From: Gemmatimonadaceae bacterium
GTDB taxonomy: Bacteria > Gemmatimonadota > Gemmatimonadetes > Gemmatimonadales > Gemmatimonadaceae
Assembly (NCBI GenBank): GCA_030647905.1
Contig: JAUSJA010000011.1
Coordinates: 1-62,021 of the forward strand
DNA: 62,021 nt
Reading direction: 5' to 3'
Shown: piece by piece, positions 1-62,021 of the stretch
Layout of the letters: each line of letters begins with the position of its first letter
Position numbering within the stretch: the first letter of the stretch is position 1
Position numbers and translations under genes: made by a program
Notes under the pieces: generated by a model
What the model was told of the DNA's origin: nothing
The model's database searches: none
The model's input: the letters and a program-made list of their open reading frames with translations, nothing else

Positions 1-132
1 CTGCTGAAGCAATACGACGGCAACGGCTGATGGCCTTTCAGACCACGCCAACTGAGCAATCAGACCTTCCAATAACAACATGAACCCAAGGGGACATTTC
101 TACTTTGTTAAGAGGGGGGACATTTCTACTTT
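1..132. repeat. Probable insertion-sequence end remnant with duplicated 17-bp motif
   Basis: The motif ggggacatttctacttt occurs twice in direct orientation, at 90-106 and 116-132, spaced by 26 bp start to start. Repeated copies of this kind of GGGACATTTCT motif are typical of IS termini, where they act as transposase-binding sites. From base 1 one frame runs to a stop at 28-30 and ends in residues LLKQYDGNG; this could be the C-terminus of a transposase lying outside the window, but it is too short to identify. No IS family can be assigned with certainty (IS481- or IS21-like ends are the candidates). Confidence 0.4.
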
Positions 133-200
133 GGTTTGACAATCTCATTGCACAATGCAGTGAAATCCATCAAATTATACGGTTACCACTTAACCCATTT

Positions 201-1742
201 ATGATGCGCGAAGCAACAGCCAGCAACACGAAACGCACGCCGCAATCGATTGACGTTGTCTTGGTCAACCCTGGTCAACGGCAAGCTGTTTACCAGCAAC
301 TCGCCGACGACCTGTCAGCGATCGAGCCGCCGTCGCTGGCCGGCCTGTTCGCCACGTATCTCCGCAACAAGGGTGTCAGCGTGGCGATTGTAGATGCGCC
401 CGCCACCGACCTCAGCCCGAAGGGTACCGCCGAATTCATCTCGGAGAATTTCCGCCCGGTACTGACCGTAATGGTCGTGTATGGGTTCCAGCCATCCGCT
501 TCCACGCAGAACATGGTCGCCGCAGGCGAAACCTGCCGCGCGTTGAAGGAAATCAACCCGGAATGCCGGATTATGATGACGGGGACGCATCCCGCCGCGC
601 TTCCCGAGCGCACGCTCCGCGAGGAAACGGTCGATTTCGTGTGTGATCGCGAGGGGCCGGAAACGATCCTGATGACGACAAATGCGTTGAAGAGCGGAGC
701 CACGTCGTTCGAGGGAATCCCGAGTCTCTGGTACTACGTGGGCGACGCGGTGACGTCGAACCCTCCCGGGGCCCTGATGACTAATCTCGACACCGAGATG
801 CCGGGAGTCGCATGGGACCTCCTGCCGATGGAGAAGTACCGGGCTCACAACTGGCATTGTTTCGAGCACATCGACGACCGGCAGCCGTACGTATCGATGC
901 ACACCTCGCTCGGTTGCCCATACAAGTGCTCGTTCTGCTGCATCAACGCGCCATTCGGAAAATCCGCATATCGGATGTGGTCTCCGGAAACGGTAATCGC
1001 GGAAATCGACATTCTAGTCAAGCAGTACGGTGTGAAGAACATCAAGTTCGTGGACGAGATGTTCGTCCTCAATCCCAGCCACGTACTCGGCATATGTGAC
1101 GCAATCATCGAGCGCGGCTACGACCTGAACATCTGGGCGTATGCGCGAGTGGATACCGTCAAAGACGAATTCCTCCACAAGCTGAAGGGCGCCGGCTTCA
1201 GGTGGCTCGCGCTCGGAATCGAATCTGCCAGCAAGCATGTCCGCGATGGTGTCGAGAAGGGCCGTTTCGGCACGACAGACATTTTGAAGACGGTCAAGAA
1301 GATCCAGGACGCCGGAATAAACGTTATCGGGAACTTCATATTCGGCTTACCCGACGACACTCACGAATCCATGCGGGAGACGCTCGATCTGGCGGTGGAG
1401 GCAAACTGCGAGTTCGCCAATTTCTATTGCGCTATGGCGTACCCCGGATCGAAGCTCTACACAATGGCTCTTGAGACCGGCCTCGATCTTCCGGAGACCT
1501 GGATCGGCTATTCCCAGCACAGTTACGAATGTCTGCCACTCGGGACCGACACACTGACCAGCGCCGAAGTACTCAAATTCAGAGATGAGGCGTTTCTCAC
1601 TTATTTCTCGAATCTCCGCTATCTGAACATGGTGCGGGAGAAATTCGGGGAGAAGGTTGCCGCCCACGTTCAGCAGATGACGAAGGTGAAGCTGAAGCGA
1701 AAGCTCCTTCACGAGCCGGCGCTCGTTGGCAGCGGCGGCTGA
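201..1742 (+). CDS. Cobalamin-binding-type radical SAM protein
   Basis: About 513 residues. The N-terminal part resembles the Rossmann-like B12-binding domain of class B radical SAM enzymes (VVLVNPG near the start, then YLRNKGVSVAIVD and a DFVCDREGPET segment), although no DxHxxG lower-ligand motif is seen. The radical SAM core follows, with the cluster motif CPYKCSFC near residues 239-246 (CxxxCxxC), a GIES-like strand (LALGIESASKHVRDG) and a C-terminal tail. The substrate is unknown. I chose the first of two adjacent ATGs at 201/204, because the open frame upstream lies in the IS-end repeat and shows no conserved sequence. The gene ends 34 bp before an MTA-phosphorylase gene. Radical SAM enzymes usually release 5'-deoxyadenosine, which the following cassette could recycle (inference). 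Such proteins also occur in polysaccharide loci, which start a few kilobases downstream. Confidence 0.85.
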   Translation: MMREATASNTKRTPQSIDVVLVNPGQRQAVYQQLADDLSAIEPPSLAGLFATYLRNKGVSVAIVDAPATDLSPKGTAEFISENFRPVLTVMVVYGFQPSASTQNMVAAGETCRALKEINPECRIMMTGTHPAALPERTLREETVDFVCDREGPETILMTTNALKSGATSFEGIPSLWYYVGDAVTSNPPGALMTNLDTEMPGVAWDLLPMEKYRAHNWHCFEHIDDRQPYVSMHTSLGCPYKCSFCCINAPFGKSAYRMWSPETVIAEIDILVKQYGVKNIKFVDEMFVLNPSHVLGICDAIIERGYDLNIWAYARVDTVKDEFLHKLKGAGFRWLALGIESASKHVRDGVEKGRFGTTDILKTVKKIQDAGINVIGNFIFGLPDDTHESMRETLDLAVEANCEFANFYCAMAYPGSKLYTMALETGLDLPETWIGYSQHSYECLPLGTDTLTSAEVLKFRDEAFLTYFSNLRYLNMVREKFGEKVAAHVQQMTKVKLKRKLLHEPALVGSGG

Positions 1743-1776
1743 TGAACGCGTTCGGTAGATTGCGGGGCGGTCGAAG

Positions 1777-2654
1777 GTGAAGGGGCGCAAGGTTTGTCTG
1801 GGGTTCATCGGTGGAAGCGGTATTTACGACCTGGACTGGCTCGCCGAGAAGCGATGGGAAGCAATTGAGACTCCATTCGGCGATCCGTCGGACCGCGTCC
1901 TGAGAGGCGAGCTCGACGGAACTCCGCTCGTCTTTCTTCCGCGCCATGGGGTCGGCCACCGAATCCCTCCGGCGGAAGTGAACTATCGGGCGAACATCGA
2001 CGCCCTCAAGCGCTGCGGCGTCACCGATGTTATCGCGCTCTCCGCGGTTGGCTCGCTTAGGGAGGATCTCGAGCCCGGGATGTTCGTCATCGTCGATCAG
2101 TTCCTCGATCGGACCATCAGCCGGCCGCACAGCTTTTTCGGCACGGGGTTGGTCGCTCATGTCTCCATGGCAACCCCGGTTTGCCCACGACTTGGAGATG
2201 CACTTTACGCCGCGGCGACAGACGCTGGCGCGACGTGCGTGCGTGGCGGAACCTACGTGACCATCGAGGGCCGCAGTTTTCGACACGAGCTGAGTCGGAG
2301 GTGCACCGCCGGGATTCCGGGGCCGTGATTGGAATGACGAACATGCCCGAGGCCAAGCTCGCTCGAGAAGCTGAGCTGTGTTATGCGACGGTGGCGATGG
2401 TGACCGACTGGGACTGCTGGAAGACCGACGAGCAGCACGTTACGGTGGACCAGATCATCAAGACGATGACGAGAAACGTGGGAATCGCCCGCGAGATGAT
2501 TCGGCTGGCAGTGCCGCGGCTGCGCGAGGGGCCGTCCACGTGTCCTGCCGGTTGCGACAGAGCGCTCCAAGGCGCGATCATGACGGCAGCCGGTGTTCGC
2601 GATCCGTCAATGGTTGCGCGGCTCGCGGTTGTCGCGGGAGAGTCCTCTGACTGA
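1777..2654 (+). pseudogene. mtnP: 5'-methylthioadenosine phosphorylase, copy 1, frameshifted
   Basis: Family of trimeric purine phosphorylases that split methylthioadenosine (and often 5'-deoxyadenosine) into adenine and a 1-phosphosugar. The GTG-started frame carries GFIGGSGIYDLDWL, PRHGVGHRIPP, NYRANIDALKRCGVTDVI and SAVGSLREDL. Near 2268-2275 the frame breaks: this copy has atcgagggccg where the intact downstream copy has atcgaggggccg, so one G is missing. The rest (GPQFSTRAESE, GMTNMPEAKLAREAE, VAMVTDWDCW) continues in another frame to the stop at 2652-2654. Restoring one base would give about 293 residues, the normal family length. This could be a real pseudogene or a homopolymer sequencing error. 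The next gene begins 1 bp after the stop, as in an operon. Confidence 0.85.
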
Positions 2655-2655
2655 T

Positions 2656-3177
2656 TTGAAGTCGCTGGTACGCAGTATCCCCGGCTATCCGATTCCCTCC
2701 GTCAATTTCCGAGACATAACGACCCTGCTAGCCGACCCTTGCGGGTTCAGGGAAACGATTGATCGGATCGCCGAACGGTACACCGAGGCACGAATCGCCA
2801 AGGTCGCCGGCATCGAAGCCCGCGGATTCATTCTCGGCGGCGCCGTCGCGTACTTGCTCGGGGCGGGGTTCGTCCCGATTCGGAAAAAGGGCAAACTTCC
2901 GTGGACCACGATCGGCCATGATTACATGCTCGAGTACGGCACCGATCGTGTCGAGATGCACACTGACGCGATCGCCGCGGGGGAGCGTGTCCTGCTCCTT
3001 GACGACCTGGTCGCCACCGGTGGCACGGCGAGCGCCGCAGCGCAGCTGATTGACCAGACGGGTGGTGACCTAGTCGAGCTTTGCTTCATCATCGATCTCC
3101 CGGATCTGGGCGGCAGAAAAAAACTCGAGGCGGAAGGACGCAAGGTTTTCCATCTGATGGAATTCGAGGGGGATTGA
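2656..3177 (+). CDS. apt: Adenine phosphoribosyltransferase
   Basis: Converts the adenine released by MTA/5'-dAdo phosphorolysis, with PRPP, into AMP. The protein has 173 residues, as usual for APRT, if translation starts at the TTG at 2656 (LKSLVRSIPGYPIPSVNFRD). An upstream in-frame ATG at 2593 would add 21 non-conserved residues inside the preceding gene, so I rejected it. Visible motifs are the base-specificity segment ARGFILGGAVAYLLG, the KKGKLPW loop and the PRPP-binding signature VLLLDDLVATGGTA. It is tightly packed between mtnP and mtnA, which supports operon expression. A 21-codon copy of its 5' end occurs at 7218. Confidence 0.92.
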   Translation: MKSLVRSIPGYPIPSVNFRDITTLLADPCGFRETIDRIAERYTEARIAKVAGIEARGFILGGAVAYLLGAGFVPIRKKGKLPWTTIGHDYMLEYGTDRVEMHTDAIAAGERVLLLDDLVATGGTASAAAQLIDQTGGDLVELCFIIDLPDLGGRKKLEAEGRKVFHLMEFEGD

Positions 3178-3196
3178 GGCCCGTGAGCCGGCTCAA

Positions 3197-4300
3197 GTGA
3201 ATGTCAACGGAGTTCGCGAACGGACCCTAACCGAAACCCCGGATGGCCGCGCGGTTTCGATCGTGGACCAGACGTTGCTGCCGGATAGGTTCGAGCATCT
3301 GCGGCTGGAGGACATCGCTGCCACAGCTTCGGCGATCAGCCGAATGAGCGTGCGGGGCGCGCCACTGATAGGCATCGCCGCCGCCTATGGCTTGGCGCTC
3401 GGATTGCGCGACGATGCTTCGGACGCCGGACTCGACCGCGCTATAAAACTTCTGATTTCGACCCGGCCGACCGCCGTGAACTTGCGCTGGGCCCTCGAAA
3501 GTGTCAGGGCCGAGGTCGCTCCACTCCCCGAATCCCAGCGCTTCAGTGAGGCTTGGGCGACAGCCGGCCGGATGGCGGAAGAGGACGTCGCGGCGTGCCA
3601 GGCGATAGGTCGTCACGGAGCCGTACTTCTCGAAAGTCTGCAGCAGCCGCGACGCGACGGTGGGCGTCTCAACATTCTCACCCATTGCAACGCCGGGTGG
3701 CTGGCGGCGATAGATGTCGGCACCGCCCTCGCGCCGGTCTACTTCCTTCACGATGCAGGTGTTCCGGTGCATGTCTGGGTAAGCGAAACGCGGCCGCGCA
3801 ATCAGGGACTGCTCACTGCATGGGAGCTCGGTGCTCACGGAGTGCCGTTCACGCTAATTGTCGACAACGCTGCTGGATCGATCCTGCAGAGCGGGCGGGT
3901 TGACGCGTGCATTGTCGGGACCGACCGCGTTACTCGAAACGGTCACGTGTGCAACAAGATCGGAACGCTGCTCAAGGCTCTCGCAGCCGATGACGCCGGC
4001 GTGCCATTCTATGTCGCCGCACCGTCCGCGAGCATCGACTGGACGCTGTCGGATTCCGCTCTGATTCCCATAGAGGAGCGCTCCGCCGAAGAAGTACGCG
4101 GCAACGCAAACACGCCCGTCCTGAATCCCGGATTCGACGTGACGCCAGGCCATCTGGTGACAGCGCTCATAACGGAATATGGGGTCTGCCCGGCAACGGA
4201 AGAGGGTCTGGCTTCGCTCGTTCCAGAGGCGCGCCTGAAAGAAGAAAAACTACTGACCCCCGTTCCCCCCGAATCAACCGCTGCGAGTAGGTGGAAATGA
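3197..4300 (+). CDS. mtnA: S-methyl-5-thioribose-1-phosphate isomerase (may also accept 5-deoxyribose-1-phosphate)
   Basis: Isomerises the aldose 1-phosphate made by MtnP to methylthioribulose-1-phosphate. Homologues also act on 5-deoxyribose-1-phosphate in 5'-deoxyadenosine salvage. At 367 residues the length is normal for the family. Family motifs: MSVRGAPLIGIAAAYG near residue 50, RPTAVNLRWAL, the THCNAG segment with the catalytic-type Cys, SETRPRNQG, the VGTDRV segment with the catalytic-type Asp, and PIEERSAEEV followed by NPGFDVTP. It starts with GTG 20 bp after apt, and its stop overlaps the next start as ATGA, so translational coupling to the aldolase fusion is likely. The other eIF2B-like use of the fold is unlikely in this context. 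Confidence 0.93.
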   Translation: MNVNGVRERTLTETPDGRAVSIVDQTLLPDRFEHLRLEDIAATASAISRMSVRGAPLIGIAAAYGLALGLRDDASDAGLDRAIKLLISTRPTAVNLRWALESVRAEVAPLPESQRFSEAWATAGRMAEEDVAACQAIGRHGAVLLESLQQPRRDGGRLNILTHCNAGWLAAIDVGTALAPVYFLHDAGVPVHVWVSETRPRNQGLLTAWELGAHGVPFTLIVDNAAGSILQSGRVDACIVGTDRVTRNGHVCNKIGTLLKALAADDAGVPFYVAAPSASIDWTLSDSALIPIEERSAEEVRGNANTPVLNPGFDVTPGHLVTALITEYGVCPATEEGLASLVPEARLKEEKLLTPVPPESTAASRWK

Positions 4301-6270
4301 GAAGTCTCTGGAGTGACAACGACGCCGGGAAATTCAACGGCGACCCCCTGGCTCTACGTGTCTACACATCGCGGCTGCTGGGCAGTGAGCCGGCACTCGT
4401 CCTTCACGGCGGTGGCAACACTTCGGTCAAGGTCACCACTCGTGACATCTTTGGAGACGAGGAAGATATCCTTTATGTGAAGGGCAGCGGATGGGATTTG
4501 GCGACTATCGAGGAAGCCGGATTCGCTCCGGTCAGGTTGTCGCACCTGAAGCGCTTGGCTGGTCTGGAATTCCTGTCCGACCCGGAGATGGTGAATGAGT
4601 TTCAAACCCAGACCACCCGGCCGGGCGCTCCGACTCCCTCGGTGGAGGCGATCCTTCACGCAGTCTTACCGTACAAGTTTGTCGATCACACTCACGCCGA
4701 CGCGGTTGTCACACTTACCAATTCCGCGAACGGCCGATCACGCATTGACGAGGTTTACGGCAATGTCGCGGTGATCATTCCCTACGTCATGCCTGGGTTT
4801 CCGCTGGCCCAGCTGTGCGGGGAGCGGTTCGCACGTGAGGCAGGCCCGGCCACGATCGGCATGGTGCTGATGAACCACGGCATTTTTTCGTTCGGCGAAT
4901 CGGCCTACGAGTCCTATGAGCGAATGATCAGTCTCGTCGATCGTGCCGAACAGTACTTGAAACGAAACAAAGCTTGGGGGGTCGAGTGGGATCCGCCGCG
5001 TCAACCGGCCGCGAAGGGGTGCTCCGAACTGCCCAGGCTGCGGAGGGAGATCTCCGATGCTGCTGGGTTCCCCCTAATTGTCTGGAGGCAGTCTGACGAC
5101 CGTTCTCTCAGCTTCGCGCAGTGCAAGGATCTGGAGGCCATAGCGACGCACGGCCCTGCAACGCCGGACCATGTTCTCCGGACCAAGCGCCTGCCGATGA
5201 TCGGCCGCGACGTGGCTAAATACGTTGACGAATACCGGGATTATTTCGTGCGGAACGGCGGCGGTGCGACGGGCAAGGTCATGGTGGACCCCGCCCCAAG
5301 AGTGATTCTCGATCCCACGCTGGGCATGTGCACGGTTGGGCGGTCTGCGGCGGACGCGGGGGTCGTCGCTGATATCTACTCGCACACGATCGACATAATC
5401 ACGCGCGCATCCGCCCTCGGAGGTTACACCGCGCTTCCAGAGCGCGAGATATTCGACGTCGAATACTGGGATCTGGAACAGGCCAAGCTCGCGAAGTCCG
5501 GAGAAAGGAAAGTGTTCTCCGGTGAGATCGCCCTAATAACCGGCGCGGCCTCCGGAATCGGTCGCGCGTGCGTGGACTCTTTCCTGCGACGTGACGCTTC
5601 GGTAGTCGGCGTAGACATCAACCCGAAGATCTCAACGCTGTACCAGCGTCCGGATTTCAGCGGAATCCAGTGTGACATAACAGCCGAATTAGAGGTAGCG
5701 GCCGCTCTCGAACGCACTGTGAATTGCTATGGCGGGCTGGACATGCTTGTTCTCAACGCGGGGATCTTTCCCGCTAGCCGTCCGATCGCCGAACTGCCGA
5801 GTGAAGAGTGGAGCAAGGTGATGCGCCTCAACCTCGACGCCAATCTCACGCTGATGCGCCTTGCGTTTCCGTTACTGAAGCTTGCCCCACGCGGCGGCCG
5901 TGTAGTCATCATCGGTTCAAGAAACGTCGCCGCCCCGGGACCTGGAGCTGCAGCATACTCCGCTTCGAAAGCAGGCCTCAACCAGTTGGCCCGAGTGGCC
6001 GCTCTCGAATGGGGTGGGGATGGAATCCGCGTAAATTCGCTTCACCCTCACGGCGTATTCGACACGGGCATCTGGACGGATGAAGTACTAAGGTCACGCG
6101 CGCTGCTATATGGGCTAACGGTCGAAGAATACAGGAAAAACAACGTACTCAAGACTGAAATTACGAGCCGCGATGTGGCGGAGTTGGCTGCTGAGTTGTG
6201 CGGACCCGTCTTCGCCAAGACTACGGGTGCACACATTCCCGTCGACGGCGGGAACGACCGGGTGATTTAA
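4297..6270 (+). CDS. Fused class II aldolase-short-chain dehydrogenase, probable DHAP-shunt enzyme
   Basis: A 657-residue fusion of the RhaD-aldolase/alcohol-dehydrogenase type. Residues 1-400 are a class II (zinc) aldolase: HGGGNTSVKV near residue 37, the metal-binding DHTHADAVVTLT near 130 and MNHGIFSFG near 190. From about residue 410 an SDR domain follows: ITGAASGIGRA (NAD(P) loop), VLNAGIF, and a catalytic Ser-Tyr-Lys set within GSRNV and AYSASKAG. ATG 4297 overlaps the mtnA stop (ATGA). Family members are usually annotated for rhamnulose-1-phosphate, but the neighbours point to cleavage of methylthioribulose-1-phosphate or 5-deoxyribulose-1-phosphate to DHAP plus methylthioacetaldehyde or acetaldehyde. 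The SDR half would then reduce or oxidise that aldehyde (inference). A rhamnulose/fuculose role remains possible. Confidence 0.85.
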   Translation: MRSLWSDNDAGKFNGDPLALRVYTSRLLGSEPALVLHGGGNTSVKVTTRDIFGDEEDILYVKGSGWDLATIEEAGFAPVRLSHLKRLAGLEFLSDPEMVNEFQTQTTRPGAPTPSVEAILHAVLPYKFVDHTHADAVVTLTNSANGRSRIDEVYGNVAVIIPYVMPGFPLAQLCGERFAREAGPATIGMVLMNHGIFSFGESAYESYERMISLVDRAEQYLKRNKAWGVEWDPPRQPAAKGCSELPRLRREISDAAGFPLIVWRQSDDRSLSFAQCKDLEAIATHGPATPDHVLRTKRLPMIGRDVAKYVDEYRDYFVRNGGGATGKVMVDPAPRVILDPTLGMCTVGRSAADAGVVADIYSHTIDIITRASALGGYTALPEREIFDVEYWDLEQAKLAKSGERKVFSGEIALITGAASGIGRACVDSFLRRDASVVGVDINPKISTLYQRPDFSGIQCDITAELEVAAALERTVNCYGGLDMLVLNAGIFPASRPIAELPSEEWSKVMRLNLDANLTLMRLAFPLLKLAPRGGRVVIIGSRNVAAPGPGAAAYSASKAGLNQLARVAALEWGGDGIRVNSLHPHGVFDTGIWTDEVLRSRALLYGLTVEEYRKNNVLKTEITSRDVAELAAELCGPVFAKTTGAHIPVDGGNDRVI

Positions 6271-6275
6271 CGAGA

Positions 6276-7169
6276 ATGGGACTACGACCCAGCACTCCGC
6301 AGCTGACGGGGGTTATCGGCGGAAGCGGCGTCTACGACATAGACGGGTTGACCGGAAAACTGTGGGTGAAGATTGCCTCACCCTTCGGAGAGCCGTCTGA
6401 CGAGATCTTATACGGTGAACTCGACGGACTGCGGATGGCGTTCTTGCCGCGCCATGGACGCGGCCACCGCATACCGCCCTCGGAGATCAATTTCCGGGCA
6501 AACATCGACGCACTGAAGCGTGCCGGGGTCACTGATCTGATCTCCGTGAGCGCGGTTGGGTCGCTCAGGGAAGATTTGGTTCCGGGAACCTTCGTGGTGG
6601 TCGATCAGTTCATCGATCGCACTTTCGCCCGCCAGAAAAGTTTCTTCGGCAATGGCATGGTCGCGCATGTGTCCATGGCGGATCCGGTCTGCAAACGGCT
6701 GGGTGCCCATTTGATGCAAGCTTCCCGAGACGTCTCTGCGAAAGTGGTTGACGGCGGGACGTATCTCGTGATCGAGGGGCCGCAATTCTCTACGCGAGCT
6801 GAGTCGGAGTTGTACCGGCAATGGGGATGCGATGTGATCGGTATGACGAACATGCCAGAAGCAAAACTCGCGCGGGAGGCGGAAATGTGCTATGCGTCGG
6901 TGGCGATGGTGACCGACTTCGATTGCTGGCACTTGGATCATGACGAAGTTACGGTCGACGCGATCATCAAGGTTCTTGTCGCAAACGGGGACCAGGCGCG
7001 AACTCTGGTCAAGGCGGTCGCACCCAGACTTAACAGGGACTCGAGTTCGTCGATGTGCCGTTGCAAGATCGCCCTCAATGATGCGGTCATAACCGCCCCT
7101 GGTGCGAGAGAGCCGCTGATCGTTGAGCGTCTCCGCGCAATCGCCGGGCGCGTTCTGGGGAGCGAATGA
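6276..7169 (+). CDS. mtnP: 5'-methylthioadenosine (or 5'-deoxyadenosine) phosphorylase, copy 2, intact
   Basis: A 297-residue phosphorylase, closely similar to the frameshifted copy upstream. It has GVIGGSGVYDIDGL, FLPRHGRGHRIPPSEI, FRANIDALKRAGVTDLI, the phosphate-site SAVGSLREDL, IEGPQFSTRAESELYR and GMTNMPEAKLAREAEM, and VAMVTDFDCW near the base-binding site. I chose the ATG at 6276, 5 bp after the aldolase stop; the reading frame upstream lies inside that gene. With copy 1 broken, this is the only complete phosphorylase here and would be needed for the shunt to run. Substrate preference (MTA versus 5'-dAdo) cannot be told from the sequence. Confidence 0.93.
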   Translation: MGLRPSTPQLTGVIGGSGVYDIDGLTGKLWVKIASPFGEPSDEILYGELDGLRMAFLPRHGRGHRIPPSEINFRANIDALKRAGVTDLISVSAVGSLREDLVPGTFVVVDQFIDRTFARQKSFFGNGMVAHVSMADPVCKRLGAHLMQASRDVSAKVVDGGTYLVIEGPQFSTRAESELYRQWGCDVIGMTNMPEAKLAREAEMCYASVAMVTDFDCWHLDHDEVTVDAIIKVLVANGDQARTLVKAVAPRLNRDSSSSMCRCKIALNDAVITAPGAREPLIVERLRAIAGRVLGSE

Positions 7170-7217
7170 AGATGGCCCACGAGTTCTCTTTTCTCCGCTC
7201 TACGCCTGATTAGCTCC

Positions 7218-7281
7218 GTGCCGATCAAATCATTCATTCGGACAGTTCCGCATTACCCGAAGCAAGGTGTGATGTTCAGGT
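7218..7281 (+). pseudogene. apt: 5' stub of a second adenine phosphoribosyltransferase
   Basis: From GTG 7218 the frame reads [20 protein letters not shown], which aligns with the first residues of the intact apt (LKSLVRSIPGYPIPSVNFR). Just after the FR of what should be FRDITT, the sequence changes to mtnA sequence in another frame. The remaining 150 or so codons are missing. The stub has the same gene order as the first cassette (mtnP then apt), 48 bp after mtnP copy 2. Confidence 0.75.
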
Positions 7282-8060
7282 CCCACCGCCATCAATCTGT
7301 TCTGGGCTCTGGACAGGATGCGGTCGATCCTCGAGATCGCCGCCGAGCGGCAGCCCGGTGACATTGCGGACAAGTTGCTCGGGGAGGCCTGCGCGATTCA
7401 CGCGGAAGACATCACCACCAATCGGGCAATCGGTGCATTCGGCGCGGAGCTGCTTAGCGACTCCGACACGGTTCTCACCCATTGCAACGCTGGGGGGCTC
7501 GCAACCGGAGGCCACGGCACGGCACTGGGGGTGATTCGCTCCGCGGTTGAAGCCGGAAAACGGATCTACGTAATAGCGGGCGAGACGCGGCCGTTGCTTC
7601 AAGGCGCTCGCCTGACTGCGTGGGAGATGGTACAGGAAAACATTCCGGTCACGCTCGTCACGGATAATATGGTCGGTCATCTCATGGCGCGAGGTGAAGT
7701 AGATGCGGTCGTGGTCGGAACCGATCGTGTCGCCGCGAACGGGGATGTGGCGAACAAGATCGGTACCTACACCATCGCGGTTCTTGCGCGGCGTCACGAC
7801 ATCCCGTTTTATGTGGCGTGTCCGCTATCGAGCATCGACCTTTGCACCGACAGCGGCGCAGATATCCCGATCGAGGAGCGGGGTTCCGAGGAAGTGACCG
7901 GCTACCGAGATGTTCAATGGGCGCCCGCGGCGTGTTGGTGCGGAATCTATCCTTCGACGTCACACCAGCAGAGCTCGTGAGCGGGTTGATCACTGAGAGA
8001 GGGGTAATAGCTCAGCCAAACCGTGGAAAGCTCGCTGCGTTGTTCGCGGAACGACATTAG
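7282..8060 (+). pseudogene. mtnA: Methylthioribose-1-phosphate isomerase copy 2, N-terminally deleted and frameshifted
   Basis: Homology begins mid-protein at [13 protein letters not shown] (matching RPTAVNLRWAL, about residue 95 of the intact mtnA) and runs through [30 protein letters not shown] and [10 protein letters not shown]. At about 7915-7930 one base is lost: the expected end ([20 protein letters not shown] and following) continues in another frame to a stop at 8058-8060. The N-terminal substrate-binding region with the RGAP motif is absent, so the product should not be active. The catalytic-type Cys and Asp segments themselves are still present, which suggests recent decay. Confidence 0.85.
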
Positions 8061-8339
8061 CTGCTGCGAGGAGTGGTTTCGGCTCCAGAAAGGCACCCCA
8101 AACGACGGACGTACCAGGAGACCGGCACTAGGATCAAAGATTCATCGGAATCGTTGCCCCGACCGAACGATGCATGATAGCGCGATCAGTATCTGCGGGG
8201 CCAATCAGTGGCGCCGAAGATTTCGACTTCATGAGTGAGTAAGGCATGGGGTTATTCCTCCCCGTTTCCAAACGCTTGACCTGTGGGGGAGCCTTGATAG
8301 GCTGCGAGATCGCTCAGCGAAAAATCGCGCTACCGGGGA
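8061..8339. other. Gene-free stretch
   Basis: No convincing coding sequence on either strand. A short hairpin-like run (ggggttattcctcccc, near 8250) and a weak promoter-like ttgacc...taggct pair near 8276-8305 are visible. Neither is strong enough to assign a function. Confidence 0.4.
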
Positions 8340-8470
8340 GTGGATGAAATGGTCGAGCAGTTTCGATACTACCTGGCTCACCCTGAACCCGCCGTGCAGA
8401 TCGACTCGCATGCGCGCGAGGGCAAACTGCGCGAGCACCGGTACGCACGAGTGCTCCGCACTCTGGTGTG
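8340..8470 (+). pseudogene. C-terminal remnant of a CgeB-like glycosyltransferase
   Basis: The frame beginning VDEMVEQFRYYLAHPE and continuing to KLREHRYARVLRTL matches the usual C-terminal end of spore-maturation-protein/CgeB-type glycosyltransferases. An intact relative in this window ends with the comparable VEKLRYYLANDAERKTIG and VREHTWDQRLASAVDLL (gene at 15408). Only about 42 residues remain, with no start and no catalytic domain, so it is a relic of a deleted gene at the left edge of the polysaccharide island. Confidence 0.55.
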
Positions 8471-8505
8471 CTCCCGGATTAGACCCTATTGCCCTCGACG
8501 CGTTC

Positions 8506-8515
8506 CCGCTAAGTT
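8506..8515 (+). promoter_or_regulatory. Promoter-like motif CCGCTAAGTT
   Basis: This decamer recurs as ccgctaaatt at 26251-26260 and 28224-28233, each 55-90 bp before a gene start on the same strand. It may be a -10 element with its flank. Here it precedes a 26-codon frame (ATG 8570) whose stop overlaps the GTG of the glycosyltransferase (GTGA). Confidence 0.35.
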
Positions 8516-8646
8516 TAACCCTTTCTCGCGGCTCGTTCCTGCCGTCAGGCAGAGTCCAACAGTCCGTCAATGCCGCATATTCTTTTCATACATGCACTGC
8601 TTAAACTCGCATCCGCCTGCGGCGGTCACCTGTTGATTGTTCTCGC

Positions 8647-9555
8647 GTGAACGACAGGGTTCCGGGACTCGTCTCCATCGGCATCACGGTGTACAACGGC
8701 GAGACGGATCTGAGAGAAGCTCTCGAATCGCTACTCGCCCAGGATTACGAGAACATCGAGGTAGTGATCCTGGACAACCGCTCGACTGACGGCACTGCTG
8801 AGATCTGTCGAGAATTCGCGGCGCTGGACCGGCGCGTCCGTTACGTCGTGGACGAGCGACGGTCAGACGTTGTTGAAGGGCAGAAGAAAGTCGCGGCGAT
8901 GGCGCGCGGCGAATACTTCATGATCGCGTGTGACGACGACGTCTATCGTCCGAGCTACGTCCGGCGAATGGTGGAATTGCTGGAGGCCGACCCCGGCGTG
9001 GGGATGGCATACTCGGGACTCGGTTTCGTTTACCCCGACGGCTCCGTGCGCGACGTAAATTTGGCGCCGAAGTACTTTCGGAGTCGCCGCCAATCGGCGC
9101 TTGCAAATTTCGCTTTCTATCTCCTCTATCGCACGCCGATCCCGTTGATGTTTGGTCTCGTCAGGGCCGACGTTCATCACGAAGCTCTCCTCTCATATGA
9201 GATGGTGGACAACCGGGGCAGCGATCACGACAACCTCTACATGCTGAAGTTGCTGAGCATCGCAAGGTTGAGTAGCACTCCGGAAGTGCTGTTTTTTTAC
9301 CGCCAGCGAGACCGGGCCACACGCGCTCCGTTCGTGATTCCAGATGGCGCGCTGATGCGTTACGCGTCGCGCACGCTGCATCAGCTTCACGTATCGAGAG
9401 CGGTCGCGCACATCGTCGCGGCGGCGGGTTTTAGTCGGGCGCAGAAACTGGCGATGCATCTTCACAACGTGGCGGCGTTCACCTACCACGTAACGTTGGC
9501 CCATGCTTTGGCTACGAGGTGGTATCGGCGGCTTCGCGGCGAGTCGTACACCTGA
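8647..9555 (+). CDS. Family 2 glycosyltransferase
   Basis: A GT-A-fold transferase of 302 residues that adds a sugar from a nucleotide donor to a glycan intermediate on the cytoplasmic side. The N-terminus has the typical VSIGITVYNGETDLREALES, then VVILDNRSTDGT and the metal-binding DDD within IACDDDVY near residue 97. A later YRQRD segment is also typical. The GTG start overlaps the stop of a 26-codon frame (GTGA). No membrane segments are evident. The flippase gene starts within its 3' end or just after it, so the two are probably co-transcribed. Donor and acceptor are unknown. Confidence 0.88.
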   Translation: MNDRVPGLVSIGITVYNGETDLREALESLLAQDYENIEVVILDNRSTDGTAEICREFAALDRRVRYVVDERRSDVVEGQKKVAAMARGEYFMIACDDDVYRPSYVRRMVELLEADPGVGMAYSGLGFVYPDGSVRDVNLAPKYFRSRRQSALANFAFYLLYRTPIPLMFGLVRADVHHEALLSYEMVDNRGSDHDNLYMLKLLSIARLSSTPEVLFFYRQRDRATRAPFVIPDGALMRYASRTLHQLHVSRAVAHIVAAAGFSRAQKLAMHLHNVAAFTYHVTLAHALATRWYRRLRGESYT

Positions 9556-11108
9556 CCTCGTTCGCGACTCACGGGATCGCGCCGGAGGGCGGTGGCGGGC
9601 TCCCCGAACCGGAGATGGGAGTCGCGGCCACCAGCGGCACTCCCGCCGGCCGCCAGTTTGCGGAAGCCGTCACGATCGCGGTCGGACGTGCGGCCGCCGC
9701 AGTCGGGCAAATCGTCGCTGTCCGGGTTTCGACCGAGCTGCTCGTCCCGGCGCAGATGGCAGGAGTCGCGGAAATCGGGAGCGTCGCCTACTTCTGCCTG
9801 ATGCTCGTCTCGCCGGTCGGGCAGTACGTGATCCGCGGTTTCGGCGAGTGGCGCGAAGAGGGCGTTCTCAAGACCTACGTCCGGCGGTATGCCGCTTACG
9901 CGATGGGCGTTGCAATCCTTGCCGGCGTCGTCGGTGCGCTGTTGCAAAGCAAGCTCGGGATCGTAAGCGGGTTCACTCCGCTGATGGTGGGCGCATTACT
10001 CGCCCTTTATGTCGTCGCGACGCCGCTCAACACGCTAGGCACCAGCGGGGCGAACCTGATGCGCAAGCGGATCCGCTGCGCGGTGTTCTCGAACGTGCCG
10101 GTATGGGCCGGACTCCTGATATCGATCGCCGTGCTGCGCGCGACGAGCGCGGGCGCAGCCGGTTGGGTAGCCGGCCAGTACCTGGGGTTGGCCATTTCGT
10201 CGTTCTCATTCTTCGTACTGTGGCGTGCGCTCGGAAGACCGAGAAGAAGCCACGATTCGACCGGAACGCTATCCTTCACGCGCCGCGCGGTATTCGCTTT
10301 CGCGTGGCCGGTGATCGTTACGAACATTCTCTGGTGGATCCAGTCGCAAGGCTATCGGTTTGTGCTCGGCAAGGCGCAGGGTGCGACGAGCCTCGGTCTT
10401 TTCGTCATCGGTTACGGGCTCGCCGCCGCGCCGATCGCGCTGTACGAGGGAATCTTTGCGCAGATCTACGAGCCGGAATACTACGGCAACCTCAAGGGGC
10501 AGGGGCCTGAAGGGCAGGCGCTCGCGTGGAACCGGTACGCCCGCGCTTACCTTCCTGGGTTAGTGATCGTGGCTGTTTTCATTGCCGCCGGCGGTCCTTT
10601 TCTAGCCACGCTGCTGGTCGGCGCGCAATTCAGACACGCGGCAATGATCGTAGTCGGATGGGCGGCGTTCATCGAGATGTTGCGGGCTGCTTCATCAATG
10701 CAAAGCCATCTCGGCATCGCCAAGGTGGACATGCGGATCGTCATCGCGCCGGTCGCGGCGGGCGCTTTCCTCGCTCCCGTATCGGTCTTGCTTCTCTCGC
10801 GTCGCGATCCTCTCGTCGGAACCGCTCTCGGACTTCTCACCGCGGCGGTCGCGGTGATGGTGATCGTTTTCGTAATCAGCCGCCGAGCGCTCCCGATTCG
10901 CTGGCCGCTCCGCCGCTGTCTCGAAGCCGCGTTCGCCGCAGCGCCAATGGCACTCGCGCTCTACGCCGCGTCACGCGAATGGCGGTCGCCATCAGCGTTT
11001 CGAGCTCTGATCGTAGTAGTCGCCAGCGGCGCGTACACACTTGCCGTCATCGGCTTTTTCTACCTGTTCCGCGAGCGCAGACTGATGACGGGGCGCGTGC
11101 TCGTGTGA
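9519..11108 (+). CDS. Wzx-like polysaccharide flippase
   Basis: A polytopic membrane protein of up to 529 residues with about 12-14 hydrophobic segments (for example AYAMGVAILAGVVGALL, FAFAWPVIVTNILWW and GLVIVAVFIAAGGPFLATLL). This matches the MATE-like polysaccharide exporter family that flips lipid-linked repeat units across the inner membrane. The longest frame overlaps the glycosyltransferase by 37 bp. An internal ATG at 9615 gives a 497-residue protein that starts nearer the first conserved helix (AVTIAVGRAAAAVGQIVAVR) and may be the true start. Oligosaccharide substrate unknown. Confidence 0.85.
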   Translation: MVSAASRRVVHLTSFATHGIAPEGGGGLPEPEMGVAATSGTPAGRQFAEAVTIAVGRAAAAVGQIVAVRVSTELLVPAQMAGVAEIGSVAYFCLMLVSPVGQYVIRGFGEWREEGVLKTYVRRYAAYAMGVAILAGVVGALLQSKLGIVSGFTPLMVGALLALYVVATPLNTLGTSGANLMRKRIRCAVFSNVPVWAGLLISIAVLRATSAGAAGWVAGQYLGLAISSFSFFVLWRALGRPRRSHDSTGTLSFTRRAVFAFAWPVIVTNILWWIQSQGYRFVLGKAQGATSLGLFVIGYGLAAAPIALYEGIFAQIYEPEYYGNLKGQGPEGQALAWNRYARAYLPGLVIVAVFIAAGGPFLATLLVGAQFRHAAMIVVGWAAFIEMLRAASSMQSHLGIAKVDMRIVIAPVAAGAFLAPVSVLLLSRRDPLVGTALGLLTAAVAVMVIVFVISRRALPIRWPLRRCLEAAFAAAPMALALYAASREWRSPSAFRALIVVVASGAYTLAVIGFFYLFRERRLMTGRVLV

Positions 11109-11134
11109 TTCGGCGACGCTAACGAGATGAGACG

Positions 11135-11496
11135 GTGATGGACGCGCTTCAGATGGCGATTGCCTGGAGAAAACCTCTGGTGGGTCTTTTGCATCACGCG
11201 AACCGGGGGAGCCAGTACGCCTGCGCCGACTACCGGGCACTGCTCGATCAGCGCGGAATCACGTGCAGCAGGAGCCGGAAGGGAGATTGCGGGGATAACG
11301 CCGTGGCTGAGCGCTTCTTCGCCAGACTCAAGAAGGAGATGGTCGACGATTCAGACTGAAACACCAGGAAAGAAACCAGAGCCACGCTGTTCGAGTACAT
11401 CGAGGTGTAGTACAATCGGGCGCAGCGGCACTCGAGCCTCGGCTATGTGTCCCCCGCCGAGTTGTATTTTCTGCTCTCGTGGGTGCGGTACCGATA
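11135..11496 (+). pseudogene. IS3-family transposase (integrase core) remnant
   Basis: The C-terminal half of an IS3-type OrfB: HHANRGSQYACADYRALL, CSRSRKGDCGDNAVAERFF and ARLKKEMV, then, after two in-frame stops (TGA at about 11357 and TAG at about 11408), YNRAQRHSSLGYVSPAELY. The last DDE-domain Glu region (NAVAERFFARLKKE) is present, but the first catalytic Asp is missing. It lies directly against the truncated acyltransferase, so the insertion probably damaged that gene. Confidence 0.85.
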
Positions 11497-11497
11497 A

Positions 11498-12059
11498 TTG
11501 CATCCGACGGTGTACGTGTCTCCCTTCGCATCGATTCGCAATCACCGCTGGATCCGGCTGGGCCCGGGATGCAGGGTGGATCACTCCGTCACCCTGTGGT
11601 GCACCTTCCTCAAGGTGGGCAAGTTCGTTGACTTCAATCCGGGAGTGGCTGCGTACGGGCGCGTCGAGATCGGTGACTTCGTGCTGATCGCGCCCAACGT
11701 GATGATCGCCGGGGGAAACCACGGAACCGCGAGGATCGAGACCCCGATGTATCTTCAGCGCGACTCGTCGCGTGGGATCGTGATCGAGGACGATGTGTGG
11801 ATAGGCGCGAACGCCGTGATACTCGACGGAGTGCGCTTTGGCCGCGACGCGATTGCGCGAGTCGGGCTTCTTCGCGCCCCCTGGGCGCGAATGCGCCGAG
11901 CCCAGGTTCGCCGCGACTACCGGCGACGGAGGGACGGCCATGCAGAGTCCCCGCGGAGCGAGGGCTCGTTTACGACGAGCGGGCGGTACCCGCTTCCGTG
12001 CGCGCACGACTTGCGCGTTGGGGCTACAGTCCGGAGCTGCGCCGGCGAACTCTTCTAAG
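11498..12059 (+). pseudogene. Left-handed beta-helix (hexapeptide) acyltransferase, broken
   Basis: The frame from TTG 11498 has hexapeptide-repeat character: VGKFVDFNPGV, RVEIGDFVLIAPNVMIAGG, HGTARIETPM, GIVIEDDVWIGANAVILDGV. This is typical of sugar O-/N-acetyltransferases acting on surface glycans. After about 11850 the frame fails. A different frame near 11930-12050 reads RGLVYDERAVPASVRARLAR followed by WGYSPE, which looks like a genuine C-terminal tail, so at least one indel lies between. The 5' end abuts an IS3 remnant and no good ribosome site is seen, so the N-terminus may also be lost. Confidence 0.65.
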
Positions 12060-13100
12060 CTATCGGGAAACTCGCAAGCCACAGCCAATTGGAGTCGGGC
12101 GAAGAAAATACTTGTCCATGTTGCGCACCTTTGCAGTATCCGGCTGCAATGCGCTGACTAGCGCACGTATTTCGTCCTCAGATTTGTGATGCTGGTATTG
12201 ATGCGAACCATAACAGTCAAAGGTATTGAGCTTCGTGTTCTTGAATCGCCGCTTTATGCGCGCCCATGTGGCTTCCCCGGCCAGTCGCGGAATATCGCCT
12301 TGTACACAGAAACCGGATTTCTCCAGAAACACCCCAAACCCGGGCACCAGTCGAAGGGCGGCCATGATGCGTGAATAAAGCATGATAAGGCCGAAAGGCA
12401 TACGCGACAGTACCGCGCGTAATGGTCTATAAACAAGATGAAAGCGCACCCAGCGCACCAATCCTTGGTCATTCAGCGGATAACAATTGAACACAAACTC
12501 GCCACCTGGCGCCATCAGCGCATAGAGCGCATGGGCGGTCTTTTCAACTGAGGGGGTGTGTTGAATCACATTATGGCAATAGACAATGCCGTTAATGCTT
12601 TTGTCACGCAGGGGGGGGGCATCGATGGAGCACTGAATCACATCCACATTCTTGAATCCGGCAAGATTGCGCTTCACAACATCGTCGACAGCATGCGAAA
12701 GATCCATCATGATCACGTGGCTAGCGCCATATTCCGCGAACCACTTGCTCTGTGCGCCGCTGCCCCCCCCTGCATCCACAATCAGCTTACTCTGAAAAAC
12801 ATCGGTCGTGCCGAAGGTATTCGCAACGGTGTGGGAGAGCCAGTTCACCTTGAAGTCGGTAAAGTTGAAATAATTCCATTCATCGCCAAAAGACTCCACG
12901 GTCTTGGTGGGCACAAAATCTATAAAACGAGGGATACCGTTGATGATGGGATAACGTTTGCCGGTAGGCGTAACCAGATCACCGGATTGGATGTTGCCGT
13001 CAGCATCGGAAACCGCATCGACAAGTTGAAGCGGCGCCTTGGTGACAGGCTCGCAGAGGTAGTCGAGGAGGTTGGGAGTCATAGGATTTGTTCGAGTCAA
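12060..13100 (-). CDS. SAM-dependent methyltransferase with Trm112-like N-terminus
   Basis: A 346-residue class I methyltransferase. A Trm112-like segment opens it (LLDYLCEPVTKAPLQL to YPIINGIPRFIDF), then SAM motif I LIVDAGGGSGAQS near residue 107, an acidic MMDLS strand end and YCHNVIQHTP. It is probably involved in methylating a sugar or lipid-linked glycan in this island, but the target is unknown. Base composition is lower in GC than the flanking genes, which suggests transfer. It is divergent from the polymerase gene, and between them lies a 216-bp segment flanked by 46-bp inverted repeats. Confidence 0.85.
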   Translation of the reverse strand: MTRTNPMTPNLLDYLCEPVTKAPLQLVDAVSDADGNIQSGDLVTPTGKRYPIINGIPRFIDFVPTKTVESFGDEWNYFNFTDFKVNWLSHTVANTFGTTDVFQSKLIVDAGGGSGAQSKWFAEYGASHVIMMDLSHAVDDVVKRNLAGFKNVDVIQCSIDAPPLRDKSINGIVYCHNVIQHTPSVEKTAHALYALMAPGGEFVFNCYPLNDQGLVRWVRFHLVYRPLRAVLSRMPFGLIMLYSRIMAALRLVPGFGVFLEKSGFCVQGDIPRLAGEATWARIKRRFKNTKLNTFDCYGSHQYQHHKSEDEIRALVSALQPDTAKVRNMDKYFLRPTPIGCGLRVSR

Positions 13101-13170
13101 TTAGGTATTATTCGAAACGCACAACACGTTGGTTTCTTTTCGGTACCACCACATCGTGGAGCATGGACTG

Positions 13171-13478
13171 AACGAACGTAGGTTCAGCAAACGAAATAGC
13201 ATCGTATAAATAAGGAATTAATCTATGACCCCACAACTTCTTACACTCTCGTCAATACTCTCGCCAACAGATGCCGTCTGCTGGCCCTTCGCCTCTTTCC
13301 TTCGTACTCTTCGCATGGGTGGTGTCCTTGTCGCTGTGAGTGAAAATCCTTTCCGGGGATCAACACTCTAGTAGGAGGCACCACCCGAATTTCAACTAGA
13401 CCTGGGACTCATCCAAGCGGGTCAACTCCACCTCCTTATTTATACGATGCTATTCCGTTTGCTCAACCTACGTTCGTT
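13171..13478. repeat. 46-bp inverted repeat pair flanking a 216-bp intergenic segment
   Basis: The left arm 13171-13216 and right arm 13433-13478 are inverted copies with 44 of 46 positions matching. The right arm contains the ATG and first codons of the polymerase gene (MLFRLLNLRSF), and the left arm repeats them on the minus strand. The enclosed 13217-13432 segment lies between divergent genes, where a promoter is expected. Within it, on the minus strand, a short frame starts MRRVRRKEAKGQQ after a GGTGGTG-rich leader, resembling the start region of a mobile-element gene. An invertible segment or a decayed insertion are both possible. Confidence 0.75.
13390..13414 (-). repeat. 25-bp copy of a terminal-repeat-like sequence (inverted partner at 16659)
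   Basis: On the minus strand it reads as ggatgagtcccaggtctag plus ttgaaa. The same 25 bases, with one mismatch, occur on the plus strand at 16659-16683. The two copies bracket the polymerase, the IS3 remnant and a glycosyltransferase, and could be ends of an unclassified insertion sequence or composite element. Confidence 0.55.
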
Positions 13479-14832
13479 TGTTCTAAGTTTGTTGGTCATA
13501 AATGCTGCGATTGGAGTGATCATATTTCTATTTCCTGAATCCTACATCGATTATGGCCGTCAATGTTTTGGATTTGGCTTTTTGTCCTTTCTTACGGCAA
13601 TGTGGTTTTTTCGTAATAATTTATTGTTTCAATCTAGATTATTGCTTTTGGTTACTATCGGCTATTACGCAGGGCTTATCAAAGCGATTGATCCTTCAGC
13701 AGCCTTTTCACCAGTTGGGATTGAGGCACAGACGTTGGAAGTCGGTGCGAAGATGTTCGCACTTACCTCGCTGGCGTTGCTGGGCGCGTTCGGTGGCTTG
13801 GTAATTGGATTTAGGCTATCGCGGAAACCTGGTTCTACTTGGCCAGCAACAACTGCGCTTATGTCTTTTTCTTCATCATATTTTTACTTTGCGACTGTAA
13901 TTGTTTTTATCACCGGTTACTTATCAGCCCGAAGTTATGGGAATACCGTTTTCGAATCTGGTTACGCAAGTGGTAGCGGGAAAGGGCAACTTCTCGGAAA
14001 TTTACAAGCGATTGGTGTTATTGCGATGGTGGTGGCCGTTACCGCTGGCTCACGTTCAAGCAGACGATGGGTCACACCGTTTCTGATTTTTCTTGGAAGT
14101 TATTTTTTCATCTGGGGAATATTTTTACGCGGCGGACGAATCGACGTGTTGTCAGGGATATTGGCCGTTGTTATTGGGCCAGCTGCAGCAAATGGACGAA
14201 TTGCCCGTTTCAGACTTCGGCACTACGTTGTATTTGTTTTTGTGGCACTCGCCATGGAGGCTTGGGGTACATTAAGAACTACGTTATCTTCGGCGGAGGC
14301 TCCAGAGGAGACCATTGTAGAAGATTACAAGGGATTGATGGACTTGGGCATATATAACGCGGGTACGATTAGCAGTATTGCGACGACGTTTTCTAACACT
14401 GTAGACATGATGGGTACAGCGGTCAATTTTGATCATGGTAAGAGCTACTTTGATTACGTCCTTCGGACGCCGCCAGAATTTATTTATCCTAATCGCCCGC
14501 GAGATTTGGCATGGATGTTTCAAGATTTGGGATACAGTGCTATAGGGGGCATGTTCGAGCTGGCTGAAGCTTTTTTTAATTTTGGCTTGATCGGCTGCCT
14601 ACTCGTCCCATTCTGTATTTCATACGCAATTGGCGTCACCTATAGGAAAGCGTTGCGAGGACAATTGTTGTGGTTCTTTATTTTGGCGTCAGTTTTGGCA
14701 GAAACATTTCGTGGTGGTTGGTATCAAACTTTTGCTTTCTACAAAGGCGCTGTAACAGGCATTGTTTTATATTTTGCTTTCGTTTTCGTTGCAAATTCAT
14801 TTGGTCAGCGGCGCGTCATTGCGCGTGCGTGA
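13447..14832 (+). CDS. Wzy-like O-antigen/oligosaccharide repeat-unit polymerase
   Basis: A 461-residue protein with roughly ten to twelve hydrophobic helices (FVLSLLVINAAIGVIIFLF at the N-terminus, YFYFATVIVFITGYLSAR mid-protein, GIVLYFAFVFVANSF at the end) and a large periplasmic-type loop around residues 280-370. This is the usual pattern of Wzy polymerases, which join lipid-linked repeat units in the periplasm. The sequence is very AT-rich compared with the flanks, as is common for horizontally acquired polymerases. Its start codon lies inside an inverted repeat. Its stop sits at the edge of an IS3 remnant, so the last few residues may not be native. Confidence 0.8.
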   Translation: MLFRLLNLRSFVLSLLVINAAIGVIIFLFPESYIDYGRQCFGFGFLSFLTAMWFFRNNLLFQSRLLLLVTIGYYAGLIKAIDPSAAFSPVGIEAQTLEVGAKMFALTSLALLGAFGGLVIGFRLSRKPGSTWPATTALMSFSSSYFYFATVIVFITGYLSARSYGNTVFESGYASGSGKGQLLGNLQAIGVIAMVVAVTAGSRSSRRWVTPFLIFLGSYFFIWGIFLRGGRIDVLSGILAVVIGPAAANGRIARFRLRHYVVFVFVALAMEAWGTLRTTLSSAEAPEETIVEDYKGLMDLGIYNAGTISSIATTFSNTVDMMGTAVNFDHGKSYFDYVLRTPPEFIYPNRPRDLAWMFQDLGYSAIGGMFELAEAFFNFGLIGCLLVPFCISYAIGVTYRKALRGQLLWFFILASVLAETFRGGWYQTFAFYKGAVTGIVLYFAFVFVANSFGQRRVIARA

Positions 14833-15330
14833 TGCTCGTACACCACTCGCTGCTTAGGCATTCCTCCCGGAATCGCCCGTTGAAGCTTTCGATGAACGCA
14901 TTCTCAACCGGCTTACCAGACCGGATGAATTGAATAGCCACGCCGTGAGGATGCGCCCAGAGATCGAGCGCTCTGCCCGCGAGCTCGGGGCCGTTGTCGC
15001 AGACAATGCTTCGAGGAAGACCCCGGCCTTCCCGCTCCGACACGATGTGAAGCCGCACTCGTAACCCCAGCCTGGCCTCATACCGGCCAAATCACGCAGG
15101 CGCTCTCTGATGATCTTCGTGGCGTCCCCTTCGCAAGCGATAGTGCCAACGGGACCGGCTGGGACCGATCAACTCACATGCGTGGCGCGCGCTCGTCGGA
15201 AAGCCTTCGAGCAAATGGGTGACGACGTCGCGCCGCTGTCCGCTCGTCACAGACCTCGCGAATCGAGGTGGAACCTCCAGCCTCATACAGAACCGCGATT
15301 ATCTGCTCAGTAAATCTCATCCTCTTGATC
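14826..15330 (-). pseudogene. IS3-family (IS407-like) transposase remnant
   Basis: Minus-strand fragments of an IS3 OrfB in more than one frame: a start-like part (VVTHLLEGFPTSARHACEL and GPSRSRWHYR), a middle part (DLAGMRPGWGY) and a DDE core piece (SIVCDNGPELAGRALDLWA, then GVAIQFIRSGKPVENAF and IESFNGRFREECL). Frameshifts separate the parts, so it is inactive. An IS3-type end-like stretch (ggactcataacctacgaaatg then tttcggggaggacg) is visible at about 15357-15400. Its inner end touches the polymerase stop codon. Confidence 0.85.
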
Positions 15331-15407
15331 AGTCCTCGCCGCCTCAAGGCAGATTAGGACTCATAACCTACGAAATGGCTCCGATTTCGGGGAGGACGTC
15401 AATACGT

Positions 15408-16595
15408 CTAGAAATGGAGTAAATCGACTGCGCTAGCCAATCGCTGATCCCATGTGTGTTCGCGAACCGCCCGGGCTCTACCGGCAGCTCCTATCGTTTT
15501 CCGTTCCGCATCGTTGGCGAGGTAATAACGCAGTTTCTCGACACACTCGTTAATCGTTTTGTAAACAGCAATCTCCTTACCGATTTCATAGTGCTTCTGC
15601 AGATCGGGGTTGTAGCTAGTAAGATACAGACTTCCAGACATTGGCCCATCGAAATCGCGTAATTTGAGAGTAACTATTTTGCTCGAGTGTCCAACAAACC
15701 CCGTGCCGAGAACTATTTTGGCTCTGGCGAATAGTTTAGGAACCTCGTTGCCCGCTATATGGCCATTTTGGAATCCGTTACCGAAGCACTCGATCCGAAT
15801 TCCCGCTGCCCTAACAGCATCGACGAGCTTTCCTCTTTTACCGTAATTATTTCCGACGAACACAACATCCAAGTCTTTGTCACCTGAAGGTTTAAATAGT
15901 TCAGGATCACTCCCGAACGGCCAGTAAATAGCAGGGCACCCTTCAGACAGATAGCGAGGCACGTATTCCTCGGTCGTCTGCAAAGTAAGATCAACGCCTT
16001 CGACGAGTCCTATAAAACCCATACGCACGTTATCCTGCGTGCTCCAATGTACCGGTAATCTATCATCCATTGCCATATTAATGACGGGAATACCCATTTT
16101 CCTTACCGATTGCAACGCGTGGACAGATAATTGTTGCGCCGTCATCGTACCGATGACGCAATCTACTCGGCGCTCCGCATTTAATGCTCTGATGTGTTCC
16201 ACAAGATGGCGACTGTTCGACTCTCTAGCTCTGTAGGCCGAAACGCCAATTGGTGGATTCAATCCATATTCCCCCTGCATATTGTAGTAGAGGCTCAATT
16301 GACCAAAACGAGCAAGCGACTGCAGAAACCCAGTCGCCTCATGATCGTAATAAGTACCCACACAGTAAATATGCATCGGTGCGGCTGGCCAACGAACCTG
16401 CTGGACGCCGGCACCGCGCATTCTGTCATGCAGCATCTTAATTAAGTTCCTCCTGTCCCAGTTAGCAGGGACGCAAGCGACCTTGCTTTCATAGACCCGG
16501 CTAATGCGCGCCAACTGCACCGACAACGCAACATCCTTAATAAAGGAATTCAGCGCGTAAATCACTCGAGACTTCTTAAGTGATTCCTTTATCAT
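15408..16595 (-). CDS. CgeB-like glycosyltransferase
   Basis: A GT-B-type transferase of 395 residues. The C-terminal half has features of the spore-maturation/CgeB glycosyltransferase family: YWPFGSDPELFKP, DLDVVFVGNNYGKRGKLVD, FARAKIVLGTGFVG, KLRDFDGPMSGSLYLTSYN and the ending VREHTWDQRLASAVDLL. The N-terminal half (IYCVGTYYDHEATGFLQSLA, DCVIGTMTAQQL) forms the acceptor side. AT-rich, like the polymerase. It is isolated on the minus strand between an IS remnant and a GMC-type oxidoreductase. Sugar specificity unknown. Confidence 0.82.
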   Translation of the reverse strand: MIKESLKKSRVIYALNSFIKDVALSVQLARISRVYESKVACVPANWDRRNLIKMLHDRMRGAGVQQVRWPAAPMHIYCVGTYYDHEATGFLQSLARFGQLSLYYNMQGEYGLNPPIGVSAYRARESNSRHLVEHIRALNAERRVDCVIGTMTAQQLSVHALQSVRKMGIPVINMAMDDRLPVHWSTQDNVRMGFIGLVEGVDLTLQTTEEYVPRYLSEGCPAIYWPFGSDPELFKPSGDKDLDVVFVGNNYGKRGKLVDAVRAAGIRIECFGNGFQNGHIAGNEVPKLFARAKIVLGTGFVGHSSKIVTLKLRDFDGPMSGSLYLTSYNPDLQKHYEIGKEIAVYKTINECVEKLRYYLANDAERKTIGAAGRARAVREHTWDQRLASAVDLLHF

Positions 16596-16658
16596 TGGGC
16601 TCGTTCACGGACGAGGTCATTAGAAAAGATTTCGTGTGATCCGCGAGGACAGAGGTGG

Positions 16659-16683
16659 GGATGAGTCCCAAGTCTAGTTGAAA
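16659..16683 (+). repeat. 25-bp copy of a terminal-repeat-like sequence (inverted partner at 13390)
   Basis: It matches the minus-strand sequence of 13390-13414 at 24 of 25 positions. It lies in the 150-bp gap between the CgeB-like glycosyltransferase and the GMC-type oxidoreductase, close to where the AT-rich composition ends. Confidence 0.55.
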
Positions 16684-16745
16684 CTCCAATTAAATTCCTT
16701 GGACCTTGCGTTGCCCCGGCAAAGGAAAACAATGGCAAGGTGTCT

Positions 16746-18146
16746 TTAATGCGGTCTGCGCAGATGATCTGCCATGCGGAGCGCGAGGGCGGCGATTGTG
16801 AGGCCGGTGTTGGCGTAGCCGCTGGCGGGGATGAGAGAGCCATCGCACACATACAAGTTTTCCAGTCCGTGGACCCGGCCATTCTTGTCGCACACACCCT
16901 GATCGGGTGACGCGGCCATGCGGGCGGTGCCAGAATGGTGCGAGGAAGAGAATATGTTGCTGGGCCAGCACGGGAACACGTTTGCGTTCGTGACCATATT
17001 GCCCAGTATATTCAGCGCCTGGTGAATTGATTTCTGCAGGGAGAGGATGTAAGTAGCTGGCATGTCCCACTTCCGGTAGATGTTGGGGCTTTCTTTATCC
17101 CCCCAGACGTTGCGGGTGGTGGCGGGCGGTTGTTCCGCAACCATCAGTAGTGAATAGTGCTGGGTGGGCAGGTGGATGCGGAACCTAAAGGAAAGGATAT
17201 CCAGAATATCGTCCCAGTGAGTCAGCAGGCGGAAGTAAGGCCGCGGGTTGAACGGTTCGTTCCTTAGCTCGGTGAGTACACTTCGCACCCTGACTCGCGG
17301 GTGCGGCGTCCGGTGGTAGATAGCCGCCGGTCTGAGCTGGAAGGAAACCTGCAGGCCATCTTGCTTGACAACCAGCGGCAAGCGGAGATTGCCGTCAGTA
17401 TGGGGCGCGGGATAATTCCACAGATTGTAGAGCGGCGCGTCCAGAGTGATTTCGCCCACAAACGCAGATGGGTGGTCCTCGTAATGGAGGCCAGCTTGTT
17501 GCAAAGCCGGAAGCGGGAAGTGTTCGGCCAGTTTTTGAAGCAAAAGTGGTGTACCGAGGCCACCGGCGGCGAGAATGAAGACATCGCCGCTGACCTTGTG
17601 CTCGCCATCTGCGCTCTTGACCAACAGGTGACGAACTTCTCTCTTTCCATCGTACAACAAGGCAGTGACCTCGCCTTCAACGACCTTGACGCGCCCTTTC
17701 AGTTTGAGAGAATGCCATGTATTGACACGCTGACGGGGGAAAAATAAACCTTGTCCCAGTTTCTTTTCCGGGAAGCCAATGGCCAAGTACTTCTCGCGTA
17801 GCGTTTCTACAGCTGCCATCACGGCACTTTGGGGTGCACCGGCAAGCTTCGGATAGGCTTGAGTGTAATACGGCGCCAGTTCTGATTTGCAAAATGGCCA
17901 TTTCTCCTGAAAGATATCCTCGTCCACTTCGATAAGGCCATTGTGCCAGAGGGCAGTAGTTCCCCCGAGCCCGGAGCCGATGTGTGGGTAGGTGACGGCG
18001 GGTGTGGCAGTATCCAGCACACGCTGTTGCAACGGCGTGGCCTGCGAGCCGAGTTCGACAATAGTGATGTCCCAACTCTCGGCTAGGCGGTCTGCCAAAA
18101 CGCAGCCTCCGAGACCTGCGCCAACTATGACTAATTTTGGCTTCAC
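16746..18146 (-). CDS. GMC-type FAD-dependent oxidoreductase
   Basis: A 466-residue flavoprotein. It has an N-terminal FAD-binding loop (LVIVGAGLGGCVLADRL), the GSGLGGTTALWHNG segment typical of GMC enzymes and ILAAGGLGTPLLLQ. The C-terminal GMC domain has HHSGTARM and the closing CDGSLIPASGYANTGLTIAA with the cofactor-proximal Asn. It oxidises an alcohol group, but the substrate is unknown; a sugar or polyprenyl-linked sugar is plausible from context. It is the last minus-strand gene of this sub-block and has no close partner. Confidence 0.82.
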   Translation of the reverse strand: MKPKLVIVGAGLGGCVLADRLAESWDITIVELGSQATPLQQRVLDTATPAVTYPHIGSGLGGTTALWHNGLIEVDEDIFQEKWPFCKSELAPYYTQAYPKLAGAPQSAVMAAVETLREKYLAIGFPEKKLGQGLFFPRQRVNTWHSLKLKGRVKVVEGEVTALLYDGKREVRHLLVKSADGEHKVSGDVFILAAGGLGTPLLLQKLAEHFPLPALQQAGLHYEDHPSAFVGEITLDAPLYNLWNYPAPHTDGNLRLPLVVKQDGLQVSFQLRPAAIYHRTPHPRVRVRSVLTELRNEPFNPRPYFRLLTHWDDILDILSFRFRIHLPTQHYSLLMVAEQPPATTRNVWGDKESPNIYRKWDMPATYILSLQKSIHQALNILGNMVTNANVFPCWPSNIFSSSHHSGTARMAASPDQGVCDKNGRVHGLENLYVCDGSLIPASGYANTGLTIAALALRMADHLRRPH

Positions 18147-18551
18147 GCGGCCATTCTAATTGACTTGGTCTCAAGGTCGAAGTGCAAGCTTAAGAGATTG
18201 TAGCTGAGCGGACCAAGCCTCGGCAGGGTCATCCGGACGCGGGGTTTACGGGTGCGATCGTTCAAGTGTTCGGCTATGGAATACAACTGGCGCTCCGTTT
18301 GTTTAAAAAGAGATTGTCATGTGTGGAATTTATGGGCTGGCTCAGGTTATTAGAGCGCGCTTGGTTTTCATGCTGACGTCAATTGCGTGGACGTTGCCGG
18401 CGGGACAGGTAGAGGGGCTGTACAGGGCTGTCGGGCGCCTCCAAGTAGTAAATTAATATCTTCGCCAAACCCTTCGCAAGCGGTCGGTTTTTCAGCCGAG
18501 AATGGATATTTTACAGGCCCTTCCGCGTAGCTTGTCTTTGACACGGATGAA
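18147..18551. other. Gap with the first codons of a lost asparagine synthetase
   Basis: At 18319 an ATG opens a frame beginning MCGIYGLAQV. MCGI with Cys at position 2 is the diagnostic start of class II glutamine amidotransferases such as asparagine synthetase B; after about nine residues homology stops and the frame ends soon after. The intact asnB of this locus is at 26318. The rest of the gap shows no coding sequence. Confidence 0.5.
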
Positions 18552-19241
18552 ATGCACGAACGGCTGAAGCGGTTCCTCGGAGTGTACTCGGAATCCCGAA
18601 TCAACGATTTCATTGAGCGGGAGGTCGCGGCGTTGCCGGCGGGGTCCAGGATACTCGATCTCGGCTGCGGATCCCAAAGATACCGCAAGCACTGCGATCA
18701 GCTCCGGTATTATGCGCAGGATTGGGGTAAATCCTCTGAGGGGCTGGGCAGCACGCGGGAAGAATATGTGTACGGGCAGCTCGATTACTTGGGAAACTGC
18801 TGGAACGTCGATGAGGAAAGCGGCCACTTCGACGCGATATTGTGCACCGAAGTTCTCGAGCACGTGCCGTATCCCGAGAAAACCATACGAGAGATCGCGC
18901 GTCTGCTCAGGCCCGGCGGAAAGCTGTTACTCACTGCGCCGTTGATGTCCCTGCGGCACATGAACCCGCATTGGTTTCAGCCGGGGCTTTCCGACAACTG
19001 GTACGAGTTTTTTCTGCCTAAGTACGATTTGTCCATTACCAGAATGGATACGATCGGCGATTACGCGATGCTGCTGAAATCGGAGCTCGTACGCGTGTGG
19101 GCGCATCACAAGTGGGCGGTGCCGTTCATGCTTCCGGCAATCGTTTTCATGTCCCTGTTTTTCAAGGCGGATAAATCCGCTTTTCGGAACCTCGCCTGCA
19201 TGGGCTACCACATCGTCGCAACGAAAACGCCTCGGGATTGA
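18552..19241 (+). CDS. SAM-dependent methyltransferase (Methyltransf_11 type)
   Basis: A 229-residue class I methyltransferase: motif I RILDLGCGSQRYR near residue 34, post-motif DAILCTEVLEHVPYPEKT and LLRPGGKLLLTAP. The C-terminal third contains a hydrophobic stretch (AVPFMLPAIVFMSLFF), which may attach it to the membrane. The acceptor is unknown, but its place among glycosyltransferases suggests methylation of a glycan or lipid-linked intermediate. It starts the plus-strand pair with the following glycosyltransferase, 54 bp apart. Confidence 0.85.
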   Translation: MHERLKRFLGVYSESRINDFIEREVAALPAGSRILDLGCGSQRYRKHCDQLRYYAQDWGKSSEGLGSTREEYVYGQLDYLGNCWNVDEESGHFDAILCTEVLEHVPYPEKTIREIARLLRPGGKLLLTAPLMSLRHMNPHWFQPGLSDNWYEFFLPKYDLSITRMDTIGDYAMLLKSELVRVWAHHKWAVPFMLPAIVFMSLFFKADKSAFRNLACMGYHIVATKTPRD

Positions 19242-19295
19242 CGTTTCGGCGGCAATCTCTTTTCGTCCCACTCAAGCCAAATACAGGTCGCGCAA

Positions 19296-20330
19296 ATGAG
19301 TAGCCCAAGATTCTCGATCTGCATCCCGACGTTCAACCGGTCCTCGGAGCTGCGGCAGCTCTTCGACTCGATCCTGGGCCAGCGTTTTACCAACTATGAA
19401 GTGATCTGCTGCGACGACTTCACCCCCGAGCCGGCGCGAGCGCAAAAACGCGAGATGGCCCAAGCGTATGAGCGCCTTTTTGATGGACGGCTGAGGTACG
19501 TTGAGAATCCGCGGAATCTCGGCTACGACAGAAATCTGCGCACCGCGATGGACTACGCGGCGGGTGAGTACATCGTGCTGATGGGAGACGACGACCTGCT
19601 GGCTCCCGGCGCGCTCGAGCACTTCGATGCGGTGTTGACCGCGAACTCGAACCCCCGATTCCTGCTTCGCTCTTACGCGACCTTTCGAGACGACCCGAGC
19701 GTTCAGGAGCAGATACACCGGTATTATCCGCGAGAGACCCGGTTCCAGCCGGGTGCGGAGACAATCAAGCGGCTGTTTCATCGCGCCGTTCTGGTCTCCG
19801 GTCTCGTCATCCACCGGGCCTCGGCGGTTGAGAACAGGACCGATAAGGTAGACGGGACTCTTTACTACCAGCTCTACGTCATCGCGATGATCCTGTCGCG
19901 GCTCCCGGCGGTCGCCACCCCACAGATCACCGTTTACAACCGCCTGATCGGTCCGGAGAAATCCGTATTCGGCAATTCGCAGAGCGAAAAAGGTTTTTGG
20001 GAACCGGGCAAGCGCACGATCGCGAGCAGTCTCTACCAGATGAAGCAATACCTGAAGGTGGCGAAAATCGTGGAGGATGATTCCGGCCTCGATGTCTATC
20101 GCGGCATCCGGAATGAGCTTTCAAAATACTCCTATTCCTTTCTTTCCTATCATTCCGACAAGGGTGCGCGCGCTTTCATCGCGTACGCGCGCGATCTCAT
20201 TCGCGCCGGTTTCGGACGTGAGCCTTTCTTCTACGTTTACGTAACGGGCCTCCTGACGCTGGGACCCGGCCGCTGTTACTGGATCATCAACCAGATCAAA
20301 AGACGCTTGGGGCACACGCCGCGGCTGTAG
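19296..20330 (+). CDS. Family 2 glycosyltransferase
   Basis: 344 residues. The GT-A domain starts at once with FSICIPTFNRSSELRQLFDS, followed by CCDDFTPEPARAQKREM, NPRNLGYDRNLRTAMDYA and the metal site MGDDDLLAPGALE near residue 100. The C-terminal 150 residues are family-variable and contain a hydrophobic patch near the end (FYVYVTGLLTLG). It probably transfers one sugar during repeat-unit assembly. It ends 12 bp before the convergent minus-strand glycosyltransferase, so a shared termination zone is expected, but no strong hairpin was seen. Confidence 0.88.
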   Translation: MSSPRFSICIPTFNRSSELRQLFDSILGQRFTNYEVICCDDFTPEPARAQKREMAQAYERLFDGRLRYVENPRNLGYDRNLRTAMDYAAGEYIVLMGDDDLLAPGALEHFDAVLTANSNPRFLLRSYATFRDDPSVQEQIHRYYPRETRFQPGAETIKRLFHRAVLVSGLVIHRASAVENRTDKVDGTLYYQLYVIAMILSRLPAVATPQITVYNRLIGPEKSVFGNSQSEKGFWEPGKRTIASSLYQMKQYLKVAKIVEDDSGLDVYRGIRNELSKYSYSFLSYHSDKGARAFIAYARDLIRAGFGREPFFYVYVTGLLTLGPGRCYWIINQIKRRLGHTPRL

Positions 20331-20342
20331 CGGCGTGCCGGG

Positions 20343-21425
20343 TCATCCGCCGGCTGCATTCCTGATCTCCTCGACCCAATCCACCACCTGCCGCATTCTC
20401 GACTCGACGTCGTGACCGTCGGCGATCACCCGGGCTCGGCCGCGTTCCGCCACCGAGCGGCGCGCGTGCCCGTCCGCGAGGTAGTGGCGGATTTTTCTCA
20501 CCAGTTCGTCCTTGTCGCGAAAAAAATCCGCTTCGACGCCCTCTTCGAAGAGAGACGCCAAATCGTCCGAGTACTCGGAGAGCAATAACGTTCCGGCCGC
20601 GGGGATCTCGAAGCATCGCCTCGTGTAGGTGTCACGGTTGAGCTTCGACAGAAAGCAAAGCGCGATCTTTGTTGCGCAGACCGCCTTGTTGTAGTCTTCC
20701 CCACGAACGGGATTGACCGGCCACAGATGCGCGAGGACGTCGGAGACAGGCTTGGGCGGATAGTCGGGACCATACAGCTGCAGCGCGACGCCCGCTTTCG
20801 CAATCTCCTCCAGGCACTCGATTCGATTGTCCGGCTCATAGTGACCGATGAACGCCACGTCGCATCCGAATCGCGCCTCGTCCTCCGGCGAAAGTGCCAC
20901 GAGACGGTTCCGCTCCGGCACGAACCAGGAGCGAAGGACCTCCACCCGTTTCGCGCCGATCCGCAGGAAGTCGGCAACGTTGTGTTGGCGGTACGCGAGC
21001 ATCAGGTCGTAGAACGGTACGCTCGCCAGGAAATGTCGCCACAGCAAGCCCGGCTGCCGGCGCGAAAACGGATCGTCGTTGTTGTACCCGACGAGGACGG
21101 CTGACGGGAGCTCCCTCTTGATGCCGGTCAACGTCGCTTTCTTGACGTGGGTTCCCCGATAGACGAAGACCATCTCGGGCCGGAAAGCGACCGCGGCCGC
21201 TATGAAGTCGCGATTGAGCTGGCGCAGCCGATTCCCGAACAGGAATTTGTTCTGGATTTTTCGGCTGATGATGTCCGGACTCAACCGCTCAGCCGGCTTG
21301 TGCTTTGCGTGAAAATAGGAATGCCACTTGAAGGGACGGACTTCGTGTCCGAGCGTTTTTAGCGCCCGGTACGCGGGCTCCTCGTGAATGTCCGCTTCCC
21401 AATCTCCTACGAACAGAATGCGCAT
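20343..21425 (-). CDS. CgeB-like glycosyltransferase
   Basis: About 360 residues starting MRILFVGDWEADIHEEPAY. The longer in-frame extension to 21509 overlaps the upstream epimerase and is not conserved. Family marks: FVYRGTHVKKATL, NNDDPFSRRQPGLLW, CDVAFIGHYEPDNRIE, ALCFLSKLNRDTYTRRCFEI and the tail LLSEYSDDLASLFEEGVEA, which is typical of Glycos_transf_1_2/CgeB proteins. It is last in a five-gene minus-strand operon (GT4, LegB-like SDR, nucleotidyltransferase, epimerase, this gene), 20 bp after the epimerase. Confidence 0.85.
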   Translation of the reverse strand: MRILFVGDWEADIHEEPAYRALKTLGHEVRPFKWHSYFHAKHKPAERLSPDIISRKIQNKFLFGNRLRQLNRDFIAAAVAFRPEMVFVYRGTHVKKATLTGIKRELPSAVLVGYNNDDPFSRRQPGLLWRHFLASVPFYDLMLAYRQHNVADFLRIGAKRVEVLRSWFVPERNRLVALSPEDEARFGCDVAFIGHYEPDNRIECLEEIAKAGVALQLYGPDYPPKPVSDVLAHLWPVNPVRGEDYNKAVCATKIALCFLSKLNRDTYTRRCFEIPAAGTLLLSEYSDDLASLFEEGVEADFFRDKDELVRKIRHYLADGHARRSVAERGRARVIADGHDVESRMRQVVDWVEEIRNAAGG

Positions 21426-21445
21426 TGCCCGCCGGGTCGGATCGC

Positions 21446-22297
21446 TCAATCGCCGGAGCGCAACAGCATTCGCTCGATGCCCTGACGGAACGTGAGCTTC
21501 GGCGTCCACTCCAGGAGCGCCGAGGCCTTAGCAATGTCCGCGTACACGTCGTTGATTTCTCCGCGGCGCGTTTCTCCGTCCGTTTCGATCGGCAAGTGCG
21601 TTCCAGCGACGTCTTGAACGGTTTCGATGACGTCCCGCACGCTGAGCGAACGGCCCGAGCCGATGTTGATCACCTGATAGCCCGACGCGAAGTTGAGGGT
21701 CCGCACCAGCGCGTCCACGAAATCGTCCAGATAAACGAAGTCCCGCCGCGGCGCGAGATCGCTGACTCGAATTGCCCGTTTCTCCCTGATCTGTCGGATG
21801 ATCTGGGGAATTAGAAATATGTCCGGCTGGCCCGGTCCGAATATGTTAAAGGGCCTGATCACCGTGACCGACGTGCCGTAACAGGAGGCGTAGAAGGCGC
21901 ACGATTGTTCGGCGAGGTACTTCGATAGTGCGTAGGGATTATTGGGGCGGGGGATGACGTCTTCGGAGACCGGCAGACGCTCCGGTGCTCCGTAGAGATA
22001 TGCACTCACGAAAGTCAGTCGAGCGCCGTGAGTGCGGCAGTACTCAAGAACGTTGGCGGTGCCGAGCACGTTGGTTCGCTGAAATCCGGCTGGATCGAGC
22101 CAACTGTCTGGTACGAAGGTGCGTCCCGCGAGGTGGAAGACGTGCCGGGCCGCAGGGGCTCCGGCCAGCGTCTCCCGCCGCGCGATGTCTCCGTGCTCGC
22201 TGGTAAGCTCAAAGACTTCGTGACCGGACCGTTTCAGTCTTCTGCACAGGGCGCCCCCGATGAAGCCCGCTGCGCCCGTGACGAGGACGCTAGTCAC
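21446..22297 (-). CDS. NAD-dependent sugar-nucleotide epimerase/dehydratase (SDR)
   Basis: A 283-residue extended SDR: LVTGAAGFIGGALCRRL (NAD loop), HLAGRTFVPDSW, the catalytic YxxxK within NPYALSKYLAE, RPFNIFGPGQ and DFVYLDDFVDAL. It acts on a nucleotide sugar (4-epimerisation, 4-reduction or dehydration); specificity cannot be assigned. The start overlaps the nucleotidyltransferase stop by 8 bp, consistent with an operon that makes and attaches one modified sugar. Confidence 0.87.
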   Translation of the reverse strand: MTSVLVTGAAGFIGGALCRRLKRSGHEVFELTSEHGDIARRETLAGAPAARHVFHLAGRTFVPDSWLDPAGFQRTNVLGTANVLEYCRTHGARLTFVSAYLYGAPERLPVSEDVIPRPNNPYALSKYLAEQSCAFYASCYGTSVTVIRPFNIFGPGQPDIFLIPQIIRQIREKRAIRVSDLAPRRDFVYLDDFVDALVRTLNFASGYQVINIGSGRSLSVRDVIETVQDVAGTHLPIETDGETRRGEINDVYADIAKASALLEWTPKLTFRQGIERMLLRSGD

Positions 22298-23006
22298 TGA
22301 GGAATCGCGACTTCAATGAGTCGAACTCTTCGATCGCGCGGGCGTAGTCCTCCGGACGTCCAATGTCCAGCCAGTACCCCTCGAATGGACGTACAGTCAC
22401 CTCTTTTTTTTCTGCTATAAGGTCCAACATCAGGTCATCGAATCCGTAGGGCTTGCTGGCGGGAACCGAGTCAAGCGCCTCCCGGCTGACCATATAGACA
22501 CCCATGCTGACCTCATACCGAGCCGTCGGTTTCTCATTGAACCCGGTAAGGCGCCCACTCGACCTATCCACTTCGAGGACTCCGTAGTCTATCGCCTGCT
22601 CCCGCGAGTGAGATGATATCGTGAACAGCTTACCCGACGCCAAGTGGGCATCGTGAAAGGCGGCGAAGTCCAGATCCGTCAAGACGTCGCCGTTCATTAC
22701 GAGAAAATGTCGCGGCAAATCGCCGATCAAGCGCAAAGGCCCGATCGTTCCGAGCGGCGACTCTTCCAGGGAGTAGTCGATGGCTATACCCCACCTGGAT
22801 CCATCTCCGAAGAAGGCCTTGATCAAGTTCGCCTGGTGGTTGACGGCCATCGTGACGCGGTCGAACCCCGCCGCGGCCAGTTGTCTTACGACGACTTCCA
22901 GAATCGGGTATTCGCCAAGTGGCATCAGCGGCTTGGGCAACACAATAGTATAGGGCCGCAATCTCGCGCCCTTGCCGCCGGCGAGAATCACCGCTCGCCT
23001 AGACAT
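22290..23006 (-). CDS. Sugar-1-phosphate nucleotidyltransferase
   Basis: About 238 residues, NTP-transferase fold: AVILAGGKGARLRPYTIVLP with the pyrophosphorylase signature, KPLMPLGEYPILE, VMNGDVLTDLDF (metal Asp), NEKPTARYEVSMGVYMV and EGYWLDIGRPEDYARA. It makes an NDP-sugar for the neighbouring SDRs. ATG 23006 overlaps the stop of the preceding SDR (ATGTCTAG); another ATG three codons upstream is possible. The exact sugar and nucleotide are unknown; the family includes glucose-, mannose- and heptose-phosphate enzymes. Confidence 0.88.
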   Translation of the reverse strand: MSRRAVILAGGKGARLRPYTIVLPKPLMPLGEYPILEVVVRQLAAAGFDRVTMAVNHQANLIKAFFGDGSRWGIAIDYSLEESPLGTIGPLRLIGDLPRHFLVMNGDVLTDLDFAAFHDAHLASGKLFTISSHSREQAIDYGVLEVDRSSGRLTGFNEKPTARYEVSMGVYMVSREALDSVPASKPYGFDDLMLDLIAEKKEVTVRPFEGYWLDIGRPEDYARAIEEFDSLKSRFLSD

Positions 23007-24006
23007 TATACACATCGGTCCGGTAGCGGGCGAGGTTGGAGGGCTTTCGGAACCATTCGATGGTTTCGGAGAGGCCTTTCCTGAAACCGGTGAGGCCCGC
23101 GTAGGCCGGGCGCCAATTCAGGATCGAGGCGGCTTTCTCGTTTGAGGCGAGCAACCGCTCGACTTCGCTCGTTGGCGGCCGGAGCCGCTCCCGCTCGGTG
23201 ACGATCTCGATTTGCGCACCCATCAGCTCCCCGATGAGAGTAGCCGTGTCGCCGATCGAGATCTCGAAATTGCTGCCGAGGTTTATCACCTCGCCGATTC
23301 CGTTGTCGGAATTCGCCGCGGCGATGAACCCTTCGACCGTGTCCGCGACAAAATTGAAGTCCCGAGTCGGAGTCCTCGCGCCGAGCCGGATTTCTCTCGC
23401 GCCGTCCGCAATCTGTGTTATGATGGTGGGAATTACAGCGCGTGCCGATTGGCGCGGACCGTACGTATTGAACGGGCGGATGATCGTGACCGGCGTGTTG
23501 AACGAAGTGTAAAAGGACATCGCGAGTTGGTCCGCGCCGATCTTGCTCGCCGAATAGGGCGACTGACCTTGAAGCGGGTGATCCTCGGTGATCGGTACGA
23601 ATCGCGCGGTGCCGTACACCTCGCTCGTTGAAGTATGCACCACCTTCGAGGCGCCCAGGTCGCGGGCCGCTTGCAACACGTTCAACGTCCCCTTGATGTT
23701 GGTGTCCACGTACGAATCGGGGGAGTGATACGAATAGGGAATCGCAATGAGGGCGGCGAGGTGGAAGACGACGTCGCAATCCTTCATCGCGGTGCGGACG
23801 CCGTTCGGATCGCGCACGTCGCCCGCAAAAACCTCAAACCGGCCTTTCACATCATCGCCGCATTCGTCCAGCCAGCCCCACGAATTGAAGGAGTTGTACA
23901 GGACGAACGCGCGAACGTCGAATCCTCGGCGGACGAGCGCCTCCGTGAGATGCGAGCCGATGAATCCATCGGCGCCGGTTACGAGCACGCGGGGCTTCTC
24001 AGGCAT
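22999..24006 (-). CDS. LegB-like NAD-dependent 4,6-dehydratase (SDR)
   Basis: A 335-residue extended SDR with the family-typical YNSFNSWGWLDECG loop after VLVTGADGFIGSHLTEALVR. Also seen are HLAALIAIPYSYHSPDSYVD, the catalytic SPYSASKIGAD (YxxxK) and RPFNTYGPRQSARAVIP. This loop is found in LegB-type 4,6-dehydratases of UDP-HexNAc-derived sugars, though no legionaminic-acid partners (LegC, LegI, LegG) are seen here. Product probably a 4-keto-6-deoxy sugar nucleotide (inference). Its ATG overlaps the upstream glycosyltransferase stop (ATGCCTGA). Confidence 0.85.
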   Translation of the reverse strand: MPEKPRVLVTGADGFIGSHLTEALVRRGFDVRAFVLYNSFNSWGWLDECGDDVKGRFEVFAGDVRDPNGVRTAMKDCDVVFHLAALIAIPYSYHSPDSYVDTNIKGTLNVLQAARDLGASKVVHTSTSEVYGTARFVPITEDHPLQGQSPYSASKIGADQLAMSFYTSFNTPVTIIRPFNTYGPRQSARAVIPTIITQIADGAREIRLGARTPTRDFNFVADTVEGFIAAANSDNGIGEVINLGSNFEISIGDTATLIGELMGAQIEIVTERERLRPPTSEVERLLASNEKAASILNWRPAYAGLTGFRKGLSETIEWFRKPSNLARYRTDVYNV

Positions 24007-25252
24007 TGCGGCTCGCGGCCACCTTTACCCGATCGCCTTCGATGCGGTCGGGCGCGCGTAGTCCGAAGGCGACTCCGGACGGAAGTGAAGATTCGTTCGC
24101 GGGCGACTGCGGTTCCGCGGCGCTGGCGACTTCCGACAGGAACATCAAGGTTTCGCGGGCGCACCGGGTCCAATCGTAGGCCTTAGCGCGTTCGAACGAG
24201 ATTGCGGATCTTTCGCTTCGCAGGCTCGGAGACGTGATCATCGCGTGCAGCGACTGAAAAATTTCTTCGGGTTTTTCGGGATTGAAGTACACCCCGCCGT
24301 CGCCGAGGATCTCGGTCATCGGGCCGCTGTCGGAGCAGGCGATCGGCAACCCCGACGTCATCGCCTCGAGCAAGATGAGCGGCATGTTTTCGCAACTAGA
24401 GGCGAACACGAACAGGTCCGCTTCGGCATAGCTCGCCAGCAGTTCCGGGTACAATACCTTTCCCCTTTGGCGGATCAACTCGCCTTCCGGATCGACGCGA
24501 TCAACTGTCTTTTGGAGCCGCTTCATCGCCGGCGGGTAAGCGGGGCCGACGAGCTCGAGGACGACGGGAAAGCCGCCGGCGCGGAGTCTTGAGGCGGCCT
24601 CCGCGACTTCGGGGTGGTGCTTGTACACGTCGATGATCGAAACGTACAGGATGCGGAACGGGTTCTCGGCGGAATAGCGCTCGATCGGCAACTGCTCACG
24701 CGGAGCGCGGATGAACTGCCGATCAACGCCGTTTGGAATAACCACCGTGCGGCGGGTTTTCGGCTTTACCACTCGCATCACCACGTCGCGCGCATACCGG
24801 CTGGCAAAAACGAGCCCGTCGGCGTTCCGGAACGTGCGGGACTGCGCCTTACGGAGAAGCATCAGCTTTAGCGCCATCCAGCTCCAGCCGAAGCGCTTCA
24901 GCTCATTCCACTCGAACGGCAACAGATTGTGACTCGCGGCGACGAACGGCCTGAAGTCGCCATCGAAGGAGCCGCCCGGAACGAAGAGAACGTCGCAGTC
25001 GAACTCGCGAGCGGATGCCGAAAGCCGGGAAAGCTGCCACCAGACCCGATACGGAAGCACTTTGTCGAGATGTGGATCGTGGCCTTTCACGAGCCAGGGC
25101 CGGTCTTCTATCATTGCCAACGTTTCCCGACCGGCCCATACGACCACCTGCGAAAAGCCGTGCGCCGGAGGGTCCGCGCCACGCAGCACTCCGGCGAGAT
25201 AGGAAATGCCACCGCCAGCGCGGAGATTAGTCGCGTCGATGCCGAGTATCAA
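23999..25252 (-). CDS. Family 4 (GT-B) glycosyltransferase
   Basis: About 417 residues if it starts at TTG 25252 (ILGIDATNLRAGGGISYL). The open frame extends 58 codons further to 25426 with low-complexity, poorly conserved sequence, and that region overlaps the divergent gene's upstream region. GT4 marks: VFASRYARDVVMR, VVIPNGVDRQFI, FRILYVSIIDVYKHHPEV, the donor-site EADLFVFASSCENMPLILLE and EAMTSGLPIACSDSGP. It retains the E-x7-E donor motif within this last block. First gene of the five-gene minus operon. Sugar unknown. Confidence 0.86.
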   Translation of the reverse strand: MILGIDATNLRAGGGISYLAGVLRGADPPAHGFSQVVVWAGRETLAMIEDRPWLVKGHDPHLDKVLPYRVWWQLSRLSASAREFDCDVLFVPGGSFDGDFRPFVAASHNLLPFEWNELKRFGWSWMALKLMLLRKAQSRTFRNADGLVFASRYARDVVMRVVKPKTRRTVVIPNGVDRQFIRAPREQLPIERYSAENPFRILYVSIIDVYKHHPEVAEAASRLRAGGFPVVLELVGPAYPPAMKRLQKTVDRVDPEGELIRQRGKVLYPELLASYAEADLFVFASSCENMPLILLEAMTSGLPIACSDSGPMTEILGDGGVYFNPEKPEEIFQSLHAMITSPSLRSERSAISFERAKAYDWTRCARETLMFLSEVASAAEPQSPANESSLPSGVAFGLRAPDRIEGDRVKVAASRNA

Positions 25253-25482
25253 CGGTTTTCGAAATCGGCGGCAAGTTGCTAAGTGGAGTGAAAGGGTGAA
25301 AGCACAGACGGCAAGATCGACCAGCGGCGAGCCTTTGTCAATCGGCGGCGGAGCAGCGGCGGAGCGGACACGAGGCGGGGCGGTGTCCGTTGCAGCCGAC
25401 GAGCGTTGCATCCTACCGAGCTCCATCCTGTGAGGTTATCGTTCGTGACCGGTTTTTCACGTCCACATTCCACTCGGATTGC

Positions 25483-26217
25483 ATGTCACGCCAGTCACTG
25501 TTCACTCGCGCATTGAATTATCTAAGGCCCGCGCCGGTATGGAAGCCGCTCTCTGTCACGCAGATTCTTGCCGATCAGAGAGCTCTCGGCATCGTCGAGC
25601 AGTTCAGGGACCTGTACTACCGCAGCGGTGTTTCGGGCGACCTGCGGTGGCGGGGTGCGCGGCTCATCAAGAACCCGTGCGATTTGTGGATGACGCTCGA
25701 GTTGTTCCAGCGAATCCGTCCCCGCGTCGTCGTCGAGACTGGAACGCACGAAGGCGGGAGCGCACTTTTCTACGCGGACCTCGCGCGCGTTCTCGGGATC
25801 ACAACCACCGTGATCACCGTGGACCCCAATCCGAAATGGTCGGTCGATCCGGAAGCGGCGGGAATCGTTTCGATCCGGGGCTACAGCACCGATCCCAAGA
25901 TCATCCAGCGAGTGCGCGAGGAGGTCTCGCGACTCAAGAGTGACGGCGCGGTGATGGTATTCCTCGATTCCGAGCACAGCGCCGACAACGTGTTCGCCGA
26001 GCTCGAGACCTACGCCCCACTCGTGACGCGCGGCTCGTATTTGATCGTCGAAGACACGAATGTCAACGGCCATCCCAGCTTCCCGGAACACGGGCCGGGC
26101 CCTTGGGAAGCGGTCGATCGCTTCCTCGCGACGTCGCCGCCTTTCGAGCCGGATCCCGACTGCGAGCGCTTTCTCCTGACGTTCAATCCGCGTGGCTGGC
26201 TGCGCCGGACCGGCTGA
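25483..26217 (+). CDS. CmcI/rhamnosyl-methyltransferase-like protein (cephalosporin hydroxylase family)
   Basis: About 244 residues from ATG 25483 (MSRQSLFTRALNYLRP). A class I methyltransferase-like fold: PRVVVETGTHEGGSALFYA (SAM-loop region), ITVDPNPKW, VMVFLDSEHSADNVFAEL (metal/SAM Asp) and YLIVEDTNVNG. Relatives include CmcI and rhamnosyl O-methyltransferases of cell-surface glycolipids, so O-methylation of a sugar is the likely role. The upstream in-frame codons to 25390 are in the divergent promoter zone and are not conserved. It is followed by asnB about 100 bp downstream. Confidence 0.82.
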   Translation: MSRQSLFTRALNYLRPAPVWKPLSVTQILADQRALGIVEQFRDLYYRSGVSGDLRWRGARLIKNPCDLWMTLELFQRIRPRVVVETGTHEGGSALFYADLARVLGITTTVITVDPNPKWSVDPEAAGIVSIRGYSTDPKIIQRVREEVSRLKSDGAVMVFLDSEHSADNVFAELETYAPLVTRGSYLIVEDTNVNGHPSFPEHGPGPWEAVDRFLATSPPFEPDPDCERFLLTFNPRGWLRRTG

Positions 26218-26250
26218 CTTCGGGCAAAAAAATGCGCCGCAGGAACGCCC

Positions 26251-26260
26251 CCGCTAAATT
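26251..26260 (+). promoter_or_regulatory. Promoter-like motif CCGCTAAATT upstream of asnB
   Basis: Identical decamer to 28224-28233 and one base different from 8506-8515. It lies 58 bp before the asnB start, a distance suited to a -10 element with a leader. No clear -35 box is recognised. Confidence 0.35.
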
Positions 26261-26317
26261 GAGTTTCCCGGCGTCAAAGCTTTCGCCGCAAGTCGCTTAT
26301 CTTCGGGGCAATCAATA

Positions 26318-28189
26318 ATGTGCGGTATCCTGGGTTTCGCATCCGCCGGTGGTGTAGCTGACGACCTGGCCATTGCGCGGCAGCGCGACACGTTGCGGCA
26401 CCGCGGGCCCGACGACGAGGGACTTTGGCGGTCGTCCGACAATCGGATATCCTTCAGCCACCGCCGGCTGTCCATCGTGGACCTTTCCTGCGGCGGGCAC
26501 CAGCCGATGGCTTCGCCGGACGGCGCCGTGCACGTCGTCTTCAACGGCGAGCTCTACAACTATCTTGATCTTCGCGACGAGCTTCGCGGGCTGGGCGCGA
26601 CATTCTCGACGGCGAGCGACACCGAAGTACTTCTCGCCGCGTACGCTGCCTGGGGTGAGAGGTGCGTCGAGCATTTCAACGGGATGTACGCGTTCGTGCT
26701 GCACGACGCGAAGCGTGGAATCCTGTTCGGCGCGCGGGATCGTGCCGGAGAGAAGCCTTTCTTTTATCGTCACCAAGGCGGGAGGTTCGCGTTCGCGTCC
26801 GAGTTGAAAGCTCTCCTCGCCGATAGCGCGGCGGGTCGTCACCTCGACCTCGAAGCTTTCAACTCCTACCTCGCATACGGTTACGCCGGTTTTGACCAGT
26901 GCATGCTGAAGGGATTCCGAAAGCTGCCGGCTGCACACTCGTTCACGTACCGCGTGCAGGAGGACGAGTTCCGCATTCGGCGCTACTGGGAGCTCCCGGA
27001 GCCCCCTGACCAGCGGCACGCGCCAGACACAGAGAGTCTTCTCGAGGAGCTCGAAGGGCTGCTTCAGGACTCGGTGCGCCGCCAGCTTATCGCCGACGTG
27101 CCCGTTGGAATCCTGCTGAGCGGCGGGATCGACTCGAGTCTCATCACGGCGATGGCGGCGCGAGTCGGCGGGTCGTCGGTTCACACCTTCACGATCAGCT
27201 TTCCCGGCCACGGCAGCTACGACGAAGGTCCGATTGCGAAGCTCGTGGCGGCGCATTTCGGAACCACTCACACGGAGCTCGTGGCGGACGCCGCAAGCGT
27301 TGATTTGCTGCCCATCCTCGCGAGGCAGTTCGATGAGCCGATGGCCGATTCGTCGATGATCCCCACGTATCTCGTCTCGAAGCTCGTCCGCCGCCACGCG
27401 ACCGTCGCGCTGGGGGGTGACGGCGGGGACGAGCTGTTCGCCGGATATCACCACTACAGTTGGATCAAGCAGCAGGAGCGGACTCGCTCGGTCGTACCAC
27501 GGCCGGTCCGGCGGGCGATCGGCGCCGTGACGGAAAAAGCGCTCCCTGTCGGATTCAAGGGGCGGAACCGCATTCTCGGATACACGGCCGATCTCGACGA
27601 GAGTCTCGCGCGGTGGGGAATCTTCTTCGACCGCGAGGCGCGTGCGCGGCTCGCGCCATCTCTCGCGTTTGCGACAAGCGACGCGCCGGAGCGCTGGAAG
27701 CGCACCGCTTTCCGCGAGCGCGCGACGACCTTGCAGCGCGCGACGGCGGAGGATTTCGCCAGTTACATGACGGACGACATCCTGGTGAAGGTGGACCGCG
27801 CTTCGATGCTCAACTCGCTCGAGGTCCGAGCGCCCTGGCTCGACTATCGGCTGATTGAGTTCGCATTCGGCCGTGTTCCCGATCGGCTGCGGGCCTCGAG
27901 CTCGGCCCGGAAGATTCTTCCACGCCGGCTCGCGGCGAGACTGCTGCCCAAATCCGTGGACCTGCGGAGAAAACAGGGCTTTTCCATCCCGCTCGACGCC
28001 TGGTTCAGCGGCCCCTGGGGCGAATTGATGGAAGACACGCTGCGCGGAGCCGATCCGGCGATTTTCGACCAGCGCGAGATTGACGGCTTGCTAAGGGCGC
28101 AGCGCAGCGGACGCGCGCATTCGAACCGACTGTTCGCCCTGACCATATTCGAGCTGTGGCGCAGAGAGTACGGCGTCACGCTGGAGTAA
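26318..28189 (+). CDS. asnB: Asparagine synthase (glutamine-hydrolysing)
   Basis: 623 residues, full length for AsnB. The class II glutaminase domain starts with the nucleophile Cys2 (MCGILGFASAGG), with RHRGPDDEG, SHRRLSIVD and NGELYNY. The synthetase domain has the ATP PP-loop LLSGGIDSSLITAMAA near residue 265 and GGDGGDELFAGYHHY. In polysaccharide loci such proteins often amidate uronic or amino-acid-substituted sugars rather than making free asparagine; which applies here is not decidable. It is preceded by a CCGCTAAATT motif. A nine-codon fragment of a second asnB-like start exists at 18319. Confidence 0.93.
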   Translation: MCGILGFASAGGVADDLAIARQRDTLRHRGPDDEGLWRSSDNRISFSHRRLSIVDLSCGGHQPMASPDGAVHVVFNGELYNYLDLRDELRGLGATFSTASDTEVLLAAYAAWGERCVEHFNGMYAFVLHDAKRGILFGARDRAGEKPFFYRHQGGRFAFASELKALLADSAAGRHLDLEAFNSYLAYGYAGFDQCMLKGFRKLPAAHSFTYRVQEDEFRIRRYWELPEPPDQRHAPDTESLLEELEGLLQDSVRRQLIADVPVGILLSGGIDSSLITAMAARVGGSSVHTFTISFPGHGSYDEGPIAKLVAAHFGTTHTELVADAASVDLLPILARQFDEPMADSSMIPTYLVSKLVRRHATVALGGDGGDELFAGYHHYSWIKQQERTRSVVPRPVRRAIGAVTEKALPVGFKGRNRILGYTADLDESLARWGIFFDREARARLAPSLAFATSDAPERWKRTAFRERATTLQRATAEDFASYMTDDILVKVDRASMLNSLEVRAPWLDYRLIEFAFGRVPDRLRASSSARKILPRRLAARLLPKSVDLRRKQGFSIPLDAWFSGPWGELMEDTLRGADPAIFDQREIDGLLRAQRSGRAHSNRLFALTIFELWRREYGVTLE

Positions 28190-28223
28190 CCATTTTCGGC
28201 GTCGGCGACGCTCCGGCGGCGCT

Positions 28224-28233
28224 CCGCTAAATT
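28224..28233 (+). promoter_or_regulatory. Promoter-like motif CCGCTAAATT upstream of a broken CapD-like gene
   Basis: Same decamer as at 26251. It lies 88 bp before the ATG of the broken gene, so the promoter seems intact while the gene is not. Confidence 0.35.
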
Positions 28234-28320
28234 TCGCACCGGTCTTCCAGCGTAGGCCCGGATCCCCGAATGGCAGCCACTTCTTGCCATTCCTCCCAAA
28301 ATTCACAAGGTTCAGCCATC

Positions 28321-28954
28321 ATGTTCGACGACTCAACCTGTTAATCACCGGCGGAACGGGCTCATTCGGGCACTCGGTTCTGAAAAAGTTCCTGCGTACC
28401 GATGTCGGCGAGATCCGGAATTTCAGTCGCGATGAGATGAAAAGAAACAGGATGACATGCGGAAGAGCTTCCACGACCCCACGCTGAAGTTCTACCTTGG
28501 CGACATCAGGGACTTGGGGAGCGTCAAGCAGGCGATGACCGGCGTGGACTTCGTGTTCCACGCGGCCGCCCTGAAGCAGGTCCCGTCTTGCGAGTTCTAT
28601 CCGCTCGAGGCCGTCAAGACCAACATCATGGGAACCGACAACGTGATCGAGGCCGCCTTGGACCGCGGCGTGAAGCGCGTCATCTGCCTGAGCACCGACA
28701 AGGCGGTCTATCCCATAAACGCGATGGGCATCTCCAAGGCGATGATGGAAAAGCTGATGGTGGCGAAAGCGTGGTTGCTCGCTGAAACCAACTCGGTGGT
28801 GTGCGGCACGCGTTATGGAAACGTGATGACGTCGCGCGGCTCGGTCATCCCGCGTCTACGCGTGCAGCGGGTTCGATCGCGACACGCTGATGCATCGCTT
28901 CGAGCAACTGTTCAGCGAGATCTCCGCGTCCGTGTCCGCGGCCGCGATCGAATA
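28321..28954 (+). pseudogene. CapD/PseB-like UDP-sugar 4,6-dehydratase, frameshifted and truncated
   Basis: MFDD at 28321 is followed by a stop, but one extra C would restore the family start (MFDDSTLLITGGTGSFG). The main frame resumes as LLITGGTGSFGHSV, then a second indel near 28440-28455 moves it to MRKSFHDPTLKFYLGDIRD, HAAALKQVPSCEFYP, the STDKAVYPINAMGISKAMM block with its YxxxK-type site, and GTRYGNVMTSRGSVIP at 28845. There it ends abruptly at less than half the usual length. The rest, in another frame (VYACSGFDRDTLMHRFEQLF to a stop near 28954), looks like the tail of a glycosyltransferase, so a deletion joined two genes. Confidence 0.75.
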
Positions 28955-29320
28955 AGCTCGGCCGCCGCGGGCGCCGTTCCGAGGCGCCGTTCGCGCGCCG
29001 GTAAACCGATGTAAGAGAGGGCCGTCAGTTGCGTCACATGTTGCGTCACAGCTCGGTCGGGCGCAAATTATCCGGACGCTTACGGGTGCGGCGACCTTCG
29101 CCATTCGTGGGTGATTGCGTTTGAAGCGCCGACTTGAAATTTTGCGTCGTACGCCGCCGGCCTCTCTGGAAAGCACATCGCGAGCGAGCGGGTCCGGGAT
29201 GTGCAAGATATTGCCGGCCCTGCGTGGGGGCTGAGTCGCACGATCCGGCGTGACCGACCATTCCTGACACAATCCCGACTCTGGACTCGATCTCGCAACC
29301 TGGGGCGAACGCCTGACAAG
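28955..29320. other. Gene-free stretch before rmlC
   Basis: No coding sequence is supported. An 11-bp direct repeat (gttgcgtcaca at 29028-29038 and 29040-29050) is visible, as is an AT-rich spot (gcaaattatcc near 29061) that may belong to the rmlC promoter. Confidence 0.4.
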
Positions 29321-29896
29321 ATGAAGCTGACCATACACAAGACCACGATCCCGGAAGTGCTCTTGCTGGAGCACGGTGTGTTCGAAGACGAGCGCGGTTT
29401 TTTCATGGAAGTCTACAAGCAGGATCAGTTTCACGACGCGGGATTGCCCGACACCTTCGTCCAGCTCAACCACTCCCGTTCGATGAAGGGCGTACTCCGC
29501 GGACTCCACTTCCAGTGGGAGCCGTCGATGGGCAAGCTGATGAGAGTGACCGAGGGTGCGGCCTACCTGGTAGCGGTTGATGTCCGAAGGGACTCGCCGA
29601 CGCTGGGCCGCTGGGTGGCGGAGACGGTGACGGAGTCGAACCGGCTGCAGATTTGGGCGCCTGCCGGATTCGCGCGCGGATTCTGCGTTCTCTCCGACTT
29701 TGCGCAAATTCAGTATCTCTGTACTGGCGTGTACAACAGCTCGGGGGAATCGGGGATCCGATGGAACGATCCGAAAATCGGGATCCCGTGGCCGATCACG
29801 AATCCGACGCTGTCGGCGAAGGACGAGCGCGCCCAGACCCTGCGCGAGTGGCTGGCCAGGGCGGAGTCCGCGAACTTCGTAACGAACGGGGAATGA
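29321..29896 (+). CDS. rmlC: dTDP-4-dehydrorhamnose 3,5-epimerase
   Basis: 191 residues, a cupin-fold enzyme. It has ERGFFMEVYKQDQF, SRSMKGVLRGLHFQ with the catalytic His, AVDVRRDSPTLGRW, APAGFARGFCVLSD and the tail GIRWNDPKIGIPWP. It converts dTDP-4-keto-6-deoxyglucose to the L-lyxo 4-keto sugar, the step before RmlD. ATG 29321 is preceded by no conserved in-frame sequence. rmlD lies two genes downstream, but rmlA is absent and rmlB survives only as a fragment, so the substrate must come from elsewhere in the genome. Confidence 0.93.
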   Translation: MKLTIHKTTIPEVLLLEHGVFEDERGFFMEVYKQDQFHDAGLPDTFVQLNHSRSMKGVLRGLHFQWEPSMGKLMRVTEGAAYLVAVDVRRDSPTLGRWVAETVTESNRLQIWAPAGFARGFCVLSDFAQIQYLCTGVYNSSGESGIRWNDPKIGIPWPITNPTLSAKDERAQTLREWLARAESANFVTNGE

Positions 29897-29949
29897 CGAT
29901 TGACCCGTTGCGTCCGTCGCGGATCTTACATGGTATCGGAGAAACCTAA

Positions 29950-30987
29950 ATGAAAATTCTATTGGCCGGCGGTGCCGGATACATCGGCTCCGTCCTCGCA
30001 CCCAAGCTGCTCGATCGCGGATACGAGGTTGATGTCGTTGATCTGCTCTGGTTCGGAAACCAGTTGCCGCCGGCGGTGAGAGTGATCGAAAAGGACATCC
30101 TCGACCTCACCGAGGGCGAGCTCGTCGGGTACGACCAGGTGGTGTTCCTCGCCGGCCTCTCCAACGATCCGATGGCGGACTACTCGCCGTCGCGCAATTT
30201 CGTCTTCAACGCCGCGAGCCCGGCATTTCTCGCTTACCTCGCCAAGAGAGCGGGCGTCAAACGTTACGTGTATGCCAGCTCCTGTTCCGTTTACGGCTAC
30301 ACGGAGAACGAGCTGTACAATGAGCAGTCGCCGGCGAACTCGTCCTATCCGTACGGGATATCAAAGCTGCAGGGCGAGTTCGGCGCCATGCAGACGAGGG
30401 ACGACAATTTTTCGGTCATCGCGCTCCGCAAAGGCACCGTCTGCGGCTACAGCCCGAGAATGCGGCTCGATCTCGTGGTCAACACGATGTTCCGGACGGC
30501 GGTCACGGACGGAGTCATCAACGTGGCGAATCCGGCGATCTGGCGCCCGATTCTCGCGATACAGGATGCGGCCAGCGCTTACATCCGCGCGATCGAGGCG
30601 AGTCCGTCAATCTCCGGAATATTCAACGTCGCTTCGGGCAACTTCACCATCGGCGAGGTGGCGGACCACGTTCACGATTCCGTCAAGGACCTGCTGAGTC
30701 TCGACACGCGGCTCAACATCAATCACGTCACCGACGTCCGAAACTACAAGGTCACGTCGGAGCACGCGCAAAATGTTCTCGGATTTAATCCGACTCAAAC
30801 CATCCGCGACATCGTTCGGGAGCTGGTGGACAACTACGCGAAGTTCAAGGACGTCGAGAACCCGGCGTACTACAACATCCAGACTTTCAAGAGGGTGGAC
30901 GGCACCCCGAAGAAGATCAGTTCGGACGATGCCGCCGATTCGAAGAGCCGCCGCCGCACCGCGCAAAGTCATTCGGCCAAGGCATGA
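29950..30987 (+). CDS. NAD-dependent sugar epimerase/dehydratase (SDR)
   Basis: A 345-residue extended SDR: ILLAGGAGYIGSVLAPKLL, VVFLAGLSNDPMADYSPSR, YASSCSVYGYTE, the catalytic YPYGISKLQGE (YxxxK) and RKGTVCGYSPRMRLDLVVN. The ending (about 40 residues, SSDDAADSKSRRR) is a polar tail beyond the fold. The family includes epimerases in surface-polysaccharide and aminosugar pathways; the substrate cannot be assigned. It lies between rmlC and rmlD with short gaps, so it is probably part of one transcript making a deoxysugar. Confidence 0.86.
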   Translation: MKILLAGGAGYIGSVLAPKLLDRGYEVDVVDLLWFGNQLPPAVRVIEKDILDLTEGELVGYDQVVFLAGLSNDPMADYSPSRNFVFNAASPAFLAYLAKRAGVKRYVYASSCSVYGYTENELYNEQSPANSSYPYGISKLQGEFGAMQTRDDNFSVIALRKGTVCGYSPRMRLDLVVNTMFRTAVTDGVINVANPAIWRPILAIQDAASAYIRAIEASPSISGIFNVASGNFTIGEVADHVHDSVKDLLSLDTRLNINHVTDVRNYKVTSEHAQNVLGFNPTQTIRDIVRELVDNYAKFKDVENPAYYNIQTFKRVDGTPKKISSDDAADSKSRRRTAQSHSAKA

Positions 30988-31018
30988 AGAGCGTTCTCGC
31001 TGGCGGCCGCGACCGCGG

Positions 31019-31915
31019 ATGAAAGTCGCCGTAGTCGGAGCGAACGGACAGCTCGGCGCCGACGTCGTCCTCGCTTTTCGGCAGGCCGGCGACGAAGTCG
31101 TTCCGCTCGACCACGAGGATGTCGAAGTCTCCGACGAGTCATCCGTCGTGTCCGCGCTCTCGAATGCGTCGCCCGACCTGGTCGTCAATACGGCCGCGAT
31201 GCACAACATCGAGAAGTGTGAGCTCGACCCGGCCCGCGCGTTCGCGGTGAACGCTCTGGGCACGAGGTTCCTCGCCCAGGCCTGCGAGGCGAGCGGGTCA
31301 GCATTCGTTCACGTGAGCACGGATTACGTCTTCGGCGGAGAAAAGCGGTCTCCATACGTGGAGACGGACCCGCCGAGACCGCTCAACACCTACGGTATCA
31401 GCAAGCTGGCCGGCGAGCACTACGCGCTGTGTGAGAACCGGAAGACCTTCGTGGTGCGCACCTCCGCGGTATACGGGTCGCACCCGTGCAGGGCGAAGGG
31501 CGGGGATAACTTCGTTCGTCTGATGCTGAGACTGGGACGGGAGCGCGGCAAGGTGAAAGTCGTTGCCGACGAATTCGTGTCGCCGACATACACGGTGGAC
31601 ATCGCGAACCAGATCGTCCGCCTTGCGAGCACCGACGCATTCGGTCTCTACCATGCTACCTCCGCTGGCCAATGCACCTGGAACGAATTTGCGAGGGCGA
31701 TTTTCGAGGAGGCCGGGCTCGACGTCGTAACCGAGGTCGCAACCGCGGCGGATTTTCCGGCGAAGGTGCCGCGTCCGGCATACTCGGTACTGGACAATCG
31801 GGCCTTTCGAGAGCGCGGTCTCGACGTGATGCCGACGTGGCAAGAGGCTCTGAAGCGATACATCTCCGCGTTGAGGCAAGAAGAGCGTCTGCCATCGGAG
31901 CTGGCGACCGCCTGA
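31019..31915 (+). CDS. rmlD: dTDP-4-dehydrorhamnose reductase
   Basis: 298 residues. An SDR reductase with VVGANGQLGADVVLAF, DLVVNTAAMHNIEKCE, HVSTDYVFGGEKRSPY, the catalytic NTYGISKLAGEHYA (YxxxK) and RTSAVYGSHPC. It reduces dTDP-4-keto-L-rhamnose to dTDP-L-rhamnose; related reductases of other 4-keto sugars look alike. ATG 31019 was chosen because the frame further upstream lies inside the preceding gene. Confidence 0.88.
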   Translation: MKVAVVGANGQLGADVVLAFRQAGDEVVPLDHEDVEVSDESSVVSALSNASPDLVVNTAAMHNIEKCELDPARAFAVNALGTRFLAQACEASGSAFVHVSTDYVFGGEKRSPYVETDPPRPLNTYGISKLAGEHYALCENRKTFVVRTSAVYGSHPCRAKGGDNFVRLMLRLGRERGKVKVVADEFVSPTYTVDIANQIVRLASTDAFGLYHATSAGQCTWNEFARAIFEEAGLDVVTEVATAADFPAKVPRPAYSVLDNRAFRERGLDVMPTWQEALKRYISALRQEERLPSELATA

Positions 31916-31944
31916 GCGGCTCAAGAGCGCGCGCTCACACAAGA

Positions 31945-32197
31945 CGCGCCACCGGTGAGCTTCCGCCGACGGCCGACTTTCTGATAATCGGCGGCGGCAT
32001 CCTGGGAATCACTCTGGCTCTGGAGTTGGCTCAGCGCTTCCCCTCGCGGAAAATTGTCCTTGTCGAAAAGGAAAGCTCTCTGGCCGCTCGATCTCGTGAC
32101 GAGCGACGTGGTAGACCGCGCGCGATTCGACCAGCTCGTCAATGGCGTGAGCGCCGGCCAATCATTGCTGCTGATGTCCGCTTCGCCGTAGCTCTTG
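31945..32197 (+). pseudogene. LhgO N-terminal fragment joined to an unknown C-terminal fragment
   Basis: From about 31945 to 32088 the frame gives TADFLIIGGGILGITLALE plus LAQRFPSRKIVLVEKESSLA, nearly the same as the start of the intact lhgO at 32664 (ADFLVVGGGIIGITIALDL). It then breaks off. A different frame (LDLVTSDVVDRARFDQLVN to LLLMSASP and a stop at about 32197) looks like the end of some other protein, which I could not identify. This is a chimeric scar. Confidence 0.6.
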
Positions 32198-32556
32198 TCA
32201 CGCTTCTCCAGTAGCGCAGAGCGTGCTGGAGAAGCGTGAAGGTGCCGACCACGTTCGTATTGATGAAATCGGCCGGTCCGTCGATCGACCGGTCGACGTG
32301 CGACTCGGCGGCGGGGTGGACGATCGCGTTTGGGCGTGTCGCGGAAAGCAGCTCGCCGACGCCGTTCCCGTCACAGATGTCGAGCCGATGAAACTGACAG
32401 CGCTGATCTTCGATGTCGGGCAGCGATTCCAGATTGCCGGCATAGGTCAGCTTGTCAACGTTGACGACGGCGTGATCGGTGTCGCGAATGATCATGCCAA
32501 CGAGGGCCGATCCGATGAACCCCCGCCGCTTGTAACCAGTACCGTGCTCAAAGGCG
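32180..32556 (-). pseudogene. rmlB: dTDP-glucose 4,6-dehydratase fragment
   Basis: The minus-strand frame reads GFIGSALVGMIIRDTDHAVV, NVDKLTYAGNLESLPD and AAESHVDRSIDGPADFINTN then VVGTFTLLQHALRYW, all hallmarks of RmlB. The NAD loop is broken by a small indel near 32520 (VLVTSGG in another frame). Sequence ends near residue 115, before the catalytic YxxxK, so about two thirds of the gene is missing. It lies opposite in strand to rmlC/rmlD. Confidence 0.8.
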
Positions 32557-32663
32557 GCTCAAGCTCTCGTTATGCGCTGTGCTCGTGTGGAGGTTGGCGA
32601 TACATTTCCAGCTCATGGAATCCAGCTCGCAAGCCGTGGGATGAGTGAGGCCAAGAAACGAAT

Positions 32664-33920
32664 TTGAGGCCTGAATCTGATCTGCACGCCCCGGCATCGC
32701 GCGCGAAAAAGTCCGGTGCGCCGCTGGCCACTGCCGACTTTCTCGTCGTCGGCGGCGGTATCATTGGAATCACCATCGCCCTCGACCTCGCCCGACGTTT
32801 CCCGGGCCAGTCGATCGCACTGATCGAGAAGGAGGATGAGCTCGGCATGCACGCGAGCGGCCGAAACAGCGGGATCCTTCACGCCGGCTTCTATTACTCC
32901 GCCGACAGTCTCAAGGCGCGATTCTCTAAGGAAGGGAATGCCGCGCTCACCACCTACTGCGTCGAGCGGGGATTGCGGATAAACCGCTGCGGCAAGCTTG
33001 TCGTCGCCCAGGACGAGAGCGAGCTGGCCGGTTTGGACGAGTTGCTCCGGCGGGGGCGCGTCAACAACGTGCGTCTCGACGAGATCACCGACGCGGAGGC
33101 ACGGAAGATCGAGCCACGGGTACGCACCTTCCAGCGCGCGATCTTTTCGCCGACGACTTCCGCTGTTGACCCGGCGGAGGTCACGCTCTCACTCGCCGCG
33201 GACGCGGAGAAGGCGGGGGTCGCGATCACCCGGCGGACGAAGTATCTCGGGCGCGGCGGCAGCACGGTTCGAACCAGCTCGGGAACGATTGACTGCGGAT
33301 ACGTGGTGAATGCGGCCGGTCTGTACTCCGACCGCGTCGCCCACGATTACGGATTTTCCGATAACTACCGGATACTTCCGTTCAAGGGTGTCTATCTCTA
33401 CGCCGACGAGGGCGAGACGATTCGGACGAATATCTATCCGGTTCCGAATCTCGCCAATCCCTTTCTCGGCGTGCACTTCACCGTCACCACTCACGGCCGG
33501 ACGAAAATCGGACCGACGGCGATCCCGGCTCTCTGGCGCGAGCAGTACGGGTGGGTTGCCGGGTTCAGCGCGCGCGAGCTCGCCGACATCGTGGCGCGAG
33601 AGTTTGGTCTTCTGGCGCGGGACGACTTCAATTTCAGGTCGCTGGCGCTTTCCGAGCTCAAGAAGTACCGCCGCTCGAATCTCGTCGCGCTCGCGTCGAA
33701 AATGATGCGCGATCTGGATCCGAGACGATACACGCATTGGGGCAAACCGGGCATCCGTGCCCAGCTTCTCGACATCCGAACCCGGCGGCTGGTGACGGAT
33801 TTTCACGTCGAAGGCGACGACCGGTCAATGCACGTGCTGAACGCCGTGTCTCCGGCGTTCACTTCGTCGATACCCTTCGCGTCCTATGTCGTCGACCGGA
33901 TCCAGGCAGAAATGAAATAA
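32664..33920 (+). CDS. lhgO: L-2-hydroxyglutarate oxidase-like FAD-dependent oxidoreductase
   Basis: 418 residues, DAO-superfamily flavoprotein: ADFLVVGGGIIGITIALDL (FAD loop), GMHASGRNSGILHAGFYY (the LhgO-type signature), VVNAAGLYSDRVAHDYG, PFKGVYLY and the closing AVSPAFTSSIPFASYVVDRI. It oxidises L-2-hydroxyglutarate to 2-oxoglutarate with electrons to the membrane quinone pool in characterised members. In glycan loci it may serve another hydroxy-acid. No ATG fits; TTG 32664 is the likely start. A partial duplicate of its first 45 residues lies 700 bp upstream. Confidence 0.85.
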   Translation: MRPESDLHAPASRAKKSGAPLATADFLVVGGGIIGITIALDLARRFPGQSIALIEKEDELGMHASGRNSGILHAGFYYSADSLKARFSKEGNAALTTYCVERGLRINRCGKLVVAQDESELAGLDELLRRGRVNNVRLDEITDAEARKIEPRVRTFQRAIFSPTTSAVDPAEVTLSLAADAEKAGVAITRRTKYLGRGGSTVRTSSGTIDCGYVVNAAGLYSDRVAHDYGFSDNYRILPFKGVYLYADEGETIRTNIYPVPNLANPFLGVHFTVTTHGRTKIGPTAIPALWREQYGWVAGFSARELADIVAREFGLLARDDFNFRSLALSELKKYRRSNLVALASKMMRDLDPRRYTHWGKPGIRAQLLDIRTRRLVTDFHVEGDDRSMHVLNAVSPAFTSSIPFASYVVDRIQAEMK

Positions 33921-34346
33921 TTGTCGCGCCGGCCCAGGACGCTACCGATGCAGCCGCGCAGTCATCTGCAAGTTCAGGTTCGGCACGTCCTGCGAGAAGT
34001 TGCGGCATGCCCGTTATGCGGTTGCCGACCGGGCCATTCCGGCGATCGCGTTCGCGAGTGCCACCCGCCAGTGCGGCGGAGTCCGACCCATCGCCACCAT
34101 TCATCTGTTTAGCCGGCTCGCCCCAGGCCGGTCAAGCGATACATGGGGCCGTAGGGAGTGCCGATCCAGCGCGCCACAGCGCCAGGCAACTCCGGGTAAC
34201 GATCGGGGCTGCGAATATAACGCCTGAATGACGGGCGCCGTGCACATTCCCCCCGAAGCTCTTGCGGACGATTCGCACCTTGCGTTCATCGGGATCCGCT
34301 CGGCAATCGGACTTTCACTATTTCACACCGTTTGGGAGAGACACGT
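33921..34346. other. Gene-free upstream region of the pilin block
   Basis: No supported coding sequence. It includes aatataacgcct at 34218-34229, a 12-mer also found at 44041-44052, again 120-150 bp before a paralogous pilin gene. A ribosome site (gggagaga) lies just before the pilin ATG. Confidence 0.45.
34218..34229 (+). promoter_or_regulatory. Shared promoter-like 12-mer with TATAAC
   Basis: aatataacgcct, 129 bp before the pilin ATG at 34347, identical to 44041-44052, which is 148 bp before the paralogous pilin at 44189. A TATAAC box also occurs upstream of the pilus ATPase operon (minus strand, 54692-54687). Confidence 0.35.
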
Positions 34347-35003
34347 ATGAAACAGTTCTGGAAGAAAGGGAAGAACGCCGTACGGCGAGGCTTCACACTC
34401 ATCGAAGTCCTGGTGACGGTTGGTGTCATTGGCGTCCTGGTTGCGGTCACCGTTCCGGCTGTGACGTCACAGATGAGCGCGGCCGACCCGGCGCGCGTTC
34501 TCTCGGACCTGACCAACATCACCACGAGTATCGATGCCTTCAGCACTAACGTGCGTCCCAGCATGCCGGGCGATATCGAGGATCTCGCCAACCAGATCGC
34601 CGCGACGGGTGACATGGACGGCGGAACGGTGGCTCTGACCCCCGCCGTCTACGGCATTGCCAGCACGAAGTGGAAAGGACCCTACATCGGGAGACCTGTG
34701 GCCACGGGTGGCGCCATGACCGGCAAGGCGTTTGCAAGCGGGTACCAGAGCTATGTCCAGAACGATTTCGTACGCTGCAATTCCTTGGCTGATGCGGCGT
34801 GCACCACCGCCACGCCCGACTATCTCACCGTCAAGATTTCGCCGCTGACCACCGTCGAGTTCGAGCTCGTCAACAAGCTGATCGATGTCGGCGAGACGGC
34901 CGGAGCCGCGACTGGTGAGAGTCAGAAGTTCGGGAAGTTTCGATATGACAACGTAACAGCCTCCTCGACCGCATACTATTTTGCGATGCCTCTGATCCCG
35001 TAG
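34347..35003 (+). CDS. Type IV prepilin-like protein (pseudopilin/major pilin candidate)
   Basis: 218 residues. A short basic leader ends at KNAVRRG, with predicted cleavage before FTLIEVLVTVGVIGVLVAV (N-methylated Phe+1, Glu+5), the class III signal of type IV pilins and GspG/H-type pseudopilins. The globular part has KWKGPYIGRPV and ends in YYFAMPLIP. A paralogue with the same landmarks lies at 44189 (KWKGPYINRDV and an FTNIEAILDEGVAGAAS segment like VEFELVNKLIDVGETAGA here). A ribosome site and a TATAAC motif lie upstream. It is likely a major or core subunit of the MSHA-like system on the minus strand further on. Confidence 0.88.
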   Translation: MKQFWKKGKNAVRRGFTLIEVLVTVGVIGVLVAVTVPAVTSQMSAADPARVLSDLTNITTSIDAFSTNVRPSMPGDIEDLANQIAATGDMDGGTVALTPAVYGIASTKWKGPYIGRPVATGGAMTGKAFASGYQSYVQNDFVRCNSLADAACTTATPDYLTVKISPLTTVEFELVNKLIDVGETAGAATGESQKFGKFRYDNVTASSTAYYFAMPLIP

Positions 35004-35024
35004 TTCAGGCGGATTCACGATTGC

Positions 35025-37382
35025 GTGTGGCCACTGGCGTTCCCGGTGGCCACATTGTTTTTTACTCATATGCAGCAAGTCCCTTCGATCGAAGAGCCGA
35101 AACTCCACAGCGTCGCGCGACTGCTGCTGTTCGCGACCGTGCTCACACCGGTCATCCTGCTTCCCGGCTTCTTTTTCCCTTATATCACCACCCGCGCCAT
35201 CTTCTTCCGGGTGATCGTGGAGCTGGCGCTCGGCATCTTCCTCTTCGTGGTCGTCCGGAGACGGTGGCGGCCCCAGGCCTCGCGTGACCCGGTTTTCCTG
35301 GCGCTCCTGGCCTTCGTCGCAATCAATGCCATCGCCGCCACGTTCGGTGTTTCGCCGCTGCGAAGCATGTTCGGAGACTACGAGCGGATGTGGGGCGTCT
35401 GGGCGTGGATCCACCTGCTGCTTTTTTACGTCTTGCTGCGCACGTTCATGCGCCCCGCCGACTGGATGCGTTTCTTCCAACTCTCGGTAGCCGTGAGCCT
35501 TGTGGTTGCGCTCATCGAGATCCGCAGTTGGGCCGTCAACGGCGGGACCAACTCAACGATTGGCAACCAGGGTCTCCTGGCGCCGTACCTCCTTTTTCAC
35601 ATGGGCTTCGCCTGCTTACTTGCGTTGCGCCATCGCGTTCGCTCGTGGCGCATAGCTAACGCCGGCGTCGCGGTCATTATTCTGGTCGGGATTTTCCTGA
35701 CGCAGAATCGCAGCATCTTGCTTGGCCTCGTCGTTGGATCCGTGGTGGCCCTGCTCGTTGCGCGCCGGAGCCGATGGCTGGGTGTTGCTCTCGTCTGTGT
35801 TGTAGCGGCTGCCACGGTAGTGGCGCGCACAATGGCTGATAGACCCATCGCCCGATACCTGCCGGGCAACGTACAGCGTCTCGCTGCGACTGGCACCAAG
35901 AAAGAAAGTAAGAGCGACGACCCGCGAAAGATGCAGGTAATCGTCACCCTTGCGGGGCTCAAGGAGCATCCGTTGCTTGGCGTGGGTCCAGAGAACTTCG
36001 ACGTGCTGTGGAGTGCGCACTTCGATTCACGCATCTACCCAGCGGGCCCTGATGAGCGCTGGGACCGCGCTCACAGTGCGTACATGGAGGCCGCCGCCAC
36101 TACCGGCATCCCCGGCGCGCTGGCCTACTTGGGCTTCTGGGTCGCGCTGTTTGTTGGTGTTCGCCGGGCGTACCGCAAGCAGCGCCTGACGGTCGCCGAA
36201 CTGAGCATTTGTTGTGGGCTCATCGGCGGTTACATGACCTACTTGCTGTTCTGGTTCGTGGATCTCAACTCGGCGCTGCCGTGGATAGCGCTGGCCGCAT
36301 TCCTTTCCGCGACTGCCGCCGGTGAGCCGCTTGTGGTGACGGGCGACAAGAAAGCATGGCGGCCCGGCGGCGTTGTCATCCTCGGGCTGGGCGTTGTCAC
36401 CATCGCAATGGCAATCCTGGTGCACGGTGTCGCGCCATTGCGCGTCGCCCGGGTGCTGCATCTGGTTGGTCGCGGAGACGCTGCCGTAGAAGAGAATCTC
36501 GCCTATCTGGATTACGCTTTCGCTTCACCAGCGCCGCAGAAATCGCATACGCTCCAGGTGTATTCCGCCTACATGGCGTCGCTCGCGCCATCATTCCCCG
36601 CTGCCCGTCGCGAGCCGTACCGCGGCCGGGTTCTGGACCTCGCGCTGCAGCGGGGGTTGCTGGAGTACGACCGGCAGATTCGCCGCGATCCGCAGAACCC
36701 TCGTGTCCACATTCAGCGCGCCCGCCATTCCCTGTTGGCGCTTCAGTTCTACGGCGATCGGAAATACGCGTTTGCGGCGGAGAGCTCGCTGGTCGCGGCG
36801 ACTCGCCTCTCACCCGGCAGAGTCCCGCCGCGATTGGCTCTGGCGTCTATCCATCTCATCCTCGGTGACACCACCAGAGCCTTGAAGGATGTGCGCGGCG
36901 CCCTCTCCGTCAATGACGCGCGTGGAGACACCTACTACGTCCTCGGCTCGGTGTATGACAAACTGGGGCTGGTGGACAGCGCCGCGACGTTCCTCATAAA
37001 GGCAGAGCGCCTTAAGTACGTTGGGCCTCCCGAAACCATTCTCTCCGTTAGTGCGGCGCTCGAACGTCAAAATGACGAAAAGAGAGCGGCCCAGCTCGTC
37101 GCGGGCTATCTCGAAAGGAAATACGGTGCGCTGACAACGTGGAGCCGGCCGGGACGGGGTCCGAGTAGCGAGATCCTGGACCGCTTGCTGGCACTTCGCC
37201 TGCCAGTATTATTTCTGAAGGCGGGCCAGACGGATCGCGCCGTGCTTGCGGCGCGAGCGGTCTTCTTCGTGAGCCCCCCGGCAACTCGTGCTTCCATCGA
37301 GCAATTCATCGCCGACGTGAATGCCGGGAAAGGATCTTCCTGGCACAGCCGCTCCACTGTCGCCGAAGCGACCGGTCGCTAG
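35025..37382 (+). CDS. O-antigen ligase/Wzy-like membrane protein with TPR-like C-terminus
   Basis: Up to 785 residues. Residues 1-450 hold about eleven membrane helices (LLLFATVLTPVILLPGFFF and others). The Wzy_C-type periplasmic loop lies near residues 310-365 (LKEHPLLGVGPENF, then DERWDRAHSAYMEAAATTG with the conserved His). Residues 490-785 are helical repeats of TPR type (PRVHIQRARHSLLALQFYG, DTYYVLGSVYDKLG). The family contains O-antigen ligases, polymerases and pilin O-oligosaccharyltransferases. Its position between pilin genes favours pilin glycosylation (inference). The start is GTG 35025, or ATG 35070 (MQQVPSIEEP). Confidence 0.82.
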   Translation: MWPLAFPVATLFFTHMQQVPSIEEPKLHSVARLLLFATVLTPVILLPGFFFPYITTRAIFFRVIVELALGIFLFVVVRRRWRPQASRDPVFLALLAFVAINAIAATFGVSPLRSMFGDYERMWGVWAWIHLLLFYVLLRTFMRPADWMRFFQLSVAVSLVVALIEIRSWAVNGGTNSTIGNQGLLAPYLLFHMGFACLLALRHRVRSWRIANAGVAVIILVGIFLTQNRSILLGLVVGSVVALLVARRSRWLGVALVCVVAAATVVARTMADRPIARYLPGNVQRLAATGTKKESKSDDPRKMQVIVTLAGLKEHPLLGVGPENFDVLWSAHFDSRIYPAGPDERWDRAHSAYMEAAATTGIPGALAYLGFWVALFVGVRRAYRKQRLTVAELSICCGLIGGYMTYLLFWFVDLNSALPWIALAAFLSATAAGEPLVVTGDKKAWRPGGVVILGLGVVTIAMAILVHGVAPLRVARVLHLVGRGDAAVEENLAYLDYAFASPAPQKSHTLQVYSAYMASLAPSFPAARREPYRGRVLDLALQRGLLEYDRQIRRDPQNPRVHIQRARHSLLALQFYGDRKYAFAAESSLVAATRLSPGRVPPRLALASIHLILGDTTRALKDVRGALSVNDARGDTYYVLGSVYDKLGLVDSAATFLIKAERLKYVGPPETILSVSAALERQNDEKRAAQLVAGYLERKYGALTTWSRPGRGPSSEILDRLLALRLPVLFLKAGQTDRAVLAARAVFFVSPPATRASIEQFIADVNAGKGSSWHSRSTVAEATGR

Positions 37383-37483
37383 ATGGAACAGCCATCGGGT
37401 ACACCTCGGCTTCTTGTCTGGGTGCCTCCAGACAATAGATTATAAGACTCCTGTGCGTCCTTCCATTTACTGCGAAGTGTGCC

Positions 37484-38125
37484 TTGCAGCGCGATCTGGA
37501 TAGATCTGATAGCTTTCGCCGATACTCTCCTGGGAGCAGGGGATTGACTCTTGTCGAGATGGTTGTCGTACTCGCAATTCTCGGAGTGCTCTCAACCGTG
37601 CTCTATGCGACGGTTTCGACCAACGTTTCGGCTAAGAACGATGTCGATCGGATCAACAACGTCGCTAAGACTCTGGACGACCTGTCCCGCGCCATAGCTT
37701 TCTTCGAGCCCACGCGTCAGGCTTTTACGTTTCACCAGACAATCGGGGTGTATCCCGGTCGTCTCTCGCACATTACGACCGTGATCACGACCTCCCAGCG
37801 CAACAGCTGTGGTGCTTTTTACACCGCCGGGAACGTGGTCGCGTGGATTGGGGGTTACTACAACCGTGAGCTGCCGCCCGCGGGATTCCCGATTGACGCT
37901 GGATTTACTTCCCAGGATTCTCTCGTTCGAACACCGTCCAGCGCCGGTGGCACGCTCAACGGGACCCTCGCGATCGTAATACCCGGGGTGTCGGCGTCCG
38001 ATGCGGGGATGCTGGCTTCCACGGTGGATGGAGATTCTACTGGGACGGTGGGAACTGTACGGTTTACACGGAACGGGTCTAATCCGGTGACAGTCTCGTA
38101 CCTGACGGCGGTGGGAGGATGTTGA
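37484..38125 (+). CDS. Prepilin-like protein with paired cysteines
   Basis: 213 residues starting at TTG 37484. The class III leader ends SPGSRG, with cleavage before LTLVEMVVVLAILGVLS (Leu+1, Glu+5), a helix, then a globular domain with SQRNSCGAFY and a C-terminal GGC. The mid-domain Cys and the terminal Cys recur in the next three genes and probably pair as a disulphide in the periplasm. First of four co-directional pilin-like genes packed with overlaps. The pattern suits minor pilins of a type IV pilus or type II-like machine. Confidence 0.85.
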   Translation: MQRDLDRSDSFRRYSPGSRGLTLVEMVVVLAILGVLSTVLYATVSTNVSAKNDVDRINNVAKTLDDLSRAIAFFEPTRQAFTFHQTIGVYPGRLSHITTVITTSQRNSCGAFYTAGNVVAWIGGYYNRELPPAGFPIDAGFTSQDSLVRTPSSAGGTLNGTLAIVIPGVSASDAGMLASTVDGDSTGTVGTVRFTRNGSNPVTVSYLTAVGGC

Positions 38126-38778
38126 GACGATCCGGCTCGACGCTTCTCGAGCTACTGGTCACAATCGCGGTTCTTGCCGCGATCGGGGGTGTCATTTACA
38201 TAAATGAGTCAAGGAGCAGCACCCAAATCGGGAGCGACGTCGAGCGGATTGACCGGGCGTCGCGCGTCCTCTCGGAGCTGGCCGATGCAATCGGCAGAAC
38301 GACGGGAACCGGGGGCGTGACATCGTTCAACCAGATCATTGGCCAGGTGAACGCCACGGTCAGTGCAAACACAGGCCGACTCTCACAGCTGACCACGCCG
38401 ATTACAACCAGCAACATGAACAGCTGCATGTACACTTACACCTCATCCGAGGCCGGCAGGTGGACGACTCCTTTTTATTATCGCTTTGTCCCGCAGTCGG
38501 GCTTTCTCATCGCGCCCGGGTTTTTCGTCCAGGATAGCTTGATAAGGTATAACGCTGCCGGTGTTGCGACTACAGTCGCCAACCGCCCCGCCGCAAATGA
38601 TGCTACATCATTCGGCACACTGGCGCTGGTGATGCCAAATACATCTCGCTCCGACGCCGACGCATTGGCCGCCCGGGTGGAAGGAGATCAGACCGGTGTT
38701 GGGGGTGCTATTCGCTTTACTGCTTCGGGTTCCGCCCCTGTGACGTTGTTCTATCACTTCACCATTCGCGGCTGCTGA
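38119..38778 (+). CDS. Prepilin-like protein with paired cysteines
   Basis: 219 residues. ATG 38119 overlaps the previous stop by 7 bp. The leader is very short (MLRRSG) before STLLELLVTIAVLAAIGGV, with Glu at +5 but Ser at +1 instead of Phe. The globular part shares the layout of its neighbours: FNQIIGQVNATVSANTGRLS, then SNMNSCMYTY, DSLIRYNAAG, and the C-terminal IRGC. A minor-pilin role is likely. The repeated architecture suggests local duplication and divergence. Confidence 0.83.
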   Translation: MLRRSGSTLLELLVTIAVLAAIGGVIYINESRSSTQIGSDVERIDRASRVLSELADAIGRTTGTGGVTSFNQIIGQVNATVSANTGRLSQLTTPITTSNMNSCMYTYTSSEAGRWTTPFYYRFVPQSGFLIAPGFFVQDSLIRYNAAGVATTVANRPAANDATSFGTLALVMPNTSRSDADALAARVEGDQTGVGGAIRFTASGSAPVTLFYHFTIRGC

Positions 38779-38779
38779 A

Positions 38780-39388
38780 ATGAAATGCAGCTTGATCTCC
38801 GACGGGTGCGGCGCATGGCGATCGCCAGGGATTGCGAAGCGGCCAGGCTTCGCCCTGTTCACGGCGCTGGTCACGATCGCGGTAATAGCCGTGCTGGCTA
38901 CTGTCATCGTGCTCTCTCTCAACGTTGATTTCAACCGGATCGCAATAGCCCAGGATTCGTTGTTCCGGTTCAAAACCGAAATTATAGGCACACCTCCCTC
39001 TTTCTTTACCCGAATCAACACCTACCCGGGACACCTCTTCGATCTCGTACAACCGATTACCACTAGTCAGACGAACAGTTGCGGTCAATTCTACAAGTCG
39101 TCACCTGACGTGAACAACTGGCAAGGCCCCTATCATCTCGTTCCGTTCAATCCCGCCCTCGGTTACACGATGGCCCGCGGACTTGTTGCCAACGACTCGA
39201 CTCGGCGGACGACCTTTACGGATGCAACGCCGGCGCTTGCCATCGTCATGGCAGATGTCCAGCTCGCCGACGCCCAGGCTCTCAAGGCGCGGGTGGACGG
39301 GACCACCGGGGACACGGTTGCCTTCACGCCGAACGGAAGCAACCCGATAACAGTCTTGTATAGAATGCCAACCACCGGGGCATGCTGA
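38780..39388 (+). CDS. Prepilin-like protein lacking Glu+5 (possible tip subunit)
   Basis: 202 residues. The leader ends AKRPG before FALFTALVTIAVIAVLATV, so position +5 is Thr, not Glu. In type II secretion the tip pseudopilin GspK also lacks Glu+5, so a tip-like role is possible (inference; the protein is otherwise not GspK-sized). Globular features match its neighbours: FFTRINTYPGHLFDLVQPIT, SQTNSCGQFY, a WQGPY element and the C-terminal TTGAC. It begins right after the upstream stop and overlaps the next gene by 7 bp. Confidence 0.82.
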   Translation: MKCSLISDGCGAWRSPGIAKRPGFALFTALVTIAVIAVLATVIVLSLNVDFNRIAIAQDSLFRFKTEIIGTPPSFFTRINTYPGHLFDLVQPITTSQTNSCGQFYKSSPDVNNWQGPYHLVPFNPALGYTMARGLVANDSTRRTTFTDATPALAIVMADVQLADAQALKARVDGTTGDTVAFTPNGSNPITVLYRMPTTGAC

Positions 39389-40002
39389 GAAACCCGCCGG
39401 CGGCGGAGCGCGGGTCGCCGCATCTCGGATTCTCTATGGTCGAGGTTCTCGTGGCCCTCGCGATTGCGGCGCTTCTTGCAGCCGTTCTCATTCCCGCCAT
39501 AATCGGGAAGGTACAGGACGCGCGCCGCTCTGCGCTGTCCCAGACATTGTTTGCCCTCAGTCAAGGCATAGCCGAGTATCGCAAAGCTGTGACGCGGTAT
39601 CCGCCGACGCTCACCGTCCTCACAACTCCGCCGATCGCCGGCGTGACGACGGATCTGTGCGGCGGATCCAATTTCCTTTCGCAGGCGAACGTGAATAACT
39701 GGCGTGGCCCTTATGTATCTCGCGAGTTGCTGAGTAGCGGTGTCAGCATGGCCGATGGCGTCATCCAGAACACTTTGAGAAGAGCCACTTTAAGCACCTC
39801 CGTTTATCTGCTCATGGATGTAGTCGGCGTGGAAAGGAGGACAGCGACGGATTTGGAAAGTGACTTGGACGGAGCGGTCTCGGATTCGACGGCCGGCACC
39901 ATCAGGTTCACGACTGCTGCTTTGCCTTCGCCCTCCACGGTCGGCGCAGCGCCTCCGGGCACGGTGAATCTTTCGTACTCGATTCCTATCGCTGGTTGCT
40001 AG
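39382..40002 (+). CDS. Prepilin-like protein with paired cysteines
   Basis: 206 residues. The leader ends SPHLG before FSMVEVLVALAIAALLAAV (Phe+1, Glu+5). The globular domain contains ITTDLCGG-like spacing (VTTDLCGGSNF), the NNWRGPYVSREL element shared with other pilins here, and the C-terminal IAGC. It overlaps the previous gene by 7 bp and its 3' end overlaps the convergent regulator gene by 17 bp, so antisense effects at the ends are possible. Confidence 0.84.
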   Translation: MLRNPPAAERGSPHLGFSMVEVLVALAIAALLAAVLIPAIIGKVQDARRSALSQTLFALSQGIAEYRKAVTRYPPTLTVLTTPPIAGVTTDLCGGSNFLSQANVNNWRGPYVSRELLSSGVSMADGVIQNTLRRATLSTSVYLLMDVVGVERRTATDLESDLDGAVSDSTAGTIRFTTAALPSPSTVGAAPPGTVNLSYSIPIAGC

Positions 40003-43000
40003 CTCCCTTGCCCGCCAGCCAGACACTCACGTCGTCAAACGTCACCGCGGCCCCCGTTCCGCGGCCACCCAACCACAGTTGGGCGCTACTGTTCTCTTCG
40101 GAGCGAGTCGCGCGGACAGTGGAGCGCCAGCGAAGCTTGCCGTCGGCGTAGAACGCGACTCTCCCATCGGATTCGATGGTGAATCGGAACAGGTGCGCGT
40201 TGCCGTCGCCAAGAGCAGCAGCGGGCTCGGTGAAGATTTCCTGGTCCACCGCATAGCCGATCCGTCCCGCGTCACCGAGCCACGAGATGGACACCAGACG
40301 CAGGAATTGCGGAGCCACGGAGTCGAGCGCCTCGGGAGGTTCTTCGGCGACCAGCGCGATCGCCGCCGAGGCTGACGGGACCGACGTGCTGGTGAAAGGC
40401 GCTCGCATCCACGTTTCCAGAGACAGTCCGCTTCTGATCCGAAATACCGATCGGCTCAATACGCCACTATCCCATTCGCGGTCGGCCATCGGCGCGAGCC
40501 CGGCGCTGGCCAGTCGTCCGCTTCGCGGCTCGACGCGCGGGGCCGGCTCGCCGAGCGATATCCACGTGTCTTTCGACAGCCCGCGTTCGAAATCTTCGCG
40601 CGCCAGCGCGAGCGGTCCGGCGCCCACCAGGATGTAGGCTGTATCCGTGCGCCAGCCGCCGAGGCTCGCGACCAGGCGTGCGAAACCAGAGCGCCGCCCA
40701 ACAAGCCACCCCGAGGTATTGGAGGAGCGGAGCGACTGTTTCTCGTCCGTCGCGCGAACGAATCGCGCGGCGGCAGAGTCGAGGAGCGTCCATCGAACTT
40801 GCCTGACCTCGAACGAAGAACCCAGTTGATCGGTGCCGGTCACCGATATCGCGCCGCTGTCACCCTCGGCTACCCATTCCGGCGCGCGAATGCGCAACTG
40901 GTCGGGGTACGGTAGCGGCGCTCCCCGCCAGCCAAGAATGCTCATGCGGCTGTCGGCCGGAGTGACACGGTGCGCGGTGCCGCCCCACGAGGGCATCACG
41001 TACACGCCGGCCTCTCCGCCGCGAGTTGACTCGAAGGCGACAAACTGTCCATCGGGCGAGAAGCTGGCCCGATCGTTATGAGAGGTGTCGTACGTGAGGC
41101 GGCGCAAATGACCAGTCAGCACATCCGCGGCATACAGCTCAGCCGTGCCATTCCGCTCACTTGTGAAACCGACTTGCGTGCCGTCGGCCGACCACGCTGG
41201 ATTGTAATCTTCGCCCGGATCATCGCTCAGGTTTCGGAGGCCGGTGCCGTCCGTGCGACTGACGAAAATGTCCTGTTGGTGGTTCGCTCCCGTCCGCGCC
41301 GTCCACGCCACATGCAGTCCATCGGGTGACCACACGGCGTCGGCGACGGCCCGCGAGCGCGACGTATCGAGGGCGATCCGCTCTCCAAAAGAAAGGACGG
41401 AGTACGCATAGAGATCGGAGTCGTAGGCGCCATCGGGCAGCGTGCCGCCGTGAATGACGAGAAGCCAATGGCCGTCAGGGGACCATCCCGACGCAATATC
41501 GTCGCCCGCGCCGACGGCAATCGGGATTGTATCACGCCTGTTCGCGCTGATCGCGTAAACATCGGAGCCGGCGGCAGTCACTCGCTCCACAGACACGAAG
41601 TGACCGTCCGGCGCCACGGAAGGATTGACCCAGGGGCGCTTGACTGAGTCCCTCCAGGCGAACGCGGCGTCGGAGGTCCGGCCGGGTCTCGCCAGATGCG
41701 TGAGGTCGGCAAGGTCGCCGGTGATGAACGAGACGGGCGGCCGCTGACCGGGCACGCGTTCCGCGAGCACCAGCGTGTCAGTGAGCGTTCGGCCTCGCAA
41801 CGAGGCCTGACGAGCGCCGCGAACGCGGACGGAGAACAGCAACAGAACCGCTACAACGAGCGTTCCGCCCAGAGTTGCCCGACGGGTGAATAGCCAGGTC
41901 ATGCGCGGGGTCTTTGCTGCGCGCGTCGCAGTGCCGATTTCCTCGATCGGTGACGAGGCGTCTGCCGGAGGAGCGGCGGGACGCATGGAATCACCCTTCA
42001 GGCGGGCGGGTCCAACTCCGATCGCGCTGCGCAGGCTGGTGACTCTTTCGCGTTCGGCTTCCGTGGAAGCGAAGCTGCCCGCGATGTCAAGAAAACGCCC
42101 AGCCGACGTCCACGCCGCGGCGGCCATGGCTTGGTACGCGGCGACGATCGAATGCGTGAAGGCGAGCTCGGATCTGCCGGCCAACGCGTAGAGGTGAGCC
42201 AGTTCGGTGTCGGTGGCGCCCGGTTGGGCGGCCAGCGCGTCCGCTGCCCAACCGGCGAGCAGAGCGAGTCCGGCCGAGCCTATTCCCTCCAGTGCGAGCG
42301 ATGCCGCGACATCATGCGCAGGCCTGATACCTCTGGCATCCTGGGTCACAAGCCCGAGCTGCTCCAGCGCCATGGCCGATTCGAATGCCGCGATTTCCGA
42401 CAGGTGAGCCGCGGCAGCGAGCAGCCGCAAAGATGCTGCCCGGTCGAACAGCGCCACGGCGACGAACAGCCGCTGTTGGGCGGGTGACGCCCCCTGAAGG
42501 CGCGACCACAGAATGTCGCGGATGCCGGCCGGTACGCTCGCGATCGATTCGCCGGCCGCCGTCCGACGCGCCGTTTCGATGATTTTAAACGGCATGCCCT
42601 CGGAGGCGCCGACGATCTCGTCGAGCTCCAGAGGAGGCGCCATTTCCGCGGCCAGCACGGACGAGGCAAGCGCGCGTGCAGCGTCTGCCGCGAGCGGCTG
42701 CAATGTTATGCGCGAGGTTTCGGAGAACCTGTCCCCAAAGGCTCCGTTGCGCGCTGACAGAACAAAGAGCACGCCGCACGCGCGGAGCCGATTCGTCAGA
42801 TACTGGGCCAGATCCAGCGTGTTTGTGGAGGCGTTGTGGAGGTCCTCGAGCACGACGCAAACCGGCTGCTCGTACGCCACAGCATCGAGAACCGCGGCGA
42901 CGCCTTCGAAAAAGCGCACCCGCTCAGAATCGTCGCTGATGGCCGCGAGGGCGGGAAGGACGAACCGATCGCGAAGCTCGGGAAGCAGCCGCGCGGCTTC

Positions 43001-44056
43001 TGCCAACAGGTGTTGGCTCGCGCCAGCCAGTCCGGGCGCCGTCAGGGCGCCTCGCAGGGCCTCGGCGATCGAAGCGTGGGGAATCGCGGCGCCGCCCTGG
43101 CGCTCTCGACCGCGCAACAGCAATGCCGAGCCCATGTCGCGGACTCGCGCCAGGAATTCATCGATCAGTCGCGTCTTACCGATGCCCGCTGCGCCGTCGA
43201 GCAAAATGGTTCCACCATCTCCCCCTTGCGCTCGACGCCATCCTCCCATGAGGACGGTGATCTCGGAGTCGCGCCCGACGAAGGGCAGAGTTGTGCGGCC
43301 GGGTGCTCGGCGCGACTCCTCAGCACCAGACTTCCTGAGCTTGCCGATCAAGGCAAGCACGGCGGGAGATGCTGCAGCGCCGAGCTCCGTCTGCATGCGC
43401 GATCTGAATCTCTCGAGCGCGACAAGCGCTTCCGGTTTTCTACCAGCGGCGATGAGAATCGTGGCTTCGAGTACCGCGGCGTCGGCATCGAGCGGGGCAT
43501 AGGCGGCCAGCCGTGTAGCGTACCTCAGCGCGTCCCGTACCTCTCCAGCCTCGAGTGCTTCCTGTGCCGCCGAGGTGAGCGTCGAGCGGTACCGGGCACC
43601 GATCCGCGATCGCTCGGTGGTCACCCACTGGTCGAAGTCGTCTTCTCCGAGATTGAGACCTTCGAGAAATTCACCGCGGTAAAGTTGGAGCGCGTCAGCG
43701 GTGCGGCCGGCGTCGAGAGCGGCTTCGAAGTCGCGGAGATCGAGTGTCAAAGTCTCCGTGGCCCCAAGGCCGATGATATCCCGGCCGGTGGGAGCGGCAT
43801 CCCGACCCATTGCGGTCCGCAAACGGTGCAGCGCCTGCCGAAAGGCATTGCGCGCCTTATCCTCGGGGATGTCGCCCCAGAGGAGGGCGATCAACTCCTC
43901 GCGCCGCGCGGGCCCCCGTACGGCGAGGTAGGCCAGAAGCGCCAAAGGCTTGCCCGGACCAAGGACGGGTATCTGCGGGTCGGTATCGCGGTCCAGTGAA
44001 GGAGAACCCAGCAGTTTAAGCCGGAAGGCGGTCACGCCCCAATATAACGCCTCCAT
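39986..44056 (-). CDS. Membrane-spanning SARP/BTAD regulator with AAA domain, PD40 propeller and lectin-like C-terminus
   Basis: 1356 residues. Residues 10-100 form a winged-helix DNA-binding domain and 100-245 the BTAD domain (RREELIALLWGD, ARNAFRQALHRLRTAMG, YRGEFLEGLNL). An AAA/STAND-type ATPase follows with the P-loop GAAGIGKTRLID near residue 290. One membrane helix lies near 722-745 (LGGTLVVAVLLLFSVRV). After it come PD40/TolB-like blades (GWSPDGHWLLVIHGG, VWSPDGLHVAWTAR, FSPDGQFVAFESTRGG; residues 800-1050) and a C-terminal jelly-roll like a LamG domain (SGLSLETWMRAPF, VAFYADGKLRWRSTV). The topology suggests a sensor outside and DNA binding inside. It sits between pilin genes, so control of the pilus or polysaccharide is likely (inference). 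GTG 44035 is an alternative start. Confidence 0.88.
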   Translation of the reverse strand: MEALYWGVTAFRLKLLGSPSLDRDTDPQIPVLGPGKPLALLAYLAVRGPARREELIALLWGDIPEDKARNAFRQALHRLRTAMGRDAAPTGRDIIGLGATETLTLDLRDFEAALDAGRTADALQLYRGEFLEGLNLGEDDFDQWVTTERSRIGARYRSTLTSAAQEALEAGEVRDALRYATRLAAYAPLDADAAVLEATILIAAGRKPEALVALERFRSRMQTELGAAASPAVLALIGKLRKSGAEESRRAPGRTTLPFVGRDSEITVLMGGWRRAQGGDGGTILLDGAAGIGKTRLIDEFLARVRDMGSALLLRGRERQGGAAIPHASIAEALRGALTAPGLAGASQHLLAEAARLLPELRDRFVLPALAAISDDSERVRFFEGVAAVLDAVAYEQPVCVVLEDLHNASTNTLDLAQYLTNRLRACGVLFVLSARNGAFGDRFSETSRITLQPLAADAARALASSVLAAEMAPPLELDEIVGASEGMPFKIIETARRTAAGESIASVPAGIRDILWSRLQGASPAQQRLFVAVALFDRAASLRLLAAAAHLSEIAAFESAMALEQLGLVTQDARGIRPAHDVAASLALEGIGSAGLALLAGWAADALAAQPGATDTELAHLYALAGRSELAFTHSIVAAYQAMAAAAWTSAGRFLDIAGSFASTEAERERVTSLRSAIGVGPARLKGDSMRPAAPPADASSPIEEIGTATRAAKTPRMTWLFTRRATLGGTLVVAVLLLFSVRVRGARQASLRGRTLTDTLVLAERVPGQRPPVSFITGDLADLTHLARPGRTSDAAFAWRDSVKRPWVNPSVAPDGHFVSVERVTAAGSDVYAISANRRDTIPIAVGAGDDIASGWSPDGHWLLVIHGGTLPDGAYDSDLYAYSVLSFGERIALDTSRSRAVADAVWSPDGLHVAWTARTGANHQQDIFVSRTDGTGLRNLSDDPGEDYNPAWSADGTQVGFTSERNGTAELYAADVLTGHLRRLTYDTSHNDRASFSPDGQFVAFESTRGGEAGVYVMPSWGGTAHRVTPADSRMSILGWRGAPLPYPDQLRIRAPEWVAEGDSGAISVTGTDQLGSSFEVRQVRWTLLDSAAARFVRATDEKQSLRSSNTSGWLVGRRSGFARLVASLGGWRTDTAYILVGAGPLALAREDFERGLSKDTWISLGEPAPRVEPRSGRLASAGLAPMADREWDSGVLSRSVFRIRSGLSLETWMRAPFTSTSVPSASAAIALVAEEPPEALDSVAPQFLRLVSISWLGDAGRIGYAVDQEIFTEPAAALGDGNAHLFRFTIESDGRVAFYADGKLRWRSTVRATRSEENSSAQLWLGGRGTGAAVTFDDVSVWLAGKGASNQR
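44041..44052 (+). promoter_or_regulatory. Shared promoter-like 12-mer with TATAAC
   Basis: aatataacgcct, identical to 34218-34229, 148 bp before the pilin ATG at 44189 on the same strand. It also overlaps the first codons of the divergent regulator if that uses ATG 44056, which is one reason to consider the GTG start at 44035. Confidence 0.35.
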
Positions 44057-44188
44057 TACGCGCTCGAAACAGCGGCTCTTTGCGGTGTAACGAACGAAAC
44101 GTATGACATAACGAGGCTGTTACGTGAAGGTCGTAGTTTTTCGCAGAGTTAATGACGACACAAACATTTTCAACCGGGACATTTTCCA

Positions 44189-44749
44189 ATGATTGCCACG
44201 ACACTGATTGGCCGACGCGCAGGTGGCCGACGCTCGGGCTTCACGCTGACAGAGGTGTTGGTCACGTTGGCGATCATTGCGGTGATGGCAGCGGTGCTGC
44301 TGCCGGCGCTGAACAGCCAACTGTCCAAGGGTGACACAGGCCGGCTCGCGAGCGACTTCACGAACATCCAGACCGGAGCACAGGCATTCGTTTCCGACGT
44401 GCACCGATACCCGGCCACCGTTTCGCAGCTCACGACCGCACTGAGTGGTACCCCCACTGACCTCCTTAGCGTGGCCATTCCAGCCACCCTTGTCGCCAAG
44501 TGGAAGGGTCCATACATCAATAGGGACGTCGGTAACACCGCAGGCGGCGTCATCTCCACCTCGTTCACGAGTGTGGCGGGCGGAAACGGGGTTAATTATC
44601 TGACCGTTACCGTCACTGGGATCAGCCTTACCGACTTCACCAACATCGAGGCGATTCTCGATGAGGGCGTAGCGGGTGCGGCGTCGAGTACGGGCTCGAT
44701 CCGGTACACTGGCACGACGCTCACCTTTCTGGCGCTGCCGATCCAGTAG
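44189..44749 (+). CDS. Type IV prepilin-like protein (paralogue of the pilin at 34347)
   Basis: 186 residues. Leader MIATTLIGRRAGGRRSG, cleavage before FTLTEVLVTLAIIAVMAAV (Phe+1, Glu+5). The mature part has a long N-terminal helix, KWKGPYINRDVG, an FTNIEAILDEGVAGAAS segment and ends FLALPIQ; these landmarks are shared with the 34347 pilin, which ends FAMPLIP. It has no cysteine. It stands alone on the plus strand between the divergent regulator and the convergent pilus operon, and has its own upstream TATAAC motif. A major-pilin role is possible. Confidence 0.87.
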   Translation: MIATTLIGRRAGGRRSGFTLTEVLVTLAIIAVMAAVLLPALNSQLSKGDTGRLASDFTNIQTGAQAFVSDVHRYPATVSQLTTALSGTPTDLLSVAIPATLVAKWKGPYINRDVGNTAGGVISTSFTSVAGGNGVNYLTVTVTGISLTDFTNIEAILDEGVAGAASSTGSIRYTGTTLTFLALPIQ

Positions 44750-44779
44750 TCGCCGAGATCGGAATGGCGCGCCGCGCCT

Positions 44780-45328
44780 TCAACGGCACGGCGCGCAGTC
44801 AGTCTGGTGCGGGCGCGCCGCGACCACGAGCTTCGCCAGCATCGCGCTGACCCCGAATCGCGCCTGGATAGTCGCGGCGCTCGCCGCATTGACGTTTACC
44901 GGCAGATCATAGAACACCAGTCTGGGATATGGCGCAATCAGTTGGACCGGGCCGAGCGTGAGTCCGGCCTGCTCGATGACCGACTGTAGCACCTCGCGTG
45001 CGTTCGCGTCGACAACGTGCACGGTGACCCGGCCGCGCGCATCTGGAGCAATCACCATACTGACTCCGGCGGCGCTCGCCAGTGCTGGCAACAGCTCCCG
45101 GACGTCCGCATTGGCGGCAGAGAGTGTGATGCGGGAGCCCTGTCCCGCCGCCGTGTCCACCGAGGACCGCAGCACGGAAGGGACAGCCAGCACATCGACC
45201 GCAAGCGGAGGAAGGGTAGACGGGAGCGAAGGTCGCGATGGCAATCTGTACGCGCCGCAACCGACGCATAGAATGCACACCGCGAGCGCGTCGAGACGGA
45301 TCCGGCGACTCACCAGTACGTTAGACAT
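44780..45328 (-). CDS. Lipoprotein with secretin STN-like domain
   Basis: 182 residues. The signal sequence LDALAVCILCVGC ends with a lipobox (CVG before Cys), so it should be an outer-membrane or periplasmic lipoprotein. Residues 70-125 resemble the secretin/TonB short N-terminal domain (ITLSAANADVRELLPALAS, VSMVIAPDARGRVTV). It is last in the MSHA-like operon; its ATG overlaps the preceding stop (ATGTCTAA). Possible role: pilotin or secretin partner (inference). It is not similar enough to a named family to give a symbol. Confidence 0.7.
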   Translation of the reverse strand: MSNVLVSRRIRLDALAVCILCVGCGAYRLPSRPSLPSTLPPLAVDVLAVPSVLRSSVDTAAGQGSRITLSAANADVRELLPALASAAGVSMVIAPDARGRVTVHVVDANAREVLQSVIEQAGLTLGPVQLIAPYPRLVFYDLPVNVNAASAATIQARFGVSAMLAKLVVAARPHQTDCAPCR

Positions 45329-46487
45329 CGTTGCCACCCTTGCCACCCTTTAGCGTCTTGAGGTGTTGCGTGACTTGCTTCTCCAGCGCCGGGAACTGAC
45401 CCGCGCCCGTCGTCAGGAACAATTCGTACTCCTGGATCGCACCAGCACGCTCCCCGAGACTCTCCAGCGTCCGTGCCAGCGAGTAATGTGCCTCCGCCAG
45501 CGAGGGGTTGACCCTGAGTACTTCCTCGAGCAATCGCTGGGCGTTCGCGTAGACACCGATCGCATAGAACTGATTGGCGAGATTGACCTTGCTGCCCGTA
45601 TTCGACGGATCGAGTGCCAGCGCCTGCTGAAGCGCCGCCGTCGCTTCCTTTCGCTTGCCGCGCTGCTCCAGGAGGACACCGAGATTGCTCCACGCCGCGG
45701 CGAACTTCGGGTTGATGGAGATCGCTCGCCGATACGCATCTTCGGCGCGCTCCAACTCTCCGGTCGACCGGTAGAGCAGCCCCACGTTGTTGTATAGCTC
45801 GGCGTTGTTGGGGTTCCGCTCGATCGCCTTTGCGTACAAGTCCCGCGCGCGCGCAATGTCGCCGCGTTTCTGGGCCGCGAGAGCCTCAAGAAAAAGCGTG
45901 TTGCCTTCGCGTCCGGCTGGCTCCATGGTGATCTTGAACGCCCCTTCGTTCCTGCGGTCGCTCACGGCATCCGCCGGCGCAACGAGTGGCTGCTGGCGAC
46001 CCGCTGACATGACGGGCACGTCGCCCACCACTGAGCGGGTTCCGCCGCTATCGTTTGTACCGGGAAGCACGGCGCCGGTCGCCGACCGCGTGACGTTGAC
46101 TGGAGCCGGAGTGATGAGCGCTGCCATCGCGGGATCTGGTTCGCGAACGGCTGGCTGGGTCGTCGGTGACGCAGCGGATGCACTCGGCGCCGCCGCGACC
46201 GGCGCGGGGACGGATGCGGCTGGACTGGCAATCGGCGGCGTCAACGCCGGTCGTCTCTTGTCTGGGGACCGCGATGAGGCCAACAGCAGCGTAATGAACA
46301 CCCCGAGGACGCCCACGGCCGCCAGCGCGCCGAGCCCAATTTGGACGCCGCGCGGAAGCGCGGATTGGGCGGGTCCCGCCGGCGAGCGAAACGAAAAGAA
46401 ACTTTTCGGCGCCAACGCGTGCAGTGGCGGCATGCGCTGTTTCTTTTCGTGAAGCGCGGTCTTCAGCGCGTCGGCGATCAGACTCAA
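45321..46487 (-). CDS. MshN-like TPR protein of the pilus assembly system
   Basis: 388 residues from TTG 46487, which overlaps the upstream ATPase stop (TTGA) and gives the family start SLIADALKTALHEKK. The frame runs further upstream, but that part lies inside the ATPase gene. A membrane helix near residue 52 (IGLGALAAVGVLGVFITLLL) is followed by a Pro/Ala-rich linker and about five TPR units (NNAELYNNVGLLYRSTGE, AAWSNLGVLLEQRGKRKEA, AEAHYSLARTLESLGERAG). Like MshN/GspB-type proteins, it probably links the inner-membrane ATPase to periplasmic parts. Confidence 0.8.
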   Translation of the reverse strand: MSLIADALKTALHEKKQRMPPLHALAPKSFFSFRSPAGPAQSALPRGVQIGLGALAAVGVLGVFITLLLASSRSPDKRRPALTPPIASPAASVPAPVAAAPSASAASPTTQPAVREPDPAMAALITPAPVNVTRSATGAVLPGTNDSGGTRSVVGDVPVMSAGRQQPLVAPADAVSDRRNEGAFKITMEPAGREGNTLFLEALAAQKRGDIARARDLYAKAIERNPNNAELYNNVGLLYRSTGELERAEDAYRRAISINPKFAAAWSNLGVLLEQRGKRKEATAALQQALALDPSNTGSKVNLANQFYAIGVYANAQRLLEEVLRVNPSLAEAHYSLARTLESLGERAGAIQEYELFLTTGAGQFPALEKQVTQHLKTLKGGKGGNDV

Positions 46488-47443
46488 CTCAACCGCCAAC
46501 TCAAGAGCGACGGCAGGGTGTAGCCGGCTCGATAAAGGAGGAGGGCAGCCGCCGCAACGATCAAGGCGAGCCCGGCGGCGCCAGCCATGACCCACCGCTG
46601 GCGGCGGAAATCGGCGTGAGTGTAATCGGATGCATCGCCACGCAGGGAAGCGATCGCCTGGTTCACGTGTTTGGTGTCGAGCTTGTATGTCCTTTCGACG
46701 TAGCCCGCGAGCAGGGTCTGATCGCAGATCGCATTGATGCTGCGCGGAATGCCGCACGATGCGGCGTGCACCCGCTTCAGAGCCCGGCGGGAAAAAACGA
46801 CGCGGCCTTGTGCGCCCGCGACCTCGAGCCGGTGATAGATGTACCGCCTGGTCTCTTCGAAATCCAGGTGCGTAAGGGTACAACGCACGGAGACGCGCTG
46901 ACTGAGTTGCGCCATCCCGGGCACGTTGATCTTGTTCAGGAGCTCCGGCTGCCCGACCAGCAGAATCTGGATCAGCTTTTCTTCAGCCGTCTCGACATTC
47001 GACAGCACGCGAATCTGCTCCAGAAATTCCGTGGACATGTGCTGCGCCTCGTCGAACACGGCGACGCACGTTCGGCCGGCCGCGAGCTGGTCCAGCAGGA
47101 ACCGGTTGAGCGCACCGAGAAGCTCGTTCCGGCTTGCGTTTGCGGGGGCAGGAACGTTGAACTCCGTCAGCACCGCCTGGAGCATCTCCGCGCCGGTGAG
47201 GAACGGGTTGAAGAGCAGCGCCGAGCGATGCGTCCTGGCGTCAAGCTTGTCAATCAGGTCCCGGCACAACGTGGTCTTTCCCGTGCCGGGCCAACCGGTG
47301 AGAAGCATGAAGCCATCTTTGCGATCGATTGCGTACGTCAGCTCATCCTCCGCCTGCCGATATCGCGCCGAATAGAAAACAAACCTGGGATTCGGCGTTA
47401 ACGCAAACGGACGCTCGCTGAGTTGGAAAAAGCTTTCGTACAT
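46484..47443 (-). CDS. mshM: ExeA/MshM-type AAA ATPase
   Basis: 319 residues. Starts MYESFFQLSERPFALTPNPR, the classic ExeA/MshM opening. Walker A is GWPGTGKTTL near residue 52, Walker B VAVFDEAQHM, then LLVGQPEL and a lid region IPRSINAICDQTLL. A C-terminal helix (MAGAAGLALIVAAAALLL) anchors it to the inner membrane. In MSHA and type II systems such ATPases help place the secretin through peptidoglycan. It is coupled to the next gene by a TTGA overlap. Confidence 0.88.
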   Translation of the reverse strand: MYESFFQLSERPFALTPNPRFVFYSARYRQAEDELTYAIDRKDGFMLLTGWPGTGKTTLCRDLIDKLDARTHRSALLFNPFLTGAEMLQAVLTEFNVPAPANASRNELLGALNRFLLDQLAAGRTCVAVFDEAQHMSTEFLEQIRVLSNVETAEEKLIQILLVGQPELLNKINVPGMAQLSQRVSVRCTLTHLDFEETRRYIYHRLEVAGAQGRVVFSRRALKRVHAASCGIPRSINAICDQTLLAGYVERTYKLDTKHVNQAIASLRGDASDYTHADFRRQRWVMAGAAGLALIVAAAALLLYRAGYTLPSLLSWRLS

Positions 47444-47446
47444 TGG

Positions 47447-49135
47447 TTAGGGGCGGGCCCGCGGCTGTCCTACGATAATCGTAGGCGTGAGGAATATCAC
47501 CAGCTCGTCCTTTTGCACTTTGTTCGACACGCCTCGGAACAGCCAACCGATGCCCGGGATGCTGCCGAGAAGCGGCACGCCGGTCGCTGTCTTGTCGCGC
47601 CGGGTTTGCATCAGACCACCGATCACGATGGTCTCGCCATCACGAACGCGGGCCATGGTGTCCGTTTCCCGGTGGCTGGTCACAGGCGCTTCGGCGGAGC
47701 TGCCATCCTCGAGCTTGATCGTCGCGATCCGCTCGACGTTGGTGATGCTCGGCAAGATGCTGAGTGTGATGCTATTGTCCGCGCCGATCTGCGGCAACAC
47801 GTTGAGCACGATACCGATCGACACTTGCTGCGGCGTGATCGTCGGGCTGAAGCCGATCGTGCCGCCGTTGGGTCCGATGATTGGCGTTCGCGTCACGTTG
47901 AAGAATACTTCATCCGTAGTGACGTTGAACACCGCGCGCTCGTTGTTGAGCGTGGCGACTCTGGGGCTCGAGAGCACGCTAACGTCGCCTTGCGTTTCGA
48001 GGGCGCGGAGAACGGTCAGGATTTGCGAGGCGCCGCCGCCGATCGTCAGCTGGATGCCTCCGCCACCGAGCGGGGCGTTGTTGATCTTCACCCCGAGTTT
48101 GCCTGATTTGCTCAAGGCGGTCCAGTCAATGCCGAACTGTGACTCCTTGCTGAGCGTGACCTGAACGATCTTCGCCTCGATGAGGACCTGGCGTTGGATC
48201 GAGCCTTCGAATGCCGAGATGAACGTCGCAACTTCGGCGAGCTTCGCCGGGGGCGCGGTCACCAGGATGGTGCCAGCGCCCGGATTGATGATGAGCCGTC
48301 GTCCATCGGACGTCGTCTTGCTCAGGGCTCCTCCCCGCGACAGACCCGCCGAGAGTGGTTGTCCAACTGGCGCGGGGGAGCCGGCCGCGATACCCCCTTC
48401 GCCGCCGGTGCGCGTAGCGTCAAAGACGAGACCATCGAGGGAAACCTTGAGCTCTTCCCAAACGTCGGAGACGGCATATGTGGCGATAAAGTCCGAGCCA
48501 CCCGAGCTCCCAATAATCCCGAAGGGGTTCGCAGTCTGATTGCCGCCTCCGCTCAACCGGCGCTGAATCGACGTGTTTGTCGAGCCAACTCGCTGCAAGG
48601 CGACGTAATCGAGAGAGAACATCCGGGTCTGCAGTCTCGCCGCGCCGACCTGAAGCACTCCGCCTTCGATGCTGTAGCTGTAGCCCTGTGGCAGCACGAT
48701 GGCGTCGAGGGCCTGCTCCAGCGTCACGCCCTGCAGCCGCGTGTTGACCGAGCCACGCACATGGGGGTCAATCTGATAGTTGAGCCCAAAGCTCGTCGCG
48801 AGACCCCGCAGCACGACAGGCAGCTCTTTCCCCACGACATCCAGAAGCTGGATACGCCTCACGGGTTCATCGGCATCGCTGATCTGCGCGATCATAAGGC
48901 CGGGCAGATAAGCCGAGGCGTGCGCGGTATCGCGAGGCGCCCCGGCTTTCGGGTCCGACTTGACCGGCTCGACATAGACACGCGTGCGATAGTCGGTGCC
49001 CGGATCAGGCTCGGCCGCCGTCACGGGAACGGCGGAGTGACCAGATGCGCAACCTGTCGCCCCAAGCGCGATCGCGATAGTCGAGAGGATGAAAGCGCGT
49101 GAAGCGCCTGCGGCGTTTTTTCGGAGCGGTTTCAC
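47447..49135 (-). CDS. mshL: MshL-like secretin
   Basis: 562 residues. A lipoprotein-type signal (IALGATGCASG) at residues 20-32, an STN/N0 domain (ELPVVLRGLATSFGLNYQID), an N1-like domain (IINPGAGTILVTAPPAKLAE) and a C-terminal secretin domain (EAKIVQVTLSKESQFGIDW, SSPRVATLNNERAVF, VRDGETIVIGGLMQTRRDKT, VPLLGSIPGIGWLF). It forms the outer-membrane channel for the pilus. GTG 49135 overlaps the upstream stop (TAGTG). The length is normal for MshL. Confidence 0.92.
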   Translation of the reverse strand: MKPLRKNAAGASRAFILSTIAIALGATGCASGHSAVPVTAAEPDPGTDYRTRVYVEPVKSDPKAGAPRDTAHASAYLPGLMIAQISDADEPVRRIQLLDVVGKELPVVLRGLATSFGLNYQIDPHVRGSVNTRLQGVTLEQALDAIVLPQGYSYSIEGGVLQVGAARLQTRMFSLDYVALQRVGSTNTSIQRRLSGGGNQTANPFGIIGSSGGSDFIATYAVSDVWEELKVSLDGLVFDATRTGGEGGIAAGSPAPVGQPLSAGLSRGGALSKTTSDGRRLIINPGAGTILVTAPPAKLAEVATFISAFEGSIQRQVLIEAKIVQVTLSKESQFGIDWTALSKSGKLGVKINNAPLGGGGIQLTIGGGASQILTVLRALETQGDVSVLSSPRVATLNNERAVFNVTTDEVFFNVTRTPIIGPNGGTIGFSPTITPQQVSIGIVLNVLPQIGADNSITLSILPSITNVERIATIKLEDGSSAEAPVTSHRETDTMARVRDGETIVIGGLMQTRRDKTATGVPLLGSIPGIGWLFRGVSNKVQKDELVIFLTPTIIVGQPRARP

Positions 49136-49641
49136 TATTGACTCCCGGACTGGACACGTAGCTCGCGGCGAGCGCCGCCTGACTCCAGCAGAATGACGCG
49201 ATCTGGTTCGATTGCGACCACGGTGGCGCCGCCACCGACCGCCGCGCCTACACTGACAAGTGAATCATTGACGACGGCAACTCGTCGCGATTCGGTGATC
49301 ATGATGGCACTCACGACCCATCGCATAACCGGCACGCCCGCGGGCCGCGGCCGGTCCAGCGCCGGCATTCTGGGAGACGGCCGGCCAGCCTGAGCCAGGG
49401 CACTGAGCGAATCCGCCAAAGCGATCCCGTCGAGCGGGCGCGCGACAAACCGCGGTTGCACCGGCTGACGCGTAAGATACTGACTCAGCAGCTCCAGCTC
49501 AGCCACCTGATTCGGCGAAGGCGATTGCGCGCCTCCCGCGATAGCCGGCGCGAAGAGTCCCCGGGCCATCGCCGTCCCGAGGATCACCGCCGCGATGACC
49601 CCGCGGACCAGAAGAAAGCGGGCGTTCCTTGTATCCGTCAT
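49135..49641 (-). CDS. PilP/MshK-like periplasmic protein
   Basis: 168 residues. An N-terminal signal anchor (FLLVRGVIAAVILGTAMARG) is followed by a Pro-rich linker and a compact C-terminal beta region (SAIMITESRRVAVVNDSLVS, VGGGATVVAIEPDRVILLE). This layout is like MshK or PilP/GspC-type linkers, which connect the inner-membrane platform to the secretin. No strong family motif is seen; assignment rests on position between PilO-like and secretin genes. Overlaps both neighbours by 1-4 bp. Confidence 0.68.
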   Translation of the reverse strand: MTDTRNARFLLVRGVIAAVILGTAMARGLFAPAIAGGAQSPSPNQVAELELLSQYLTRQPVQPRFVARPLDGIALADSLSALAQAGRPSPRMPALDRPRPAGVPVMRWVVSAIMITESRRVAVVNDSLVSVGAAVGGGATVVAIEPDRVILLESGGARRELRVQSGSQ

Positions 49642-50231
49642 TGGCCGTTCGCTGGCTCATAGATGTCGAGCGTGACCGTGCCCCGGAGGCCGGTGCCTTC
49701 ACGCTTGAACTGCACGCCAGTGACGAGCACCGCCGCCGGGAGGTTTCCGATAAAGGCTCTGGTGGCGGCAAAATCGCCTCGAAACCTGACCGATATCCGA
49801 TAGGGGGCCAGGACGAATGCATGCGGGCCGGCAGCGTCCGGGAGCGGTGCAGCGGTGGCGGAGTCTGGCGGCTCGAAAGCAACGCGCACATCGGTGAATC
49901 CCGGCCGCTCGGCCTGGCCGGCGATCTCGCGCGCCAGGGTGAGCCGATCGTCGCGCCGACTGCCAAGCTGCCGCGTCTCCGACGACATCTGGCGCCAAGC
50001 GGCCAATTCCTCGCTGGCGGCCGGCTGGAATGTCGCGGCCCAATTGCCGAGCGTCGCAGCCGCGCGATCGAGCCGAGCCTCTTCGGCGCGCATGACTGTC
50101 TTCTGGCGGCCCGCTTTCACAACGATCCAGCCCGCACCAACAAGCACGAGGACCGTCAAGGAGAGCAACTGGACCCAGAACAGATGCTTGCGAAGATAGG
50201 CCGTCGGCGCGGCGAGCGAGATGGTCTTCAC
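49638..50231 (-). CDS. PilO/MshJ-like inner-membrane protein
   Basis: 197 residues. One N-terminal membrane helix (FWVQLLSLTVLVLVGAGWIV), a coiled-coil-like stretch (RAEEARLDRAAATLG) and a C-terminal ferredoxin-like beta-alpha domain (YRISVRFRGDFAATRAFIGN, VTGVQFKREGTGLRGTVTL), as in PilO/GspM proteins. It would pair with the PilN-like part of the next gene upstream. Starts and stops overlap by 4 bp on both sides, typical of a coupled operon. Confidence 0.78.
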   Translation of the reverse strand: MKTISLAAPTAYLRKHLFWVQLLSLTVLVLVGAGWIVVKAGRQKTVMRAEEARLDRAAATLGNWAATFQPAASEELAAWRQMSSETRQLGSRRDDRLTLAREIAGQAERPGFTDVRVAFEPPDSATAAPLPDAAGPHAFVLAPYRISVRFRGDFAATRAFIGNLPAAVLVTGVQFKREGTGLRGTVTLDIYEPANGQ

Positions 50232-51709
50232 TGGAGCGCCGTACTCGGGTTGAATGCGAAGGTGATGTGAAACCGGAGCGCGGTGCTCCCACCTGCCTGC
50301 GCGGAGATATCAACCAATTCAACCAACTGGCGGTCAACGAGCGCAATCGTCGCGGGGAGCGTGCGATAGAATCGGTCGACCCCGAAGAGGGCACTCGCCG
50401 TGCTGGATCCCGTGCTCACGGCCACCACATCCGCCGTCCAGCCGGCTCCGTTCCGAGTGAGCTTCATCTCCTCGAGCTGAACATCAGACCGGGTCGTGGC
50501 CGCGATTGCGGCCAATACGCGCCGGAGCCCGGCGCGGTCGGCGGTGCGGCTGTCGAGATATGCTGCTTCTCGAACGTAGTCGCGCCGGGCCTCGGCGACG
50601 GCCCGCATGCTGGAATATTGCGGCGCCACGTGTTGGACCTGCGCTGCGCTGGTGGCGACGCGGGCGGAGAGCTGTTTCAGAGACCAGACGCTGGAGACAG
50701 CCCATAAAATCGCGAGAGCGACCAGTACGTCGGCGCCGAGCATGAGGATCCGCTTCTTCACGCGCCGCTCGCGGGCCGCTGGAGATTCCGCGAGCGGCGA
50801 CAGATTGATGAGCGACGGTCCCTCAGCGTCACGGACGGCGCCGAGCGCAATCAACAGTTCCGGAGCGTTCACCTCGGTGCCGAATGCACGCACATCGATC
50901 CCGAGTTTCTCCGCGAGCGACGCCATGAGCGCCGGGTGGCGCGTGGGATCCGCCGACACGAGCACGCGTCCCATCTCGGCGCCCCGAAAAGTCTGCCGGA
51001 GATAGAGACGGCCGCGCTCCAACTGCTCCAGAACGGTCTCCAGCTCCTCTTCCGGCGTTGTGTCGAGGCTCAACGGCGGCTCGACCACGAACCGCAGCTC
51101 CGCATCCTGGAAGAAACCGATCAAAGGTCCGTCGGGAAGCATGAGAACCACGCCGGTCGGCTCGGAAGCGTCGTCAATCTCCGAGTAGAGCTGTTGAAGC
51201 GCCTGCGGGAGCACCGTCAGGTGGTCCAGCGAAATGCCGTGGGCGCGAAGCTCGTCGCTCAGCGCGCGCGCCATCTCGCCAGGCACCGCGCCCACGAGCA
51301 GCTCCTGTCGCGGCTGCCCATGCTGGGCCGGCCGCTCACTAATGCGGCGGTCAACGAATCCGCTGCGCGCGAACTCGTACACCGGCTGCTCGAGGTCGGG
51401 ATACACACGGGCCAGCTCACGACCGACCACGGGCCGCAGCACCTCGTCGTCAGCGGAGGGAAGCGTGACGATGAGGTACTCGGAACCGAATCCCCGAATC
51501 GCCATCGCGAGGCGCGCACCTTCCGATCTATCCAGCCGCATCGCGAGCGCAAGGCCGTCTGCCGCATCGGCCGGACTCGCGATTCTGCGCGACACGAAGT
51601 GCTGGTCAATGATGTGGACGCCTTCCGGCTCGCGCGCGTACTCGACCAGACAGAGCCCCATAGGGTGCACGAAGGCGCCGAATCGGCGCTGGTTTGGTCT
51701 CGATTTCAA
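50228..51709 (-). CDS. MshI/PilM-PilN-like protein (actin-like domain plus membrane helix and PilN-like domain)
   Basis: 493 residues. Residues 1-310 resemble the PilM/GspL actin-like fold (GLCLVEYAREPEGVHIIDQH, SEYLIVTLPSADDEVLRPVV, VLMLPDGPLIGFFQDAEL). A membrane helix at about 322-345 (ILMLGADVLVALAILWAVSS) is followed by a coiled coil and a PilN-like domain (RRVLAAIAATTRSDVQLEEM). This single-chain layout matches GspL or a PilM-PilN fusion, where the cytoplasmic part contacts the assembly ATPase. It overlaps the platform gene upstream by 4 bp. Confidence 0.82.
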   Translation of the reverse strand: MKSRPNQRRFGAFVHPMGLCLVEYAREPEGVHIIDQHFVSRRIASPADAADGLALAMRLDRSEGARLAMAIRGFGSEYLIVTLPSADDEVLRPVVGRELARVYPDLEQPVYEFARSGFVDRRISERPAQHGQPRQELLVGAVPGEMARALSDELRAHGISLDHLTVLPQALQQLYSEIDDASEPTGVVLMLPDGPLIGFFQDAELRFVVEPPLSLDTTPEEELETVLEQLERGRLYLRQTFRGAEMGRVLVSADPTRHPALMASLAEKLGIDVRAFGTEVNAPELLIALGAVRDAEGPSLINLSPLAESPAARERRVKKRILMLGADVLVALAILWAVSSVWSLKQLSARVATSAAQVQHVAPQYSSMRAVAEARRDYVREAAYLDSRTADRAGLRRVLAAIAATTRSDVQLEEMKLTRNGAGWTADVVAVSTGSSTASALFGVDRFYRTLPATIALVDRQLVELVDISAQAGGSTALRFHITFAFNPSTALQ

Positions 51710-52923
51710 CGGCGGACACCGATCTCATTGTAGATGCTCAGAATCGGGAGGATCATCGCCAATGCGACCATCAACACGATACCGCCCATCAGCAGGATGA
51801 GCGCGGGCTGCAAGGCGGTAATCAGTCGGCGGACAGCTACCGGCACCTCACGCGCATAGTAGACCGCCGCACGGGCGAGGGACTCGTCGAGGCGCCCGGT
51901 GGTCTCGCCGAGCGCCACGCTCCGGATCACGACCGGCGAAAACAGCGAGCTCCTGGAAAACGCCGACGCCATGGTATTCCCACCCTCGATGTCCACTCTG
52001 ACCTGGCCGATCGCTTCCGACAACACGCGGTTCGTGATCAAGCGCTCTACGAGCTCGAGCGCTAAAATCAGATTCACGCCCGAACGGTAGAACAGGCCGA
52101 GATAGGTGACCAGGCGCGCCATGTTCACCTGGCGCATGAGCTCCCCGAAGACCGGCAACCTGAGTACGAGGAGGTCGATGGTCCGACCCCCTCGCTCCGT
52201 GCGGTGCGCGAATCGGTATGCCGGCAGGATGCCCGCGGCGAAGCCAAAGACCAGGATATAGTAATCGCGCAGGAACTGCGACACCGTCATAACGATCCGT
52301 GTGGGGAGGGGCAGCACTGTGGTGCGGCTGAGCAGTACCGGAAGGATTCTCGGGAAGACGAACATGACCAGCACGAGAACGAGGCCACCGACCGCCACGA
52401 GAAGGATCAGCGGGTACATCGTCGCTTGCCGCACCTGTCCGGTAATGCCTTGCTGCCAGTCGAGGTACTCTACGAGCTGCGCCAGGACGAAATCGAGCCG
52501 GCCGCTTGTTTCGCCCGCCTCGACCGTCACGATGTACAACTCCGGAAACGCCTGCGGGTGCTCGGCCATCGCCTCGGAGAGGCTTTTGCCCTCCTCCGAC
52601 AGAGCATGTCGCATCTCGACCACAATCTTGCGAAGCTTCCTGGAATCGAGCCGAGTCTCGACATCGGCGAGCGTTGTCAAAATCGGCATTCCCACCTGTA
52701 CGCTTCCGGCGAGGTACTCCATCAGCGCCATCAATTGCTTGCGCTCGATTTTGCCGTCCGTGAGCGTGGCGGCGGCCTTCGGCCGACTCTTCTGCGCCGC
52801 CTCGACGAGAAAGCTGCCGCTGGCTCGAAGCCGCTCCTCGAGCTCGCGCTCGTCGGGAACGGTCATCCAGCCTTCCTCAACAACCCCGGCATTGGTGAGC
52901 TTCTTGTACCAGTAGTCCGGCAC
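51706..52923 (-). CDS. mshG: MshG/GspF-type inner-membrane platform protein
   Basis: About 405 residues starting at GTG 52923 (PDYWYKKLTNAGVVEEGW, the usual GspF/PilC opening), 13 bp after the ATPase stop. The frame extends upstream to 52965, but that would overlap the ATPase. Two T2SSF domains are visible: first EYLAGSVQVGMPILTTLADV and VEAGETSGRLDFVLAQLVEY; second YLGLFYRSGVNLILALELVE and VALGETTGRLDESLARAAVY. There are three membrane segments (LILLVAVGGLVLVLVMFVF, a mid helix, ALILLMGGIVLMVALAMIL). It is the platform through which pilins are assembled. Confidence 0.9.
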   Translation of the reverse strand: MPDYWYKKLTNAGVVEEGWMTVPDERELEERLRASGSFLVEAAQKSRPKAAATLTDGKIERKQLMALMEYLAGSVQVGMPILTTLADVETRLDSRKLRKIVVEMRHALSEEGKSLSEAMAEHPQAFPELYIVTVEAGETSGRLDFVLAQLVEYLDWQQGITGQVRQATMYPLILLVAVGGLVLVLVMFVFPRILPVLLSRTTVLPLPTRIVMTVSQFLRDYYILVFGFAAGILPAYRFAHRTERGGRTIDLLVLRLPVFGELMRQVNMARLVTYLGLFYRSGVNLILALELVERLITNRVLSEAIGQVRVDIEGGNTMASAFSRSSLFSPVVIRSVALGETTGRLDESLARAAVYYAREVPVAVRRLITALQPALILLMGGIVLMVALAMILPILSIYNEIGVRR

Positions 52924-52936
52924 CGTCAGTCCGGGA

Positions 52937-54604
52937 TCAAATGGAAGTGACGCGCAACAGCTCATCGAGCGCCGTCACACCGGCGCGAACCTTCCTGAGG
53001 CCGTCATCGAACAGCGACGGCCTTCCGGAGATCTGGTGGATCTCCTCGGCTGGACGACGGTCGTACACCGCCTTGACGACATCTCCCGTCATCGGCAGCA
53101 GCTCGAAGATTCCGATGCGTCCGCGATAGCCGGTCTGCCGGCACAGGCGACAGCCGCGATGTCCATACAACGGCACGTCACCGATGCCGAACCGCTCTCT
53201 GACGACCGACGACACTTCGATGACCGTCTTGCAGTCGTTGCATAGCGTACGAATGAGCCGCTGTGAAATCACGAGCAGCACCGAGGAGGTGAGGATGAAT
53301 GGTTCGGCGCCCATGTCGAGCAGGCGAGGCATCGCGCCGGCGGCGGTATTGGTGTGCAGCGTCGTCAGCACGAGGTGACCGGTCAATGCCGCGCTGAGCG
53401 CGATCTGGACGGTCTCGGCGTCGCGCATCTCACCGACCAGGATCGTGTCCGGATCGTGCCGAAGAATGGACCGAAGCCCCGACGCGAACGTCAGGCCGGC
53501 TCGGACGTTGATCTGTGACTGCCGAATCTGGGCAAGCTCGTATTCGATAGGATCTTCGAGCGTGATGAGACACCGCTCGTGGTTGTTCAGCTCGATCAGC
53601 GCGGAATACAGCGTGGTCGTTTTCCCTGAACCCGTCGGTCCGGTGACCGGAATGAGCCCGTGCGGTCGAAGGAACGCGGCGCGCAACAGCGCCAGATCGT
53701 CCGGCTCCATTCCCAGGCGCTCCAGGTTGAGCGCGACCCTGGATCGGTCGAGAATGCGCAAGACGATGTCCTCGCCGTACAGGGTCGGGAATGTCGATAC
53801 GCGAAGATCGATGTGCGTGCCTTCCGAACGGATCCGTACGCGCCCGTCCTGCGGAAGACGCGTTTCGGCGATGTCGAGACCGGCTAGAATCTTGATACGG
53901 CTCGTCAACGGCGCTTGCACGGCCTTGGGGTAGGTGCCCCCGTGCTGCAGCAATCCATCGAGACGGTAGCGGACCTTCATCACCTCTTCCAGGGGCTCGA
54001 TATGAATGTCCGTTGCGCCGAGGTTCGTGCCCCTCCTGATGATATCATCCGCGAGCTTCGCGGCGGTGGCGCTCTCATCGAATGGCTCCATCGGCCGGCC
54101 CGCTGTGATTCCCTGACCGGGGGCCGTAGCGGATCGACTGGCCTCGGCAACCGAGTCCAGAGGACGTTCCCCGGGCGCCGCATACGCGAGCCGCAAGCGC
54201 TTGGCGATATCCTCTTTGGGCGCTGCCGCAATCTTTATCGGACCGCCGGCGGCGCGCTCCAACGCAGTGACCGCTTTCATATCGAACGGGTCGGCCATGG
54301 CGACGAGGAGTCGACCGTTGTCCTCCTGGAGCGGTACCGCGTTATACCGGCGGGCGACCGGCGCGCTGATAAGAGCGACGGCGCCCGGCGCGGGCATTCT
54401 GTCCGCCAGCGGGATGTAAGGGATCCCAGCGTCTTCGCAGAGCGTCTGCATCATGACGTCCGGATGTACATAGCCCAGATTCACGAGCGTTTGGCCGAGC
54501 TTCTCGCCGCTGGTGGCGTGCTTCTGTAGCGCGCGGTCCAATTGGTCTGGCGTGATCAGACCGCTCTGTACGAGGCGGTCACCAAGACGCATCTTCACCG
54601 CCAT
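52937..54604 (-). CDS. mshE: MshE/GspE-type assembly ATPase with MshEN domain
   Basis: 555 residues. The N-terminal MshEN domain has RLGDRLVQSGLITPDQLDRA and a related KLGQTLVNLGYVHPDVMMQ block, the repeated motif that binds cyclic di-GMP in MshE. The ATPase domain has Walker A GPTGSGKTTTLYSAL near residue 300, an Asp box (ITLEDPIEYEL), Walker B-type ILVGEMRDAET, the His box LTTLHTNTAAGAMPRL and a zinc-type tetracysteine (CNDC then CRLC). It is first in the operon and powers pilin polymerisation. The c-di-GMP link is inferred from the domain. Confidence 0.92.
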   Translation of the reverse strand: MAVKMRLGDRLVQSGLITPDQLDRALQKHATSGEKLGQTLVNLGYVHPDVMMQTLCEDAGIPYIPLADRMPAPGAVALISAPVARRYNAVPLQEDNGRLLVAMADPFDMKAVTALERAAGGPIKIAAAPKEDIAKRLRLAYAAPGERPLDSVAEASRSATAPGQGITAGRPMEPFDESATAAKLADDIIRRGTNLGATDIHIEPLEEVMKVRYRLDGLLQHGGTYPKAVQAPLTSRIKILAGLDIAETRLPQDGRVRIRSEGTHIDLRVSTFPTLYGEDIVLRILDRSRVALNLERLGMEPDDLALLRAAFLRPHGLIPVTGPTGSGKTTTLYSALIELNNHERCLITLEDPIEYELAQIRQSQINVRAGLTFASGLRSILRHDPDTILVGEMRDAETVQIALSAALTGHLVLTTLHTNTAAGAMPRLLDMGAEPFILTSSVLLVISQRLIRTLCNDCKTVIEVSSVVRERFGIGDVPLYGHRGCRLCRQTGYRGRIGIFELLPMTGDVVKAVYDRRPAEEIHQISGRPSLFDDGLRKVRAGVTALDELLRVTSI

Positions 54605-54686
54605 GACGACCCCCTCATACGCGCCATCGCGCGCGCCCGACGAACGTCACGAGAGCGCGCCGGAAGAAGGGTGATCGGCATTTGCA

Positions 54687-54711
54687 GTTATAAGGATGGA
54701 TTTAATGTCAA
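54687..54711 (-). promoter_or_regulatory. Possible promoter of the pilus operon
   Basis: On the minus strand ttgaca (54711-54706) is followed 13 bp later by tataac (54692-54687), about 83 bp before the ATPase start. The spacing is short for a sigma70 promoter, so only the TATAAC box, shared with the pilin promoters, is given weight. Confidence 0.3.
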
Positions 54712-54773
54712 TGTATGGCTCGGGCATCATTAATGAAAGACTCGGTCGAGCGATCTCTCCCCCGGTCAGCCTC

Positions 54774-55871
54774 TCATTCATGGGACTCCGGTGCCCGAAC
54801 GGTTTCCACGGCCTCGACCCACGCCGTCAGAAACTGATTCGCCTGGAAGCCGTCCAGCACGCGATGATCGATCGTCAGGGACACGTAGCACATCGGCCGC
54901 ACCGTGACTTCGTTTCCCGAGTCACCCGCGGGCTTCGCGCGCCGCTCGAGCTTGCCGACGCCCAGTATCGCGCTCTGCGGCTGGTTGATGATGACGGGCG
55001 TCGCAACGAGACTTCCACTCACGCCGTGGTTGGAGATGGTGAATGTCCCGTTCTGCACGTCGCGCGCGTCGAGACGCTCCGACCGCGCTCGCTCGGTGAG
55101 ATCCTGGAGACGCTCCGCGATCTCCGCCAGGTCGAGATCCTGCGCTCTTGTTATCACGGGGACGATCAGCCCACCGGAGCCGAGCGCTGTCGCGATACCG
55201 ATGTTGATGTCATCGAAGATCTCGAGAGCATCGTCGTGCCAGCGGCTGTTCACTTCGGGAACGGCCTTCAATGCCTTCACGGCCGCACGCACGAAATACG
55301 CGGTGTAGGTGAGCTTCACGCCGCGCGACTCGAAATCCCCCTTTCTCGCCTCGCGATCGGCGATCACCGAGGAAAGATCGGCCTCGAAGACGCTCGTAAC
55401 GTGCGGCGCTGTGGCAACGCTCTGCACCATGTGCTGAGCGATGCTGCGGCGCATCTGCGTGTGCGGGACCCTTTTCCCGGACCCGCGTGACGCGACGAAA
55501 TCCATCACGTCCTGGTGCGTGATGCGCCCGCCGCGTCCCGTTCCAGAGATCTGCGACGCGTCGAGATTGTTCTCCCTGAGCAGCTTCCGCACGGCGGGGC
55601 TCAGCTCACCCGATCCGACCGCTGCCGCGCCGGTCTCGATGCGTCCCAGCACCTCGCCTGGCTCGACCTGCTCGCCATCGCGCTTCAATATCTCGGCGAG
55701 CCTGCCGGTTCCTGGAGCAGCGACCTCCATGTTCACCTTGTCGGTGGCGATCTCGAGCAGCGGCTCGTTCTCGGTGACCTGATCGCCCACAGACTTGAAC
55801 CACGTGGACACCATCGATTCGGTCCCCTCTGACTGGCCGACAGGTACGGTGACATCTATCAGATTCGGCAT
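54774..55871 (-). CDS. 2-oxoacid dehydrogenase complex E2 (dihydrolipoamide acyltransferase)
   Basis: 365 residues: a lipoyl domain (TWFKSVGDQVTENEPLLEIA, with the lipoyl-Lys in EIATDKVNMEV near residue 45), a peripheral-subunit-binding domain (LSPAVRKLLRENNLDASQI) and the catalytic domain ending in the active-site SLTIDHRVLDGFQANQFL. It transfers the acyl group made by E1 to CoA. Its partner E1 lies upstream on the same strand. Seven copies of a 7-bp repeat directly precede the ATG, where a ribosome site should be, so translation may be weak or variable. No E3 gene in the window. Confidence 0.92.
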   Translation of the reverse strand: MPNLIDVTVPVGQSEGTESMVSTWFKSVGDQVTENEPLLEIATDKVNMEVAAPGTGRLAEILKRDGEQVEPGEVLGRIETGAAAVGSGELSPAVRKLLRENNLDASQISGTGRGGRITHQDVMDFVASRGSGKRVPHTQMRRSIAQHMVQSVATAPHVTSVFEADLSSVIADREARKGDFESRGVKLTYTAYFVRAAVKALKAVPEVNSRWHDDALEIFDDINIGIATALGSGGLIVPVITRAQDLDLAEIAERLQDLTERARSERLDARDVQNGTFTISNHGVSGSLVATPVIINQPQSAILGVGKLERRAKPAGDSGNEVTVRPMCYVSLTIDHRVLDGFQANQFLTAWVEAVETVRAPESHE

Positions 55872-55920
55872 ACGGGTAACGGGTAACGGGTAGCGGGTAA
55901 CGGGTAACGGGTAACGGGTA
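55872..55920 (-). repeat. Seven tandem copies of a 7-bp repeat in the E2 leader
   Basis: Plus-strand unit acgggta, repeated seven times with no spacer (55872-55878 and so on); the fourth copy has g at its first base. The minus-strand array (tacccgt units) ends immediately before the E2 ATG. It could vary in number by slippage, changing the distance to the ribosome site. Confidence 0.9.
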
Positions 55921-55928
55921 AGGAATCC

Positions 55929-58022
55929 CTACGCTTCCAGGATTTCAGTCATGCGCACCGCGATTGACGCGACGGTCGGAACCGCCGCGTCCATCAGGCC
56001 GAAATTATGCGGAACCGGCACGTCGGGAATCGCCAATCGGTGTATTGGCGCATCGAGATTGAAGAACGCCTCCTGCGCCACCGTCGCCGCCACCTCGGCG
56101 CCGAAGCCCGCGGTCATTCCGTCCTCGTGCACGATGAGACAGCGCCGCGTGCGCTCCACCGACTGGAGCACCGTCGCCTTGTCCCACGGCGAGATGGTGC
56201 GCAGGTCAATTATCTCGATGGATTCGCCGACGATCTTCGCGGCGAGCTCACATCGCTCGACCATCGCCCCCCACGTCACCACCGTCAGCGCGTCGCCGCT
56301 CTGCGTGATCCTCGCCTTGCCGAACGGAAGCACGTAGTCGTCGCCGGGATACGGACGCCGCGCCCACGGGCCGTCGAGCAGATGCCGGTGCTCGAAGAAG
56401 ATCGTCGGGTTGTTGCTCCTCAGCGCGGCACGCAACAGCCCCACCGCATCCTCGGCGTTCGATGGAAACGCCACCTGCCATCCGATCGCGTGCGCCCACA
56501 CGACTTCACCCGACACGCTGTGCCACGGATCGCCCACTTTTGCGAATCCGCCAGGCATTCTCACGACGATGGGAGCCGCAAACCGGTTGGCCGTGCGCCA
56601 CCGGATCGTTCCGCAGTTGTTGAGCTGCTCCATTGCGGGGTCGGCGTATTTCCGGAACTGGATCTCGGCCACGGGCATGAGCCCCGCGATGGCCATGCCC
56701 ACCGCGCGGCCAATGATCCCCTCTTCGGAAAGACTCGTGTCGAAGACACGCTTGTCGCCGAATGCGTGCTGCAATCCCATCGTCGCCGCGTGAACGCCGC
56801 CCTTTGGCCCGATGTCCTCGCCGAAGACGAGCACTCTCGGATTCGTTCGCAGCTCGTGCTCCAGCGTGCGCCGAATAGCCGTGAGCATGTTCATACGCTG
56901 CGGCTCCGGCTCCGGCTTGTCAGTCGCGGTGGGAAACTGGTAACCACCCGCGGCGAGCCCGCCGACTAGCTGCACATCGCCCGGCTCGGCGAAGCGGTAT
57001 CGCGTGATCTTCGACGCGTCGGGCTCGGGCCGCGCGAGAGCACCCTCGAGTGCAGCTGCGACGTCGCGCGACGCTTCCGCCTCGAGATCGCTCCACTCCA
57101 AATCCGACATCACTGCCGGCACGAGATAGCTGCGAAGCTTCGGCAGCGGATCGCGCGCCTTCTCGTCGGTGATGCAGTCCTCGGTCTTGTACGCCTGGGT
57201 GTCCTGTCCGGAATGTCCGCAGAGGCGCGGAACATCCAGCCGCAGCAATGCCGGTCCGCGACCGTCGCGAACATGGCTCGTGACATCCTCGAACAGCGCG
57301 GCCGTCCGCGCCGGATCGGTGCCGTCTCCCTCGCGGATGTACAGATTCCTGAACGACGCCAGGTTCGCCGCGATGTTGCCGCCCGGCGTCTGGAAATCGC
57401 CCGGAACGGAGATGCCGTAGCGATTGTCCTCGATGTAGAAGAGGATCGGAAGCTGGAGCGTGGTCGCGATCGTCAGCGCTGACCAGAATCCGTTGGTCGC
57501 CACCGACGCTTCGCCGCCGAGCACGACCGCCATCGCGCGATCGTACGAGCGATCACCGAGGACGTCGCGGTGATAGGTGATCGCCTGCGCCCATCCGACC
57601 GTCGGCGTGTACTGCGATCCGACGTCGCCGGACATCGGGAGCACAACGGGCCCGTTCCTGTTCGGAAGATTGCAGACCATTCCAATATCGCGGCCGTCGC
57701 TGAACCCTCCGGACTTCCTGAGCGGACCGGCGAACGCGTCCTCCAGCGTCAGTCCGAGCGTCAGCAGCAGGGGCCGCGACCGGTAGTACGCACCCGCCGC
57801 ATCGTGCTGCCCGTCGAGCAGCGACCCGAGAATGACCTGCGCGAGATCGTGTCCCCTTGCCGAGAACTGGTAGACGACCTTCTTCTCAGGCATGAGCCGC
57901 GTCTCTTCGGTGTCGTCGAGACCGCGGGATGCGAGGAGGAGATATGCAATCCGCTTCCAGTCGAAGCGGGGATTCACTGCGGTGTCGGTTGGCGAAGCTT
58001 CTGAGGCGATCGTGCCGGTCAT
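55929..58022 (-). CDS. 2-oxoacid dehydrogenase E1, alpha and beta subunits fused
   Basis: 697 residues from ATG 58022; the frame upstream lies inside the previous gene. The alpha half has HDLAQVILGSLLDGQHDAAG, AVVLGGEASVATNGFWSAL and the thiamine-type YIEDNRYGISVPGDFQTPGG. The beta half (from about residue 365) has NPRVLVFGEDIGPKGGVHA, DTSLSEEGIIGRAVGMAIAG and WGAMVERCELAAKI. This is the branched-chain-type E1 in one chain. Together with E2 it decarboxylates a 2-oxoacid to an acyl-CoA; gene order with HAD and ECH suggests breakdown of a branched-chain or aromatic acid. It starts 1 bp after the HAD stop. Confidence 0.9.
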   Translation of the reverse strand: MTGTIASEASPTDTAVNPRFDWKRIAYLLLASRGLDDTEETRLMPEKKVVYQFSARGHDLAQVILGSLLDGQHDAAGAYYRSRPLLLTLGLTLEDAFAGPLRKSGGFSDGRDIGMVCNLPNRNGPVVLPMSGDVGSQYTPTVGWAQAITYHRDVLGDRSYDRAMAVVLGGEASVATNGFWSALTIATTLQLPILFYIEDNRYGISVPGDFQTPGGNIAANLASFRNLYIREGDGTDPARTAALFEDVTSHVRDGRGPALLRLDVPRLCGHSGQDTQAYKTEDCITDEKARDPLPKLRSYLVPAVMSDLEWSDLEAEASRDVAAALEGALARPEPDASKITRYRFAEPGDVQLVGGLAAGGYQFPTATDKPEPEPQRMNMLTAIRRTLEHELRTNPRVLVFGEDIGPKGGVHAATMGLQHAFGDKRVFDTSLSEEGIIGRAVGMAIAGLMPVAEIQFRKYADPAMEQLNNCGTIRWRTANRFAAPIVVRMPGGFAKVGDPWHSVSGEVVWAHAIGWQVAFPSNAEDAVGLLRAALRSNNPTIFFEHRHLLDGPWARRPYPGDDYVLPFGKARITQSGDALTVVTWGAMVERCELAAKIVGESIEIIDLRTISPWDKATVLQSVERTRRCLIVHEDGMTAGFGAEVAATVAQEAFFNLDAPIHRLAIPDVPVPHNFGLMDAAVPTVASIAVRMTEILEA

Positions 58023-58023
58023 C

Positions 58024-59226
58024 TCACTTGCTGAAGAAGGTGAATCCGTCGGCAGCCATCGTCTTGAGAAGCGGGCTTGGGCGGTAGCGTTCCTCACCGT
58101 AGAAATCCTGGAGCGCACTGAGCCACTTCACCGTCTCCGGAATTCCGAGCTCGTCGGCCCAGGCAAGCAGGCCCTTGGGATAATTGACGCCCAGCATCAT
58201 CGCCAGGTCTATGTCGTGCGCCGAAGCGATGCGAAGGTACAGGGTATCGGCGGCCTGGTTGATGAGCATCGAGAGAATGCGGCGGAAAATCATCTCTCCC
58301 AGCTCCGTATCGCGCGTCGGCTCGGGCTTCTCCGCGCCGGGGGTGTAATCGTAGTACCCGCGACCGGATTTCTTTCCGAGGAATCCCGCGTCGAACAGCT
58401 GCTGCTGCGTGAGCGCCGGCCGGAATCGCGGATCATGGAACATCGCCTCGTACACGCTCTTCGTCGCGGTGAAGTTGATGTCGTTGCCGATGAAATCCAT
58501 CAGCTCGAACGGGCCCATCCTGAAGCCGCCGATCTCACGCATCGCCCAGTCTATCGTCGCCACGTCGGCGATGCCTTCCTCGTAGATTCGGAGCGCCTCG
58601 CCGTAGAACGGGCGGGCGATGCGATTGACGATGAATCCCGGCGTGTCGGACGCGACCACGGTCTTCTTTCCCCACGCGTCCACCAGATGCTGAACGCGGT
58701 TCGTCACGTCGGGTAAGGTCGCGAGGCCGGGAACGATCTCCACCAGCGGGAGGACGGTCGGAGGATTGAAGAAATGGACGCCGAGCACGCGTCCGGGGCG
58801 AGTGCATGCGCGGGCGATCGCGGTGACGGAGAGCGACGACGTGTTGGTCGCGAGCACCGCATCAGTGGCGACCACGTTTTCGAGCCGTGCGAACAGCTCC
58901 CTCTTCGCCCCGAGATCTTCCACGATCGCCTCGATGATGAAGCCCGCCTCGCCGAGGTCGCCGTACGACTCGGCCCCACTCATCTCCCATCCGGCGGTCG
59001 TGATACGTGAGCGGATCGCTGCCGCGTCTTCGGTGGTGAGACGCTGCTTCTCTACGCTGCGCGCGAGGTTCTTCTCGATGGCGGCGATGGCACGGTCGAG
59101 TGCCGAAGCGTCCTGGTCGAAGAGCAGAACTCTGTGACCGTACGTTGCTGCTACCTGCGCGATGCCGCTTCCCATCGCTCCCGCACCCACAACGCCCACC
59201 ACCGTCTCACGCGTCAGCTCGGACAT
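58024..59226 (-). CDS. 3-hydroxyacyl-CoA dehydrogenase (PaaH-like)
   Basis: 400 residues from ATG 59226, just after the upstream gene's stop. The NAD-binding domain has VGVVGAGAMGSGIAQVAATY, IIEAIVEDLGAKRELF, ATNTSSLSVTAIARA and GVHFFNPPTVLPLVEIVPG. The catalytic-type domains follow (SDTPGFIVNRIARPFYGEA, FLGKKSGRGYYDY, then a second HCDH-like helical part). It oxidises a 3-hydroxyacyl-CoA to the 3-keto form. Its length and second HCDH domain fit the PaaH type of the phenylacetate pathway, but ordinary beta-oxidation is equally possible. Confidence 0.88.
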   Translation of the reverse strand: MSELTRETVVGVVGAGAMGSGIAQVAATYGHRVLLFDQDASALDRAIAAIEKNLARSVEKQRLTTEDAAAIRSRITTAGWEMSGAESYGDLGEAGFIIEAIVEDLGAKRELFARLENVVATDAVLATNTSSLSVTAIARACTRPGRVLGVHFFNPPTVLPLVEIVPGLATLPDVTNRVQHLVDAWGKKTVVASDTPGFIVNRIARPFYGEALRIYEEGIADVATIDWAMREIGGFRMGPFELMDFIGNDINFTATKSVYEAMFHDPRFRPALTQQQLFDAGFLGKKSGRGYYDYTPGAEKPEPTRDTELGEMIFRRILSMLINQAADTLYLRIASAHDIDLAMMLGVNYPKGLLAWADELGIPETVKWLSALQDFYGEERYRPSPLLKTMAADGFTFFSK

Positions 59227-59227
59227 T

Positions 59228-60016
59228 CTATTCTCCCCTGAAGACCGGCGGGCGCTTCTCGCGAAACGCGGCCATCCCTTCGACGAAGTCGTGCGTTCGG
59301 CCGGCTTCGCGCTGCAGCTCTTCCTCGACCTCGAGCTGCTCATCGAGCGAATTCCCCAGCGATGCGTTCAGCGCCCGCTTCGTGTAGCCGAGCGCCTTCG
59401 TGGGCATCTGTGCCAGCTGCTTCGCGAGCTTCGTCGATTCCACCTCGAGCATTTCGGCGGCGACGACCTTGTAGATCATCCCAATCTCAACGGCGCGCAG
59501 TGCGGTGATCTTCTCTCCCAGCATCATCAGCGCGGTCGCCATGGGCAGCCCGATTGCTCGCGGGAGAAAAAAAGTTCCGCCGGTATCGGGCAACAATCCG
59601 ATCTTCGAGAACGATTGTATGAACGACGCGTTTTCCGACGCGATCACGATGTCGCACGCCATGGCGAGATTGGCGCCCGCGCCGGCGGCAACTCCATTCA
59701 CGGCGCAGACGACCGGCTTCTCCAGCTTCCGGATCAGCGTGATGAGCGGGTTGTATGTCTGTCTGACGGTCGCGCCGAGGTCCAGCTTCCTTTCACCTTC
59801 GACGGGGACGGCTGCGAGGTCCTGCCCCGCGCAGAATCCGCGCCCCGCGCCTGTGATGAGAACCGCGCGAACGGTCCTCTCGCCCCTCGCGACACCAAGC
59901 GCCTCGCGGAGCTCCTGGGCCATCTGGAGAGTGAAGCTGTTGAGGACTTCGGGCCGGTTAAGCGTGATCTTCATCACGCCCGAATCGACCTCAACGATGA
60001 TGAAATGGTAGGCCAA
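59228..60016 (-). CDS. Enoyl-CoA hydratase/isomerase (PaaG-like)
   Basis: 262 residues of the crotonase fold: ITLNRPEVLNSFTLQMAQEL, GAGRGFCAGQDLAAVP (oxyanion loop), RKLEKPVVCAVNGVAAGAGA, SFSKIGLLPDTGGTFFLPRA and a C-terminal helix set. GxxFCAGQDL and the PDTGGT segment fit the PaaG group (ring-1,2-epoxyphenylacetyl-CoA isomerase), although ordinary hydratases are close. First gene of the four-gene operon ECH-HAD-E1-E2, with stops and starts 1-2 bp apart except before E2. A long palindrome lies just upstream. Confidence 0.88.
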   Translation of the reverse strand: MAYHFIIVEVDSGVMKITLNRPEVLNSFTLQMAQELREALGVARGERTVRAVLITGAGRGFCAGQDLAAVPVEGERKLDLGATVRQTYNPLITLIRKLEKPVVCAVNGVAAGAGANLAMACDIVIASENASFIQSFSKIGLLPDTGGTFFLPRAIGLPMATALMMLGEKITALRAVEIGMIYKVVAAEMLEVESTKLAKQLAQMPTKALGYTKRALNASLGNSLDEQLEVEEELQREAGRTHDFVEGMAAFREKRPPVFRGE

Positions 60017-60063
60017 AGGGGACTCCGCGCTGGTGTGCCCAGGGGAATATACCCGCCCCGGCG

Positions 60064-60102
60064 CAGACCCAGAAAAGCCCGGTACCCGCTTTTCTGGGTC
60101 TG
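60064..60102. promoter_or_regulatory. Perfect 15-bp-arm palindrome between divergent genes
   Basis: cagacccagaaaagc (60064-60078) and its exact reverse complement (60088-60102) are separated by 9 bp. It lies 48 bp upstream of the ECH start and 30 bp upstream of the thiolase stub. No T-run follows on either side, so a terminator is unlikely. Operator (TetR/GntR-like) or a hairpin leader are possible. Confidence 0.55.
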
Positions 60103-60131
60103 ACCAGCCAGGTGCGCCTACATCTCAACCG

Positions 60132-60190
60132 ATGCCAAATGCTTTCATCGTAGACGGAGTCCGCATTCCCATCGGCAGCTTCGCTGCTGG
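60132..60190 (+). pseudogene. Acetyl-CoA acetyltransferase (thiolase) 5' stub
   Basis: ATG 60132 opens MPNAFIVDGVRIPIGSFA, the characteristic thiolase start, then after about 20 residues the sequence runs into the end of the convergent Hsp20 gene and homology is lost. A thiolase would complete the beta-oxidation operon that diverges from this point. Confidence 0.65.
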
Positions 60191-60191
60191 A

Positions 60192-60902
60192 TCAGTGGAT
60201 CTGAACCTGCTTCGCCTTCCGTTCCGGCTGTTTTGGCGCCGGAAGCGTCAACTCCAGCACGCCGTCCTTGAATGCCGCCTCGCACTTATCCGCATTGACG
60301 CCTTCCGGAAGCGGAAGTGTCCGATAGAACCGGCCGTAGCTCCGTTCAGTACGGTAGAAGTCGTCCCGCTCCTCCTGATGCTCCTCGGAGCGCTCGCCTG
60401 AGATCGTCAACATGCCGTCGTCGATCTCGACTTTCACGTCCTCCTTCCTGAGACCCGGAAGATCGGTGCGGACGACGAGATTGTCGCCGCGACGGAAAGT
60501 CTCCACTTGAGGCGTCCACGCGGCTTGCCCGAATGCGGATAAGTCGCGCCAGAAGTCGCGGTCCAGACCTGCGCCGAACGTCGGCGCCAGCGCCAGGCCG
60601 GTGCGGTCGAAGCCGAAGTTCTCGAAAAGCTGATCCATGTTCTCGGCCATGCGCCGCATCAGCGGGAACGCACCTGCGATGAATGGGCTCGCGCCCGGTC
60701 CGTAGGCCGGTGATGTTGCAGGCCGAGGCGTAACGCCCGTGGCCATGCCAACTTCGCGTCCCGTTTCGATCGCACGCTGACGATCGCCACGCTCGCCGCC
60801 AATCTCCGACTTGGCTGTGGTCTGGGACGGTTTGCCGGGTGTTGTGCCCGGACCTTTATTCAAGTTCTCCTGTCGCTGCTGGTTTCCTTTTTCGCGTGCC
60901 AT
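60192..60902 (-). CDS. Hsp20/alpha-crystallin small heat-shock protein
   Basis: 236 residues, ATG 60902 with a good ribosome site (ggagaattcaa). Residues 125-225 are an alpha-crystallin domain: VETFRRGDNLVVRTDLPGLR, KEDVKVEIDDGMLTISGERS, YGRFYRTLPLPEGVNADK and FKDGVLELTLPAPK. The 110-residue N-terminal arm is longer than usual and rich in Gly, Gln and Ser (QQRQENLNKGPGTTPGKPSQ). It prevents aggregation of unfolded proteins. Its 3' end touches the thiolase stub, so a deletion may have brought them together. Confidence 0.9.
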   Translation of the reverse strand: MAREKGNQQRQENLNKGPGTTPGKPSQTTAKSEIGGERGDRQRAIETGREVGMATGVTPRPATSPAYGPGASPFIAGAFPLMRRMAENMDQLFENFGFDRTGLALAPTFGAGLDRDFWRDLSAFGQAAWTPQVETFRRGDNLVVRTDLPGLRKEDVKVEIDDGMLTISGERSEEHQEERDDFYRTERSYGRFYRTLPLPEGVNADKCEAAFKDGVLELTLPAPKQPERKAKQVQIH

Positions 60903-60952
60903 TTGAATTCTCCTCTCAAAAAGAACGACGGTCACTCGACGAGAACCGGACG

Positions 60953-61354
60953 TCAGAGTGATGCTGCGATTGCCGTAGCCAAGAATGATTTTCCGCAACC
61001 AGCATGCCGATGCACCCCGTCACGAGTGTGTTGCCGCAGAGATCTTTCAGTCGCGCACCCGCCTCCGACGTCCTCCGGATTCAACTCTTGCCGCCCATGC
61101 CGAATCGTCAAGACGGTTACCTGCTTGGCATCGATGCGACAGATGATTCGATACGGTGGATGCGGCAATTGGCGGACCTCCGGACGCGCGAGCTCCGGGA
61201 CTATTCGCCCGGACTCTGGATACGTGCGCAATTGTGCCGCTCGCGCGAATACCGTCCGCACCCATCGTTCCGCGGCGGTCTGCCGATCGGCGGCAATCAC
61301 GCGAGCGATCTCTTCGACGCGCACCAGCGCCAAAGGCGACCAGACAATTCGCAT
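60953..61354 (-). CDS. RelE/ParE-type toxin with C-terminal extension
   Basis: 133 residues from ATG 61354 (MRIVWSPLALVRVEEIARVI). Core RelE/ParE landmarks: AAERWVRTVFARAAQLRTYP, GRIVPELARPEVRQLPHPPY and RIICRIDAKQVTVLTIRHGR, the usual end. Some 40 further residues follow, with no known match, so the natural stop may have been lost. It acts as an mRNA endonuclease or gyrase poison in characterised relatives. A TTG at 61381, next to the antitoxin stop, is an alternative start that would couple translation. Confidence 0.78.
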   Translation of the reverse strand: MRIVWSPLALVRVEEIARVIAADRQTAAERWVRTVFARAAQLRTYPESGRIVPELARPEVRQLPHPPYRIICRIDAKQVTVLTIRHGRQELNPEDVGGGCATERSLRQHTRDGVHRHAGCGKSFLATAIAASL

Positions 61355-61381
61355 CGAGAGAAGCCGTAACCCGAGCGCCAA

Positions 61382-61690
61382 TCAGGCGCTACGCCGCCGC
61401 GACCCCGCTGGGCTCCGCAGCCGAGCTCGGACCAGGGCGAGTGCCTTGCCATGCGGGAGGCCTTGCCCCGCCGCGATCTGCGCCTCTGCAGTTCGGACAT
61501 CCTCGGCCAGTTCTGCGCGCTCGATGAGCGCTTCATACGCCTCAACGGCGAGGAGAATCGCCGCACTCCGGCCATGTTGCGTCAAGACCAGCGGGCGCCT
61601 GGTGACCTGAACTTGTTCGACGAATGTCGCCACATTCGCGCGGAACTCGGAAAGTGGGCGAATATCCTGGCTGGGACGACCCTTGCGCAT
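61382..61690 (-). CDS. Phd/YefM-family antitoxin
   Basis: 102 residues. Phd/YefM fold: PLSEFRANVATFVEQVQVTR, RPLVLTQHGRSAAILLAVEA, YEALIERAELAEDVRTAEAQ, then a toxin-binding C-terminal tail. It precedes the toxin on the same transcript, with a palindrome 14 bp upstream, so it likely represses its own promoter. The distal tail (GKALALVRARLRS) is basic and unusual in length but otherwise the size is normal. Confidence 0.83.
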   Translation of the reverse strand: MRKGRPSQDIRPLSEFRANVATFVEQVQVTRRPLVLTQHGRSAAILLAVEAYEALIERAELAEDVRTAEAQIAAGQGLPHGKALALVRARLRSPAGSRRRSA

Positions 61691-61703
61691 AGCACCTCAA
61701 TAG

Positions 61704-61727
61704 ACTTGTACGGAATAATGTACAAGT
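61704..61727. promoter_or_regulatory. Palindromic operator candidate of the toxin-antitoxin pair
   Basis: acttgtac (61704-61711) and gtacaagt (61720-61727) are perfect inverted arms spaced 8 bp. They lie just upstream of the antitoxin ATG, where Phd/YefM dimers commonly bind their own promoters. Confidence 0.5.
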
Positions 61728-61926
61728 GGTGCCAGACGATGTCCAGCTCGAGTGGCGCCCCAGTGTCGGCGTATAACGCCTTTAGCTAGCTGCGGGCGAA
61801 TCAAATAAAAGCGAGCGAAGCGAGCATTCAATAAATCGGCCGTCAGAGACTATGTAGGCGTGGCGGCGAATAGAACGGGCCGCCACCATAGAGGCTCCAT
61901 CACAACTCTCACATTGGGGAGGAGCA
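61728..61926 (+). ncRNA. Non-coding leader of an IS110-type element, possible bridge-RNA region
   Basis: A 199-bp non-coding stretch that directly precedes the IS110-type transposase start. It holds a hairpin (gtggcgg...ccgccac near 61861-61887) and a TATAACGCC motif at about 61772. In IS110 elements the segment before the recombinase gene can encode the guide (bridge) RNA. The element's left boundary is not resolved. Confidence 0.25.
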
Positions 61927-62021
61927 ATGCCTACGATGACGACCCGTCCCGCGAACACGCTACTGCTCGCGCTCGATCTTGGCAACACAACCTGGAAGCT
62001 GGGCTTTCGAGCCGGGGGACC
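61927..62021 (+). CDS. IS110-type transposase, N-terminus (cut by the window end)
   Basis: ATG 61927, after the ribosome site ggggaggagc, opens MPTMTTRPANTLLLALDLGN then TTWKLGFRAGG, the RuvC-like first strand of DEDD transposases of the IS110 family; the Asp in LDLGN would be its first catalytic residue. Only 31 residues are in the window. Assignment rests on this short match. Confidence 0.55.
   Translation, partial: MPTMTTRPANTLLLALDLGNTTWKLGFRAGG

Follow-up and report, generated by a model that had tools for sequence, protein, structure and literature searches.

SARPs are known as soluble activators of antibiotic genes in actinomycetes, and we know of no SARP regulator in the MSHA pilus loci of Vibrio and Shewanella. 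The sites of SARPs consist of direct repeats 11 or 22 bp apart, with the 3' repeat 8 bp from the -10 element (PMC10936776), and sites with three heptamers and spacers of 4-15 nt are also known (PMC10972967). In the Streptomyces large SARP AfsR, the SARP domain contacts the -35 region and sigma region 4, and the ATPase and TPR parts inhibit the SARP domain until ATP binds (PMC10936776). Membrane-bound one-component regulators are common according to a survey of transmembrane transcription regulators, the main text of which mentions no SARP, BTAD or Gemmatimonadota (PMC10269533), and a SARP review mentions no membrane-embedded SARPs (PMC10972967). Literature searches for membrane-bound SARPs found none.

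The DNA analysed here (the window) is a 62,021-nt stretch that forms one contig of a 3.1-Mb Gemmatimonadaceae genome; the genomes compared are draft assemblies. It encodes a predicted membrane-spanning large SARP within an MSHA-like type IV pilus locus (Table 1).

Domain architecture of the regulator

The regulator is encoded by an ORF of 1356 aa with no interruption. The initial annotation had described it as one chain joining a winged helix and BTAD, an AAA ATPase, a single helix, PD40 blades and a jelly roll, an architecture borne out by Pfam, the ortholog profile, hydropathy and structure models, with the helix as its weakest item. The SARP signature, an OmpR-type winged helix followed by a BTAD, is given by the BTAD match together with alignment to AfsR (residues 27-238/307), a profile of nine orthologs aligning residues 27-307 to the Streptomyces protein (8k60, E=4.3e-12). 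Pfam Trans_reg_C has no match in the window regulator and is present in paralogs. The winged helix contains the recognition segment RNAFRQALHRLR, which is kept in orthologs.

The STAND/NOD P-loop ATPase that follows the SARP domain in large SARPs is also present (AAA_16, residues 258-426), with the Walker A motif GAAGIGKTR. In one ortholog (L048, genome G006) this motif reads GPPGIGRTR, with arginine replacing the P-loop lysine, which suggests that ATP hydrolysis is perhaps dispensable in that protein. The C-terminal TPR sensor of large SARPs is absent from the window regulator, which instead has the helix, a PD40 propeller and a ConA-like fold in this position. There is one clear hydropathy maximum, at residues 727-745 (mean 2.05), and it is by hydropathy only that the protein classes as a transmembrane regulator, a single chain containing both a DNA-binding domain and one or more transmembrane regions.

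Beyond the helix, the propeller has a PD40 Pfam match (E=1.3e-17), aligns to TolB in the ortholog profile (E=6e-38) and is of TolB/DPPIV type in an AlphaFold model of the outside part (m0b5605aeea90; Z 17.7 to TolB). The jelly roll has a sub-threshold Pfam match only (Laminin_G_3, E=0.2), and the model of residues 1145-1356 matches ConA-like jelly rolls (Foldseek E 1.7e-6; VIA, Z 12.3 over 155 residues, rmsd 3.8), resembling legume-lectin, ERGIC-53, galectin, CBM66 and GH16 folds, with a core pLDDT of mostly 70-85. The alignments behind the structure models are three deep, and confidence for the outside part as a whole is low except in the propeller and jelly roll. The Ig-like stretch between them (residues 1048-1144) has no database match and low model confidence, and no sugar- or metal-binding site was identified in the ConA-like jelly roll.

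The pilus locus and distribution of the regulator

Pilin genes flank the regulator gene on both sides, as the initial annotation had stated. The machinery genes encode a TPR protein, an ExeA/MshM-like ATPase, an MshL-like secretin, products of genes in the MshI/J/K positions, PilC/MshG, and PilB/MshE with a c-di-GMP domain. The best NCBIfam match of the secretin is TIGR02519 (MshL, E=6.8e-67), at 225.5 bits against a cut-off of 250.2, and the extension ATPase carries the MshE c-di-GMP-binding domain (NF053729, 64.9 bits against a cut-off of 38). The Wzy_C-type protein encoded inside the pilin operon is possibly a pilin glycosyltransferase.

Table 1. Features of the regulator and pilus locus in the window
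Feature	Position	Strand	Evidence or remark
Operator 1: GTAACGA-N14-ATAACGC-N4-ATGACGG-N8-CACATT(-10)	34196..34248	+	before pilin operon 34347-40002
PILIN1, type IV pilin-like, first of apparent operon	34347..35003	+	N_methyl E=2e-6; prepilin start
Wzy_C/O-antigen-ligase-like protein with TPR	35025..37382	+	Pfam PF04932 E=1.1e-19
Four minor-pilin-like genes	37484..40002	+	N_methyl in 3/4, one just below cut-off
SARP-STAND-TM-propeller-jelly roll regulator	39986..44056	-	ORF and domain matches; probable start GTG 44035
ConA-like jelly roll	40016..40615	-	about residues 1148-1347; model m2bd4cd34adaf
Ig-like (Big2-like?) stretch	40625..40915	-	about residues 1048-1144; sequence pattern only
PD40/TolB-like beta-propeller	40937..41674	-	about residues 795-1040; Pfam, profile, model
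Single predicted transmembrane helix	41816..41878	-	residues 727-747; hydropathy maximum; position kept in orthologs
STAND/AAA P-loop ATPase	42779..43285	-	residues 258-426; Pfam PF13191 (AAA_16) E=5.7e-18
BTAD	43337..43708	-	residues 117-240; Pfam PF03704 E=1e-11
OmpR-type winged helix	43712..44023	-	residues 12-115; profile alignment to AfsR 8k60/8hvr
Predicted -10 (TATATT) of regulator gene	44041..44046	-	CGTTATATT kept upstream of start in 5 loci
Two-repeat box ATAACGC-CTCC-ATTACGC	44044..44061	+	overlaps regulator's own -10; conserved in 5/8 loci
Operator 2: GTAACGA-N14-ATAACGA-N4-GTTACGT-N8-TAGTTT(-10)	44087..44139	+	49 nt before PILIN6
PILIN6, divergent MshA-like pilin	44189..44749	+	N_methyl E=2e-7; duplicated in relatives
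MSHA-like machinery	44780..54604	-	domain matches, relatives' loci

Orthologs of the regulator occur in 9 of the 179 family genomes (eight besides that of the window) and in 3 of 35 genera, with 42-47% identity and at full length where the contig permits, one copy being cut off by a contig end; no full-length match was found elsewhere among 395 genomes of the phylum. The MshL-like secretin is present in 10/179 genomes, namely the nine with the regulator and one in which the contig breaks off within the neighbouring pilin gene, and the regulator was found only alongside an MSHA-like type IV pilus locus. Its gene adjoins pilin genes in all seven ortholog loci with flanks, and in genus g6 it leads straight into the same block of four minor-pilin genes as in the window.

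Elsewhere in the window, an apparent methionine-salvage cluster (1777-7980) includes two phosphorylase-like genes whose products start GxIGGSGxYD (1777 and 6198), the reading frame of the gene at 1777 looking short. A lower-GC stretch (12000-18000, about 49-54%) adjoins surface-glycan genes and contains a transposase-like fragment at 14816-15058.

Predicted operators at the pilin promoters

The initial annotation had predicted action on DNA near the pilus promoters, in the regions of 34218, 44041 and 54690. Both pilin promoters in the window, like their equivalents at the other loci, carry an operator of SARP geometry, which lends this proposal strong sequence support; no such operator is present at 54690. 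Each pilin promoter examined has three direct repeats followed by the -10 element (consensus GTNACRN-N14-VTAAYGN-N4-RTNACGN-N8-NANNNT), in which the repeat period (11 bp) and the distance to the -10 (8 bp) are those of published SARP sites. The -10 of PILIN1 in the window, CACATT, is weak. No box was found in the window before the machinery operon (54690 region), and among relatives the one signal, a weak one, lies upstream of the MshE gene in locus L059.

In the intergenic regions of 8/8 loci, two direct repeats of 11-bp period, an 8-bp gap and a -10-like hexamer face the divergent pilin gene. These eight PILIN6 boxes were first picked by eye with the SARP rule in mind, and further tests were therefore carried out. 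PWMs from which the locus under test had been excluded gave the pilin box the highest score in L048 (20 kb) and L051 (10.6 kb) and the second highest in the 62-kb window; they did not detect the boxes of L052 and of the three genus g14 loci. For L046, the best-scoring site was a previously unseen box upstream of PILIN1, which has GATATT at exactly the N8 position. When only the PILIN6 boxes served for training, the regions upstream of PILIN1 ranked, in all seven cases, among the 16 best of 258 genes, the rest of the 16 being mostly training genes. Because this PWM includes the -10, the N8 spacing at PILIN1 sites was partly selected; the sites found without the -10 in the search (L046, L054 and L057) have the N8 spacing too. 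In sequence terms, the SARP arrangement of an 11-bp period with NANNNT at N8 is represented by 15 boxes, counting the L053 site as corrected below.

In 14 of the 15 boxes, repeat 1 is preceded at exactly 21 bp by the third repeat, GTNAY, which had no role in site selection and occurs at almost no other offset. The fifteenth is the PILIN1 box of L053 in the register first assigned to it, which was wrong; the corrected site has all three repeats. A palindromic operator was also considered and rejected: a few boxes do resemble inverted repeats (GTAACG...CGTTAC), but identity over the 15 sites is 4.5/7 for direct against 1.3/9 for palindromic repeats. Locus L054 (genome G064) has a second triple-repeat site at 12304-12356, about 150 bp downstream of the first and before pilin genes.

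Genome-wide tests were pattern searches, with the pattern loosened by one letter to admit the PILIN1 site of the window. In the 3.1-Mb genome, two repeats plus the -10 gave two matches, both at pilin promoters (none for the reversed control), and the triple pattern gave the same two, at the two pilin transcription units. Across the nine genomes with orthologs, 17 of the 22 triple-pattern matches lie at the pilus locus, while 17 genomes in which no ortholog was found gave six matches in about 65 Mb. Genome G061 has a match on a 3.4-kb contig that had surfaced in none of the earlier searches, 57 nt before a prepilin start. The distance from box to pilin start could be read in the loci other than two of genus g14.

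The promoter of the regulator gene

The initial annotation had also drawn attention to a 12-mer, AATATAACGCCT, shared between the regulator and the pilin promoters. The word occurs exactly twice, at 34214 and 44041, and is absent at 54690. By itself it was set aside as regulatory evidence, both for this absence and because, in 62 kb, some 12-mer or other is expected to recur by chance; the word alone proves nothing. It matters only as a fragment of the operator: it overlaps operator 1, and its overlap with repeat 1 of that operator at 34217 and of the regulator's own box at 44044 explains it.

The copy at 44041 falls within the first codons of the called ORF, and the sequence suggests that, on the opposite strand, it is the -10 of the regulator gene itself. 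The conserved CGTTATATT upstream, together with the ortholog alignment, suggests that the true start is the GTG at 44035 (V8). Read on the other strand, CGTTATATT is the first half of the two-repeat box at this promoter, and the consensus of that box, ATAACGN-N4-RTNACRN, is found in the same five loci. A protein on the two-repeat box would cover the gene's own -10, and on this basis the regulator probably limits its own synthesis.

Proposed mechanism

Architecture, synteny, co-occurrence with the locus and an operator of defined geometry are present in the sequence itself, and from them it appears probable that a membrane-spanning large SARP activates the filament-subunit genes through three-repeat operators, with sensing by its outside part. 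Family, location and site geometry point to the regulator protein as the binder of the operator. We infer that the cytoplasmic wHTH-BTAD and STAND ATPase would bind the three-repeat operator just upstream of the -10 at both pilin transcription units, where the bound regulator would recruit RNA polymerase in place of a -35. By analogy with AfsR, activation is expected for the pilin operon 34347-40002 and the divergent pilin gene at 44189, the predicted targets, and the machinery operon would not be a target. The box over the gene's own -10 would probably add negative autoregulation.

A single helix would link the cytoplasmic part to the propeller, Ig-like stretch and ConA-like jelly roll beyond the membrane, and this outside part would replace the TPR sensor of AfsR and gate the ATPase switch. 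Gating would probably occur through a surface or pilus-associated ligand, speculatively pilin, the assembled pilus or a glycan, the last perhaps added to pilin by the neighbouring Wzy_C-type protein. The initial annotation had suggested that the protein could sense the state of glycan or pilus outside; the fold is lectin-like, and the pilin operon includes an O-antigen-ligase-like gene. A more specific proposal, which we hold only tentatively, is that a STAND activator uses its propeller and lectin-like domain to read the state of the pilus or pilin glycan across the membrane and passes this directly back to the pilin promoters; if so, control of the pilus inventory would need no two-component system.

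Alternative explanations

The operator, though real, might instead be the site of a soluble response regulator of OmpR/PhoB type whose gene lies elsewhere, with the SARP protein doing something else. Regulators of that type also recognise direct repeats of 11-bp period. In Streptomyces the AfsR box is read by PhoP as well, so that the two proteins share a site (PMC10972967). The N8 spacing to the -10 is nevertheless the SARP rule, a box covers the SARP gene's own -10 too, and wherever the assembly allows a test the SARP gene accompanies the locus. Furthermore, no other regulator gene is conserved in the pilus locus, and only one other SARP-ATPase match was seen in the window genome (27% identity), making a response regulator an unlikely binder in our estimation.

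The topology of the protein could likewise be read differently, residues 727-745 being no true transmembrane helix and the chain being soluble or peripheral, with propeller and jelly roll as cytoplasmic interaction modules. The moderate hydrophobicity of this segment, the positively charged arginines on both of its flanks and the presence in relatives of soluble SARP-ATPases of about 760 aa would agree with this reading, to which we give a rather small probability: the segment is kept in the orthologs of this protein and recurs near residue 710-720 in several paralogs, and TolB-type propellers and ConA-like jelly rolls are mostly exported. An extracytoplasmic location of both domains would fit the single helix and the domain types. 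It is very improbable that the C-terminal part serves mainly in pilus structure or adhesion, with the N-terminal regulator arising incidentally from gene fusion. The lectin-like fold and the pilin neighbours would suit such a role, but the N-terminus has no signal peptide or prepilin motif, operators exist, and the winged helix and ATPase (53% and 56%) are at least as conserved as the propeller (49%) and ConA-like domain (40%).

In the preferred reading, one chain combines DNA-binder, anchor and outside part, a matching DNA switch lies before the pilin genes, and pili may thus be controlled straight from the membrane. A membrane-spanning SARP of this kind, with operators predicted at base resolution and a small, testable pilin regulon, offers a route to study the action of a membrane-anchored DNA-binding protein and the means by which signals outside the cell can drive a STAND switch.

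Comparison with known systems

The MSHA loci of Vibrio and Shewanella share with this locus the MshL-like secretin, MshE-type c-di-GMP domain and ExeA-like ATPase. Closer to the regulator itself, other Gemmatimonadaceae encode SARP-ATPase-helix proteins of similar size (1347-1372 aa) with a hydrophobic segment near residue 710-720, some of them with PD40, and the window regulator is thus one member of a wider set, an apparent class of predicted membrane-spanning SARPs. Seven of these (L065, L067, L070, L072, L073, L075 and L076) are 1033-1372 aa long with the hydrophobic segment near 680-720, followed in some by PD40 or TPR. They differ in lying away from pilins and in their recognition helices, and within the set only the type found in the window occurs beside pilins of this kind of locus.

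Regulators of the ToxR, CadC and TcpP type, as covered in the main text of the survey (PMC10269533), likewise are single chains in which one helix connects a DNA-binding domain in the cytoplasm to a presumed sensor outside, and some of them control pili. The regulator described here differs in having a STAND ATPase placed between DNA-binding part and membrane. The SARP domain, large ATPase and three-heptamer operator recur in PimR and other SARP-LAL activators (PMC5930380), but the spacers of the PimR operator are all 4 nt and it has no -35 overlap (PMC5930380), and these activators target antibiotic genes and are not described as membrane proteins.

AfsR (PDB 8k60, 8jke, 8hvr) has the same wHTH-BTAD-P-loop core, aligned over residues 27-307, and the same site geometry of 11-bp repeats and 8 bp to the -10. 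Its C-terminus is a TPR sensor, in contrast to the helix, propeller and jelly roll found here, and no membrane association is described for it. The predicted targets of the present regulator are pilin genes, and its predicted operator includes a further repeat 21 bp upstream. SARPs and membrane-bound one-component regulators are thus both already known, and a STAND-type SARP with a predicted sensor across the membrane would be a new combination of the two.
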